Assembly: GCA_903828975.1 (NCBI GenBank)
Contig: CAIKOD010000015.1
Location: forward strand, 1-48,271
Reading direction: 5' to 3'
Source: an uncultured Methanomicrobiales archaeon
GTDB lineage: Archaea > Halobacteriota > Methanomicrobia > Methanomicrobiales > Methanospirillaceae
DNA length: 48,271 bases
The notes beneath the pieces are model-generated. The model worked only from the letters and a program-made list of their open reading frames with translations, had not been told where the DNA came from and did no database searches. Shown here in pieces: positions 1 to 48,271 of this stretch (its first letter is position 1; every line of letters starts with the position of its first letter). A program made the translations under genes and the position numbers.

Positions 1-217
1 AATTGGCTCTGGAATTGGATACTCTATTGAAAACTGGCTCGAACAATGTTTCATGGTCATCGGTAAAGACTGGCATGATCATGTCCGTTTGCGGAAGGGA
101 TTTAAGCCGGAATATAAACGCCTGATTTCGGACCCCAAAACTATCAATTCACTTGGCTGGTACCCGAAGGTAGTCTTTTCTGATCTGGCTAAAAGAATGG
201 TCCTGCAAACATCGTAA
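1..217 (+). CDS. GDP-mannose 4,6-dehydratase, C-terminal fragment (cut by window edge)
   Basis: An open frame runs in from the left edge (first full codon at base 2) to TAA at 215-217, giving 71 residues. The segment GSGIGYSIENWLEQCF and the later GWYPKVVFSDLAKRM match the C-terminal lobe of GDP-mannose 4,6-dehydratases (extended SDR family), which make GDP-4-keto-6-deoxy-mannose for deoxyhexose glycans. The catalytic Rossmann half lies outside the window. It points toward the glycan genes that follow on the opposite strand, so it probably belongs to the same surface-polysaccharide cluster. A related NDP-sugar epimerase is possible; the family call is fairly firm, the exact substrate is not. 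Confidence 0.75.
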   Translation, partial: IGSGIGYSIENWLEQCFMVIGKDWHDHVRLRKGFKPEYKRLISDPKTINSLGWYPKVVFSDLAKRMVLQTS

Positions 218-372
218 GAGAATATATAACCCTATTTCGGCTGCCATTTTACAACCCTATTACCATAAACCCCAAAACACCGAAAACGGTTTTTACCAGT
301 ATTGGCTACCTGACATACACCTTGAAAAAGAATTAATTGGCGGTTTTATGCAGATCCCCGGTTTTTATGGCT

Positions 373-1449
373 TCATCTCCCCAGGAGTACCTTTATGAAT
401 TGCCTGTATCGCCAGTATACCGCGGTAACTATTCTCCTTTTATAAAAAATGTAATCAGGGAGTTTAGGCAATTCTACCATACTGGTTTCTACAGATTTTT
501 GATTCAATCCCCTGAACAGCCCAGAATCTTCCAGGACCGTTGCAAACCGTTTTATAAAGTTCTCAGGTGTCCAGTCCCGCTGCATCTTCTGTACTTCAAC
601 CTGGGAAACTGCAATAGATTCCTTGAGACTTCTTTTTGGATAGGGTTCAATATATGCCAGGATGTGACGGAATGTCTCGTTTTTGGATACCGACAGCGGT
701 CTACCGCTTGAAATACACTGGTCTGTCGTTGCCGCGAGACCCGGGAGGTCCCGGTCATACAGGAAACAGTTTAATGTGTTCTGGCTGCACCAGTTAATCA
801 GTTCCTGTTTTGTCATGTAATCCTCGGTGATCCTGACTTCTATTCCGGGGCTCTTAACTTTTTCAATTGATCTTTTCAGGAAATACATCTTGATCTGTCT
901 TTTCCATAAAGGTTCTACTTTTCCGTGAGGGATATTGATTCTTACTACCGCTCTGTCAAATTCCTTACTCACTGCCTCCACAACCTTGTCATACCCTTTC
1001 CCCCGGGTGAGGAACCCGAATGTGCCAATTACAGGTAGTTCCGGGTTGTCGTATGATGGCATATCCAGGGGGATTTCCAATGCCCTGGGAAATGCGTACA
1101 CTCTTTTATCCGGCACATCTATCGTGGGGTCCAGTACACAATAGGCATCAAAGTCATCACCAGGAAGCAGTACAAATGGATTTCCGGGAGATACCTCCAA
1201 TACAAACGTTAGTTTAAGGCCGGGTAAATCCGATATCTTTTTTGTATCCATCCACCCCATGTCACGGAAATGATAATTAAAAGCGTAAAAATCATAATTG
1301 GTTGGGATATCCCTGTTATTTTTATCAATCTCTTTATAGTCAAGGGTGTAGTTATCAGACCTGATCAGGTTATCGTATATCATAACGCCGGATTCATAGA
1401 TACTGGAATCTTCCTTCGGTGTGTTCAGGAACAGTCCTCTTGGGGTCAT
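373..1449 (-). CDS. Glycosyltransferase-like protein (GT-B type, putative)
   Basis: This 358-residue soluble protein is not one I can name precisely. A middle segment (about residues 138-160, PVIGTFGFLTRGKGYDKVV) resembles the start of the C-terminal Rossmann domain of GT-B glycosyltransferases, where a Gly-rich loop precedes the donor site. A basic stretch near the C-terminus (about 330-358) may lie against the membrane. It is followed in the same direction after the methyltransferase gene at 1530-2759, and other glycan genes surround it, so a sugar-transfer role in exopolysaccharide or protein glycosylation is likely by context. The usual EGFGLPPLEA-type donor motif of GT4 enzymes is not seen, so the family is uncertain. 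Confidence 0.55.
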   Translation of the reverse strand: MTPRGLFLNTPKEDSSIYESGVMIYDNLIRSDNYTLDYKEIDKNNRDIPTNYDFYAFNYHFRDMGWMDTKKISDLPGLKLTFVLEVSPGNPFVLLPGDDFDAYCVLDPTIDVPDKRVYAFPRALEIPLDMPSYDNPELPVIGTFGFLTRGKGYDKVVEAVSKEFDRAVVRINIPHGKVEPLWKRQIKMYFLKRSIEKVKSPGIEVRITEDYMTKQELINWCSQNTLNCFLYDRDLPGLAATTDQCISSGRPLSVSKNETFRHILAYIEPYPKRSLKESIAVSQVEVQKMQRDWTPENFIKRFATVLEDSGLFRGLNQKSVETSMVELPKLPDYIFYKRRIVTAVYWRYRQFIKVLLGR

Positions 1450-1529
1450 GCTACACCGTTTCCTGAATGTTTCGTTTTGACCTTCATTATTTTCATGTTG
1501 ATTATTCCACTCAGCTTAACGATCAAAAT

Positions 1530-2759
1530 TCAAACGATTTCAATTTCCGGGAGTGGGAAAATAAATTTGCCACCTTGCTCTATGAATTCGCGTTCTCTCT
1601 CTAAAATTGAGTATTTGAAATGCCAGGGAAACACCAGGAAATAGTCCGGCTTCATGGCACGTGCTTCTTCTTCAGATATAATCGGAATATGAGTTCCGGG
1701 TGTGACGCATCCGAACTTATCGGGATTTACATCTGCAATATAGGGAATATGTTTGCTTGTCAGGCCGCAGAACTGGAGGAGGACATTGCCTTTCGTAGAA
1801 GCGCCATACCCGAAAATAATTTTCCCGTCGCTGATTAACGCGTCAATTAATCCCAATAAATTTTTCCGGTGAAGGAATACTTTTTCTTCAAAATTCCGGT
1901 ATGGTTTGGGAGTATCCAGTCGCATATCCTCTTCCTGCCTCAGCATCCATTCGATCACCGGATGGTTAGAACGGTATGCGGCATTTTTTTTGCATGCAGT
2001 AATGGCGAAACTACCCCCGTTAATTGCATTCATCTGGACATCTATTATCCGGAGCCCGCAATCTTCCAATAAATTTTTTATAACCTTAAAAGAATAGAAT
2101 TCAAGGTGTTCATGGCATACCGTATCGTAGGCATTTGAGCGGAGCATTGAGGGCATATAACTCTGCTCAAAATGCCAGATGCCGTTATCTGACAAAATGA
2201 CTTCTATGTCTTTTACAAATGCCGTTGGGTCTTCAAGATCGTAAAACATTGCGATTGAAGTGACAATTTTTGCTTTTTCGTGAGGATATTTTTTGGTAAA
2301 AACTTCTGCGGAAAAGAAATCCGGAATCAGATCAATATCTTTAGTATAGTACTCTTTAAATTTTATTCCGGTGGGATCAATTCCCACCTTTTTACATTTT
2401 GCCGCATATGCTTTCAGGGATGTAGCATCATTGCTGCCAATATCCACAACCAGGTCATTTTCAGATAACGTAACCAAATTCTCGAGTGTTTTAATTTTAT
2501 TGGTAAGATGGCGAACCATGGAAGCGTTCAATCCGGAACGATATCCATAATTGTCGCCATACATCTCATCCAGGTTGTACGATTGTTTTAATTGAAGCAA
2601 GCCACAATTCGTGCACCATAACAGGTCCAGTGGACCGGATGAAACCTTATCAGACGTATGCTTTGGGAAAACACCGGTGAGAGATTGTTCACCTAATGAA
2701 AGCACATGAATAAGATTGGTACTGTTGCAAATACGGCATTTAGATATTTCAGAATACAT
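1530..2759 (-). CDS. SAM-dependent C-methyltransferase with N-terminal zinc site (deoxysugar type)
   Basis: The 409-residue protein has an N-terminal zinc-binding pair of CxxC motifs (C8/C11 and C49/C52), then a class I SAM-binding motif VVDIGSNDAT (about 104-113), and a C-terminal domain with FGYGASTKGNVLLQ. This order is that of the NDP-hexose C-methyltransferase family (TylCIII/NovU type), which methylates keto-sugars made by dehydratases. I start it at the ATG at 2759 because AGAAGGA sits six bases upstream; a TTG two codons earlier would abut that site. It lies between a glycosyltransferase-like gene and a small cluster gene, all on the minus strand, consistent with synthesis of a branched or methylated deoxysugar for surface glycans. 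Confidence 0.8.
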   Translation of the reverse strand: MYSEISKCRICNSTNLIHVLSLGEQSLTGVFPKHTSDKVSSGPLDLLWCTNCGLLQLKQSYNLDEMYGDNYGYRSGLNASMVRHLTNKIKTLENLVTLSENDLVVDIGSNDATSLKAYAAKCKKVGIDPTGIKFKEYYTKDIDLIPDFFSAEVFTKKYPHEKAKIVTSIAMFYDLEDPTAFVKDIEVILSDNGIWHFEQSYMPSMLRSNAYDTVCHEHLEFYSFKVIKNLLEDCGLRIIDVQMNAINGGSFAITACKKNAAYRSNHPVIEWMLRQEEDMRLDTPKPYRNFEEKVFLHRKNLLGLIDALISDGKIIFGYGASTKGNVLLQFCGLTSKHIPYIADVNPDKFGCVTPGTHIPIISEEEARAMKPDYFLVFPWHFKYSILEREREFIEQGGKFIFPLPEIEIV

Positions 2760-2779
2760 TTGCAATCCTTCTCATAATT

Positions 2780-3238
2780 CTATTCATAATTCTTTGTCTG
2801 ATTTTTATTTATTATCATTTGTTGGAATTGTTTATCAATCGCATCAATACATTGGTTTCGCGAAAGATTGAGTAACGCAAGCCTTTTCACTACAATATTT
2901 TTTTCTCCGGGGTCCACTTTTTCAAATTCGTAGACCTTTTCCTGTTCATGCCATAAGTCACAATTAACCGTTGCCAGCTCTGAAAAAACCCTGCCAATAG
3001 TTCCTGTTATTTCACTGATTTCATTTCCTTCTTTTTTATACACTTTGTTGGAAGAAAACACCAGATTCTCCTGTAGTATTTCACCATTCACTGCACAAAT
3101 AACATAGGTATTAATTTCTTCACACAGTTGTTGTTCCTGATTAGCCAGGCTTCCTAATCGGTTCAAATCCTCAGTATGATATTGCTTCAGTTTTACTATT
3201 GTCAGCTTATCACAGAGAGAACCCAATGTTTCTGCCAT
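2780..3238 (-). CDS. Small helical protein of glycan clusters (DUF4254-like)
   Basis: This 152-residue, largely helical protein begins with MAETLGSLCDKLTIVKLK and has no membrane segments. The opening resembles small proteins of unknown function (DUF4254 type) found beside glycosyltransferases and sugar methyltransferases in polysaccharide loci; the assignment is from memory of that pattern. The ATG has AAGGAG nine bases upstream. Its stop lies 20 bases before the methyltransferase start, so the two are probably co-transcribed. No catalytic residues can be named. Confidence 0.6.
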   Translation of the reverse strand: MAETLGSLCDKLTIVKLKQYHTEDLNRLGSLANQEQQLCEEINTYVICAVNGEILQENLVFSSNKVYKKEGNEISEITGTIGRVFSELATVNCDLWHEQEKVYEFEKVDPGEKNIVVKRLALLNLSRNQCIDAIDKQFQQMIINKNQTKNYE

Positions 3239-3549
3239 ATCTTTATTCTCCTTTCCACCAATTCTTGAAGTTTATCACCTGATAACGAGGTCATTGGTCT
3301 TGTTTATCTGCAAACGAGATTGCTGACAGTATTCCTGATACATTGAAATTATAATTCAAAGGAGTTACAAAGACCCCGGATCTCATCATATTTCTCCTTG
3401 ATCCCATTATTAACAGGGCTGACGGTTCTTGGAATTTTATGATTAAATAATAATGGAGTTCTAAAGATTAATTAATTCGCCGTAAGTTCAATGGATTAAT
3501 AAAATAGAAAAGATGAATCCCTTTAAGAAATCATGGAAAAATCCCGCAG

Positions 3550-3714
3550 TTAGCCACAATCTGTAGCGTTGATGGCAACAATGTAGTAAGGATCCGTGAT
3601 GATCCCCCATTTCTTGTCAGAATATATCAGAAGTGTCTTTGAGTGGGTAATCCGGAACCCTTCAATGAGATAGAAGCTTAACTTCCGTGCGGCTCCAATA
3701 GGAAATAAAAACAA
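3550..3714 (-). CDS. Short open frame, possible C-terminal gene remnant
   Basis: The 479-base gap between two glycan genes contains a 54-codon minus-strand frame from TTG 3714 to the stop at 3550-3552. Its end, KKWGIITDPYYIVAINATDCG, has a protein-like residue composition, but I recognise no family. An in-frame stop just upstream (3715-3717) prevents extension into the glycosyltransferase, which itself ends at 3718. It may be the tail of a lost glycan gene or a chance frame. The rest of the gap (3239-3549) is AT-rich with nothing recognisable. Confidence 0.25.
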   Translation of the reverse strand: MFLFPIGAARKLSFYLIEGFRITHSKTLLIYSDKKWGIITDPYYIVAINATDCG

Positions 3715-3717
3715 TTA

Positions 3718-4800
3718 TCAGATGTCCTTCTGGTTTTCGGTCATAATGCGTTTATACACCCCCATCGTCTGCCGGGCGCTTACATCCCAGGAAAATTTCG
3801 AAGCCTGCTCCAGACCGCGTGAAATAAGGGCCTTCCTCTTTTCCGGATCAGACTGGAGAAGTGCCATCGCGCCTGCAAACGCCTGTTCGTCATCAGGATC
3901 AATGAGCAACCCGGCATCTCCCACTACTTCAGGGAGCGATGTCCTGTCAGCCACTATCACAGGACATCCGCATGCCATGGCTTCCAGGGGGGGTAATCCG
4001 AAACCTTCGTAGTAGGAGGGGAACACAAATAAATCGGCGGCATTGTAGTATTTGGGAAGATCTGATTCTGCGACCTGGCCTGCAAATATCACTTCGTTCT
4101 CGAGGTGCAGATTTTTAATTAACTGGAGTATGGACCGCCTGTTCCCCCCCATCTGGGCGCCCCCAACCTTCAGAAGCTTCACATCAGGGAGTGTTTTTTT
4201 GAGATGAGAGATGGCCTTGAGAATCAGGGCGATATTCTTTCTTGGCTCCTCTGAGCCAAGATACATGATAACAAAATCATTGTCGGTGATGTTATATTGC
4301 GATACTATCGAACGATCCGGCTTTGGATAATATAATGTGGTATCAACACCCGGATAGATTACGCTGATCTTGTCTCCTGTGATTCCTGTAAGCCTGATAA
4401 TTTCACTTTTTGAGAATTCTGATATAGTGATGATATGGTCAGCTTTCCGAAGTCCCCGGAGATTCATTTTCCAGTATACTGAGTGATTGTTGTAGTAAGA
4501 AACCGGAATCAGATCATAACAGGTCACAATTGAAGGACTAAGATCCATAAGTGCCAGGAGGAATGCCATGTCCGGGTTTGTTACATGTTTGACCGTGCTG
4601 TCGTTGACTTTGTTTTTTACAATCAATGGATAAATTGTCCGTCTTAGTGCCCCATCTATGTGCCTGGACATGCCGATTTGTGGATACTCTATCTTGTTAA
4701 GGTGTATCCCCTTGATCCGGCTGACTATTTCATTATTGTATTTTGAGACCCCAAAGATGTGATCCGTTCGTCGCCCATTAATATAATCGATCTCGATCAA
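3718..4800 (-). CDS. Glycosyltransferase family 4 (GT-B, mannosyltransferase-like)
   Basis: This 360-residue enzyme has the classical GT4 layout: a variable N-terminal acceptor domain, a linker ISVIYPGVDTTLYYPK (about 163-178), the second Rossmann domain beginning FVIMYLGSEEPRKNI, and the donor motif YYEGFGLPPLEAMACGCPVI, in which the Glu pair contacts the NDP-sugar. It would transfer a hexose, often mannose, to a lipid-linked or surface glycan at the cytoplasmic face. The frame opens with TTG at 4800; an ATG ten bases upstream is out of frame. It lies on the same strand as the three glycan genes downstream but is separated from them by about 480 bases. Confidence 0.85.
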   Translation of the reverse strand: MIEIDYINGRRTDHIFGVSKYNNEIVSRIKGIHLNKIEYPQIGMSRHIDGALRRTIYPLIVKNKVNDSTVKHVTNPDMAFLLALMDLSPSIVTCYDLIPVSYYNNHSVYWKMNLRGLRKADHIITISEFSKSEIIRLTGITGDKISVIYPGVDTTLYYPKPDRSIVSQYNITDNDFVIMYLGSEEPRKNIALILKAISHLKKTLPDVKLLKVGGAQMGGNRRSILQLIKNLHLENEVIFAGQVAESDLPKYYNAADLFVFPSYYEGFGLPPLEAMACGCPVIVADRTSLPEVVGDAGLLIDPDDEQAFAGAMALLQSDPEKRKALISRGLEQASKFSWDVSARQTMGVYKRIMTENQKDI

Positions 4801-5006
4801 AGTGTTTCATGATAAATTGGCCTTTTTACACGATGTACCTTTCTAAGAAAAAAGAATGAGGATGTTTTGGTGGAGATATGGATCATCCGTGGATAAAGTG
4901 GAAATTTTGAACGGGATAAAAAAACTTGGGGTAACCAACATGAAAATACCGAGCAATGTGGTCCGGTAATCACCTGAAACGTGATGCAGTTCATGCAAAA
5001 AAACGA

Positions 5007-5330
5007 TTATTGTGTCTCTATATCATGCATTCTGATGCAAAGGTCAGATATTTTTCCGATCCCGATAAAATCGGAATCCCGTGTCAGGATTGTATCTATC
5101 CCATGAGCAAGAGCAGTTCCCGCAATCAACACGTCAAGGTTGTTTACCGGTAAACCAAGGGCTGATAATTTTGCTGAAAGTGCGCTCGATTCTTCCGCAG
5201 CCTGGGTAGTAAAATGAGTCCGGTTTCGGGGACGATGATTTGGAATGGTTCTATCCCGGGCAGGTATCCCGATAGGAGATAATTGTTTTTCAGCTCGGGA
5301 AAAACCGGGATGGATGAGTCAATTGTCCGA
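5007..5330 (-). pseudogene. PIN-domain (VapC-type) toxin remnant
   Basis: A minus-strand frame ending with TAA at 5007-5009 encodes NNLDVLIAGTALAHGIDTIL followed by TRDSDF, the C-terminal half of a PIN-domain ribonuclease, including its conserved acidic positions. Going upstream the same frame degrades into Arg/Pro-rich sequence without a start codon or the N-terminal acidic motif of PIN proteins, and no antitoxin gene is visible. I read this as a decayed VapC toxin. The left part of the interval is approximate. It sits directly in front of the nucleotidyltransferase pair at 5400. Confidence 0.6.
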
Positions 5331-5399
5331 ATACGTAAAAAATAAAATTCTTCCAAACGATACTAACTTGAGGTGGGGCATCATTAGGATCGTGAGCAT

Positions 5400-5999
5400 A
5401 TGGAAATCGGATACTCGGGTCGGCAGATAACAATAACGGAAAAATACACGACCCTTCTCGACATGTTTGTCCTTAATTTTGTCAATATCCTCAACGGGAT
5501 GACTTCGTATGTCATCGTGAGTGGCTATGTTGCCATCCTGTTCGGAAGGTCCCGGGGAACCGAAGATATTGATATCCTCATCCCACACATGGAAAAAGAG
5601 ACGTTTGACACCCTGCACAGGATCCTCATCGAAGGAGGATATGACTTCCTGAATGCAGAAAATGAAGATCGTCTCTATGACATGCTGGTTAACCGGCTGG
5701 GAATACGAATTGCACAAAAAAATCAGGTTATCCCTAATATTGAACTGAAATTTCTGAAAGACGACATTGACCGGTGTGTACTAAGGGATCGTCTTTATGT
5801 CAGGATCGCAGAGGGTGATCTCTGTATCTCTCCATTGGAGCTTCAGATCGCCTACAAACTTTTTCTGGGATCTGAAAAAGACATCGAGGATGCACTTTAT
5901 CTATGGGAGATATTCAAAGATCATCTCGATCGCGATTGCCTGAAATCCATGATGAAACAGTTCGTTGTCAGGGGAGACGAGTATGGAATTATCCTTTGA
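5400..5999 (+). CDS. Nucleotidyltransferase-fold protein (archaeal, possible TA toxin)
   Basis: The 199-residue protein contains the nucleotidyltransferase signature SGYVAILFGRSRGTEDIDIL (about 41-60), where a Gly-Ser/Arg loop is followed by the metal-binding D-x-D pair. A mixed C-terminal part, LYVRIAEGDLCISPLELQIA, resembles that of stand-alone nucleotidyltransferases related to AbiEii and MNT proteins. Such enzymes add nucleotides to RNA or proteins and often act as toxins or regulators. Its last 17 bases overlap the start of a small helical protein gene, so the two are translationally linked like a toxin-antitoxin or enzyme-regulator pair. The substrate is unknown. Confidence 0.7.
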   Translation: MEIGYSGRQITITEKYTTLLDMFVLNFVNILNGMTSYVIVSGYVAILFGRSRGTEDIDILIPHMEKETFDTLHRILIEGGYDFLNAENEDRLYDMLVNRLGIRIAQKNQVIPNIELKFLKDDIDRCVLRDRLYVRIAEGDLCISPLELQIAYKLFLGSEKDIEDALYLWEIFKDHLDRDCLKSMMKQFVVRGDEYGIIL

Positions 6000-6222
6000 T
6001 CGGAAAGTCCACCGGGAGGAGCGCCTTGCGTTTATCCGCAGTTATGCAGCATGGGTAAAGAGGACACCTAATGCTGAATGGAGCAGAAATCAGGCTGAAC
6101 TAATCGACAGTTTTATAATAAATGCCCGGAACATGCCGCTCTCTTCCAGGGTATACCTTGAGCGGGTCATACGGCAGAGAGATAAGAAGCAGGTGTCAGT
6201 ATCAGGGTCCGGAATTCCGTGA
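5983..6222 (+). CDS. Small charged helical partner of the nucleotidyltransferase
   Basis: This 79-residue protein starts at the ATG at 5983, inside the end of the preceding gene (17-base overlap). It is rich in Arg, Glu and Asn and should form two or three helices, with a core segment RLAFIRSYAAWVKRTPNAEW. I do not recognise a family. The overlap argues that it works with the nucleotidyltransferase, perhaps as a neutralising or targeting subunit. An alternative TTG start at 5965 would add six residues. The C-terminal tail (VSVSGSGIP) looks unstructured. Confidence 0.55.
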   Translation: MELSFDRKVHREERLAFIRSYAAWVKRTPNAEWSRNQAELIDSFIINARNMPLSSRVYLERVIRQRDKKQVSVSGSGIP

Positions 6223-6716
6223 ATTGATGTGGATCGGTTGATAGTGTAGACCTATCAATTCCGGACATTGTTTTGCATATCGTTGAAAGTAACAACCTCA
6301 ATACATTCAAAATATCCTACGCATGAGTATTTCCGTCCGGCAGAATGGTACGGTTCGTCCTGAATGAAAGATACCGCCGGGACCCCCGCGGCGGTTCAGT
6401 GCGTGTTGACGCAATTGTTCATAGTATTTCCAATATTTAGGGCGATTTTCCAATTCTAATGTTTTATTGTCTTTTGATTTCATTTGTTGATATCTTAAGC
6501 TCAGGTTATCTACCCACACGAAACAGCAAAGAGGCTAAAAAACGGAGATTATTGAGATTAAAATGAATATAAAACAGTATTGAAAGTAAGGTCTTTGACT
6601 ATAGTTAGTGTACTCACTTCGATATTCAGATTTGATGTAAAATGATTTCGGGATAGGACAATAGCAGGAACCTACAGAGAATCATATATACCAGAATGAC
6701 ATGGTGAATATCAGCA
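6223..6716. other. Gene-poor interval before the cupin gene
   Basis: I see no convincing gene in these 494 bases. A 70-codon minus-strand frame (6307-6519) has low-complexity, frame-shadow-like composition. The last 60 bases are AT-rich, with ATCATATATACC at about 6681-6692 as a plausible TATA region for the cupin gene and GGTGA just before its start. Confidence 0.4.
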
Positions 6717-7052
6717 ATGACAACCAGCAACCCGGCAGACCTTATCGGCAGAACCTTCGAACCTGCCGAACTCATTGCCTACCAGGACGGAGCGGTAGTG
6801 AGCCGGACAATTGTATTCCAGAAAAACGGTACAATCACCCTGTTCGCATTTGATGCAGACGAAGGTCTTTCTGAACATACTGCCCCATTTGATGCCGTTG
6901 TGCAGGTGATAGACGGGGAGGTGGAGATCACCATTTCAGGTGAGAGATACAACCTTGGACAGGGGCAGATGATCATCATGCCTGCTAATCAGCCTCATGC
7001 CCTGAAAGCACTGACAAAATTCAAAATGATGCTCACCATGATCCACACCTGA
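6717..7052 (+). CDS. Single-domain cupin protein
   Basis: This 111-residue protein is one cupin barrel. Motif 1 is seen in LSEHTAPFDAVVQVIDGEVE, keeping one His and the terminal Glu-containing turn, and motif 2 in GQMIIMPANQPHALKAL with the conserved Pro and His. The first-motif HxH pair is reduced to a single His, so metal binding may be weak. Methanogens have many such stand-alone cupins, some acting as small isomerases or ligand sensors; no substrate can be assigned. A GGTGA sequence lies about 12 bases before the ATG. It is monocistronic. Confidence 0.8.
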   Translation: MTTSNPADLIGRTFEPAELIAYQDGAVVSRTIVFQKNGTITLFAFDADEGLSEHTAPFDAVVQVIDGEVEITISGERYNLGQGQMIIMPANQPHALKALTKFKMMLTMIHT

Positions 7053-7210
7053 TGTTTTCCGGAAGGTCTGCGGGGGATCCTGTTGGGGGAGTATCAGTGA
7101 GGGATTCAAAACTGGGTGGAAACCGGATCGCCGCCCGGTTAACACTACATGGAATAGTAAAAAAACAGGTGTAATCCGGTTATGATCATGATAATAACAG
7201 GATTGTTCAG

Positions 7211-7612
7211 CTATCCATACCCTGTAATATCATAATTTATTTCAGTCCTGTTCTTTGCGCAGGATTCACCATGCTCCAGGACTTCCTCGACCATCTTTTT
7301 GAGGATTGCCGGGTACACCGCCCCGACAAGTTCAGATACCGGCTTACCGCTGCAAAAAAATTTGAATGTGGGGGTACCCCGGACACCATATTTTTCTGCG
7401 GTCCATTGGTTTGTAAGGATATTCAACCGTGCAAACACGATAGTCTCTTTAAATTCCCTCGCATACTCGTGGAAAAATGGCTCCATGGTATGGCAGTATG
7501 AACAGGCTGGTGAATAGAACATTACGACGATCGGTTTTTCTCCCTTTTCGATCGTCTTCTCCCATGTCTGATCATCGACCTCAACAAGTTCTCCTTCATC
7601 CAACCCAATCAC
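7211..7612 (-). CDS. Thioredoxin-fold protein with CSYC active site
   Basis: The 133-residue protein has an approximately 20-residue N-terminal lead followed by a thioredoxin fold. The active site is FYSPACSYCHTMEPFF, so the redox pair is CSYC instead of the usual CGPC, and the cis-Pro loop GVRGTPTFKFF is intact. It is expected to reduce or exchange protein disulfides in the cytoplasm. No signal peptide is seen. The frame opens with GTG at 7612. A third Cys near the C-terminus (GESCAKN) is outside the fold. It stands alone between a cupin gene and a small zinc-protein gene. Confidence 0.85.
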   Translation of the reverse strand: MIGLDEGELVEVDDQTWEKTIEKGEKPIVVMFYSPACSYCHTMEPFFHEYAREFKETIVFARLNILTNQWTAEKYGVRGTPTFKFFCSGKPVSELVGAVYPAILKKMVEEVLEHGESCAKNRTEINYDITGYG

Positions 7613-7881
7613 CAGTAATGCTGGATATTGGATCTGAATGGTTTATAGTTTGCTCAAACAGGCATTCAATCCGGATTGAACGATCTCTGGATTTTTTTTA
7701 TTGCTGGATTAAGGGCACGAAATAGATAATCATCCATATCTACAGGGATCCGAATCCTTAATTATGCCCCTTCCTATGGCATACACCGACGAATACGCGG
7801 CTTATTAAAAATCCCAAATTAATATTGTTAAAACTGTTTTTGCTCTTGGATGAGCTGGCTGCAAGTCTTATAAAAAAAAAG

Positions 7882-8052
7882 TTAATACCGGGGTTTCCTG
7901 TGTTTAGGAAGGCATTCCTGACAGTAAACTGGTCTCCCTTCGGTGGGTTTGAAGGGCACTTCACAATCCTTACCACAATCTGAACAGACTGTCTTTGTCA
8001 TCTCACGAGGGCCGTAATTCCTTGGGCTCCCATAGCTTCTTCTCTCATTCAT
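7882..8052 (-). CDS. Small CxxC zinc-ribbon protein
   Basis: A 56-residue gene reads from ATG 8052 to TAA at 7882-7884. After a basic, Gly/Arg-rich lead it carries VCSDCGKDCEVPFKPTEGRP and then VYCQECLPKHR, which together form two CxxC pairs (C23/C26 and C44/C47) with an extra Cys at 30. This is the small zinc-ribbon family widespread in archaea and some bacteria, whose molecular role is not established; binding of nucleic acid is plausible given the basic ends. It lies between thioredoxin and the diadenylate cyclase gene with its own intergenic spaces. Confidence 0.8.
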   Translation of the reverse strand: MNERRSYGSPRNYGPREMTKTVCSDCGKDCEVPFKPTEGRPVYCQECLPKHRKPRY

Positions 8053-8292
8053 TTGATTAACTCGTGCAGGTTTATATACTGCATGTAGTAATTAGCGGAA
8101 CTAGTATAAAAAACAGGGTATGGGGTAAGGACGCAAGGGAAAATTTTAAGAAAATCTGGCCTGCTTCCTGTTCAAGGGGCAGGATAACATTATCCTATAA
8201 ATCAGCTGAATTCGATCTCAGAGATTTTCTAGATTGCGGGATTGCATAGAGTTTCATGAAAATTTAGAGATCTTCCACAAATTTCAACAATA

Positions 8293-9957
8293 TTACGAGA
8301 TCTCCTGGATAATCCGTCCGTTGCGGAAGATCGAGATCTTTCCTCCACTCTGTGAAACGACGATCCCGATTGCATTCGTCACCTGTGTGATCCCAGCAAC
8401 CGAGGCATGACGGGTCCCAAGTCCTTTCGGGATCTGAACATTGCTCATCTCTATGGTAATCCGGCGTGCTGCAGCCTCAATAAGGCCATCCCCGCTGACA
8501 ACGAATGCACCGTCGAGCTGGGCGAGTTCCTTGATCATCTCCCTGATCTCGCAGTTCGTGATCATCCGGCTCTCTTTTGCATGCCCCTCAAACGGGTTTA
8601 AGATCATCTGCTTCGACTTCGCCATGACATTAACGGCATCACCAATGATGAACGCGGTCCCGACAGATTTTCCCTCGCGTCCTTCCCGCGCAATCTCCAT
8701 ACTGATGTGAAAGGCCGCTTCAAATACCTCTTCTGCGACATCAGTGCCAGCAAGCACTTTATCTTTCCACATTGCCATGCTAATCCGGATACGGTCATGA
8801 CCTGAGTGGTTGGTGATATCATTTCCAACGCAGAGTATTTCAGAGATTTTCCCGGATTCATCCCGGACCGGTTTGTTCGTCCAGGCAATCCATACCGCTT
8901 CCCCACCCCTGAGGATATTTTCATTTATATGGATGTCCCCCTCACTCCCGGATCGGGAGAGGTCACCCATCATGCTGATTACTTCTTTCGCAGAGTGCGA
9001 GGTTGGGGAGATAATCGTCCCGACAATACTTTTTCCGACCACTTCTGCCGCAGACCAGCCAAAAAATGCCTGTGCGGCCTTGTTGAAGAAGGTGATAGTC
9101 CCCTCGGCATCTACCTTCAGAATAATACTCTGCGAGTCCTGGACAAGTTCACGGTACTTAATTTCCGCCTGTTTCACCGCCTCGAGGAGCCTCACCCGTT
9201 CCGTGGTGTCCTCGGCTATAAACGTGTCCCCTTTAGCCGGGTCAGCGGGGTCGACCGGCCTGATCCTCAGGCGGCAGTTGAACGTACTTCCATCCTTCCG
9301 GCGCAGTTCCGTATCAGCATTGCCCCATCCCTGTCCGTCGATCCGGATGGACAGTTCCCTGCAGGCACGGTCGTATTCTTCCCTGCCCGGGAAAATAACA
9401 GGCATTTCCTTATCGATAAGTTCGCCCTCGGTATACCCGAGCACAGAGTACATCGGTGTATTGATCCATTCGAATTTCCCATTTCTGACCCGGCTGATCG
9501 CCAGTGGTGTAGCAGAAAGTAATGCATTCAGCATCTCGTAGCGGGAGTTCTGCTCCCGTTCCAGCCGCTTTCTGAGCACGGCCTGTTTAATGATGTCAAG
9601 GAGCTCAGAAAGCGGGGTCCGGGCAGTAACGACCATCTCTGATGCATAATTGATGTCTTCGAGTACCACCTTATTACCGGGATTTCGGGCGTAGATGATG
9701 AACGGCGTGGTATTCCCCTGCTGTTTTAAGTATTTGAGGAACTCGACACCATTCATGTCTCCAAGGAACTCAATTCCATCCACGACAGGCAGGTGATAAT
9801 ACGAAACAATCACATCGTAGGCCCGGTTTTTCAGGACCTCAAGGGCCTGCTTTGTCGAATTGACGCTGTCCACCCGGACCTCCCCCATCCGCTCGAGATA
9901 GGACCGGGTTGCATCAATAAGGTCAGTATTGTCATGCACGAGAAGGACAGTAATCAT
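8293..9957 (-). CDS. REC-PAS-PAS-diadenylate cyclase (c-di-AMP synthase)
   Basis: The 554-residue protein has four parts: a receiver-like domain (1-125), two PAS domains (about 140-265 and 270-385), and a C-terminal DisA_N/DAC domain (about 395-554). The DAC active-site motifs are present: DGA at 482-484 and RH at 516-517 in GLGTRHASVAGIT. The product should be c-di-AMP, made from two ATP. The receiver looks inactive: the phospho-acceptor Asp is Tyr53 (VSYYHLP), one of the acidic pair is His8 (LVHDN), and the conserved Lys is not seen. Control therefore probably comes through the PAS domains. It is transcribed alone. Confidence 0.85.
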   Translation of the reverse strand: MITVLLVHDNTDLIDATRSYLERMGEVRVDSVNSTKQALEVLKNRAYDVIVSYYHLPVVDGIEFLGDMNGVEFLKYLKQQGNTTPFIIYARNPGNKVVLEDINYASEMVVTARTPLSELLDIIKQAVLRKRLEREQNSRYEMLNALLSATPLAISRVRNGKFEWINTPMYSVLGYTEGELIDKEMPVIFPGREEYDRACRELSIRIDGQGWGNADTELRRKDGSTFNCRLRIRPVDPADPAKGDTFIAEDTTERVRLLEAVKQAEIKYRELVQDSQSIILKVDAEGTITFFNKAAQAFFGWSAAEVVGKSIVGTIISPTSHSAKEVISMMGDLSRSGSEGDIHINENILRGGEAVWIAWTNKPVRDESGKISEILCVGNDITNHSGHDRIRISMAMWKDKVLAGTDVAEEVFEAAFHISMEIAREGREGKSVGTAFIIGDAVNVMAKSKQMILNPFEGHAKESRMITNCEIREMIKELAQLDGAFVVSGDGLIEAAARRITIEMSNVQIPKGLGTRHASVAGITQVTNAIGIVVSQSGGKISIFRNGRIIQEIS

Positions 9958-10049
9958 GGGGCACCCATGGCCGGAACCAGCCAGGAATAGTACAGAATAA
10001 TAGGGTATGAAAGGATTAAATAATTAGCGTTACTGGGAAATTTGAAAAA

Positions 10050-11513
10050 TTAGTGGGTATATGACCTTCGATCCCTTTGCCCTGAGGACCGTTGCCCACC
10101 CCTGTTGTTACTTGCGGGGTGCGGGCTCTTGTACGCCTCCCTTCTCCGGGGAGGCCTGTTGTTCCGCTCCCGTTTCTCATCATCCCTTGGGATTGGAGCC
10201 TGGGATGGAGAATCAATCTTTGGCCGGGCCTTGTCCGTCATAAAGAGGAGCGCCGCGGCAAGGTCAAGCGACGTGAATTCCTCGCCCATCATTGCCTGGG
10301 CACGCAGGCGGTAATTATCAAGGTCTTCCTTCTCGATAGCTTCCCGTATTTTTGTAAGTGCCTGGAGTGTCCGCTGCTCCTCAAGGTCCTGGTCACTCGG
10401 GATGAAGTCGGGTGTTATCCTCACGTTTGCATACCGCTGTATGTCACGGAGCTTCCAGACTTCTTTGCCTGACACGAAGGTAAAGGAGCGTCCTGATCTT
10501 CCTGCGCGAGCAGTCCTCCCGATCCGGTGGACGTAATATTCCGGGTCCTGTGGAACATCAAAATTGAATACCGCTTCAATATCATCGATATCTAATCCAC
10601 GGGCAGCGACATCGGTCGCGATGAGGATGTCCGTCACACCACTGCGGAACTTAGCCATTACACGTTCCCGCTGGCTCTGGCTCATATCCCCGTGGAGGCC
10701 CTCTGCCGCGTAACCTCTTGAATTAAGGCGGCTCGTTATTTCATCGACCCGCCGTTTGGTATTGCTGAAAACCAGCGATAACTTGGGGTTATAGCGGTCA
10801 AGGAGCCGGCACAATGCCTCGATTTTGTCGCCCTCCCTCATTTCGTAGTAGAACTGCTCAATCGTAGGTACCGTGAGCTGGGCATGGACTACCTTGACAT
10901 GTTTCGGGGTCCTTTGGTACTTCTTTGCCAGTTCCATGATTGGCGCGGCCATGGTCGCAGAGAACAGGACGGTCTGCCTTTTTTCGGGCGTTCTCCCAAG
11001 AATGTCCCCGATATCGTCACGGAACCCCATATCTAGCATCTCGTCTGCCTCGTCAAGGACGACAACCTTAACATTGGAGAGGTCAAGTGACCGGCGGTGA
11101 AGGTGGTCTATGATCCGCCCGGGTGTACCGATAACGACCTGTACACCTTTTTTCAGTGCGGTGAGTTGCCGTTCAATTGGCTGGCCGCCGTAGACTGGGA
11201 TGATCATGATACCCGGGAGGTACTTACCAAGTTTGGCGAGCTCCTCGGAGACCTGGATGGCAAGTTCGCGGGTCGGGCACATGACAAGGGCCTGCACCCG
11301 GCGGTCATTCTGATCTATCTTCCCGAGCAGCGGGAGACCATAGGCAGCGGTCTTGCCGGACCCGGTATGGGCCTGGCCGATTACATCGTGGCCTTCGATG
11401 AGCATGGGTATTGCCAGTGCCTGGATAGGCGTCGGTTCTTCGAACCCGAGGTCAGTGATAGCCTTCTCGAGCTCCTTTGACAGTTCAAGGTCAGGAAATG
11501 ATATTGTTTTCAT
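10050..11513 (-). CDS. DEAD-box ATP-dependent RNA helicase
   Basis: From the ATG at 11513 the protein has 487 residues and all core motifs: Q motif (FEEPTPIQ), motif I AHTGSGKT (48-55), TPGR, DEAD in VLDEADEML, SAT, and in the second RecA domain ATDVAARGLDID and HRIGRTARAGR. The C-terminal tail is Arg/Gly/Pro-rich and probably binds RNA. It would unwind structured RNA in ribosome assembly or cold adaptation. A longer frame from 11579 adds 22 residues that do not fit the family; the shorter start is preceded by GGTGAACCACCT. The gene is monocistronic and marks the border of the repeat island that begins upstream of it. Confidence 0.9.
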   Translation of the reverse strand: MKTISFPDLELSKELEKAITDLGFEEPTPIQALAIPMLIEGHDVIGQAHTGSGKTAAYGLPLLGKIDQNDRRVQALVMCPTRELAIQVSEELAKLGKYLPGIMIIPVYGGQPIERQLTALKKGVQVVIGTPGRIIDHLHRRSLDLSNVKVVVLDEADEMLDMGFRDDIGDILGRTPEKRQTVLFSATMAAPIMELAKKYQRTPKHVKVVHAQLTVPTIEQFYYEMREGDKIEALCRLLDRYNPKLSLVFSNTKRRVDEITSRLNSRGYAAEGLHGDMSQSQRERVMAKFRSGVTDILIATDVAARGLDIDDIEAVFNFDVPQDPEYYVHRIGRTARAGRSGRSFTFVSGKEVWKLRDIQRYANVRITPDFIPSDQDLEEQRTLQALTKIREAIEKEDLDNYRLRAQAMMGEEFTSLDLAAALLFMTDKARPKIDSPSQAPIPRDDEKRERNNRPPRRREAYKSPHPASNNRGGQRSSGQRDRRSYTH

Positions 11514-11688
11514 AGGTGGTTCACCATAGACCACTCCGGACCATGTAACTTCCAAGGATACGTGAGAATGTATGACCACTCGCAGAAAAATGAAATAATT
11601 GGCCCGTTTGATCGATGTTATACATAGGTGCTCCCGGGTTAAGAGTGTTGGGGTGGAGGTAATTGTGATACAAAAAAACTTCGAACAG

Positions 11689-11822
11689 AATCACAGCAAC
11701 GGGGGTGGGCGGGATCACCGAATCTTACTCTGATTCCTCATCAACCCCCTTTGCCCCCTATATATTCCTGCTGAGAATCACGAAAAGCAGAGAAACCCTA
11801 TTGGGGTCGTCGAGCCGGTGGG
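11689..11822 (-). repeat. Tail-repeat copy A (diverged)
   Basis: This is the most diverged copy of the ~216-bp repeat family. It keeps the left block (GGTGGGCGGGATCACCGAA), the TTCCTCATCAACCCCC segment and the right block ACCCTATTGGGGTCG. The core has drifted to CTATATATTCCTGC. It precedes the first TA pair. Confidence 0.65.
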
Positions 11823-11945
11823 AAGTGCGTTGATCCGCGAAAAAAAGCAAGCACAGAGACGAAAAACGCAGTTATAAAAGGATTATATCATAACGATCAC
11901 ACACAATATTGAATTCAATCCCCGCAGGAAATACATTCGTTAGAT

Positions 11946-11965
11946 ATATGTGTACATATGTGTAC
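11946..11965. promoter_or_regulatory. Tandem 10-bp repeat, likely TA operator
   Basis: ATATGTGTAC occurs twice in direct succession ten bases before the antitoxin start at 11975. A 10-bp spacing puts both copies on one helix face, as expected for dimeric antitoxin binding and autoregulation (inference). Confidence 0.45.
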
Positions 11966-11974
11966 TTTTATTCT

Positions 11975-12208
11975 ATGCAGATCCCATGCCTCCGCGTCAA
12001 TCCATATACAAAAGAACGTCTTGATAAATTGAAAATTCATCCACGGGAGAGTTATAATGATGTTATTGAACGTCTGCTTTTAATGACCGTGGATGACGAA
12101 CCGTTGTCACAGGAAGAACTCGAGGGGGTTCATGAATCTTTACAGGAATTTAAATCGGGCCGTTCAGTTACTCATGAGCAAATCAAAAAAGACCTTGGAT
12201 TGCTTTAA
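11975..12208 (+). CDS. Antitoxin of RelE-type TA pair 1 (DUF7557-like)
   Basis: The 77-residue protein begins MQIPCLRVNPYTKERLDKLK, with HPRESYNDVIERLL as the helix-turn-helix-like part of a ribbon-helix-helix-like fold. The acidic C-terminus (DEPLSQEELEGVHESLQEFK) should wrap and neutralise the toxin. I use the ATG at 11975; a longer frame from 11909 would run over the tandem operator repeats. It directly abuts the RelE gene, the order typical of type II TA operons. A close relative is the antitoxin at 27552-27788. Confidence 0.75.
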   Translation: MQIPCLRVNPYTKERLDKLKIHPRESYNDVIERLLLMTVDDEPLSQEELEGVHESLQEFKSGRSVTHEQIKKDLGLL

Positions 12209-12466
12209 ATGGCGTATCAGATACACTATTCGCCTCATGCAGAGCGTGATCTGAAAAAATTGCCAAAGGATACACAGATTCGAATTGTCACGGCATTAGA
12301 TTCCCTGATGAATAACCCGGAAAAGCATCTGAAGCGTTTAGCAGATTTACCGTTATTTTCATTCCGGGTCGGAGAATTCAGGATAATACTCAATATTGAT
12401 GATGAATATTCAATAATAAAAATCCTGAAAATTGGAAAGCGTAACAAGATATATGATAATTTGTAA
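12209..12466 (+). CDS. RelE/ParE-family toxin, TA pair 1
   Basis: The 85-residue protein shows the RelE/ParE layout: an N-terminal strand and two helices (YSPHAERDLKKLPKDTQIRI), a partner-facing LPLFSFRVGEFRIILNI strand pair, and the terminal KIGKRNKIYDNL in which the Lys/Arg residues contact mRNA or ribosome. RelE-type toxins cleave mRNA in the ribosomal A site. The ATG follows the antitoxin TAA with no gap, ensuring coupled translation. It is the first cargo unit of the repeat array. Confidence 0.85.
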   Translation: MAYQIHYSPHAERDLKKLPKDTQIRIVTALDSLMNNPEKHLKRLADLPLFSFRVGEFRIILNIDDEYSIIKILKIGKRNKIYDNL

Positions 12467-12469
12467 GGT

Positions 12470-12580
12470 TTCCAAGCCTCCTCCTTTCGCCCCTCCTTGT
12501 TCAAGCCACCGATCCCAAACAGGGCGGGAAGCCCTATTGGGATCGCCCTAACGGCAGTGGACAAATGAGATTGTTAAAGT
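12470..12580 (-). repeat. Tail-repeat copy B (core partly lost)
   Basis: Copy B begins four bases after the toxin stop. It keeps GCCTCCTCCTTTCGCCCCTCC and the right block GGCGGGAAGCCCTATTGGGA, but the conserved core between them is replaced by TTGTTCAAGCCACCGATCCC. It separates TA pairs 1 and 2. Confidence 0.7.
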
Positions 12581-12783
12581 TAATTAGGTTTACACAAAAT
12601 TTTGTCAGGGCGAATATCAGGACACGATTTGATACCCGTAAACATCACCCAGTTAATGCTTCCGATGCCCTGTTAATCAGAAAGAACGAAACAAATTTAG
12701 GTAAAAAAGACTAAAAAGTATATTTGTTCCAAAAGAGCATTTTGTCCAAATGACACAGTAACAACGTAGTAAAGGGAGTACAT

Positions 12784-13062
12784 ATGGTAAGAAAAGGTGA
12801 CCAAACGACTGAAAAGGTTCTCGTTACTCCGGCCACCAAGCAGGAGCTGAACGCTATTAAACTGCCGGGAGAGAGATACGGAGATGTCGTTGCCCGGTTG
12901 GTGCGGGAACGAAAACAACAGGACTATATCGCCCATTTATTAAATGTTGCGAAGGAAGGCGATTTCGTACGCATGGACAGTGATGAGGAATATACCGAAA
13001 TCAAGGATGAGGTGAAGCGTTCTGCACCTCGAGATAGAACGGCATGTTCTCCAATACATTAA
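12784..13062 (+). CDS. Antitoxin of RelE-type TA pair 2 (extended C-terminus)
   Basis: The first 75 residues (TEKVLVTPATKQELNAIK, then RYGDVVARLVRE and the acidic EGDFVRMDSDEEYTEIKDE) match the short antitoxins of pairs 3 and 5. The reading frame then continues for about 17 residues (VKRSAPRDRTACSPIH) across the beginning of the toxin gene and ends at 13060-13062, so the two genes overlap by about 41 bases. In sibling pairs the antitoxin stops right at the toxin start, so a frame change or lost stop is likely here. A GGGAG sequence lies before the ATG, and two TTTGT-CCAAA-like sequences further upstream may be operators. Confidence 0.7.
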   Translation: MVRKGDQTTEKVLVTPATKQELNAIKLPGERYGDVVARLVRERKQQDYIAHLLNVAKEGDFVRMDSDEEYTEIKDEVKRSAPRDRTACSPIH

Positions 13063-13279
13063 CAATCTGCCGGATAAAGACCGTCGGATAATCAAGGAAC
13101 ACCTGGTTCAGCTTGAAGATCCGATCAATGCAAGGGATGTGGAATTACTGCGCGATGGAGTATGTCGTATACACATTGCTCATTCATACACGACATTCTT
13201 TGTCGTGTTGCCTGACAGGATCCGAATCCTGGATGTGTTGACAATCGAGCAAGCCCACAAGAAGTATCAACGGGTTTGA
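13022..13279 (+). CDS. RelE/ParE-family toxin, TA pair 2, non-canonical start
   Basis: In the +1 frame relative to the antitoxin, an 85-codon stretch encodes LHLEIERHVLQYINNLPDKD at the start, then CRIHIAHSYTTFFVV and ILDVLTIEQAHKKYQRV at the end, a complete RelE-like toxin closely resembling those of pairs 3 and 5. No ATG, GTG or TTG is available at its beginning. The first usable codon is CTG at 13022, with an excellent GAGGTGA ribosome-binding site six bases before it. Either CTG is used or a one-base change has damaged the original start. It may be active, weakly expressed or dead. Confidence 0.65.
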   Translation: MHLEIERHVLQYINNLPDKDRRIIKEHLVQLEDPINARDVELLRDGVCRIHIAHSYTTFFVVLPDRIRILDVLTIEQAHKKYQRV

Positions 13280-13374
13280 GAGAAACTGTATAGCCGTCAG
13301 CCAATTAAGAATAGCACAGTAAACACAACCAAGATCCCGTGGTCGACCTGGGACGAGTGAGAAAGTAAATGTAT

Positions 13375-13565
13375 CAGGGTTTATTATCACAACCCCTGTT
13401 CATCTTGGTGGGCGGGATCACAGAACCTTACCCAAGTTTCCTCATCAATCCCCTGAACTTCTCCCTCATCATCCCCAGCCTCCTCCCTTTTGTCCTCCAT
13501 ATACATCCAGCCACCTATGACGAACAGCACGGAAAGACCGGATCGTCTGGACGACGGGGATCATG
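13375..13565 (-). repeat. Tail-repeat copy C (nearly full)
   Basis: Left end TTTATTATCACAACCCCTGT, core CATATACATCCAGCCACC, right block CACGGAAAGACCGGATCG. On the minus strand it reads VIGGWMYMEDKREEAGDDEG in frame. It lies between TA pairs 2 and 3. Confidence 0.85.
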
Positions 13566-13745
13566 GATGTTGAAATGTCTGAATTCGGGGGGTTTTCCCC
13601 GGACTTGTCTCTATGGATGGGAGACTCCGACTCCGGTAATATCCCATGATCATTTTTAAAAAGAACGTGAGTAGCAGAGTCCGGGTAGTACGCCAGGGTC
13701 ATATTGTACGTGTTTTAAATATTTACCAATTTTACAATATGTACC

Positions 13746-13940
13746 ATGAATCTTATAAAAAGAATTCCTGTCACCGAATCTGTCTGGAAAGAACTCGCAG
13801 AGATGCGGTCTGCAGGCCAGACCTATGATGAACTTCTTGCTGAGATGATCGAACTTCGTAAGAAGCGCCGGCTCGTTGATGATATCCATCATTCGATTGA
13901 GGATGATGATTTTGTTCCGCTTTCGGAGATAATAGAGTGA
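13746..13940 (+). CDS. Antitoxin of RelE-type TA pair 3
   Basis: The 64-residue protein has an N-terminal strand LIKRIPVTESVWKELAEM, a short helix pair around QTYDELLAEMIELRKKRR and an acidic tail IEDDDFVPLSEIIE. It resembles the antitoxins at 12784 and 19802 (KRIPVT-x-W signature) and should bind DNA and the toxin. Its TGA overlaps the GTG start of the toxin. An AT-rich promoter (TTTAAATATTTACC, about 13714-13727) precedes it. Confidence 0.75.
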   Translation: MNLIKRIPVTESVWKELAEMRSAGQTYDELLAEMIELRKKRRLVDDIHHSIEDDDFVPLSEIIE

Positions 13941-14227
13941 GTTTCCAGGTTCTTATTAAGCGTAAATCTGTTGAGGCAATCAACGAGCTGCCAAGCAAGA
14001 CCCGTCGTATTGTCCATGATACTCTCAAGTCTCTCGAGCAGGACCCGTATCCCGGTACCGGTGGTGACAAAAAGTTATTGCATCAGGAAGAAGGGATAGA
14101 AGTGTACAGATTCCATATCGGGAGAAGCTATACGGCATTCTATACAATTGATATCAGAAGCCATGTTGTCCAGGTTCATGATGTCATGACAATCGGACAG
14201 GCACATAAAAGATATGGCCGGATTTAA
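13937..14227 (+). CDS. RelE/ParE-family toxin, TA pair 3
   Basis: The 96-residue protein starts with GTG at 13937, overlapping the antitoxin stop by four bases. It shows the family layout: an N-terminal strand and helices (KSVEAINELPSKTRRIVHDT), the central strands YRFHIGRSYTAFYTID, and the C-terminal VMTIGQAHKRYGRI. The HKRYGR ending is shared with pairs 2 and 5, so these three toxins form one subfamily. The expected activity is ribosome-dependent mRNA cleavage. Confidence 0.85.
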   Translation: MSFQVLIKRKSVEAINELPSKTRRIVHDTLKSLEQDPYPGTGGDKKLLHQEEGIEVYRFHIGRSYTAFYTIDIRSHVVQVHDVMTIGQAHKRYGRI

Positions 14228-14286
14228 TTATATCTCCTCCATTGGAAGGATCTATCCGGTCTGCTTCCCGTGAGACCTGGAGACAG

Positions 14287-14455
14287 CCCCAACGTGGTGA
14301 TCAGGTTTCAGAATCCACAATCCCCTCTACCTCTACCACCTCGTCCCCTTCCTCCTCCTTACGTCCTTCCATATACATCCAGCCGCCAATCACGAATAAT
14401 ACGGGAAGCCAAACCGGGATCACATGAACTGTGGAAAACGAATGACTCCCGATAA
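14287..14455 (-). repeat. Tail-repeat copy D
   Basis: Core CATATACATCCAGCCGCCAA and right block ACGGGAAGCCAAACCGGGAT are clear; the left end is diverged. On the minus strand the core reads VLFVIGGWMYMEGRKEE. It lies between TA pairs 3 and 4. Confidence 0.85.
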
Positions 14456-14540
14456 TTGATTTAGGCTATCACAATTCCAGAACATATCGAATAAGTGGAA
14501 CAGGGGGAGAACTCCGGATTCCTATTTAACAGAAAAGAGG

Positions 14541-14558
14541 ATAATTATAATAATTATA
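14541..14558. promoter_or_regulatory. Tandem 9-bp AT repeat before TA pair 4
   Basis: ATAATTATA occurs twice head to tail, 19 bases before the antitoxin ATG. It may serve as promoter element, antitoxin operator or both. Confidence 0.4.
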
Positions 14559-14577
14559 ATTGTTATATCTGATATAT

Positions 14578-14772
14578 ATGTCACAGTCCGGATCAACCAC
14601 AATTGCCATCTCTGTAGAGACAAAGGAAATGATAAGGACACTTGGCGAAAAAGGTGAAACATATGATGCAATAATTCGCCGCATATTCCACAAAGTCGGG
14701 ATGAAAGACCTTGATTCACGCTGGAATTTAATTCTCGAAAACGATGAGTTTCTTTCACTGGAAAATCTCTGA
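14578..14772 (+). CDS. Antitoxin of RelE-type TA pair 4
   Basis: The 64-residue protein starts at the ATG at 14578, following the AT-rich operator-like repeats. TTIAISVETKEMIRTLGEK and ETYDAIIRRIF form a ribbon-helix-helix-like DNA-binding part, and the tail NLILENDEFLSLENL should contact the toxin. Its TGA overlaps the toxin ATG (TGATG). It is a distinct sequence type from antitoxins 1-3, so the array has collected different TA lineages. Confidence 0.75.
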   Translation: MSQSGSTTIAISVETKEMIRTLGEKGETYDAIIRRIFHKVGMKDLDSRWNLILENDEFLSLENL

Positions 14773-15035
14773 TGTTTGAGATTATAGTTTCGAAAACCTT
14801 TCAGAAACAGTTTCATTCACTTTCCCAGGATGATCAGAAACGTATTCGACAAGGACTGCCAATTCTGGCAGAAGATCCCTTCACCCCGAGATCCGGTGCA
14901 GATATAAAATCTTTACAACAGACAGTACCAAAAAAATACCGGTTAAGAATCGGAGAAGTGAGAATTATTTATTCAATACGTGACGAAAAGATACTGATTA
15001 TTGAGGTATTCAGAAGGCGACAGGGATATTCCTGA
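14772..15035 (+). CDS. RelE/ParE-family toxin, TA pair 4
   Basis: This 87-residue toxin begins MFEIIVSKTFQKQFHSLSQD, followed by the helical pair, LRIGEVRIIYSIRDEKILII as the core hairpin and the basic EVFRRRQGYS end. It is a RelE-type endoribonuclease by fold. It overlaps the antitoxin stop by one base, so translation is coupled. It is followed within about five bases by repeat copy E. Confidence 0.85.
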   Translation: MFEIIVSKTFQKQFHSLSQDDQKRIRQGLPILAEDPFTPRSGADIKSLQQTVPKKYRLRIGEVRIIYSIRDEKILIIEVFRRRQGYS

Positions 15036-15037
15036 TC

Positions 15038-15252
15038 ATAGAGTTTATTATCACAAACCCTGTTCACAGGAGTGGGCGGGCGGGATTATAGAGGATTACT
15101 CTGATCCATCCCCAATCCCCTGCACCTCTCCCTCCTCGTCCCCGGCCTCCTCCCTTCGCCCCTCCCTATACATCCAGCCACCAATCACAAATAATACGGG
15201 AAGCCCGATCGGGATCGTATGAACGCCCCAAACGGATGTGATTGTAAAAGTA
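15038..15252 (-). repeat. Tail-repeat copy E (full length)
   Basis: A full ~215-bp copy running from GAGTTTATTATCACAAACCC through the core CTATACATCCAGCCACCAAT to AAGCCCGATCGGGATCG. On the minus strand it reads VLFVIGGWMYREGRREEAGD in frame and ends at a stop. It is followed directly by copy F. Confidence 0.9.
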
Positions 15253-15425
15253 TCGAGGGTATATTATCGCAATCCCGGTAAAAAGGGGTGATTGGGAAGG
15301 GGTTATGAAGGATTATTCTGACTCATCCCCGATATCCTTCACCTCGTTCTCTTCGTCCCCGGCCAGGAAGCCCGATTGGGATTGCAGTACCGGCGGGGGA
15401 CGGGTGAGATCGTAAAAGTTGGTTA
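15253..15425 (-). repeat. Tail-repeat copy F (about 49-bp internal deletion)
   Basis: Copy F keeps both outer parts but lacks the core: CGTCCCCGGCC joins directly to AGGAAGCCCGATTGGGAT. The offset to copy E at the right block is 167 bp instead of ~216, which defines the deletion. Confidence 0.85.
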
Positions 15426-15509
15426 AGGAGGACCTGATGCGAATATCTTCTGGAATCTTGATAACTAGGACCGGGCAATTTTTAAGGTATCTATTCCCAC
15501 CCGAAAATT

Positions 15510-16256
15510 CTAAAGCTGAAAATATTTATCCTTCTTCCCGGTACTTTTTTCAGTGTGGTGCTGCTTCACCATGAGACCCGCGCGGAGAAGGCTGTCAAAA
15601 GTACCGGCATCACTCCAGTACCCTTCTAAAATTGAAAAATTCATCAATCCTTTTCGGACGTATTCATTGTTTACATCAGTGATTTCAAGCTCGCCCCGAC
15701 CAGATGGTTTTAGTGTTTTAATGATATCAAAGACCTCTGCATCATACATGTATAATCCGGTAACCGCAAAATTTGATTTTGGTTCCTTTGGCTTTTCTTC
15801 AATGGAGAGAATCCGGTCACCTTCAATTTCAACAACCCCAAACCGGCGGGCGTCCGGAACTTCTTTAAGGAAAATCATGGCGCCGGATGAAAAGGATTTT
15901 GTTGCATCCCTGATAGAGTCCTGAAAAATATTATCGCCGAGAATGACTGTTACAGGTTCTCCGTCGGCCCAGTGCTCAGCTAAACCTAAAGCATGTGCAA
16001 TTCCCCCGGCAGTTTCCTGGATTTCATAGGTGAAATGCGCACCCCATTCGGTTCCCGATCCCAGCAATTCCAGAAAATGTCCTGCGTGCCCCCGTCCGGA
16101 CACGATCATGATTTCAGTAATAGCGGCATCAAGAAGTGTCTGTAATGGATAGTAGAGCATGGGTTTGTCATAGACCGGAAGAAGATGTTTATTGGTCACT
16201 TTGGTCAGGGGCATTAATCGTGACCCGGTCCCGCCGGCAAGAATTACTCCTTTCAT
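15510..16256 (-). CDS. rfbA: Glucose-1-phosphate thymidylyltransferase
   Basis: The 248-residue enzyme has the nucleotidyltransferase signature GVILAGGTGSRLMPLTKVTN at its start, then KPMLYYPLQTL, the metal-binding GDNIF loop and EIEGDRILSIEEKPKEPKSN. It makes dTDP-glucose from dTTP and glucose-1-phosphate, the first step of dTDP-rhamnose synthesis. At 248 residues it is of the short form, lacking the extended C-terminus of ~290-residue bacterial enzymes. Its ATG overlaps the rfbD stop (ATGA), so it is the last gene of the operon rfbC-B-D-A. Confidence 0.9.
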   Translation of the reverse strand: MKGVILAGGTGSRLMPLTKVTNKHLLPVYDKPMLYYPLQTLLDAAITEIMIVSGRGHAGHFLELLGSGTEWGAHFTYEIQETAGGIAHALGLAEHWADGEPVTVILGDNIFQDSIRDATKSFSSGAMIFLKEVPDARRFGVVEIEGDRILSIEEKPKEPKSNFAVTGLYMYDAEVFDIIKTLKPSGRGELEITDVNNEYVRKGLMNFSILEGYWSDAGTFDSLLRAGLMVKQHHTEKSTGKKDKYFQL

Positions 16257-17071
16257 CGTGGATATCCTGTTGAATGTGTCTTTTTATTTATTAAATATTC
16301 ATTGAGAGCTGGTTTCCAGTGACGGAATTGCGTGATTTTAGTATTTGTGAGTACGGAGCAGTGCGGTCTCTTTGCTTTTCTGGGAAATTCCGCTGTCGTA
16401 CACGGAACCGCATTGGGTATAAAATCACATGCAAATTCATACCAGGTGCATGTTCCCTCATTGACACCATGGTAGATTCCGGGTATTAACGAAATAATTT
16501 CTAACGTCTTTTTCGCGAGATCAACAGTATAGGTTGGTTTTGTGGTCTGATCATTCACAACTCTGACTTCCGGAAATTGCGCAGAAAGAGTGAGGATCGT
16601 ATCAACAAAATTTTTTCCATGTTCACCAAAGAGCCCGGATGTACGAATCATACGGTAGTTTTCCATATTATTTATGATATTCATCTCGCCAAGCAATTTT
16701 GATTCACCGTAGGCGTTAATAGGATCGGGAATATCGTCTTCCACATATCCCATTTTAGAGCCATTAAAAATATAATCCGTACTATAATGGACCAGGACTG
16801 CTCCGACCTCATTACAGGCGCAGGAAATATACTGGAGCGATTCTCCGTTTACCGCAAATGCCTGTTCCCGGTTATCTTCACACCCGTCAACGTCGGTGTA
16901 ACCTGCAGCATTGATGACAATTGATGGATGTAACTCTTCAATAAAATCATTGATGGCATGTTCATCGGTGATATCCAGGTCATGGCCTTTCAAAATTGCT
17001 TCTGGAAATACGTACTGTAGCGCATGTCCGAGCATACCATACGCTCCGAGAATAAGGACCCGGGTTTTCAT
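16253..17071 (-). CDS. rfbD: dTDP-4-dehydrorhamnose reductase
   Basis: This 272-residue SDR enzyme carries the Rossmann motif ILGAYGMLGHAL (7-18), the NAAGYTDVDGCE segment typical of RfbD, and the catalytic Tyr-Lys pair in YGESKLLGE. It reduces dTDP-4-keto-rhamnose to dTDP-rhamnose with NAD(P)H. It overlaps rfbB at its start and rfbA at its end by four bases each. Nothing in it is broken, unlike its two upstream neighbours. Confidence 0.9.
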   Translation of the reverse strand: MKTRVLILGAYGMLGHALQYVFPEAILKGHDLDITDEHAINDFIEELHPSIVINAAGYTDVDGCEDNREQAFAVNGESLQYISCACNEVGAVLVHYSTDYIFNGSKMGYVEDDIPDPINAYGESKLLGEMNIINNMENYRMIRTSGLFGEHGKNFVDTILTLSAQFPEVRVVNDQTTKPTYTVDLAKKTLEIISLIPGIYHGVNEGTCTWYEFACDFIPNAVPCTTAEFPRKAKRPHCSVLTNTKITQFRHWKPALNEYLINKKTHSTGYPR

Positions 17072-18044
17072 TCACTCCTCGTATGCTTAAGGGGTTTCCA
17101 CCACCATTCGTTGTCAATGTACCATTGAACGGTACGTTCAAGTGCCTGGTCAAAATTATACGCAGGGGACCACCCGAGTGAATGCAGCTTGGTGATGTCG
17201 AGCGAATAACGGAAATCATGGCCAGGACGGTCATCCACGTATTCAATATGAGTTTCATCCTTTCCAAGGAGGGCAAGAATCTTTTTGGTAATCTCAATAT
17301 TAGGGATCTCCACCCCGCCTCCGATATTATAGATCTCTCCTGCCATTCCATGGTGTAGAACATGATCAATAGCGCTGCAATGATCGAGCACATAGAGCCA
17401 GTCACGTACATTCAGGCCCGATCCATATACCGATACTTTTTTCCTTCCAGTAAATTGGTAACAAAAAACGGGATCAACTTTTCAGGAAACTGGTACGGCC
17501 CGTAATTATTCGTACAACGGGTAATAATGACCGGGAGATGGTGAGTGATAAAATAGGAACGGGCAAGGAGGTCCGAGCTTGCTTTACTGGAAGAATATGG
17601 GCTGGATGGATTCAGAATATCCCGCTCGGAAAACGACCCTGAATCAATACTTCCATAGACTTCATCGGTTGAAATGTGGATAAAACGCCTGACACCGTGT
17701 TTCCATGCCTGGTCGAGGAGTGTGAATGTACCGAGTACATTGGTCCTGACGAATAAGGAGGCGTCAGAAATCGAGCGGTCCACATGGCTTTCTGCAGCGA
17801 AATGAACGATTGTGTCAATATTGTTGTTCTTTACCGCCGCTGCGACAATGACCTCATTACAAATATCCCCCTGTATAAATTGATAATGGGGATTTTTACT
17901 GATATCTGTGAGATTTTGAGGATTTCCGGCATACGTCAGGCTATCGAGATTTGTGATGAAATAGTCAGGATGTTTTTCCAGCATGTGCCGGATAAAGTTG
18001 CTCCCGATAAAACCGCAACCACCGGTTACCAGACATTGCACCAT
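17068..18044 (-). pseudogene. rfbB: dTDP-glucose 4,6-dehydratase, split by a -1 frameshift
   Basis: The first part (18044 to the stop at 17412) encodes GGCGFIGSNFIRHMLEKHP, the STDEVYGS motif and the catalytic YSSSKASSD, ending out of phase with YRYMDRA. The second part, in the -1 frame, continues with VSVYGSGLNVRDWLYVLDHC through to SLGWSPAYNFDQALERTVQW. Joined, they make a normal dehydratase of about 325 residues (dTDP-glucose to dTDP-4-keto-6-deoxyglucose). The break is exactly at an in-phase A-AAA-AAG heptamer, so the gene could be rescued by -1 ribosomal frameshifting or slippage, may be a true pseudogene, or may contain a homopolymer sequencing error. Confidence 0.85.
17436..17442 (-). 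other. Slippery heptamer A-AAA-AAG in rfbB
   Basis: On the minus strand the zero-frame codons GGA AAA AAG contain the classical -1 slippery heptamer in correct phase. Slipping one base back continues with GTA TCG GTA TAT GGA, which restores the conserved dehydratase sequence. Confidence 0.5.
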
Positions 18045-18064
18045 GTTTCAGGACCTGACAACTA

Positions 18065-18543
18065 TCATCCGTGTTTCAAACCCGGTGCAAGTCCCCAGTC
18101 ATAGGGGATTTCCAGAGAATCCGGGGGTATTCTGAATTCATCGGGATCAGAGTAATTATACGGTAATGTGGGGATACTCAGGAAAAATGCAGTTTCCGTA
18201 CCAATTGCCTTAAAACCGTGATAAATCCCGGGGGGAACACTGATCAGCATCGGGTTTTTTTCACCGATAAACAACTCGATCAGTGTATTATAGGTGGGAG
18301 ATTCTTTCCGGGCATCATAGAGCACGACTTTCATCATTCCGTGAATGCAGGTGAAATTATCGGTCTGTTTTTTATGATAATGCCATGCCTTGACGACACC
18401 GGGATATGCCGTGGTAACATACACCTGTCCAAACTGTGAGAAAAGACATCGTCATCACAGCGGAGGACCTCCATGAGCCATCCACGTTCGTCTGCGGCTA
18501 CCTTGAGATGTTTAAAGACCACGCCCTGTATTTTTTCTACCAT
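18065..18543 (-). pseudogene. rfbC: dTDP-4-dehydrorhamnose 3,5-epimerase, frameshifted
   Basis: The N-terminal part (from ATG 18543) encodes GVVFKHLKVAADERGWLMEV, then shifts at about 18430-18440. The rest is one frame away and reads FGQVYVTTAYPGVVKAWHYH, the cupin core of RfbC with its catalytic His, through PPGIYHGFKAIG to the C-terminus. The join TCT-CA-CAG-TTT looks like a duplicated CA dinucleotide within an expected FSQFGQVYV. Restored, the enzyme would be about 159 residues. It would epimerise dTDP-4-keto-6-deoxyglucose, acting between RfbB and RfbD. It is the first gene of the operon; without correction rhamnose synthesis from this locus should fail. Confidence 0.8.
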
Positions 18544-18805
18544 TCAATACCTCATGTAGTATTTAAATCTAAAATTTTAACCGATTCCTGCATTACAGGA
18601 TATTATTGCTGGGTATTTAGTTCCTTAAGAAAATAAATCGTCTTACTCACCATAAATAAATGCTGGTTAATCGTGATTTTTTCTTTATTGATGTCAAAGA
18701 GGAGAGGTACTAAAAAATGCGATACCGATACCGCAGAATGGTGTATGAAAAAATGCACGGCAGGATAAATTCCTGAACAAATGGGGATATCTGACCGATG
18801 AACGG

Positions 18806-19366
18806 TTATTGCATTCCAATTTTTTCTTTGATTTGCTGGATGTCTAACTCAATTGCGGATAGTTTCCTGTCAAGGTAAGAACGAAGATCTGTCCGCAGAT
18901 CATGAATTTCACCAGTGATGGATGTTTCCATCCTATCCATTTTCTGAAGCACCTGATCCTGTTTCTCTAACATCTGGTCCTGCTTTCCTAACATCTGGTC
19001 CTGTTTTTCCAGCAGTCGGTCCTGTTTGGTATCAATACTAATAATAGCCGGGATTCCTTTGGTTAGCTGTTCAACCTGAATGAGATGCATAAAATCGCTG
19101 ATGCTGATAACATAGCCATCATACGTTCCAAAGGAGATATTAAAAACACGTGCATCTGGTGGATACTCGTCATTGACACCGGATTGGAATGCATCGATCA
19201 TGGCTGGCTCTCCTTCAATGCGCACGATTACCTGCTGCTCCCCATCCGATACCACATTGCGAGCATCAAATCGCTGAACTCCCTGTTCCAGTGCTTTCTG
19301 TAGCAGGAAAACACGGTACCCTACACCATGAACTCTCTTCCCGGTGATAACGGCCTGCATTTTCAT
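18806..19366 (-). CDS. Acylphosphatase-like domain fused to a heptad coiled coil
   Basis: From the ATG at 19366 the protein has 186 residues. Residues 1-90 look like acylphosphatase: MQAVITGKRVHGVGYRVFLL contains the V-x-GVGYR loop whose Arg binds phosphate, followed by RNVVSDGEQQVIVRIEGEP. From about residue 110 there is no known domain but a long helix with four near-identical heptads (EKQDQML) and a second coiled-coil part ending IQQIKEKIGMQ. It may bind acyl-phosphates or another phospho-ligand as an oligomer; catalysis is not certain. A longer frame from 19441 adds residues encoded by repeat copy G and is unlikely. Confidence 0.7.
   Translation of the reverse strand: MKMQAVITGKRVHGVGYRVFLLQKALEQGVQRFDARNVVSDGEQQVIVRIEGEPAMIDAFQSGVNDEYPPDARVFNISFGTYDGYVISISDFMHLIQVEQLTKGIPAIISIDTKQDRLLEKQDQMLGKQDQMLEKQDQVLQKMDRMETSITGEIHDLRTDLRSYLDRKLSAIELDIQQIKEKIGMQ
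18951..19027 (-). repeat. 21-bp tandem repeat encoding QDQMLxK heptads
   Basis: About 3.7 units of 21 bp lie inside the acylphosphatase-like gene; each encodes one heptad of the coiled coil. Because the unit is 21 bp, copy-number change would lengthen or shorten the helix without a frameshift. Confidence 0.8.
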
Positions 19367-19432
19367 GTTAAACAACAATATTTTGTTTGTCTTGATTAAA
19401 TAGTCTGCTGATGGAACATAGTAATGGCTTAG

Positions 19433-19577
19433 GGTCTGCACCTCTTCGTCTCTTCGACCCGGCCTCCTCCTTTTGCCCGTCCATATACATCCAGCCGCCT
19501 ATCACGAATAATACGGGAAGCCAGGTAGGGATCGCATTAACGGCGGATAACGAATATGATCGCAAAAGTTGATTCGT
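19433..19577 (-). repeat. Tail-repeat copy G
   Basis: Core CATATACATCCAGCCGCCTA, then TCACGAATAATACGGGAAGC and the right end GATCGCAAAAGTTGATTCG. On the minus strand it reads VLFVIGGWMYMDGQKEEAG, after which the acidic tail is frameshifted. The left third is missing. It lies between the acylphosphatase gene and TA pair 5. Confidence 0.85.
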
Positions 19578-19756
19578 AAGGCAATCACCATTCAGGTGCA
19601 TCGAGGGAGGGAAAACACAGATCTACCTCATAGACCCTTTTGCCTGAATAATGTAATCCATATTAACTAAATCTCCTGTTTTTAACAAAGGTATCAACGC
19701 ATCCCAAAAACTGTCGATTACCAAGAGCCACAAGACATAAATCATAAATTATTAAA

Positions 19757-19783
19757 ACTGTAAATGCTTATAGGACTGTAAAT
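19757..19783. promoter_or_regulatory. Direct repeat ACTGTAAAT before TA pair 5
   Basis: ACTGTAAAT occurs at 19757-19765 and 19775-19783, 18 bp apart, shortly before the antitoxin ATG at 19802. It is a candidate operator; the surrounding AT-rich sequence could also hold the promoter. Confidence 0.35.
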
Positions 19784-19801
19784 ATTTTGGATAAGTGATC
19801 C

Positions 19802-20017
19802 ATGAGTGAAATTGCAACCAAACGGATTCCCGTCACGCCGGAGACGTGGAAAAAATTGTCAGAACTAAAGGGACCTGGAGTGACTTTCGATGCGTTGATC
19901 GAACAGATGATCACTCATGAACAGCAGATGCGACTATTTGAAGACATTAAAAAAATCGAAAAACGCGGGAACTATATTTCACTTGATCGGTTCAGGGATG
20001 AACTCGAAGGTGACTGA
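19802..20017 (+). CDS. Antitoxin of RelE-type TA pair 5
   Basis: This 71-residue protein shares ATKRIPVTPETWKKLSELK with the antitoxins of pairs 2 and 3 (KRIPVT-x-W signature), then has VTFDALIEQMITHEQQMR and a toxin-binding tail NYISLDRFRDELEGD. It should repress its own promoter and neutralise the toxin. The TGA at 20015-20017 directly precedes the toxin GTG. Confidence 0.75.
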   Translation: MSEIATKRIPVTPETWKKLSELKGPGVTFDALIEQMITHEQQMRLFEDIKKIEKRGNYISLDRFRDELEGD

Positions 20018-20302
20018 GTGGATGTATTTATCGACCAGGATATCGCGGTATTCTGCAAACATCTTTCAAAAAAAGACCGGCGGGTCGTGCTTGAACACAT
20101 CGAACGCTTAAGAGATCCGCATCATGTGCAAGGTGATGTGAAACGGCTTCACGGTCCTGATGATATAGTCCTTTTCAGGATGCATATCGCACGAAAATAT
20201 ACAATCTTATACAGGGTTTTTGATGATCACGTGAACGTTGATGTCCTGATGACGATTGAGCAGGTGCACAAAAGGTACGGCAGATATCTGGATAGTCTGT
20301 AA
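20018..20302 (+). CDS. RelE/ParE-family toxin, TA pair 5
   Basis: The 94-residue toxin starts with GTG at 20018, directly after the antitoxin stop. It shows the KHLSKKDRRVVLEHIERLRD helix pair, the hairpin FRMHIARKYTILYRVFDDHV and a C-terminus VLMTIEQVHKRYGRYL shared with pairs 2 and 3. The family cleaves mRNA on ribosomes. It is followed by repeat copy H. Confidence 0.85.
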   Translation: MDVFIDQDIAVFCKHLSKKDRRVVLEHIERLRDPHHVQGDVKRLHGPDDIVLFRMHIARKYTILYRVFDDHVNVDVLMTIEQVHKRYGRYLDSL

Positions 20303-20427
20303 CGTCTGTTATCTCCGGAAACTCTTTTTTTTAATTATTCCTGGTCTCGTCCCAGCAACTAAATTGTTCATCCACACTTCGAATATGCACGAGTCTATTA
20401 AACCCGACGGATATCGAAAAAGATGTT

Positions 20428-20632
20428 TGGGGAAATACTATCGCCAGCACAGCTCACTGGGGCACGCGGGATCACAGCACCTCACCCAGATTCTTCATCA
20501 ATCCCCTACACCACTTGCTCCTCGTCCCCGACCTCCTCCTTTTACCCCTCCCTATACATCCAGCCACCTATGACGAACAGCACGGGAAGCCCGATTGGGA
20601 TCGCAATACCGGCGGGAGAACGAGTTAGGTAA
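20428..20632 (-). repeat. Tail-repeat copy H (full length, tail interrupted by a stop)
   Basis: The copy runs from TTTGGGGAAATACTATCGCC through CTATACATCCAGCCACCTAT to AAGCCCGATTGGGATCGC. On the minus strand the tail reads VLFVIGGWMYREG and then hits TAA, so the coding tail is interrupted even though the DNA is well conserved. Confidence 0.9.
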
Positions 20633-20692
20633 CAGCAATCACCAAAAGTAAAATTAAGGGTTCCATTCAGGTTAAAACACCTGGAACCATAA

Positions 20693-20914
20693 TTATGACA
20701 GCCATTTTTCGCGGGTTATTTCTCCTTGTTTTAATATTCTGACGAGTAAATCTACACCAATCTGTGATCGGTGAGGGTTTGGTATAGTAAGCACGATGGA
20801 CTCTTTTATCATATAGGGATGTCTTCCACCTGCGAAAGGTCCATCAAATCCGAATGAGCGTAACCTTTTTATTAATTCGTCCCAGCTAACCGGGGATAAT
20901 TTATGCCCTGACAC
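20693..20914 (-). CDS. hicA: HicA-family mRNA interferase toxin
   Basis: The 73-residue protein has the dsRBD-like HicA fold: VSWDELIKRLRSFGFDGPFA, then GGRHPYM with the catalytic His, and the closing LLVRILKQGEITREKWL. HicA degrades mRNA independently of ribosomes. Its start overlaps the end of hicB by 14 bases, giving the order hicB-hicA on the minus strand. It is the only non-RelE TA unit within the repeat array, and lies between copies H and I. Confidence 0.85.
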   Translation of the reverse strand: MSGHKLSPVSWDELIKRLRSFGFDGPFAGGRHPYMIKESIVLTIPNPHRSQIGVDLLVRILKQGEITREKWLS

Positions 20915-21167
20915 CGGGTTCGAACCTTCCCGGACATTGTATTGTTATCCCATCAACGGGTGGTATGGGGATGCCTTTCTGTATTCGAATAATAATCCAG
21001 CCTTCAATAACCTCAGCCAGGTTTTCCCTGCATTCTTCAAGGCTCTTACCCGTTGCCCAGACACCCTGTAACTGGGATATTTCGCCATAATAAGGCTCTT
21101 CATCCTTAATTATTTCATAATGTGCGTGCGATAACGCCGCATTAATGTATTTGACGATCAATTCCAC
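20901..21167 (-). CDS. hicB: HicB-family antitoxin
   Basis: The 88-residue protein has the partial RNase-H-like HicB core: HYEIIKDEEPYYGEISQLQG, WATGKSLEECRENLAEVIEG and an IPIPPVDG end. It lacks a recognisable extra C-terminal DNA-binding domain, so it is the short HicB type. It precedes and overlaps hicA and should bind and inhibit it. Confidence 0.85.
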   Translation of the reverse strand: MELIVKYINAALSHAHYEIIKDEEPYYGEISQLQGVWATGKSLEECRENLAEVIEGWIIIRIQKGIPIPPVDGITIQCPGRFEPGVRA

Positions 21168-21298
21168 TACCCTGTTAATAATTGTAGAGTTAATGTGCTA
21201 TTTAGGTTTTCACGTTTTTTGGAGAAAGGATCTCAATTTGGGGAATTAACTCCCCTACCTTACCGCGGATAAAATTGGAAGTATTGATAGTAAAAAAA

Positions 21299-21360
21299 CA
21301 GCAGGGAAGCCCAATCGAGATCGCTTAAACGGCGGGGACGAGTGAGATCGTAAAAGATGA
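21299..21360 (-). repeat. Tail-repeat copy I (right part only)
   Basis: Only the right third remains, from GCAGGGAAGCCCAATCGAGA to GATCGTAAAAGATGA. It begins a tandem run with copies J, K and L; the offset to the same point in J is 215 bp. Confidence 0.85.
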
Positions 21361-21576
21361 TTGGGGAAATACTATCGCAATCACAGCTCACCAGAGTAAG
21401 CTGGATATGGAACCTTACCCGGTTTCCTCATCAACCCCCTGCACCTCTCCTTCCTCGCCCCCGGCCTCCTCCCTTTGGCCCTCCATATACATCCAGCCGC
21501 CTATGACGAATAGCACGGGGGAAGCAAAACCAGGATCGGTGTGCCGGCGGATAACAAATGAGATCGCATGAATACA
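21361..21576 (-). repeat. Tail-repeat copy J (full length)
   Basis: A full unit with core CATATACATCCAGCCGCCTA at 21484. The minus strand reads VLFVIGGWMYMEGQREEAGG and runs in frame to a stop after VQGVDEETG. The core-to-core distance to copy K is 217 bp. Confidence 0.95.
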
Positions 21577-21791
21577 TTGGAGAAAATATCACAACCCCTG
21601 TTCACCGTGGCAAGCGAGATCGCAAAGGGCCTAACCCAATTTATCCAGCAATCCCCTGCACCTCTTGCACCTCGTCCCCTACCTCCTCCTTTCGTCCCTC
21701 CATATACATCCAGCCACCCATCACGAATAGCACAGCAAGCCCTATTGGGATCGTATTAAAGGCCACGATCGAAGGAGATCGCACTAATACA
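21577..21791 (-). repeat. Tail-repeat copy K (full length)
   Basis: A full unit with core CATATACATCCAGCCACCCA at 21701 and right block AAGCCCTATTGGGATCG. The core-to-core distance to copy L is 216 bp. Confidence 0.95.
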
Positions 21792-22000
21792 GTGGGGGTG
21801 CTATCGGAATCGCAATACACAGGAGTGGGAAGGTGGGATCAAAGGCCTTATCCAGTTTCCTCATCAATCCCCTGAACCTCTTGCACCTCGTCCCCGGCCT
21901 CCTCCTTTCGCCCCTCCATATACATCCAGCCACCTATCACGAATTGCACGGGAAGACATACCTAGATCGATAGACCGGCGGCAAATGAATGTGGTGACAA
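21792..22000 (-). repeat. Tail-repeat copy L (full length)
   Basis: A full unit with core CATATACATCCAGCCACCTA at 21917. The minus strand reads FVIGGWMYMEGRKEEAGDEV and continues in frame to TAA after GIDEETG. The right block is altered (GGAAGACATACC). It is followed by the GT39 gene. Confidence 0.95.
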
Positions 22001-22142
22001 AGGTACCAATGAAGTTCTATCACTAACACTATGCATTGGGACGAATGTATGGATTACTCGTATTCCACTATTCATACAATTCCTCGAAGTTTCAAACCCT
22101 TGAGTATCAAATATCTAACAGATCCAATATAGTAAAGTAATA

Positions 22143-23696
22143 ATGTCATCGCAATATTACAAATTCAAAAAAAATCTTGAAACCCAATCAAATTATCTAT
22201 TGCTTTTATTTATCACTTTATTAGGTGCCTTCTTAAGATTCTATAATCTAGGAAAGAAAAGTCTCTGGTTTGATGAACTTGCCCAAGTAACAATTTCCAA
22301 AACCATTATTCACGACCTTTCACTTCCACAAATGGGATTCTTGCAAGGAATGTGGTGGGAACTATCACCGCCACTTGATTATTTTATTACGCATTTTATG
22401 TTTGTATTTGGATCTTCTGAGTGGATTTTACGATTTCCTGCGGCAATATTTGGTGTTTTATCAATCCTCGCAATATTTTTTTTGGCTAAGGAATTCTTTG
22501 GGGCTCCTGTGGGCGTAATCAGTGCGTTTCTGCTGTCGATATCCCCAATGCATATCTGGTATTCACAGGAAGTGAGGGTTTATTCGCTATTCATGTTCCT
22601 TACAATTCTTTCATTCTTATTTTTAAGTCAGATTACAAAAAATGATAATACTTGGTATTGGTTTCCACTAACCCTCATAAATCTTGCTTTAATTTATACA
22701 CATTATTTTGGTTTTTTTGTGATCCTGATCCAGGGGGTATATTTATTGTTAAGATTTTTCCTAACTAGCAATGTTGAGGCGAAACGGCTTTCGCTACAAA
22801 ATAAAAATTTGAAAACATTGTTGATTTGGATAATCTCCTCTCAAATTGTAGCTCTTCTCTTTATTCCATGGCTGGATATTTTCAGATTTCAAACGTCAGA
22901 TTTTAGAAAACCTCTCTACTATGGATTGCAGGCTAATCTGGAATTTTTCAATTCTTTACTGCGCTATTTTTCATCCTTCAATTCGCCGGAATTTGCAGGT
23001 TTAATTTCAACCATTATTTTAATTGTATTTTTCATTTTAGGGGGATTATGGGTAACAAGAAAGAGTCGTGACACCGGAGTATTAATTTTCATCTGGATTT
23101 TCCTGCCAATTTCCCTGTTATTTATGATTACCTTAATACATGGACCTGTTACAACCACAAGAAATTTAATTTTTATTTTACCTGCGGTGTTTATCATTGT
23201 TGCTAAAGGTGTAAAAGAAGCAGCTGCCGTGATCGGTCAATTATTAACATTTTCAAATCAAAAAAAAGCAGGCTCAAAACAAAAACAAAATTGGATTATA
23301 GTTCTATTTCTCGTGGTAATTTTTCTCTGTAATCTTAATCCGCTTATGCATCAATATTCGGTGAATAAAGCAGACTGGAGAGGAACTGGGCAATTTTTAA
23401 GTGAAAATGTTGGAAGTGATGAATTAATTGTATTGATTCGGGATCAACCTAATTATTTACGCTTTTATTATTCCGGTAATGCTACGATCGTTTCAATTCC
23501 AGATCATCAGTACGATTGGATGTCTCTTATCCCCAAAAACAATTATTCGAAAATATGGTTTGTTCCATCACCAGATTTTGGGGTCAATGATCCAAGATTA
23601 AAGGAATGGCTTAATGAGAATAGCATGCTAGAAAATGAAAAATTTGGAATTTTTAGTTATTCCCCAGATCCTTCATCTTCGATCTCTTTTTCCTGA
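22143..23696 (+). CDS. Membrane glycosyltransferase, GT39/PMT-like (GT-C fold)
   Basis: The 517-residue protein has roughly 11-12 hydrophobic helices. The first extracytoplasmic loop carries the Asp-Glu pair D44/E45 (LWFDELAQV) typical of GT-C enzymes that use polyprenyl-phosphate sugars, and SPMHIWYSQEVRVYSLFM matches the GT39/ArnT group. A soluble C-terminal part follows the last helix (about residue 400). It would transfer a sugar from a dolichyl-phosphate carrier to protein or lipid outside the membrane. The gene is clearly more AT-rich than the flanking housekeeping genes, suggesting transfer. Its last ~17 codons lie inside repeat copy M on the opposite strand. Confidence 0.85.
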   Translation: MSSQYYKFKKNLETQSNYLLLLFITLLGAFLRFYNLGKKSLWFDELAQVTISKTIIHDLSLPQMGFLQGMWWELSPPLDYFITHFMFVFGSSEWILRFPAAIFGVLSILAIFFLAKEFFGAPVGVISAFLLSISPMHIWYSQEVRVYSLFMFLTILSFLFLSQITKNDNTWYWFPLTLINLALIYTHYFGFFVILIQGVYLLLRFFLTSNVEAKRLSLQNKNLKTLLIWIISSQIVALLFIPWLDIFRFQTSDFRKPLYYGLQANLEFFNSLLRYFSSFNSPEFAGLISTIILIVFFILGGLWVTRKSRDTGVLIFIWIFLPISLLFMITLIHGPVTTTRNLIFILPAVFIIVAKGVKEAAAVIGQLLTFSNQKKAGSKQKQNWIIVLFLVVIFLCNLNPLMHQYSVNKADWRGTGQFLSENVGSDELIVLIRDQPNYLRFYYSGNATIVSIPDHQYDWMSLIPKNNYSKIWFVPSPDFGVNDPRLKEWLNENSMLENEKFGIFSYSPDPSSSISFS

Positions 23697-23799
23697 TTTT
23701 TATATCCCCCCATATACATCCAGCCTCCGATTACGAACAACACGGGAAGCCAAACCGTGATCATATAAACGGCGGGTGACGGGATTGATCGCACTAATG
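23646..23799 (-). repeat. Tail-repeat copy M (overlaps the GT39 3' end)
   Basis: Core CATATACATCCAGCCTCCGA at 23711 and right block ACGGGAAGCCAAACCGTGAT. The minus strand reads VLFVIGGWMYMGGYKNQEKE and stays open through IEDEGSGE to a TAA at the expected place. The core-to-core distance to copy N is 215 bp. Confidence 0.9.
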
Positions 23800-23995
23800 A
23801 AGGTGGTGATATCACAAGCACGGTACACAGGTGTAGGTGGGCGGGATTGTGGAGGATTAATCTGACTCATCGTCGATATCCTGCGCCTCTTCCTCCTCGT
23901 CCCCGGCCTCCTCCTTGTGCCCCTCCATGTATATCCAGCCACCTATTACGAATAGTACTGGAAGCCCGATTGGGATTGCTGTTCCGGCTGGACCG
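23800..23995 (-). repeat. Tail-repeat copy N (3' part of an intact gene)
   Basis: Core CATGTATATCCAGCCACCTA at 23926 and right block AAGCCCGATTGGGATTGC. This copy is the in-frame 3' end of the 187-residue membrane-protein gene that follows on the minus strand, and identifies what the whole repeat family encodes. Confidence 0.95.
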
Positions 23996-24420
23996 TGAAA
24001 AAGGGGGCCATATTGGATAAATATTGAAATTAGAAATAGAACAGATGAAGTGCAGATAAAAATTCCTGCCGTCTTCATTTTTTTATATACCGAGAATTGA
24101 TTATTGAGGGTAACGATCAGCGATGCTAATATCAGCATAAATCCAAGAATCCATACTATAATCGAAATAGCACTCTGTTTTTGGATTATGCCGTTAATAA
24201 CGTAGCCAAATTCCTGATTGATTGGAATTATTGAGGTGCCCAAGTGTGTATCTTGAAATCTGAAAAGAATGAATTGAATCCCGGTTCCAAGGAAATCACC
24301 AATGATATAGATTGTTATTGGAATGCACAGAGAAATAAGAATCAATAATCTTGAGAAATTAATCTTTTCCATATATAATATTAAGCGGTTAGTAAAAATA
24401 ATCTTTTTTAGATGTTGCAT
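23857..24420 (-). CDS. Four-helix membrane protein carrying the repeat-encoded tail
   Basis: The 187-residue protein has four predicted transmembrane segments: LLILISLCIPITIYIIG, AISIIVWILGFMLILAS, GIFICTSSVLFLISIFI, and the repeat-encoded IPIGLPVLFVIGGWIYMEG, followed by an acidic tail KEEAGDEEEEAQDIDDESD. The first three helices are encoded by AT-rich DNA like the GT39 gene, while the last helix and tail come from GC-richer repeat copy N, so the gene looks chimeric. I do not recognise a family and cannot assign a function. It is the only long gene in the window that uses the tail in frame. Confidence 0.7.
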   Translation of the reverse strand: MQHLKKIIFTNRLILYMEKINFSRLLILISLCIPITIYIIGDFLGTGIQFILFRFQDTHLGTSIIPINQEFGYVINGIIQKQSAISIIVWILGFMLILASLIVTLNNQFSVYKKMKTAGIFICTSSVLFLISIFIQYGPLFHGPAGTAIPIGLPVLFVIGGWIYMEGHKEEAGDEEEEAQDIDDESD

Positions 24421-24530
24421 ATTCGGTTGAATACGAGATACTTCTTTCTGTAAAAATTGTAACTCAATGCCAATATATTGACGAATCGCCTTAACCTGAC
24501 ATTATACGAATATACTAAAAAAAGTTAAGA

Positions 24531-24962
24531 TTAGATATATGTATCCAATAGTACCTGAGAAGTACCGTCGGTAAATGTTCCAGTTACTATGAGATGATCT
24601 TTACCGTTTGCTGGAGTAGTCCCTGATGGGATTTTTATAGTGCTACCTACCGGTTTCAATAACTCAGGTTGATGAAGGGCGTTATACAACTGTTCAGTTC
24701 CATTATTATAAACGGCCGTCACATTGAAGGAGGACACATCCTGATTATCCGGGCCCCCATTGTTAGTGACCGTGACATTTTGTCCCTGCTTTGTTGCAGT
24801 GACTGCGACACTCCTTGTCTTACTAACGTTCCCTGCCATTCCGAACACGAATGCTGCAATCACTGCAGCGAGGATGACGGTAATTGCGACCATCAGGATG
24901 ACACCGATGACCGGCGACACTGCATCCTCACTTCCCTTTCCATATGTTGACATCTTTTTCAT
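24531..24962 (-). CDS. Archaeal type IV pilin (Pilin_N domain)
   Basis: The 143-residue precursor has a short charged leader (MKKMSTYGKGSEDA), then VSPVIGVILMVAITVILAAV, the archaeal Pilin_N signature where prepilin peptidase cleaves before the hydrophobic helix. The remaining 100 residues are a beta-rich head with Asn/Thr-rich segments such as NVTVTNNGGPDNQDVSSFN, which contains possible N-glycosylation sequons. It would be assembled into adhesion pili or similar filaments on the cell surface. It is monocistronic with its own promoter. The adjacent glycan genes could supply sugars to modify it (inference). Confidence 0.85.
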   Translation of the reverse strand: MKKMSTYGKGSEDAVSPVIGVILMVAITVILAAVIAAFVFGMAGNVSKTRSVAVTATKQGQNVTVTNNGGPDNQDVSSFNVTAVYNNGTEQLYNALHQPELLKPVGSTIKIPSGTTPANGKDHLIVTGTFTDGTSQVLLDTYI

Positions 24963-25036
24963 CTTACAACACCTCGGTTGTTTACGCCTGCACCAACCGA
25001 TGCAGCGACGTATGATAATGAGGTATTCTTTCTTGG

Positions 25037-25045
25037 TATAAATAA
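25037..25045 (-). promoter_or_regulatory. TATA box of the pilin gene
   Basis: On the minus strand TTATTTATA lies about 75 bases before the pilin ATG, fitting an archaeal TATA box with a leader of about 45-50 bases. Confidence 0.45.
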
Positions 25046-25822
25046 GTAGTTAACGTTCCATATAGTTTAATTATTGGGTATTTTGAAAATCTGAACATTT
25101 TTAGGCCTATTTTTTGATATGGGTCGCAAATTTGAATTTTTTATTGTAATTCGTCATTGTAATGCATTGGGTTATGATGAATTCCTTGAATCTGATTCAA
25201 TACACCCCCCTCTGACCCCAATATCCCTGAAAAGGTAATAATAGTGATAGTTTATTGGAATCTGTCATGCGCGTAGCGGATAAATCTAAAGCAGGGGATT
25301 TTCCAGAGATTTATAACTGTATCCACCCGTTCATGACCTGAATAACTCCTTATGAGCCTGTTTTCACCTGGGAATGCTTTAAAATCTTCTCAATTGGGCG
25401 GATTCTTTAAAAAAAGTAATTATTTGCCAGAATTGGATTCGGGGGGAGATGCCACAGGTACATCGCTGTTTGCCGGGCTTTTGCATCGTATTCCGGGCAC
25501 AAATATGATAGTATTCAGTATACAGGCGGGAATCATGATAGGAGGGGTCGGAATACGGGGGGATTTGGTTGGGAATCAAAGTTTCCCGGAATTTTTAGGG
25601 GAATCGGGTTAACAGGGATATAAGGGGTGATTAACGAATTGATCTAACAATATGCTATATTCTTCAATGATCTTCCCTTTCAGGTGAATTATCAGAAAAA
25701 AATGGTTATCAAGAATAGTCAAAATACAAAAGATTCATTGGTCGACCCCATCCAGGAATTACACGCATACCAAACAATTGATCACCCATCAGATCTCAAC
25801 ATTTGAATGAGGCACTCGTATT
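25046..25822. other. Long interval without a convincing gene
   Basis: About 780 bases separate the pilin promoter from the broken doc gene. An 86-codon plus-strand frame (25352-25612) is Gly-rich and unlike any family I know; it also has an equally long antisense frame, so I do not call it. A 34-codon frame at 25702-25806 lies where an antitoxin would be expected before doc but resembles none. Confidence 0.4.
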
Positions 25823-26190
25823 TTGCCTGAAAAACCGATCACAGTTCAGGAAATCATCGAGATACATGCGGATATTATCAGAGATTTTGGTGGAGCCTCT
25901 GGCATACGCGATGCTGAAACATTGGATTACATAATTTATCAGGTGAACCGGACCAATAATATCTTACGGAAATCTGCGATTATCCTCAATGGTATAGCAG
26001 CCGGGCACCCATTCGTGGATGGAAATAAGAGGACCGCGTTTTGTCGCGGCTGATAACCTGGTACGGGATCAGGGTTACCAGATCAACGCCACTGATGCAG
26101 ATGTCGTCTCCTTCATGCTTGAAGTGGCACAAATACAAATACTCAAGAGTATCTGTTGAAGTGTGGTTAAAAGAAAAGACCGGATTATAA
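25823..26190 (+). pseudogene. Doc/Fic-family toxin with two frameshifts
   Basis: The opening frame (TTG 25823) encodes ITVQEIIEIHADIIRDFGGA, the SGIRDAETLDYIIYQV segment and the Fic motif HPFVDGNKRTAF. After this motif an extra T in a T-run shifts the frame; the continuation reads VAADNLVRDQGYQINATDAD and FMLEVAQ. A second shift near 26140 is needed to recover YSRVSVEVWLKEKTGL, the usual Doc ending. Doc proteins phosphorylate EF-Tu/EF1A. With two breaks this is probably inactive. No Phd-like antitoxin is evident upstream. Confidence 0.75.
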
Positions 26191-26316
26191 ACGGCTCAGC
26201 TGCTCAAGTGCCCCATGGTACCTGCGTTTCGTCTCCTCCAGGTTCTTTTTCTGTGTGGGGGTTAATATCTCTTTTTGAGCAGTCTGCTCGTTTGCATCTT
26301 TGACCGCAGTGGTCAT
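26185..26316 (-). CDS. Small charged ORF of unknown function
   Basis: A 43-residue frame from ATG 26316 encodes MTTAVKDANEQTAQKEILTP and a helical KKNLEETKRRYHGALEQLSR. Its residue composition is protein-like, but I recognise no family. It converges with, and slightly overlaps, the end of the broken doc gene. It could be a small antitoxin-like protein or a remnant; confidence is low. Confidence 0.35.
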   Translation of the reverse strand: MTTAVKDANEQTAQKEILTPTQKKNLEETKRRYHGALEQLSRL

Positions 26317-26413
26317 GGTAATGTATCATTGTGCTGGTAAGGATAAAATGATTGCCGAGATGACGTATTCAAAGGGTAAGATCGCTCGCAGGGGGAAAGG
26401 CAGACACAGAAAT

Positions 26414-26815
26414 TTACGGGTACCCGGTTACATCTACACCCATTTTGGAGAAATGCAGATCGTTTGTAACCACCGAGGCACCAACAGACCGGGCAGATGC
26501 TGCAATAATGGCATCCGCTACCGATATTCCAGGTCGTTTTATTGTGCTGGCATCCACCGCAATCTCTGCAGTCAACGGGATAAGGTTCAGCTTTGAGTGC
26601 TGGACCTGCAGTACCCGGAGTCTGGCTACGGACGCATCGGCTTTTCTGGCATAGATGTATGCAAGTTCGGTCAGGGTTATCGTTGCGACAAATCCTTCCG
26701 CATCCTCATTCTGGATAGATACCAGATGATTCCTGATGCACTCCGATCCTTCCTCGCGGTTGAAAAAAGTAAGGAACGCATGCGTGTCAAAGAGCAGCCT
26801 TGTCTTCGAGCTCAT
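26414..26815 (-). CDS. vapC: PIN-domain ribonuclease toxin
   Basis: Starting at the ATG at 26815 the protein has 133 residues. The PIN acidic residues are present: LLFDTHAFLTF near the N-terminus, ITLTELAYIY, SVADAIIAASA and VVTNDLHFSKM. VapC toxins cut tRNA or rRNA with two Mg ions held by these acids. The gene overlaps the antitoxin by 29 bases. A frame starting eight codons earlier (26839) is possible but fits the family less well. Confidence 0.85.
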   Translation of the reverse strand: MSSKTRLLFDTHAFLTFFNREEGSECIRNHLVSIQNEDAEGFVATITLTELAYIYARKADASVARLRVLQVQHSKLNLIPLTAEIAVDASTIKRPGISVADAIIAASARSVGASVVTNDLHFSKMGVDVTGYP

Positions 26816-27029
26816 CGTCCCACTCCTTTCGCACCTCATTGAGCACTTGCCTGGTGTTCTTCAGGTTATCAATACCCCAGAGTTCGGATAGGTTTACCAG
26901 CGGCTGGAGGCGGATGGCGTCTTTCTCCTCGACTAGTACCAGCGAATCCCCTTCTTTTAAGGAAAATTTTTTCCGGACTTTTACGGGAATGACAATCTGG
27001 CCTTTTGATGACAAGATAACGATGTCCAT
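26787..27029 (-). CDS. vapB: AbrB-family antitoxin
   Basis: The 80-residue protein has the swapped-hairpin AbrB fold in MDIVILSSKGQIVIPVKVRK and FSLKEGDSLVLVEE, followed by a C-terminal toxin-binding helix (KNTRQVLNEVRKEWDDE). It should repress the vapBC operon and block VapC. It is the first gene of the pair. Confidence 0.85.
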   Translation of the reverse strand: MDIVILSSKGQIVIPVKVRKKFSLKEGDSLVLVEEKDAIRLQPLVNLSELWGIDNLKNTRQVLNEVRKEWDDELEDKAAL

Positions 27030-27282
27030 AGTAAGATAATATTTGAAGTGTAAGAAAATAAATGTATTGGATTACTAGTAAGATATGTTACTTAATGTAA
27101 GATAAATCTACAGAAAGACACGCTCATGATGCTTACCGATATTTACGGAGTTTTTCTCAATTATCTGATCTGGTTTATGACAACCATTCCGGTAAGCCAG
27201 GTTCCAGTACAAATAAAAACCAGGAAATTGATGCAACCTTAAGAGTTACAACCAGGTATTGGGGTTATTGCGATACAGATCA

Positions 27283-27555
27283 TCAGAAATACCTGTATGC
27301 GTTTTTCCGGTGATGGATTTCCATAACAAAGATTACCATGATATCCATTTCTATTGTCAAAATTATTCGGTAACTACCCACGCGGAATGAGTAAATCGGT
27401 GTATCTCCAAGTCCTTTTAATTTTTTAACGCACCGCCAGGGTTCATTATCATTTGAAAGGGCAGTAAGAGAATTATGAATCATTCTGATATCATGAACAG
27501 GTAATTTCGCGAGATCTTTTTTTGCCCTTGGAATGAACCTGACCTGAAAAGTCAT
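27283..27555 (-). CDS. RelE/ParE-family toxin, pair 6
   Basis: The 90-residue protein has the typical start VRFIPRAKKDLAKLPVHDIR, the central IYSFRVGSYRIILTIEMDIM hairpin and the basic ending HHRKNAYRYF. Its start overlaps the antitoxin stop by four bases. The toxin and its antitoxin resemble pair 1 at 11975-12466 more than pairs 2-5, so this is a second member of that lineage, here on the minus strand and outside the repeat array. Confidence 0.85.
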   Translation of the reverse strand: MTFQVRFIPRAKKDLAKLPVHDIRMIHNSLTALSNDNEPWRCVKKLKGLGDTPIYSFRVGSYRIILTIEMDIMVIFVMEIHHRKNAYRYF

Positions 27556-27788
27556 TCAATCCCCAGTTCTTTCATGACTTCCTCCATGGGGATAGTCCTT
27601 CCTTTTCTGATATCCTCAAGTCCTTCTTCGATGGCCCGAAGTGTCTCCTCGGACAGGGGTTCATCATCCACTGAACATTCGAGGAGACGTTCAATTACTT
27701 CGTTATATGTTTCACGAGGGTGTAATTTCACCCCGTCAAGCCGGGATTTAAGATCTTTCTGAATGACGATGGTCGTGGTTTCTGCCAT
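27552..27788 (-). CDS. Antitoxin of RelE-type pair 6 (DUF7557-like)
   Basis: The 78-residue protein has TTTIVIQKDLKSRLDGVKLH, the conserved HPRETYNEVIERLLE and the acidic end DDEPLSEETLRAIEEGLEDI. It is clearly homologous to the antitoxin at 11975 (HPRESYNDVIERLL, DDEPLS). The promoter region has tandem TATGATATA repeats fitting an autoregulatory operator. Confidence 0.8.
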   Translation of the reverse strand: MAETTTIVIQKDLKSRLDGVKLHPRETYNEVIERLLECSVDDEPLSEETLRAIEEGLEDIRKGRTIPMEEVMKELGIE

Positions 27789-27802
27789 ATGGTGTCATAT
27801 AT

Positions 27803-27821
27803 TATGATATAGTATGATATA
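27803..27821. promoter_or_regulatory. Tandem TATGATATA repeats, likely operator of pair 6
   Basis: TATGATATA occurs at 27803-27811 and 27813-27821, a 10-bp period, just upstream of the minus-strand antitoxin start. A TCATA-TAT-TATGA dyad overlaps the first copy. Confidence 0.5.
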
Positions 27822-27920
27822 TTTTTGTATACCAGAATTTAGCGATAAATCGATAGCTCAAAAATTAGACTCCCGGGTTACAATTAAAAATATCAGGATC
27901 CTGGTTCTTCCCCCTTACCC

Positions 27921-28021
27921 ACCCGGTACCCACCTTTCAGTACCGTAATCTCAAACCTGGCTCCCTTCCCTGCTTCGCCGGTCTCGGCAACAGTCATCCC
28001 AGTAAGTGCAAGAATTTCTCT
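27921..28021 (-). repeat. Duplicated 3' end of the sensor-kinase gene
   Basis: These 101 bases match the last part of the kinase gene (28635-28735) at 93 of 101 positions with no gaps. On the minus strand they read REILALTGMTVAETGEAGKG in frame, as in the kinase C-terminus. No kinase sequence is present upstream of it. Together with the intact copy it brackets TA pair 7. Confidence 0.9.
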
Positions 28022-28137
28022 TTCGCTAGATAGAATTATACCCTGAATTATCTTTCAGGAGTGTCTGTCATCGGGCAATAATTATTAATCAATTATCGTC
28101 AATCATTTGGTGAGGTATTCAATTGACCGATGTATTG

Positions 28138-28302
28138 ATGGAGAAAATGAATACGATTGAACAGCTTCTTCTCCAACTCAACGCAAAAATCGAAAACTTT
28201 CTTGGATATGAAGTCCTATCCGAAGAAGAACAAAAAGAACTTGATCAGGTCCGGGAAGAGATTAAGTCCGGAGAGTATGTGCCAATGGATCAGGCATTTT
28301 AG
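28138..28302 (+). CDS. Antitoxin of RelE-type pair 7
   Basis: The 54-residue protein (ATG 28138; an in-frame TTG at 28123 would add five residues) begins MEKMNTIEQLLLQLNAKIEN, likely a dimerising coil, and ends with the acidic LSEEEQKELDQVREEIKSGE and YVPMDQAF. It resembles short helical antitoxins of RelE modules rather than ribbon-helix-helix proteins. The toxin ATG follows the TAG after two bases. Confidence 0.65.
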   Translation: MEKMNTIEQLLLQLNAKIENFLGYEVLSEEEQKELDQVREEIKSGEYVPMDQAF

Positions 28303-28304
28303 GA

Positions 28305-28568
28305 ATGCGCCCTTTGTATTCTGTTTTTTTAAGTAAACAAGCTGTAAAGTCGGTGCAGGAGATGCCGGAAGGTCAAAAAGAAAAATTACGCGAAGCGTTC
28401 AATGTTATGAAACATAACGCATTCAGTTACCCATACCAGAAGATACAGGGCGAATCACATCTCTATCGAATCAGGATTGGTGACTATCGTGTATTATACG
28501 AAATTAATGATCAGTCCAAAATTATTATGGTAATCAAAGTAGACCATCGAAATAAGGTCTACAAGTAA
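28305..28568 (+). CDS. RelE-family toxin, pair 7
   Basis: The 87-residue protein contains YSVFLSKQAVKSVQEMPEGQ, the hairpin LYRIRIGDYRVLYEINDQSK and the catalytic-type ending VIKVDHRNKVYK. It is a canonical RelE-type endoribonuclease. The pair stands on the plus strand between two copies of the kinase 3' end, with the kinase genes on the minus strand, so it looks inserted. Confidence 0.85.
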   Translation: MRPLYSVFLSKQAVKSVQEMPEGQKEKLREAFNVMKHNAFSYPYQKIQGESHLYRIRIGDYRVLYEINDQSKIIMVIKVDHRNKVYK

Positions 28569-28627
28569 AAATTGTTGTATCTCATATCATGCATAACCGG
28601 TGCTCCATTATAAACCATTATTTCCAA

Positions 28628-29662
28628 TTACGCAACCCGGTACCCACCTTTCGGCACCGTAATCTCAAACCTGGCTCCCATCCCTGCTTCGCCGGTCTCG
28701 GCAATCGTAATCCCGGTCAGTGCAAGAATTTCTCTCGCAAGGTACAGTCCATACCCTCGTTTGCTTCCAAAACCGCGGGTGAAGATCCGTTCCTTATCCT
28801 CAACCGGAACACCTGCACCGTTGTCACAAAAGGCGATGACAAGTCCGCCAGGTTGTTCTGAAGAAGTAATCGTGATCGTGTTGGCCGTTTTTCCGTGCAG
28901 GACGGTATTTTCGATAAAATTTGAAATAATTTTCCTGATCAATGGGTCTGCGAAGACCCTGAGCCCCGGGTTTATCCCGACTTCCACCTTCATCCCCGGG
29001 TGGTCGATGATCGACGCAGTCTCCCGGATCACAACCGGCAGGTCGACCCACACCGGCACATTGACGCCGACATCCTGGTAGTCCTTGGTGAATGCAACCT
29101 GTCTGCGGATCGTCTCGGCCGCACCTTCTTCTCTTGCAATGAACTCTTTCAACGTGTCGTCCGTAACCATATCGTGCGAAAGTTCCAGGTAGCCAAGCAG
29201 GATAGTCAATTGGTTCATGAGATCATGACGCGTGATACTATTGAACCGGTTCAGCATCCGGACAGCCGCGTTTATGGCTTTCTCCGAACGTATCCGGTCA
29301 GAAACGTCACGGAAGGTTACAATCACCGTTCCGGGACTTCCGGGACTCCCGGGGAGCAGGGAAATCAGAAACTCACATACTGAAAGGGAGCCATCCTTCT
29401 TTTGGAGACTGAATTCACGGACCTCCTCCACACCGGAAGACAGGGGTAGACTTACGTATTCCCTGAACCTGTCATGATCGGTCGCAGACAGGATATGAGT
29501 AATATTCTTACCAAAAAGTTCGTCTGCAGCCTGATAACCCGTTATTTCAAGCGCCTTCCTGTTCAGGAGGATAATTACCCCTGCAGTATCCAATATGGCC
29601 ATCCCCCCTGGCGCCTGCTCAAAAATTACCCGGTATAGTTGATTATTATCTGGTTCCATCAT
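28628..29662 (-). CDS. PAS-domain sensor histidine kinase
   Basis: The 344-residue soluble protein has a PAS domain (about 8-125, YRVIFEQAPGGMAILDTAGV), a phosphoacceptor helix with ITRHDLMNQLTILLGYLELS (the His of RHDL), and an HATPase domain with NFIENTVLHG, DNGAGVP and the GYGLYLAREIL box. It should autophosphorylate on His in response to an intracellular signal; no transmembrane part and no adjacent response regulator are present. This is a common methanogen kinase type. A 101-bp duplicate of its 3' end lies 600 bp downstream. Confidence 0.9.
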   Translation of the reverse strand: MMEPDNNQLYRVIFEQAPGGMAILDTAGVIILLNRKALEITGYQAADELFGKNITHILSATDHDRFREYVSLPLSSGVEEVREFSLQKKDGSLSVCEFLISLLPGSPGSPGTVIVTFRDVSDRIRSEKAINAAVRMLNRFNSITRHDLMNQLTILLGYLELSHDMVTDDTLKEFIAREEGAAETIRRQVAFTKDYQDVGVNVPVWVDLPVVIRETASIIDHPGMKVEVGINPGLRVFADPLIRKIISNFIENTVLHGKTANTITITSSEQPGGLVIAFCDNGAGVPVEDKERIFTRGFGSKRGYGLYLAREILALTGITIAETGEAGMGARFEITVPKGGYRVA

Positions 29663-29756
29663 GTCCCCTTACATTCAATCCCATATTCTGCCGCTGCTAC
29701 AACAAGTATCCGCAGGAGGGATATATATCAGATCGCTGATCATTTCATGCTCCACC

Positions 29757-30545
29757 CTATCCGGGGTTTACCATATGGCATCCACTTTTCGTCCTGTAGG
29801 ATGTGCCAATGGCATGCCCGACAAACTCTTTTGCTGCAGCACATGCCGCAGGAACATCATTCCCCCGTGCGAGATGTGCGGTAATCGCTGCTGAAAGACA
29901 GCAACCGGTACCATGTGCATCAACTGGCAGGCGTTCCCCGGAGAAGAGCCATTCACGACCATGACCTATCAACAGGTCAGGCACAACCCCGCTGACTTGT
30001 GGGAGGTGTCCCCCTTTCAACAGCACATACGCTGCACCATATTTTTGGATACAGCGACCGGCAGCACGCATATCATCAACCGTTCTTATCGGCCCGTACC
30101 CGGAAAGCACCTCTGCCTCGGGAAGGTTTGGCGTAATGAGGGTCGCCAATGGAACGAGGTTTTCTATCAGTTCGTTCAATGCATCCGGCTCCATCAGGGA
30201 CCGTCCACTTGATGATACCATCACGGGGTCCACGACGAGGGGTATACCCTTCGGGACACCGCATACCACAGCAGCTACCGCCCCGCTGTCTGGCAGCATC
30301 CCGGTCTTACATGCCATCACATCAAAATCTTCAAGCAGTGTTGCCAGTTGTAACCGTATGACATCCCCGGGTACATTCCAGGCACCCATGAAGCTTTGTG
30401 CATTCTGGGAGGTCACTGCGGTGATTACGGACAGGCCCCACACCCCCAGTGCACTGAATGTCCGGATATCTGACTGGATACCAGCCCCGCCTGAAGGGTC
30501 AGACCCGGCAATCGTGCAGGCACATGGTACCGCTGGTATCTCCAT
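29757..30545 (-). CDS. thiD: Hydroxymethylpyrimidine/phosphomethylpyrimidine kinase
   Basis: From the ATG at 30545 the protein has 262 residues and the ribokinase-fold signature AGSDPSGGAGIQSDIRTFSA, the VTSQNAQ substrate segment, PVMVSSSGRSLM and the DAHGTGCCLSAAI anion hole. ThiD phosphorylates HMP and HMP-P in thiamine pyrimidine synthesis. The frame from 30584 adds 13 residues before the conserved start and is unlikely. No ThiE or ThiN domain is fused, unlike some archaeal versions. It stands alone. Confidence 0.9.
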   Translation of the reverse strand: MEIPAVPCACTIAGSDPSGGAGIQSDIRTFSALGVWGLSVITAVTSQNAQSFMGAWNVPGDVIRLQLATLLEDFDVMACKTGMLPDSGAVAAVVCGVPKGIPLVVDPVMVSSSGRSLMEPDALNELIENLVPLATLITPNLPEAEVLSGYGPIRTVDDMRAAGRCIQKYGAAYVLLKGGHLPQVSGVVPDLLIGHGREWLFSGERLPVDAHGTGCCLSAAITAHLARGNDVPAACAAAKEFVGHAIGTSYRTKSGCHMVNPG

Positions 30546-30924
30546 GGCGAGAATTGAGAGGGCTTTGAGCATGAACCTTTTCATTACATCCGGGGTCAGA
30601 GAACATCATCGCCAGATCATCAGCCTGCATGCATTCAATCGGACCATTCGTCAGGGACCAGATCAGAGGTTTTTTTGGTTCGGGACCGGGTAATTATCGT
30701 GATGGATGCGCTCCGGGGGCCGGCCGTTCAACATTCCGGTCATCTCATGAGCATGATGCCGGCATGACACACAGTTCATCGTCCAGTTGCGGGTATTTAC
30801 GGCGATTTTACCCATTCCTGCTGAAATGATGGCCACTTCGTATAGGTTTAAGTATGGCGGGATCCAATAGAAAAAGCAACAGCGAGGCATCCAAATGCCT
30901 CTCGACTTTTGGAAATGAACCACC

Positions 30925-31386
30925 ATGACTTCACGTATGCTCGCTCCTCACACAACATGCCCGGGATGCCAGGAGGAAGTATTCCTTGATGAGCTGGTCA
31001 GGGGCCGGTGCCCACTTTGCGGGTGCACACTTGAGGACTTCGTGGACCAGTCCGGGGATATGGACGAGATAGTAGAACGGAGCGATTTCTCATGGCTGGT
31101 GTTCAACTACTTTATTTTCAAGAAGTTCGATGAACTGGGCGCAAACCCTCTGCAGGTAATGCAACTGATTGCCGGGCTGGACGAATGCTGCTTAAACCCG
31201 GGTCCGGGTGAGTTCCCAAGGACAAAATTTGAATTCGACCTCCCGATGAAACTGACTGACCAGCTAAGACCTAAAAAGTGTTCCCGGTGCGGAAGGGTCT
31301 TCTTCGGCGGGGGCAGGAAAGTCCTCTCCGGTGACCTGACCAGCCCGGGATTTGAGATCAGATATATCTGTTCCCGGGAATTGTGA
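30925..31386 (+). CDS. Double zinc-ribbon protein of unknown function
   Basis: The 153-residue protein has an N-terminal zinc ribbon (CPGCQEE then CPLCGC), a helical middle with SDFSWLVFNYFIFKKFDELG, and a C-terminal zinc site of CSRCGR with a later single Cys in YICSREL. It looks like a conserved methanogen protein, but I cannot name a function. The middle could bind a partner or an RNA. A TATA-like TATAGGTTTAAGTATG (about 30840-30855) precedes it. Confidence 0.7.
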   Translation: MTSRMLAPHTTCPGCQEEVFLDELVRGRCPLCGCTLEDFVDQSGDMDEIVERSDFSWLVFNYFIFKKFDELGANPLQVMQLIAGLDECCLNPGPGEFPRTKFEFDLPMKLTDQLRPKKCSRCGRVFFGGGRKVLSGDLTSPGFEIRYICSREL

Positions 31387-31781
31387 ACGGATTTTCATCT
31401 TTTTTTGCCTCTTTTGGCAATAGAAGCAGCCGGATTAATGAGGATCAGAAAAATATAGTTACCAGTCAACCCTTGCGAATATTTCTGATCGTCTGATAAT
31501 AATCGTGAAAACCGAAAACGATATTGCAGGTCGAATCTCGCTAATATTTTTCAAACTGATTTAGTGGTATTCAGATTTTACTAACGCTCCCGGGGCTCCG
31601 CCCCGCCGTTGTGGGAATCCCGTTGGGATAGGCGTGGGCTGGGGGTATATCTTTTTAAATACAAAAAACCCTGCCCAAGAAATATCCCGATGGGGGTGGG
31701 GCAGGGAGGGGGTGAAACCCCCTCCTGTCTGATGTTTTTTATTTCAAAATTATTCACAACACTAATTTCCAAAAATAATCC
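31387..31781. other. GC-rich hairpin cluster before the insertion sequence
   Basis: No convincing gene is seen. From 31591 to 31725 there are three strong inverted repeats: CGGGGC/GCCCCG (31591-31605), CCCTGCCC (31669-31676) with GGGCAGGG (31699-31706), and GGAGGGGG-TGAAA-CCCCCTCC (31705-31725). The last two overlap by two bases and would compete. They stand out against the AT-rich surroundings. Confidence 0.6.
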
Positions 31782-33084
31782 TCAGTACTTCGCTAATTTT
31801 CCCCCAGTGAATAATTAATTTTCACAACCCGCACCCTCAAAGATCAAATAAGACACCGCAAAGAACGTATTTCGGAAACGCCTTTAAGACATTTTCTTAT
31901 GCCTTCCCAGACAAAGATCCGGAACAATTCGAATCTGAACAGATCAGGATCAACATTACGCGGTCCACGCCGAAGTGGAGTAAAGAAAATCCATTGAAGA
32001 GACATCCAGATATTCTCCATGAGGAATGCAATAATCGCAAACAAAAACCGCAACGTCGGATTTCTGGACGTTGTAAAAGGTCGGATCTTGTTCCTTATCC
32101 TATATGAAGACTCAATCCCGAATCTTGATTTATAAGCATGGTACACTTTTTCCGGTGTCCACGAGAGTCCTGATACAACGTATCCGAAAGAGACCTTGCC
32201 TTTCTTTCCCGTTTTCCCTTTCAAATATCCGACCTTCACTACCAGGAGTACGTCTTTGGATTTGTTTTTGTTCCGGATCGTGTAATGCCGGAAACAGGAT
32301 TTAGGGACCTCCAATAGTGATTTCAGCATTTTGCCATGCTTTACAACGGGAATGATATATGGGATGCTATGTTCTGCGAGAAAATTCAATACATCAATCG
32401 AATAAAATCCCCGATCGAGACAGAGCACTTCGATCTTGTAGAACTGGGCCATGATGACATCAAGACATCGTTGAATGTAAAATGTCTTCAATTCCTTATT
32501 TTTTACCGGAAAAACGGCAAGTGTGAACCGTTTTCCTTTCTGAATTGCATATAGTGTGACGTAAGTATAGAATCTCGTTGTTGATGCCTTGGCCTCGGTT
32601 CGTCTGACAAAGTCGGTATTCTCTCCTCTAATCTCGCCATAATAAGGATCATCAGTGTAATCAATGGCAAATGTATACGATTTTCCTTGTTTTAGTATTG
32701 AATTGGGAAGATCCAAGAGGATCGATGATGCTTCCTCCTCAAGATCTTCACGGTTTAGTTTGGCAAGGTGGTATCTACAGGAGGTCTCACAAGGTACAGA
32801 ACTGAGAGAACTGCGAATAGAATGGATCGATTGCTTCTCTGCAGCCATTCCAACTAGCATTCGAATCAGGGTCTTTTGTTTAAGCTTTCCGTTGATAGGT
32901 ACTTTTATATGACTGTTCAGGACATCAACAACCAAATCAGAGCATTCTTTGGCTTTTAGAACCATTCCCTTATTGCGGGTGACCTTTGAAGGCATATTGG
33001 GCTGCCCGCTTAGTATTTAGATCTTTCCATCTACGTGCTACATCCGCGAATCTATTTTCTGAGCAAAATTTAGTGAACTACTGA
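31782..33084 (-). mobile_element. Insertion sequence of ISH3/IS4 type
   Basis: The element contains one transposase gene bounded by imperfect inverted repeats: TCAGTACTTCGCTAATTTT at the left (31782-31800) and, read inward from the right end at 33084, TCAGTAGTTCACTAAATTTT. They agree at 17 of about 20 positions with one gap. No clear target-site duplication is visible, so the exact edges may differ by a few bases. Length is about 1.3 kb. Confidence 0.75.
31844..32995 (-). CDS. DDE transposase (ISH3/IS4 family)
   Basis: The 383-residue transposase appears full length and uninterrupted. It has the DDE layout of archaeal ISH3 elements: first Asp in FAIDYTDDPYYGEI, second Asp in IEVLCLDRGFYSIDVLNFL, and the Glu in YKSRFGIESSYRIRN (the Y-x-x-R-F-x-I-E pattern). 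It would catalyse cut-and-paste movement of the surrounding element. Being intact with good terminal repeats, the element may be active. Confidence 0.9.
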   Translation of the reverse strand: MPSKVTRNKGMVLKAKECSDLVVDVLNSHIKVPINGKLKQKTLIRMLVGMAAEKQSIHSIRSSLSSVPCETSCRYHLAKLNREDLEEEASSILLDLPNSILKQGKSYTFAIDYTDDPYYGEIRGENTDFVRRTEAKASTTRFYTYVTLYAIQKGKRFTLAVFPVKNKELKTFYIQRCLDVIMAQFYKIEVLCLDRGFYSIDVLNFLAEHSIPYIIPVVKHGKMLKSLLEVPKSCFRHYTIRNKNKSKDVLLVVKVGYLKGKTGKKGKVSFGYVVSGLSWTPEKVYHAYKSRFGIESSYRIRNKIRPFTTSRNPTLRFLFAIIAFLMENIWMSLQWIFFTPLRRGPRNVDPDLFRFELFRIFVWEGIRKCLKGVSEIRSLRCLI

Positions 33085-33207
33085 TCCTATTATTTATTGA
33101 AAGTTGTTTTAACCGCTAAAAATGACTCCAATAAACTGAATTCACTAAAAGATTATTGGATCATACTGATCATCAATTCCAACAAAACCAATTTTCGCCA
33201 TAAAAAA

Positions 33208-34641
33208 TTAATACGCCCTGCCAAGGAGTGTTGTTGTACCCGGCTTCCCGCAGATAATGCAGTTCCCTTCAGTTTCATTCAGGTAAGGGGAACGTGCCTC
33301 TGTACCGAGTACACTTGCCCCGAGACGTTCCTCCATTACATCAGCACACCCGCGTTCCCCGCACCAGTTGACGACCGCTACTCCAAGGGCCAGGGCATTT
33401 ACCGCTTCTTCGACCGACACCGCATGGACAAGACACGATCGCATCTGGGATTCCGCACGCTCGCGGAGCCGTTCGTGAACCCCTCCAAGTACACTGTTGA
33501 CCCCGTTCACAAGGTCACTGATCAGGACGGCTGACCGTTCCCCTGTCCTTGTTACCACGGTCACCTGGCCGGCATCGATGTCTCTCGGCCCAACTTCAAG
33601 CCTGACGGGGACACCCCGCATCTCCCAGTAATAGTACTTGGCCCCTGGCCGCAGGTCACGGTTATCGGTTTTTACCCGGAAGCCTGCGGATTTCAGGGTG
33701 GATTCCACAGATAATGCTGCCGCTGCCACGTCATCTTTCCGTTTTCCGATGGTGATCGGGACAATCACGATTTGCACCGGGGCCATGCCAGGCGGGAGCA
33801 CCAGTCCCTTGTCATCGCCGTGGAGGCTGATCAGGGCGGCAATCGACCGTTCAGAAATCCCGTAACAGGTCTGGTACGCGTGGCGCTGCACCCCTTCCGG
33901 GTCCTCAAACGTAATCGAGAATGTCCGGGAGAAATGGTCCCCCAGGTGGTGCACGGTGCCGATCTGGAGCGTCTTCCCGTCGGGCATAATCGTGTCCACT
34001 GCCATCGTGTAGTCAGCACCCGGGAACTTGTCCCATTCCGGCCTCTTTGAGACAACGACCGGGATACAGAGTTTTGCATAGAATTCCTGGTAGAGAGTAA
34101 GGGCCTTTTCGACCTGGACCTCCGCCTGTTCCCAGGTGGCGTGGACCGTGTGGGCCTCCTTAAAAGAGGTAATCTCCCGGAGCCTGATAAGCGGGCGCGT
34201 ATGCTTCGTCTCGTACCGGAAGGTGTTCACGACCTGGTACAGCAGGATCGGCAGGTCCGCATGAGATCGGACCCATAGGGCATACATGGGGTATATGGCA
34301 GTTTCACTGGTGGGGCGGAGCGCAAGTGGTACATCGAGCAGGTCTTTTCCCCCGTGAGTTACCCAGTACACCTCGTCCTCGAACCCCTTGATGTGCTCTG
34401 CCTCCTTCATGAACTCCTGTTCCGGGATCAGGAGTGGGAACAGGGTTTCCTGGTGTTCCCGGTCCATCAGCTCGCGGAGCCAGGCATACACATGTTTCCT
34501 GATCGCAAACCCGTGGGGGTACCAGACATACAGCCCCTTGACCGGGTAGCGGACGTCCATGATCTCAGACTGCCACAGGAGATCATTGTACCATGCAGAA
34601 AAGTCTGTTTTGGGCGGTAATGCGCCGCGTTCTTCTTCCAT
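33208..34641 (-). CDS. proS: Prolyl-tRNA synthetase (archaeal/eukaryotic type)
   Basis: The 477-residue class II synthetase has motif 2 [20 protein letters not shown], the proline pocket ([14 protein letters not shown]) and motif 3 [20 protein letters not shown]. An anticodon-binding domain follows ([10 protein letters not shown]), and the C-terminal zinc-type extension has CGERGC and CIICGKP, ending in Tyr as in the archaeal/eukaryotic-type enzymes. It charges tRNA-Pro. It overlaps nothing and follows the spoIIM-like gene with a ten-base gap, so it may be the last gene of that operon. Confidence 0.95.
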
Positions 34642-34651
34642 ACCCCACTCC

Positions 34652-35218
34652 TTATGTCACCAGACGTATGATTTCAGGCGTAATAAATGCCTCGACAAAC
34701 GCCGCGAGGAGGACAAGGGGGATGACATACATTACAAATTTCAGGCCGTGGTGCGCAGCCTCAACCGCTGCATCACCGGTCCCGCTCCATTCATCATAGA
34801 GCGATTTCGCAAGGAGGAAACCGAGCGCTCCTGACAGGATGAACGATGGGATCTCAAAAATGCCATGGGGTAAGATAGCGGCAAAAACAAAGACCATCCC
34901 CTTTTCTTCGCGCACCAGCTCCATGATCGAACCGATAATCAGACCATTCGTTGAGAGGATAAACAGGGATAATGCCCCGAAGGTCGCACCACCGAGAAAG
35001 AGCAGGAGACATGCCTGGAGGTTATTCAGGAACAATTTCACAAAAAGGAGTGGCGCAGGGTCTCCCACGATTTGCCCCACTACCGCATCCTTGAAAAGTG
35101 AAAGGAAATTTTGCCCGATTGACGGGTCCCTCACCGTCACAATTACACCCATCGTCAGCGAAACTGCAAAGATGACCAGGGTAAGCAGGAGCCCCTGGCT
35201 GAGTTTCCATTCAGACAT
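34652..35218 (-). CDS. SpoIIM/DUF95-family membrane protein
   Basis: The 188-residue protein has about five hydrophobic helices and the family segment [20 protein letters not shown], then [20 protein letters not shown] with the PHG-x-FE motif that defines stage II sporulation protein M-like proteins. In archaea these are integral membrane proteins of unknown role, unrelated to spores. Its start overlaps the end of the DUF63 gene by eight bases, so both are made together. Confidence 0.85.
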
Positions 35219-36056
35219 AGAACATCATCCTGATCATATCCCTTATCCCGGGGGCGAGCCCGACCACGATCATAGCGAGGACAATGAGGTGCCAGAGGTC
35301 TGTGCTCCCCTCGTGGCGGTACCGCTCGAGGATCCAGATCCCGGGGATAATTACCACGAGTTTGAGGGGGAACATCACAAAAGCGGTACCCGTCCACTCT
35401 ATCAGGCTCGACCCCACGACATGTTGTTCGATATAGGCCAGGGGGTGGAGGTCGATGCCATAACTGGTGGCACTTGCATCAAGGAGCTGCCCGAAAATGA
35501 GCACCTTGTAGAGAGGGTCAGAAACATATTCCCACCGGAACAGATATCGCAACGCGCCATATACGAGCAGGCTTGTAACGGCTGCAAGCGTGAGGATGAT
35601 GACGGCAACCTCCGGATGGATCACCCCGCGGGAGAGACCGAACGCAACAAGGATCGAAAATGCCACCACCGCTGCAACTGCACCAGTCCCGGCATACCAG
35701 GGGATATAATCCTTAATCACACCCTTTCGTGCGAGAGTCGTGGTAATGACGAGCACCCCCGCGGTAACAAAGAAAATAACAAAAAATATGAGCGGCGTCG
35801 TAAGGAAAAACTGCCAGTCCGAATTGATCAGGTGTGCGTCCTGCACGACCCTGATGACACCCCCAAACACCACGTAGGGAAGTGTGGCAAGGATGAACCG
35901 TCCGTCTACAGGGACCTTTGCATACCGCAGCCACTGATATACCGCGTAAACTCCGAGGATGAGAAATATTGCATAAGTCAGGGTTTCAACCGGGTTATAG
36001 GGCTGATCAAACCTGACCGGATCGATGTAGTATTTGTAGATGAATTCCCTAATCAT
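35211..36056 (-). CDS. DUF63-family membrane protein
   Basis: From the ATG at 36056 the protein has 281 residues and about eight transmembrane helices. Typical DUF63 segments are REFIYKYYIDPVRFDQPYNP at the N-terminus and LDASATSYGIDLHPLAYIEQ in the middle. The family is euryarchaeal and its function is unknown. A longer frame from 36137 runs into the divergent egsA gene and is not credible. The start codons of this gene and egsA as annotated are only 11 bases apart. Confidence 0.85.
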   Translation of the reverse strand: MIREFIYKYYIDPVRFDQPYNPVETLTYAIFLILGVYAVYQWLRYAKVPVDGRFILATLPYVVFGGVIRVVQDAHLINSDWQFFLTTPLIFFVIFFVTAGVLVITTTLARKGVIKDYIPWYAGTGAVAAVVAFSILVAFGLSRGVIHPEVAVIILTLAAVTSLLVYGALRYLFRWEYVSDPLYKVLIFGQLLDASATSYGIDLHPLAYIEQHVVGSSLIEWTGTAFVMFPLKLVVIIPGIWILERYRHEGSTDLWHLIVLAMIVVGLAPGIRDMIRMMFYV

Positions 36057-36067
36057 TTCTGATAAGA

Positions 36068-37147
36068 ATGAGCGCCGGAAGTATAAAAGTACTGAAAAAT
36101 AAAATTTTCGGGAAATCCAAGTGGATGCAGCTGCCAAGGGACGTTGTGATCGGGCATGACGTGCTCCCCCAGCTGCCAGATGTCTGTGAAGACCTCCGGA
36201 TAGGCCATTCCGTCCTCATCGTTTCCGGCGGCCATACCCGTGATATTGCAGGAGAGAGGGTCAGGGCACTCCTGGCTGACAATTATAAGATCGCCACCTT
36301 TACCGCTGAAACAATCAGCCCGGAAGTAATAAAACAGGCAGAAGTTGCTGCAAAGGAGGTGGATTTTCTCATCGGGGTAGGTGGTGGCCGGGTCATCGAT
36401 ACGGCAAAGATCACTGCCTATAACCTTGACCGCCAGTTTATCAGCATCCCTACCGCGGCCTCCCATGATGGAATCGCATCAGCACGGGCCAGTGTTCCAA
36501 CTGCAGAGGGGAGCGGGTCACTTGAAGCGCAGCCACCGATCGCGATTGTCGCCGATACCGGGATTATTGCCGCTGCACCACACCGCCTGCTTGCGGCCGG
36601 GTGTGCCGATATTATCTCAAATTACACCGCGATCCTTGACTGGGAACTCGCACACCGGTTGCGGGGAGAACCGGTATCAGAGTATGCAGTCGCCTTATCG
36701 AAAATGACCGCAGAACTGCTGATGAAAAATGCACATGTATTAAAACCCCATAACGAGGAGACTGCCTGGTTCGTAACAAGGGCACTCGTATCTTCCGGTG
36801 TCGCAATGAGCATTGCCGGTTCATCGAGGCCTGGCAGCGGTAGTGAGCACAAGTTCGGACACGCCCTTGAACGCCTCGCACCCGGTAAAGCACTCCACGG
36901 AGAGGCATGCGGTATCGGGACCATCATTGCAATGTACCTGCACGGCGGGGACTGGAAAACCATCAGGGAAGCATTACGAAGCGTTGGTGCCCCGGTCACA
37001 CCTGCTGAACTTGGAATTCCGGACTCGGTCGCGGTGAACGCGCTCCTGATGGCAAAGACTATCCGCCCGGAACGCTTCACCATACTTGATATGGGGCTGA
37101 CAGAGGAATCTGCATGGGAACTCGTAAGAATGCTCTACCTGGATTGA
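36068..37147 (+). CDS. egsA: sn-glycerol-1-phosphate dehydrogenase
   Basis: The 359-residue enzyme reduces dihydroxyacetone phosphate to sn-glycerol-1-phosphate, the backbone of archaeal lipids. The NAD-binding GVGGGRVIDTAK is followed by the zinc-binding residues in PTAASHDGIASARAS (Asp), GSEHKFGHALE (His) and LHGEACGIG (His). The start at 36068 is uncertain: a TATA-like TATAAAAG at 36082-36089 lies inside it, which would suit a start at the ATG at 36125 (MQLPRDVVIGHD); yet FGKSKW just before also looks conserved. It overlaps the UPF0179 gene by 34 bases. Confidence 0.95.
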   Translation: MSAGSIKVLKNKIFGKSKWMQLPRDVVIGHDVLPQLPDVCEDLRIGHSVLIVSGGHTRDIAGERVRALLADNYKIATFTAETISPEVIKQAEVAAKEVDFLIGVGGGRVIDTAKITAYNLDRQFISIPTAASHDGIASARASVPTAEGSGSLEAQPPIAIVADTGIIAAAPHRLLAAGCADIISNYTAILDWELAHRLRGEPVSEYAVALSKMTAELLMKNAHVLKPHNEETAWFVTRALVSSGVAMSIAGSSRPGSGSEHKFGHALERLAPGKALHGEACGIGTIIAMYLHGGDWKTIREALRSVGAPVTPAELGIPDSVAVNALLMAKTIRPERFTILDMGLTEESAWELVRMLYLD

Positions 37148-37599
37148 AAGGGGCGGCTGAGGCAAAGCCGAAGGTCACCCTGATCGGGTCCGGGCTTGCA
37201 AAACCCGGGCTCGAATTTGTCTATGAAGGATCGCTCGATGAATGCAAACCCTGCATAGTGAAAAAGGCCTGCAATAACTTAAAAGAAGGCAAACGGTACC
37301 GGATCGTCAAAGTGCGGCCGACAAAGCATGAATGCCTGATCCACAGGAACGGTACCTTTGCGGTTGAAGTGGTGGAGGCCCCGATCGCGGCCCTTTTAAG
37401 CGCAGAAATGGTGATAAAAAACAGCAGGATCAACTACGAATATACATGCAATAATGAAGACTGCAAAAGTTACGGCCTTTGCCACCCTGACGGGATCGTC
37501 GAGGGTGAAAAATATGTCATCGTGGAAGTGATTGGCAACGCCCCGGACCCCTGTGAGAAAGGGCGGACGCTCCAGCTTGTTAACCTGATGTCCCCCTGA
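37114..37599 (+). CDS. UPF0179-family cysteine-rich protein
   Basis: The 161-residue protein contains VTLIGSGLAKPGLEFVYEGS, then CKPCIVKKACNNLKEGKRYR and CNNEDCKSYGLCHPDG, which together give seven Cys in the UPF0179 pattern and probably bind a metal or an Fe-S cluster. The family is archaeal and uncharacterised. Its first ~20 residues overlap the end of egsA in another frame, so the true start could be a little later, but translational coupling with egsA is likely in any case. Confidence 0.85.
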   Translation: MGTRKNALPGLKGAAEAKPKVTLIGSGLAKPGLEFVYEGSLDECKPCIVKKACNNLKEGKRYRIVKVRPTKHECLIHRNGTFAVEVVEAPIAALLSAEMVIKNSRINYEYTCNNEDCKSYGLCHPDGIVEGEKYVIVEVIGNAPDPCEKGRTLQLVNLMSP

Positions 37600-37660
37600 T
37601 TAGGACTTTTTTCCATAAGGGGCTGGAATAATCCCTTTTTTCCTCATCGATGGAATGTTA

Positions 37661-38557
37661 TCATGTTTTCAGTTGTTGTGATACCACCCAGAGCCTCGCC
37701 CCGAGTGATGTGATCTTCCCGAGGTCCTGGAGGTTCACGAGCCACCGGCCGGGGATGTCCCCCACACCAGACCAGGCACCGGCAAGGGCTCCTGCAACTG
37801 CACCAATCGTATCAGTATCGCCCCCGAGGCTGATCGCCCGGACAATCGTCTCTTCAAATGACCGGCTGTCCATAAAGACCGTGAGCGCTGCATGCGTGGC
37901 AAGGAGCGCATCGAGGCCGGGTTCCGGATCGGACCGGTGATAAGCCCCGAGAACCCTGATGACTTCATCGTCGTTGCAGCGGTGAAGGGCACGGGAAAAG
38001 GCCCCGGTGCGCGAAAAACCGCGGCACATGTCTGATATCATCTGGTTCACCCATGCCGAACACTCGGCTGCCGTCCCGTCATGGTGGGTCAGTTGTGAGC
38101 ACCGGATGCTCACCTCGCGCAGGGGAGGCCCGGAAAAAAAAATTCCTACCGGCGCACCCCTCATTACACTCCCGTTACTGCGGCTGCCCCCGCTTCTTCT
38201 ATGGACGATCTCTGCGGCACGGTCAGGAGGAACACCCGACTGCACCAGATCAAAGACGGATCGTGAAGTAGGACCGTAAAATTCAGGATATCGTAAATAC
38301 CCGTCAATAAGGCGCTGCATGAGATCATTCTGGCAGAAGTCCCTGCAATGGATGAGTGATTCTGCGACGGCGATTGCCTGGAGCGTATCATCAGTATAAC
38401 AGCCGGCATTTCGCATACGTGGCCCGTTGCCATGCATTTCGGTTACAGGTCTCAGGGGAGGGGGGTACCCCTCAAAGGGCGCACCCATTGCATCCCCAAT
38501 TGCGAGTCCCGTAAGGGCTCCCACCGCGCTCACACCACCCGATATAAAGGTCACCAA
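37661..38557 (-). CDS. ADP-ribosylglycohydrolase-family protein (DraG-like)
   Basis: The protein of up to 298 residues has the family order: GLAIGDAMGAPFEGYPP near the start, YTDDTLQAIAVAESL with the Asp pair of the di-magnesium site, SNGSVMRGAPVGIFF, and GGDTDTIGAVAGALAGAW with the closing acidic metal ligands. It should remove ADP-ribose from a protein or small molecule. The frame begins with TTG 38557; a GTG at 38524 (MGALTGLAIGDAMG) after GGTGGTGTGAG looks a better start. It is alone between convergent and divergent neighbours. Confidence 0.85.
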   Translation of the reverse strand: MVTFISGGVSAVGALTGLAIGDAMGAPFEGYPPPLRPVTEMHGNGPRMRNAGCYTDDTLQAIAVAESLIHCRDFCQNDLMQRLIDGYLRYPEFYGPTSRSVFDLVQSGVPPDRAAEIVHRRSGGSRSNGSVMRGAPVGIFFSGPPLREVSIRCSQLTHHDGTAAECSAWVNQMISDMCRGFSRTGAFSRALHRCNDDEVIRVLGAYHRSDPEPGLDALLATHAALTVFMDSRSFEETIVRAISLGGDTDTIGAVAGALAGAWSGVGDIPGRWLVNLQDLGKITSLGARLWVVSQQLKT

Positions 38558-38607
38558 TAAGATATATCTGCTCCCGGAAATAGTAAATTTTGAGGAAAGG
38601 TGATAGT

Positions 38608-38874
38608 GTGCAAAAGGAAGAATTGCTGCATTTACACATGCTGATGGTGCATATTAAAAAATACTACGAGAACATCACCAATGATGAAATTCCAACAGGA
38701 CGCTATAGTGCGCTCGAAATCTCTCCTGTCCACATCCACAAAAACAAGAAGTGTCATAAGGATGCGATCCTCGCCCTCGGGGATGAGATCGTGGCCCATG
38801 TGAAACTTCAGCAGCCCATGATGGTGGACTATACCTCGGACACTGCGCAGGGCAAGATCGCGGCTGAACATTAA
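38608..38874 (+). CDS. UPF0058-family protein
   Basis: The 88-residue protein begins with GTG at 38608 (QKEELLHLHMLMVHIKKYYE), preceded by GAGGAAAGGTGATAG. It has the typical UPF0058 segment FYSALEISPVHIHKNKKCHK in slightly varied form (GRYSALEIS). The fold is helical; function unknown, though it is conserved in euryarchaea next to information-processing genes. It lies seven bases before elp3 and begins the long co-directional run. Confidence 0.85.
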   Translation: MQKEELLHLHMLMVHIKKYYENITNDEIPTGRYSALEISPVHIHKNKKCHKDAILALGDEIVAHVKLQQPMMVDYTSDTAQGKIAAEH

Positions 38875-38881
38875 TCCCGAG

Positions 38882-40489
38882 ATGGACGAACTTTTAATCT
38901 GCAGGGAAATAATTTCCCTCTTCTTCTCCCGTGATGACCTTGATATCAGCCAGGCACGGATCGAGGTCTGCAGGAAATATAAACTCAGGATAGTCCCGAA
39001 AAATTCTCTCCTGCTTTCGTATGCACTTCCGGAGGAGCGCGAGATCCTTCGTCTTGTACTCCGGGTAAAACCGACAAGGACACTATCAGGCGTCGCGCCG
39101 GTCGCCGTCATGACATCTCCCTCCCCCTGCCCGCATGGAAAATGCCTCCCCTGCCCGGGCGGTCCTGACCACCCGTTCCATTCACCCCAGAGCTATACGG
39201 GTGAGGAGCCTGCAGCTATTCGTGGCAGGGAACACCAGTATGACCCGTATCAACAGGTAATAGCCCGGCTTTCGCAGTTTGAGACCCTTGGTCACCATGT
39301 AGGGAAGGCAGAACTGATCGTGATGGGGGGGACCATAACAGCGCGCCCAGAGGAATACCAGGAGTGGTTTGTCACCAGGTGCATCCAGGCAATGAATGAC
39401 TATGACACCCCAACAATATCCAACCCCGGACTCCAGCCAACCGGAGAAACGGGTGTGCAGCAGGTGGAGGTCAACCGGGATCCCGTGTTTCTTGCCAACG
39501 AACACGCCCGGGTGCGGTGTGTCGCCATCACGTTTGAGACCCGCCCTGACTGGTGCAGGAAAGAGCATATTGAGTCGATGCTCGACCTTGGTGTGACGAA
39601 AGTTGAAATCGGGGTCCAGCATGTCGACGATGAGATCCTGGCCTTCAACCGCCGGGGTTGCACAGTACATGATACCGCAGAGGCTAACCAGCTCCTCAGG
39701 GATGCCGGCCTCAAAGTCGGGTTTCATATCATGCCAAATCTCCCGGGGAGCAGCATTGAAAAGGACAGGGAACTGTTCAGGACGTTATTCGATGACCCAC
39801 GCTTCAGGCCAGATTTCCTGAAAATCTATCCTACGCTTGTCACACCGGGATCAGAGATCGAAGCACTCTGGAAAGAAGGCAGGTATTCACCCTACAGCGA
39901 GGAAGAGCTTATCGACCTCATCGCCTATGGCAAATCGCTCCTTCCGGTCTATGTCCGTCTGCAGCGGATCCAGCGTGATATCCCTGCCAAACTAATCGTC
40001 GCAGGATCAAAGCACAGTAATTTCCGGCAGCTGGCGTCTGACAGGCTCATCGCCGATGGCGGACAGTGCCGTTGTATCCGTTGCCGTGAGATCGGGAGGC
40101 ATCCTTCCGGGGAGATACCGGAGCTCCTTACCGAGACCTACGAGTGCGCCGGGGGCACTGAACACTTTATCTCGTCAGTTGCCGGGGACTCACTTGTCGG
40201 CTTTGCGCGGCTCCGGTTCCCTGGCACAATCTTCAGGAAAGAGCTGAAGGGAAGTGCATTGCTCCGTGAGCTCCATGTATACGGGAGCATCGTCCCAATC
40301 GGCCATGATCCATCAGGAGGGGAGCAGCAGCACCGCAGTACCGGGTCTTCCCTGCTTTCCGCTGCAGAAGATATCGCACGAGGGCAGGGGTTCGGGAGGA
40401 TCTCGATCATGAGCGGGATCGGGGTCAGGCCTTATTACCGGAACCATGGTTATGAGCGGGCAGGCCCATATATGCAGAAGGGACTCTGA
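38882..40489 (+). CDS. elp3: Archaeal Elp3 tRNA U34 carboxymethyl-modifying enzyme
   Basis: The 535-residue protein combines a radical-SAM domain, with the Fe-S cluster motif CPHGKCLPC (C-x4-C-x2-C, about residues 82-90), and a C-terminal GNAT acetyltransferase-like domain (about 390-535) ending GIGVRPYYRNHGYERAGPYM. Elp3 uses SAM and acetyl-CoA to make cm5U at wobble position 34 of tRNAs; archaeal Elp3 acts without the other Elongator subunits. Its last base overlaps the ATG of priS. Confidence 0.95.
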   Translation: MDELLICREIISLFFSRDDLDISQARIEVCRKYKLRIVPKNSLLLSYALPEEREILRLVLRVKPTRTLSGVAPVAVMTSPSPCPHGKCLPCPGGPDHPFHSPQSYTGEEPAAIRGREHQYDPYQQVIARLSQFETLGHHVGKAELIVMGGTITARPEEYQEWFVTRCIQAMNDYDTPTISNPGLQPTGETGVQQVEVNRDPVFLANEHARVRCVAITFETRPDWCRKEHIESMLDLGVTKVEIGVQHVDDEILAFNRRGCTVHDTAEANQLLRDAGLKVGFHIMPNLPGSSIEKDRELFRTLFDDPRFRPDFLKIYPTLVTPGSEIEALWKEGRYSPYSEEELIDLIAYGKSLLPVYVRLQRIQRDIPAKLIVAGSKHSNFRQLASDRLIADGGQCRCIRCREIGRHPSGEIPELLTETYECAGGTEHFISSVAGDSLVGFARLRFPGTIFRKELKGSALLRELHVYGSIVPIGHDPSGGEQQHRSTGSSLLSAAEDIARGQGFGRISIMSGIGVRPYYRNHGYERAGPYMQKGL

Positions 40490-41634
40490 TGAAATCGGCA
40501 ACCCTCGAATTCCTGAGGCAGCGGTTCTCTGACTATTACCGAAAGGAGACGATTATCCCCCCCTCGTCCCTTTCCCAGCGGGAATGGGGGTTCGTTATGT
40601 TCGATGCTTCAGGAGAGACACGGATGCGACGCCACATCGCTTTCGGGAGCACCCAGGAGATCGGGGAGTATGTGCGGTCGATCACCCCTGCGCACATCTA
40701 CTATTCAAGCGCCTATTACGAGACTCCTGGCGCACCAACAATGGACACAAAGCACTGGGCAGGTGCTGACCTGATCTTTGACCTTGATGCCGACCACATT
40801 ATCAGGGGGGCCTATGATGTAATGCTCACCCGCGTTCGGGAAGAGACTATAAAACTGCTCGCGATGCTGACCGATGAGCTCGGTTTTTCAGAGAAACTGA
40901 TCGAGGTGGTCTTTTCGGGTGGCAGGGGGTACCACATTCACGTGAAAGACCTTGCAGTCCGGGGATGGGGGAGTGCGGAACGTCGTGAACTGATTGATTA
41001 TGTCTGCGGGACTGGGATCGACCCCGGGCATATCCTCGCAGTCCGTTCACCTTCACCCCGCGGATGGCGGCGGCGTTATATAGCTGCGATGTCCGAGTAT
41101 CTTTCATGGTTGCAGGACCTGCCCGTGGAGGAGGCAATGGCTGAACTCGAACGGCTGGAAGGGGTAGGGGAGGCGTCAGCGGAGCGGTTTCTTGCAGCAG
41201 CCCCGGATATGCTCAGGAAGATCAATGAGGGCATCCCGGTCAACCAGAATGACCGCGTTATCTGGCCGGTCATCCGGGCCCTGACCTCGGCACCGGATGG
41301 AGCATTTGCCACCAGGCTGAAACAGAAAGCGGCCCTTGCCGACGAACCCGTGACAACCGATGTGAAACGCCTGATACGACTGCCAACCTCACTGCACGGT
41401 GGAAGCGGGTTCCGGGTGACACCACTCTCACCCGGTGAGCTCGCGGATTTCGATCCTCTTGTCGACGCGGTCGTCTTTGGCACAAAGGGCATCATGGTTG
41501 ACTGCGCGATAAAGAGTTCAATGAAAATTCTTGGGAACAGCTACGCACTTGAAAAGTCGACCGTTACCGTTCCCGAGGCCCTTGCGGTGTTTCTCTGCTG
41601 CAGGGGCCTGGCAGAGATATCAGGGGGTGGATAA
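40489..41634 (+). CDS. priS: DNA primase small (catalytic) subunit
   Basis: The 381-residue protein has the catalytic DLIFDLDADH motif (about 90-99) with the metal-binding Asp residues, SGGRGYHIHV with the phosphate-binding His, and LPTSLHGGSGFRV near the C-terminus. It synthesises primers with PriL at archaeal replication forks. It overlaps elp3 by one base and is followed by the GINS gene after three bases, joining two replication factors in one transcript. Confidence 0.95.
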   Translation: MKSATLEFLRQRFSDYYRKETIIPPSSLSQREWGFVMFDASGETRMRRHIAFGSTQEIGEYVRSITPAHIYYSSAYYETPGAPTMDTKHWAGADLIFDLDADHIIRGAYDVMLTRVREETIKLLAMLTDELGFSEKLIEVVFSGGRGYHIHVKDLAVRGWGSAERRELIDYVCGTGIDPGHILAVRSPSPRGWRRRYIAAMSEYLSWLQDLPVEEAMAELERLEGVGEASAERFLAAAPDMLRKINEGIPVNQNDRVIWPVIRALTSAPDGAFATRLKQKAALADEPVTTDVKRLIRLPTSLHGGSGFRVTPLSPGELADFDPLVDAVVFGTKGIMVDCAIKSSMKILGNSYALEKSTVTVPEALAVFLCCRGLAEISGGG

Positions 41635-41637
41635 GCC

Positions 41638-42279
41638 GTGCACCTCGAGGAAATCCGGGCAATTCTCCTTTCAGAGCGCGAGACCGGCAGGCTGACAAGT
41701 ATCCCGTCAGATATTTTTGAAACGACAAAAAAGGAACTGGAGGAACTGACTTCTGATGTGCATGCAAACGAAGACCCGTTCAGCGATCGCACCCGTGTTC
41801 TGATTGAACGGGCGTCAAGTATACGTGAGACGCTCCAGGACCTCTTCAGGATCAGGGCAGAGAAGATACTCGCACTCTCATCAGGCCATATTGATGGTCA
41901 CCCGCTTGAAAAAGATGAACTGAAGAAGATGCTCCCCGCCGAACGCGAGATGTTTGATGCCGTTACCGGGGCGATCGCCAAAAATCGCGAGATTTGTATT
42001 ATTACCCGGCACGACCGCATACCCGTGGCGCCAGGTGAGAACAAATTCCCCCTTACAGGCGATGAAACTACAGGGGAGACGATTCCCGGGACAGGAGAGA
42101 CACCCCTGCCCGGCCAGGGATATATCCTCGCCAGGGTCCTGGACAATATGGAGCCATTTATGGGCGTAGATGGGAGAATTTATCACCTTATGAAAGAAGA
42201 TATAGTGACACTTCCCCGGAGGAATGCGGAAGTTCTGAACGAACGCAACATAGTGTTAAATATCACTCCGGGAAAATAA
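41638..42279 (+). CDS. GINS complex subunit (Gins51/Gins15 type)
   Basis: The 213-residue protein starts with GTG at 41638. A helical A domain ([20 protein letters not shown] and [18 protein letters not shown]) is followed by a variable linker and a small C-terminal B domain ([20 protein letters not shown] then [12 protein letters not shown]). This A-B order is that of the archaeal Gins51 subunit, part of the CMG-like helicase with MCM and GAN/Cdc45. Its position after priS is a conserved archaeal arrangement. Confidence 0.85.
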
Positions 42280-42317
42280 TACTGGTATTTGTTACTATTT
42301 CCATAGGTGTAAATCTC

Positions 42318-42596
42318 ATGAAAATGCCCGCCAAATTTAAGACCTACTGCCCATTTTGCAGGAATCATCAGGAGCACGAGGTCGAGAAGGTAAAGAAAAG
42401 CAAGACGACCGGGCTCCACTGGATCGACCGGCAGAAGGCACGAAGAGGCCATGTCGGGAATATGGGGAAATTCTCGAAAGTACCCGGTGGGGACAAACCG
42501 ACCAAGAAGATCAATGTCCGTTACCGGTGCAAGACCTGCGGCAAGGCACACCTCCGCCAGGGATACAGAATTGCGAAATTTGAATTGACGGAGTGA
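42318..42596 (+). CDS. rpl44e: Ribosomal protein L44e (eL42)
   Basis: The 92-residue basic protein shows both zinc pairs: CPFCRNH near the start and CKTCGKAH near the end, with [20 protein letters not shown] between. It belongs to the large subunit near the E site. The length is normal. It begins the translation-gene block. Confidence 0.95.
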
Positions 42597-42604
42597 GTGA
42601 AACA

Positions 42605-42793
42605 ATGGTACGCCAGCACAGGGAAAATAGGAGTGCGTTTATCAAGGTCAAATGTCCGGACTGCGAAAATGAGCAGCTGGTCTTTGACAAGGCCTCCACG
42701 AAAGTGGATTGTGTAGTCTGCGGAAAAGTGCTCGCTGAGCCAACAGGTGGCAAGGCAGGCATCCAGGTTGAAAAACTTGCAGTTTATAAATGA
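42605..42793 (+). CDS. rps27e: Ribosomal protein S27e (eS27)
   Basis: The 62-residue protein has the single zinc site formed by [12 protein letters not shown] and [15 protein letters not shown] use the ATG at 42605; a GTG four codons earlier overlaps the spacer after rpl44e. It follows rpl44e by eight bases. Confidence 0.95.
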
Positions 42794-42802
42794 GAGCCGT
42801 AT

Positions 42803-43591
42803 ATGAAAGGTGATGAATGGCCAGAGGAAGGGGATCTCGTCGTCTGCACGGTCCAGCATGTAAAGGACTTTGTTGCATTCGTCTCTCTAGATGAGTACAA
42901 CGGGCGTGAAGGTCTTATCCCCATCTCTGAGATCGCAACGGGTTGGATCAAGTACATCAGAGACCATATCAGAGAAGGCCAGAAGGTGGTCTGCAAGGTC
43001 CTCAATGTCGATACCTCCCGTGGCCACATCGACCTTTCATTAAAAGATGTCAATGAGCACCAGCGCCGTGAAACGATCCGGGAATGGAAGAACGAGTCAA
43101 AGGCAGCCAAGTGGATCAGTTTTGCCGCGGAAGCTTCCGGCGGGTCAGCTGAAGCAATCGGATCTGCATTATACAAAAAATACGGGGACCTGTATACTGC
43201 ATTTGAAGATATTGTCATGAACGGGGCAGGGGTTGTCAGCGAACTCGGTCTCCCGGGGACAACGGTCGATGCGCTGGTTGCGGTTGCCAAAGAGAACGTA
43301 AGAATCCCGAAAGTAACCGTGGCCGGGAATATCATTCTCACCTCGCCAAAGCCGGATGGTGTAAATATTATCCGGCGCGCTCTTCGCAGTGCCGAACCAA
43401 AGATAGCGGACGTGGAGATCGAACTTACCTACATCGGTGCCCCGGCATATCGGATCAAGGTCACTGCCCCGGATTACAAGCTTGCAGAGAAGGCAATTGA
43501 AAGGGCCGCAAATGCAGCGATTGGCGTGGTAGAACGGGCAGGTGGCGAAGGTAAGTTCGTCAAGAAACCGAAATCCGGTAAGAGTTCATGA
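42803..43591 (+). CDS. Translation initiation factor aIF2 alpha subunit
   Basis: The 262-residue protein has the N-terminal S1 domain (DLVVCTVQHVKDFVAFVSLD, then YNGREGLIPISEIATGWI), a helical middle and a C-terminal alpha-beta domain (YIGAPAYRIKVTAPDYKLAE). With the beta and gamma subunits it carries initiator tRNA to the ribosome. The eukaryotic phosphorylated Ser loop is not recognisable. It overlaps nop10 by four bases (ATGA). Confidence 0.95.
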   Translation: MKGDEWPEEGDLVVCTVQHVKDFVAFVSLDEYNGREGLIPISEIATGWIKYIRDHIREGQKVVCKVLNVDTSRGHIDLSLKDVNEHQRRETIREWKNESKAAKWISFAAEASGGSAEAIGSALYKKYGDLYTAFEDIVMNGAGVVSELGLPGTTVDALVAVAKENVRIPKVTVAGNIILTSPKPDGVNIIRRALRSAEPKIADVEIELTYIGAPAYRIKVTAPDYKLAEKAIERAANAAIGVVERAGGEGKFVKKPKSGKSS

Positions 43592-43749
43592 GTGGCCATA
43601 TCAGGCGTTGTGAAAAGGACAAAACCTACACACTCATGAGCCAGTGTCCGGCCTGCGGCGGTGTAACGCGGACAGCTCATCCCGCACGTTTTTCACCAGA
43701 AGACAGGTTTGGAGAATTCCGAAGACGGGTCAAAGAATGGAAGACATAA
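43588..43749 (+). CDS. nop10: H/ACA RNP component Nop10
   Basis: The 53-residue protein reads MSGHIRRCEKDKTYTLMSQC, then PACGGVTRTAHPARFSPEDR, and ends FRRRVKEWKT. It has the N-terminal zinc ribbon (single C8 then CPAC) and the linear RNP-binding part. Nop10 supports Cbf5 in RNA-guided pseudouridylation. It overlaps aIF2-alpha at its start and the PAC2 gene by 13 bases at its end. Confidence 0.95.
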   Translation: MSGHIRRCEKDKTYTLMSQCPACGGVTRTAHPARFSPEDRFGEFRRRVKEWKT

Positions 43750-44492
43750 CTATCCACTTTCTTGATGATTTTTCTCAGGACGAAGTGGAATCACCCATCC
43801 TTATCGAAGGGCTGCCCGGAATCGGTCATGTCGGAAAACTGGTGGCCGAACATATCATTCACGAGCTCAATGCGAAAAAGATCGCCCAGATCCATTCTGT
43901 CTTTTTCCCTCCCCAGGTGATTATAGGGGATGATGGCGTAATCCGTCTCGCTAACAACGAGATCTTTTTCTACAAGAGTGATACTCACCAAATTCTCTTC
44001 CTTGTGGGTGATTTTCAGAGTACGTCCAATGAAGGTCATTACCTGCTCGCTGACCAGTACCTGAAAATTGCGGGTGAACTCGGCGTCCGCAGGATCTACA
44101 CCCTGGGGGGTTTCGGTGTAGGCCACCTCGTGGAAGAACCGAGGGTGCTTGGGGCGGTCAACCTGATTGGATTAAAGAGCGAGGCGGAAGAAGCCGGTGC
44201 AATCTTTGATAACGGGGAACCGGTAGGAGGAATTATCGGGGCTGCGGGACTCCTCCCCGGCCTCAGTGCGAACCGGAACATTGAGGGGATCTGCCTGATG
44301 GGGGAGACATCAGGGTACCTTGTCGACCCTAAAAGCGCCACCAACCTGCTAAAAGTACTCTCGACACTCATCGGTATCCAGATCGATGAGACAACGCTGG
44401 TGGAGCGTGGAGTTGAGATGGAGCGGATGGTACAGAAACTCATCGAGGCCGAACGGGGCTCACAGGACGACGAACTGAGATACATCGTGTGA
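43737..44492 (+). CDS. PAC2-family protein (proteasome assembly chaperone-like)
   Basis: Starting at the ATG at 43737 the protein has 251 residues. The PAC2 fold begins with PILIEGLPGIGHVGKLVAEH, followed by IYTLGGFGVGHLVEEPRVLG and PVGGIIGAAGLLPGL, then a C-terminal helix. Archaeal PAC2 homologues have a proposed role in proteasome assembly, though evidence is limited. The position after nop10 is conserved in methanogens. The longer frame from 43644 overlaps nop10 fully and is not supported. Confidence 0.85.
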   Translation: MEDITIHFLDDFSQDEVESPILIEGLPGIGHVGKLVAEHIIHELNAKKIAQIHSVFFPPQVIIGDDGVIRLANNEIFFYKSDTHQILFLVGDFQSTSNEGHYLLADQYLKIAGELGVRRIYTLGGFGVGHLVEEPRVLGAVNLIGLKSEAEEAGAIFDNGEPVGGIIGAAGLLPGLSANRNIEGICLMGETSGYLVDPKSATNLLKVLSTLIGIQIDETTLVERGVEMERMVQKLIEAERGSQDDELRYIV

Positions 44493-44495
44493 TAC

Positions 44496-45632
44496 ATGCA
44501 CGTGAACGCCGACCTTCATATCCACTCCTGTTTTTCGATGGCCAGTTCACCGAAGATGGTCCCGGAAAATCTTATCCACAACTGTGTAACGAAAGGGATC
44601 TCGGTCCTCGGCAGCGGGGACGCTCTTCATCCCGAATGGCAGTCTATGTGGGCCGATCACCTGGAAAATAACGCAGGCGTCCTTGTTATCCCTACGGCAG
44701 AGGTGGAAGACCAGAAACGGGTCCACCATCTCATCCTCATGCCGGATTTTGAGGGGTTTTCTCAGCTCCGCACGATGCTTATCCCGTTCAGCAGGGATAT
44801 TCTGACCGGTGGAAGGCCACATGTCCACCTCCAGGGCAGCAGGATTGCAGAGATGGTCCATTCCCTTGGCGGCATGATCGGCCCTGCCCACGCATTTACT
44901 CCATGGACCTCGCTTTTTGCATATTATGACCATATCAATGAATGCTATGGCGGGGAAAAGGTGGACTTCCTCGAATTGGGCCTCTCCGCCGATACTTCCT
45001 ACGGGGAGGCAATCCCTGACCTTTATACCATTCCCTTCATTACAAATTCAGATGCCCACAGCCCGGACCCTGCAAAATGCGGGCGGGAATTCACGAGGTT
45101 ATCCCTGAACAGGTACACCACAAAAGGAGTACTCTCATCCTTAAAGGCAGGCCATATTGAGATGAATGTGGGGTTTTTTCCTGAAGCGGGGAAATATAAC
45201 CGCACTGCCTGCACGCGATGCTATAAACAGTACAGCCTTCCGGAAGCCAAAGAATTCCGGTGGCGGTGCCCGAAAGACCGGGGCGTGATCAAGAAAGGAG
45301 TCCATGACAGGGCACGGGAACTCTCATTCGGGACCCCTGTGAAGCGGGCGCCCTATCTCCACATGATACCACTAGGGGAGATCATCAGGGCAACGCTCAA
45401 CACTTCGTCAACCACGACAAAGAAATGCACCCATTGTTATGAGCAGCTTATATCCTCACTGGGAAACGAGATTGCAATCCTCACCACAATACCAATCCAA
45501 GAAATCAGGGAGATCGACCGCATCACCGCTGACGCAATTGATTCATTCCGTAGTAACCGGATTTCTCTCCAGCCTGGAGGTGGCGGGCGTTTCGGGACTT
45601 TTACCTTTAACTCCCGGGATCATGCGTTGTGA
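44496..45632 (+). CDS. endoQ: Endonuclease Q (PHP-domain DNA repair nuclease)
   Basis: The 378-residue protein has a PHP domain with metal ligands in ADLHIHSCFSM (5-15), GDALHPEW, PAHAFTPW and TNSDAHSPDP, and a zinc part with CTRCYKQY and CPKD, then a later CTHCYEQL. This is the layout of EndoQ, which cuts DNA 5' to deaminated bases such as uracil, hypoxanthine and xanthine and to abasic sites in Thermococcales and some methanogens. It follows the PAC2 gene by three bases. Confidence 0.9.
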   Translation: MHVNADLHIHSCFSMASSPKMVPENLIHNCVTKGISVLGSGDALHPEWQSMWADHLENNAGVLVIPTAEVEDQKRVHHLILMPDFEGFSQLRTMLIPFSRDILTGGRPHVHLQGSRIAEMVHSLGGMIGPAHAFTPWTSLFAYYDHINECYGGEKVDFLELGLSADTSYGEAIPDLYTIPFITNSDAHSPDPAKCGREFTRLSLNRYTTKGVLSSLKAGHIEMNVGFFPEAGKYNRTACTRCYKQYSLPEAKEFRWRCPKDRGVIKKGVHDRARELSFGTPVKRAPYLHMIPLGEIIRATLNTSSTTTKKCTHCYEQLISSLGNEIAILTTIPIQEIREIDRITADAIDSFRSNRISLQPGGGGRFGTFTFNSRDHAL

Positions 45633-45737
45633 GACCGGGACTTATGTTTTCCGGGACCTCCGTGATGGACACAAACTATCCCCGGAGAGCTGACTCCTGA
45701 GTAACTATTATTGGAGTTGCAGGACAATTTAATCAGG

Positions 45738-45911
45738 ATGTTGAAGGTTCACCGGGATATTTGTGGCTACTGCGGGTGCTGCGTATCGGTCTGCAAAGAG
45801 GGGGCACTTGAACTGATCGATGCGTACCTCGAAGTAGGACCGGGTTGTACAGACTGCGGTGTCTGCGCAAAGGCATGTCCAGTCGGGGCACTGGAGGTCG
45901 GGCGCGAATGA
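45738..45911 (+). CDS. 2[4Fe-4S] ferredoxin
   Basis: From the ATG at 45738 this 57-residue protein has [16 protein letters not shown] and [16 protein letters not shown], two complete CxxCxxCxxxC motifs for two [4Fe-4S] clusters. It is a low-potential electron carrier. Its stop overlaps the flavoprotein start by three bases (ATGA), so it probably supplies electrons to it. An in-frame TTG at 45711 would give a nine-residue extension. Confidence 0.85.
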
Positions 45912-47104
45912 AGAAGCACTACGATCTCCTTATTATAGGGGGAGGGCCGGCGGGAGCAATTGCCGCAAGGACTGCTGCAAAAGCAGGTCTTTCTGCCTGT
46001 ATTGTTGAGAAAAGACCTGCAATTGGTGCTCCGGTCAGGTGTGCCGAGGGTATCGGGATAGAAAGCCTTGCAGAGTTTGTTAAACCGGACCCTTGTTTCA
46101 TCTCTGCGGAAATGCAGCGCGCTGCGATTGTTGCACCTGACGGCACGACTATGATACTTGACTCAGAGAGTGCCGGTGGGAAAGTCGGGTATGTCCTTGA
46201 CAGGAAAGTCTTTGACCGTGAACTTGTCTGGCAGGCCGCTGAAGCCGGGGCCGACGTGGCAGTCAAGACGCGGGCGAGTGCACCGATCATGAATGACGGA
46301 AAGGTCTGCGGGGCAACACTGGAATTCTGCGGGACAAAAACCGATGTGATGGCTGACGTTGTTGTTGCCGCTGATGGTGTAGAGTCTAAATTCTCAAAAT
46401 GGTGCGGGATCGACACAACTGTGCCACTCAGGGAGATTATGTCGTCGGCACAATACATCGTGACCGATATTGATATTGACCCACACTGCACGGTCTTCTG
46501 CCTCGGAAACAATGTCGCACCCCAGGGATATCTCTGGGTATTCCCGAAAGGCGACCGCACAGCAAACGTGGGTATCGGGATAAGCGGAATGAAAAGCGGG
46601 ACCGGGCATCGGGCAAAAGACTATCTTGACAGGTATATGGCCGCAAAATTCCCTAATGGCAAGACGATCGAGTGGATCGTCGGTGGAGTGTCAGTCTGCC
46701 GGCCTCTTGCCTGTACTGTGACCGACGGGCTTATCATCACGGGTGATGCGGCCCGTGTCGTAGACCCGCTTACAGGAGGTGGCATCTACAATGCGATGTA
46801 TACCGGAGACCTTGCAGCAAAGGTCGCAATTGATGCGATCGAAAAGGGAGACACCAGCAAATCGGCCCTGATGCCTTATGACAGGCAGTGGAGAGAATCA
46901 AAGATGGGTCAAACCATCGAGAGAAATTACCATATCAAGGAATACATGATCAACCTCACTGACGCAAAACTGAACGCGATTATCCAGACAGCCACATCGA
47001 TCAACCTAAAAGAATTCTCCACGCTTCAGTTGGCAAAAGAACTGGTCAAGAGGGATCCGAAACTTTTATTAGAGCTTGCGGTGTTAAAAGGCCATATAAA
47101 ATAA
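45908..47104 (+). CDS. Geranylgeranyl reductase-family flavoprotein
   Basis: The 398-residue FAD enzyme begins [20 protein letters not shown], has the RCAEGIG segment typical of GGR proteins, a second FAD contact [15 protein letters not shown], the substrate-side [20 protein letters not shown] and the third FAD site [20 protein letters not shown]. It would saturate the isoprenoid chains of archaeal lipids, taking electrons from the overlapping ferredoxin. The start ATG at 45908 overlaps the ferredoxin stop. Confidence 0.9.
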
Positions 47105-47289
47105 ATTTTGTTCTCCTTTTTTACCCGGATCATTCCAGGTTATCCGATTTAACCGGCGGTTCAGTGGGGTTACAGGGTTTTTTAATCGGGTACTTATGGA
47201 TTAAAAATCTCCTGAAGTAAACCTTCCATATCCCTGACTGCCCGAAACCACCAAGCGTCAAACTGCATGCGTATCTCCTGCAGCAACAT

Positions 47290-48111
47290 GTGGGGTATAC
47301 GGATAAAATAAATAACATCATACTTGTATTCATGAATCTGATGAAGAAATGGGGCATTGTTCTTAAGGCATTTATCATCGTCCTCTTGCTTCTCGGTGTG
47401 AAAACGGTGATCTATATATCAGGCTATGACACGGTACCGATAAACCCTGTCGTAGGAGCTTTCATTACCGGCGCGATATTCACCATCGCAGTTATTTTCA
47501 CCGGGACTTTCACCGATTTCAAAGAGAGTGAAAAAATTGCAGGTGATATGGCTTCCGCACTGAAGGCTCTGTATAATGACGCCATTGCCATCCCCCTCGC
47601 TGACGATACACCTCTGGTAACAATGAGAAGTCACATCCGGGCTCTTTTAAACACGATCAATGTTTCTTTTACGGGGAACGACTTTAACACGCGTGCGATC
47701 AACCATGCGATGGACGTCGTCACCGATGATATCCGGGTACTTGGCAAACTGAACGTAGCACCACCGACGATTGCAAAACTAAGAGGCGAACTCGGTGCCC
47801 TCGACAGACTGGTAAACCGTGTGGATGTTATTACCAGGACTGAATTTATCCCCGCTGCATATGCCGTGGCCGAGATCGCCACTGCCGCCGTTATCCTCGT
47901 GATGCTGTTTATTGAAAATGACCATTATATCGAGGGGTCCGTTGTTTTTGTATTTCTCAGCCTGATGCTGATTGCCCTTGTCCTCCTGATTAAAGACATG
48001 GATAACCCCTTCGAGTTTAACCTGGATACAAGTGCCGACGTCGATATTAATACACTGCTTACCCTCGGAAGCTACTTTGAAGAAAGAGAAGCAAACCTTG
48101 AGAAAAACTGA
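47290..48111 (+). CDS. Four-helix membrane protein (bestrophin-like/DUF4239-type, tentative)
   Basis: The frame of 273 residues has two helices near the N-terminus (AFIIVLLLLGVKTVIYIS and VGAFITGAIFTIAVIFTG), a soluble helical middle of about 110 residues (SHIRALLNTINVSFTGNDFN), and two helices near the C-terminus (AVAEIATAAVILVMLFI and VVFVFLSLMLIALVLLI), ending in an acidic tail. The layout recalls bestrophin-like DUF4239 proteins, but I am not certain. The frame opens with GTG 47290; the ATG at 47332 (MNLMKKWGIV) may be the true start. It is transcribed separately from the GGR operon, 185 bases upstream. Confidence 0.65.
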   Translation: MGYTDKINNIILVFMNLMKKWGIVLKAFIIVLLLLGVKTVIYISGYDTVPINPVVGAFITGAIFTIAVIFTGTFTDFKESEKIAGDMASALKALYNDAIAIPLADDTPLVTMRSHIRALLNTINVSFTGNDFNTRAINHAMDVVTDDIRVLGKLNVAPPTIAKLRGELGALDRLVNRVDVITRTEFIPAAYAVAEIATAAVILVMLFIENDHYIEGSVVFVFLSLMLIALVLLIKDMDNPFEFNLDTSADVDINTLLTLGSYFEEREANLEKN

Positions 48112-48161
48112 CCCTGTTACCATTTTTCTCTTCTTCCCACAGAATTTCTAAAAAAACACCG

Positions 48162-48178
48162 ATGAGGCCTGGCCTCAT
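48162..48178. promoter_or_regulatory. Perfect 8-bp inverted repeat after the membrane gene
   Basis: ATGAGGCC and GGCCTCAT are separated by one T, about 50 bases after the stop. It could be a hairpin terminator for the gene or a palindromic protein site for the next one outside the window. Confidence 0.4.
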
Positions 48179-48271
48179 GCTTAACCAATGAAAAACCAGA
48201 TAATTTTCGCCCCCCAATACCTAAATGGGTAGTGCAGATTGTCATTATTTTGGAGTTTAACTCCGTTAAGA

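Follow-up and report, generated by a model that had tools for sequence, protein, structure and literature searches.

Ends of a four-helix membrane-protein gene, interleaved with toxin-antitoxin and other modules, at a probable displacement hotspot in Methanomicrobiales

Behind an intact gene for a four-helix membrane protein, an archaeal genome carries a row of copies of that gene's 3' end, with toxin-antitoxin (TA) modules and other genes between them. Such rows probably arose by serial displacement of the gene's 3' end through homology-anchored recombination, at what would be a hotspot for foreign DNA in the order Methanomicrobiales. The stretch of DNA analysed, here called the window, is 48,271 nucleotides long; it forms contig C15 in the draft genome (G000; 2.58 Mb) of an archaeon from that order. 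Both this genome and that of a sister species (G003) are draft metagenome assemblies, and three relatives are referred to by name: Prado136 (L036/L059), the Lac Pavin MAG (L034/L060) and the Alinen sediment MAG (L030/L061).

The array is made of gene ends on one strand

The minus strand of the window holds about a dozen diverged copies (~80% identical), every one of them downstream of the intact gene, designated gene N. What is copied is the final ~100-150 bp of this 187-aa gene, the portion encoding helix 4 and an acidic tail. A genome-wide DNA search with positions 23646-24420 found 14 places, all on C15 or on contig C72, with E down to 3e-40, and a repeat-profile search recovered the window copies at E 1e-47 to 2e-9, on the minus strand only, from 23.99 to 11.69 kb. 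The gene, its neighbors and the orphan copies are as follows, in the order in which they are read.

24531..24962 (-): archaeal type IV pilin-like gene, directly upstream of the four-transmembrane (4TM) gene (Pfam Pilin_N, E 6e-20)
23857..24420 (-): gene N, 4TM, an intact ORF of 187 aa; the repeat derives from a 3' end of its type
23705..23790 (-): orphan gene end, truncated, immediately after gene N (repeat profile, model positions 234-305; BLAST)
21298..21999 (-): three tandem ~214-bp units and a truncated fourth
20412..20632 (-): orphan unit (repeat profile)
19436..19609 (-): orphan unit, 3'-truncated (repeat profile)
15036..15425 (-): two orphan units, the first with an internal deletion
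14316..14479 (-): orphan unit (repeat profile)
13288..13562 (-): orphan unit and a portion of another (repeat profile)
12473..12588 (-): truncated orphan unit (repeat profile)
11689..11822 (-): degenerate gene end, the most distal, marking the old 3' end beside the conserved flank
10050..11579 (-): conserved flank, a DEAD-box helicase (Pfam DEAD, E 1e-54), directly behind the 4TM gene in Prado136

The original prediction had described a shared (V/L)FVIGGW-(M/I)-YM-EG pattern with an acidic tail, and this pattern proved real when the readings of the copies were checked; its view that the array is built from gene ends is supported as well. The open tails and stops that it reported are present in several orphans, but other orphans are frameshifted or carry in-frame stops. 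The truncated orphan at ~23705-23790 lies inside the 23646-24420 segment with which that prediction dealt, and has an antisense overlap with the 3' end of the plus-strand glycosyltransferase ORF (22143-23696).

Gene N is the only full-length gene with this ending within the window, as predicted, but not in the genome, because contig C72 carries a second intact gene with the motif ending (L029:5321-5860, ...FVIGGWMYMEGRKEKVGDEEEEVQGIDEESG). A wider search for proteins with the same ending returned this C72 gene and placed members of the 4TM family in 88 of 199 genomes of the order Methanomicrobiales. No Pfam family scored above cut-off for gene N, and DUF7549 was weakly matched by 8 of 16 of its relatives. 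A conserved-peptide search with the full 4TM family alignment found no conserved stretches to use; one with five close members identified the relatives. We rejected a viral origin of the 4TM gene, as no relatives were confirmed in viral contigs.

A pilin-like gene precedes the 4TM gene in many relatives. Between G000 and Prado136, DNA of the pilin N-terminal end can be aligned at 73% and that of the 4TM gene 3' end at 83%; the C-terminal part of the pilin and the body of the 4TM gene (window 24049-24790 against L036 2808-3438) give no DNA alignment. We read the pilin/4TM locus as recombining or fast-evolving, a hypervariable segment flanked by conserved ends, because an unalignable middle lies between alignable ends while the helicase flank is 87.6% identical.

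The protein itself is apparently claudin-like, judging from predicted structure. Two AlphaFold2 models (pLDDT 80 and 81) have four helices and a five-stranded sheet, and both display the claudin superfamily trait of four transmembrane helices with a 4+1 stranded sheet. Foldseek searches with these models returned claudins, TARPs and GARLH4 (LHFPL-type) as leading matches, with a probability of 1.00 at the top and TM-scores of only 0.34-0.50 among them. The claudin W-GLW-C-C motif is absent, the first loop of the window protein having no Cys or Trp, and a sequence-profile search of solved structures gave nothing significant. With four helices and the N-terminus inside, the acidic tail is probably cytoplasmic.

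A relative lacks the array, and the layout recurs across the order

In Prado136, which belongs to the same genus (L036), the gene stops at 3606 and the flank begins at 3753, 147 bp later, matching the window from 11667 on at 87.6% over 1448 bp. In the window, the helicase flank begins beyond 12.1 kb of array, the distal end of which retains 44 bp of gene end. As the gene adjoins the flank directly in Prado136, the 3' end of the gene is exactly where the 12-kb array lies.

Recurrence was counted over 61 loci from the order Methanomicrobiales. Among 49 4TM ORFs, 13 have extra copies of their 3' end on the same strand; among the 652 other ORFs of these loci the count is 47 (Fisher p 9e-5). On the opposite strand, no copy of a 4TM gene end occurs. 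Wherever a locus has a clear full gene, its copies are downstream, a count biased by the mostly downstream DNA fetched for L066-L103; strand is the cleaner test, because these about 40 loci were sampled mainly downstream. Other genera and families of the order show the same layout: gene, then cargo, then displaced end. It is also seen in genomes of one or two contigs (G027, G032 and G110), and is therefore not an artefact of draft assembly. Minimal cases consist of the gene, HicBA and a displaced 3' end with its own tail (L068 and L071), or of the gene, AAA/DUF4276 and a displaced end (L031), and the sister species G003 has about 20 units across 12 kb.

Two further repeats were observed. Dense short same-strand repeats lie behind a fragment of a 4TM gene in L038 (G008:C80). 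Elsewhere in the window, a 101-nt direct repeat, 92% identical, occupies 27921-28021 and 28635-28735; the 3' end of a PAS/sensor-kinase-like ORF overlaps its second copy. That ORF was also flagged among the controls of the recurrence test, and the copy may be another displaced gene end of this sort.

Cargo is dominated by toxin-antitoxin modules, some shared between lineages

Across the arrays, cargo is mostly type II TA modules, with glycan and defence-like genes in addition. In the window it comprises the following.

22143..23696 (+): PMT_2 glycosyltransferase, its 3' end reaching the truncated orphan (Pfam PF13231, E 1.5e-13)
20693..21167 (-): HicA/HicB-like TA pair (Pfam HicA_toxin, UPF0150), common to the G003 array at 91% DNA identity
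19802..20302 (+): antitoxin-like ORF (weak VAPB_antitox) and putative RelE/ParE-like ORF, the latter with no Pfam match and its role taken from position and size
15510..19441 (-): rhamnose-type rfbA, rfbD, rfbB and rfbC, and an acylphosphatase-domain ORF (Pfam, translations)
14560..15035 (+): antitoxin-like ORF and ParE/RelE toxin (Pfam ParE_toxin, E 3.6e-7), nearest homologue in the G012 array
13746..14227 (+): VapB-like antitoxin ORF and putative toxin ORF (no Pfam match)
12784..13062 (+): VapB-like antitoxin ORF, inside 12518-13527, which is shared with the G003 array at 81% DNA identity
11909..12466 (+): DUF7557 antitoxin-like ORF and ParE toxin (Pfam ParE_toxin, E 4e-11)

Most TA genes of the window are antisense to the repeats, those of L034 (Lac Pavin) lie on both strands, and G003 has a TA module in nearly every gap between units. 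The rfbB and rfbC genes inside the array (17068-18424, -) are frameshifted, by decay or sequencing error.

The HicAB and VapB cassettes are colinear in the window and in G003; the window has an additional 7 kb separating them. At 91% identity against 87% for core DNA, the HicAB cassette may have been inherited vertically. The nearest relative of the window's RelBE cassette among 108 genomes of the family is in the G012 array; the two cassettes share 81% DNA identity, against 67-68% for core DNA of G000 and G012, and by this comparison the cassette has moved between lineages.

Orphans in the window have a coding past

The original prediction had proposed recent duplication or selection on the orphan tails, and neither fits the substitution patterns. 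The G000 orphans form a star, ~80% identical to one another and likewise to gene N, the C72 gene and the Prado136 gene. They stand no nearer to gene N (~72-85%) than to the C72 gene or another species' gene, which speaks against recent duplication of N. Differences between G000 orphans fall at 0.110/0.167/0.313 over the three codon positions, and substitutions private to a single orphan at 12/15/12. Since the old differences are biased to third positions and the private changes are not, these orphans are better read as former gene ends that were once in use and are now decaying, and their open tails as reflecting a coding past rather than current selection. Current coding selection on the orphans was rejected on the unbiased private changes, the frameshifts and the stops.

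Single remnants in ten other loci mostly keep an open frame as far as a stop of their own, and the acidic tail in that frame is often a different one; they differ from their own gene by 53/47/111 changes over codon positions (p 2e-8), a figure inflated by third-position changes on the gene's own branch; the orphan-orphan figure is unaffected by this. The units of G003 differ by 0.185/0.169/0.204 over codon positions, and 36 of 41 indels among them are frameshifting, a pattern that likewise points away from present selection. On these counts the G003 units appear to be amplified, decayed DNA, and much of that array would have to be later amplification, because its units have no coding history.

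Junction edges, recombinases and a model of serial displacement

In other genomes, the 5' edges of orphans take six or more different positions, and a shared stretch of 769 bp occurs; together these make a poor fit to one attachment core. In the two amplified arrays, 17 of 17 cargo-side unit 5' edges lie in one ~65-bp phase of the 214-bp unit (R 0.835, P<1e-5) and 3' edges are uniform (R 0.07), these edges being the ends of local alignments and hence soft. The fixed 5' edge could reflect shared descent of a bordered unit, a preferred joining site or a directional mechanism.

Among the other genomes tested, no array contig was found to carry a tyrosine or serine recombinase, and single-contig genomes have none near the array, in keeping with the original prediction that the array is no conventional mobile element. 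The exception is C72, where a tyrosine recombinase (PF00589, E 4e-16; L029:3891-5141, +) is flanked by the intact gene on one side and another gene end on the other; relatives of this integrase showed no linkage to the 4TM gene in other genomes. The C72 protein has a weak XerC-like match in the PDB (4a8e). The unit DNA shows no covariation (term +0.43), folds ordinarily, has no conserved fold and matches no known RNA family.

We favor serial displacement because the edges vary, recombinases are absent bar C72, and the units have no conserved fold. It is further backed by the downstream, same-strand orphans of many genomes, the array-free site in Prado136, the coding past of the orphans and the cassettes that arrays share. 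Incoming DNA would carry a relative's version of the gene and recombine with the resident gene through their homology, bringing a working new gene end and, behind it, new cargo. The other side would join illegitimately, inside or beside the old gene end, so that the old 3' end, still equipped with tail and stop, would be shifted downstream as an orphan and would then decay. Repeated events would leave a row of former gene ends with cargo in between, and in this genome and G003 the row would have been further amplified into ~214-bp units able to recombine with one another. Both the agent, RadA-type homology-anchored recombination, and the sequence of events are inferred. Two results count against the model: plain illegitimate joining predicts no fixed cargo-side 5' border of the kind seen in the amplified arrays, and the absence of coding history in the G003 units argues against displacement as their sole source.

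Alternative origins of the arrays

Integrases integrate in tRNA genes and restore their 3' end, and site-specific integrative elements that used this gene's 3' end as an attachment site, restoring it each time, would by accretion leave gene ends behind. The position of the C72 recombinase and the fixed 5' borders of the amplified units would both suit such elements, but we consider them unlikely, as the other genomes tested have no linked recombinase, the C72 integrase's relatives are not linked to the gene elsewhere, and scattered orphan edges with a 769-bp shared stretch are unlike one crossover core. The contrast between fixed cargo-side 5' edges and uniform 3' edges also prompts a reading, to our minds rather unlikely, in which the ~214-bp gene-end unit is a directional docking site that, unlike an integron, has a fixed 5' border and stores TA, glycan and defence modules downstream of a claudin-like surface gene of methanogenic archaea, through a recombinase in trans or host recombination. 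Plain tandem duplication of the 3' end, by slippage or unequal crossing-over, followed by random TA insertion and neutral decay, would explain why 214-bp units lie directly in tandem and why those of G003 evolve like non-coding DNA. As a general account it is decidedly unlikely: the G000 orphans once coded and resemble the adjacent gene no more than they do those of other species, and single remnants elsewhere keep intact alternative tails. As sole cause in G000 it is refuted by the third-position bias, and it may still explain the amplification in G003.

Silent cassettes that vary the gene's C-terminus by gene conversion, as in the pilin system pilS/pilE, would account for many in-frame alternative ends with differing acidic tails beside one expression locus behind a pilin; this is very improbable given private changes without codon bias, several frameshifts or stops, a tail that is probably cytoplasmic, and copies separated by cargo. 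An integron-type array, with attC cassettes and an integrase in trans, is the most far-fetched of these readings. Repeats in one orientation, mostly one small module between them, the many TA modules and the one-sided border resemble one, but the lack of covariation, the ordinary folding of the units, genes on both strands and array contigs without a recombinase do not.

Comparison with known systems

Serial displacement resembles what integrative elements do when they restore the 3' end of a protein gene, as e14 does in icd: the original 3' end is displaced beyond the insert and a working gene is kept. Here, unlike at icd, most loci have no linked integrase, and there is no single crossover point.

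The closest description comes from type VI secretion (T6SS) orphan effector/immunity arrays of V. cholerae and from Rhs loci, for which homology-facilitated illegitimate recombination has been proposed: a conserved upstream part anchors the exchange, a new module and 3' end arrive, and old ends with their partner genes are pushed downstream (PMC5361080). Shared with those systems are orphan 3' ends that lie behind an intact gene and point the same way as it does, an array-free relative (L036), cargo that has moved between lineages and, in G000, orphans that read as diverged former alleles; the G003 units differ in looking amplified. At the junctions, 5' edges vary in other genomes and are fixed in the two amplified arrays. 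Unlike those systems, the gene here encodes an archaeal 4TM protein with a conserved end and no toxin domain, the cargo is mostly general type II TA, and displaced ends have been amplified into 214-bp units.

Integrons and CALINs, including archaeal ones, are likewise linear series of small modules, often TA, with same-orientation repeats between them, whereas here the repeat is the end of a protein-coding gene and modules lie on both strands (PMC9668308). PF00589, the domain by which an integron integrase was sought, is absent from the array contigs except C72, and no attC-like conserved fold was found in the units by covariation and folding. The pdif (XerCD) modules of Acinetobacter plasmids also place TA modules between short repeats, which are Xer sites (PMC13141974), unlike the ~214-bp repeat here, derived from a gene end.

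The finding is real and goes beyond what was originally predicted, in that displaced gene ends are recorded at a hotspot of module uptake. Displacement arrays, so far proposed for bacterial toxin loci, would thus form in archaea too, at a conserved gene end, and because each orphan would be a former gene end, past recombination could be read from the arrays. The host gene, apparently pilin-linked and claudin-like, would merit interest independently, and the locus names a recurrent hotspot at which TA, glycan and defence-like modules would enter methanogen genomes.
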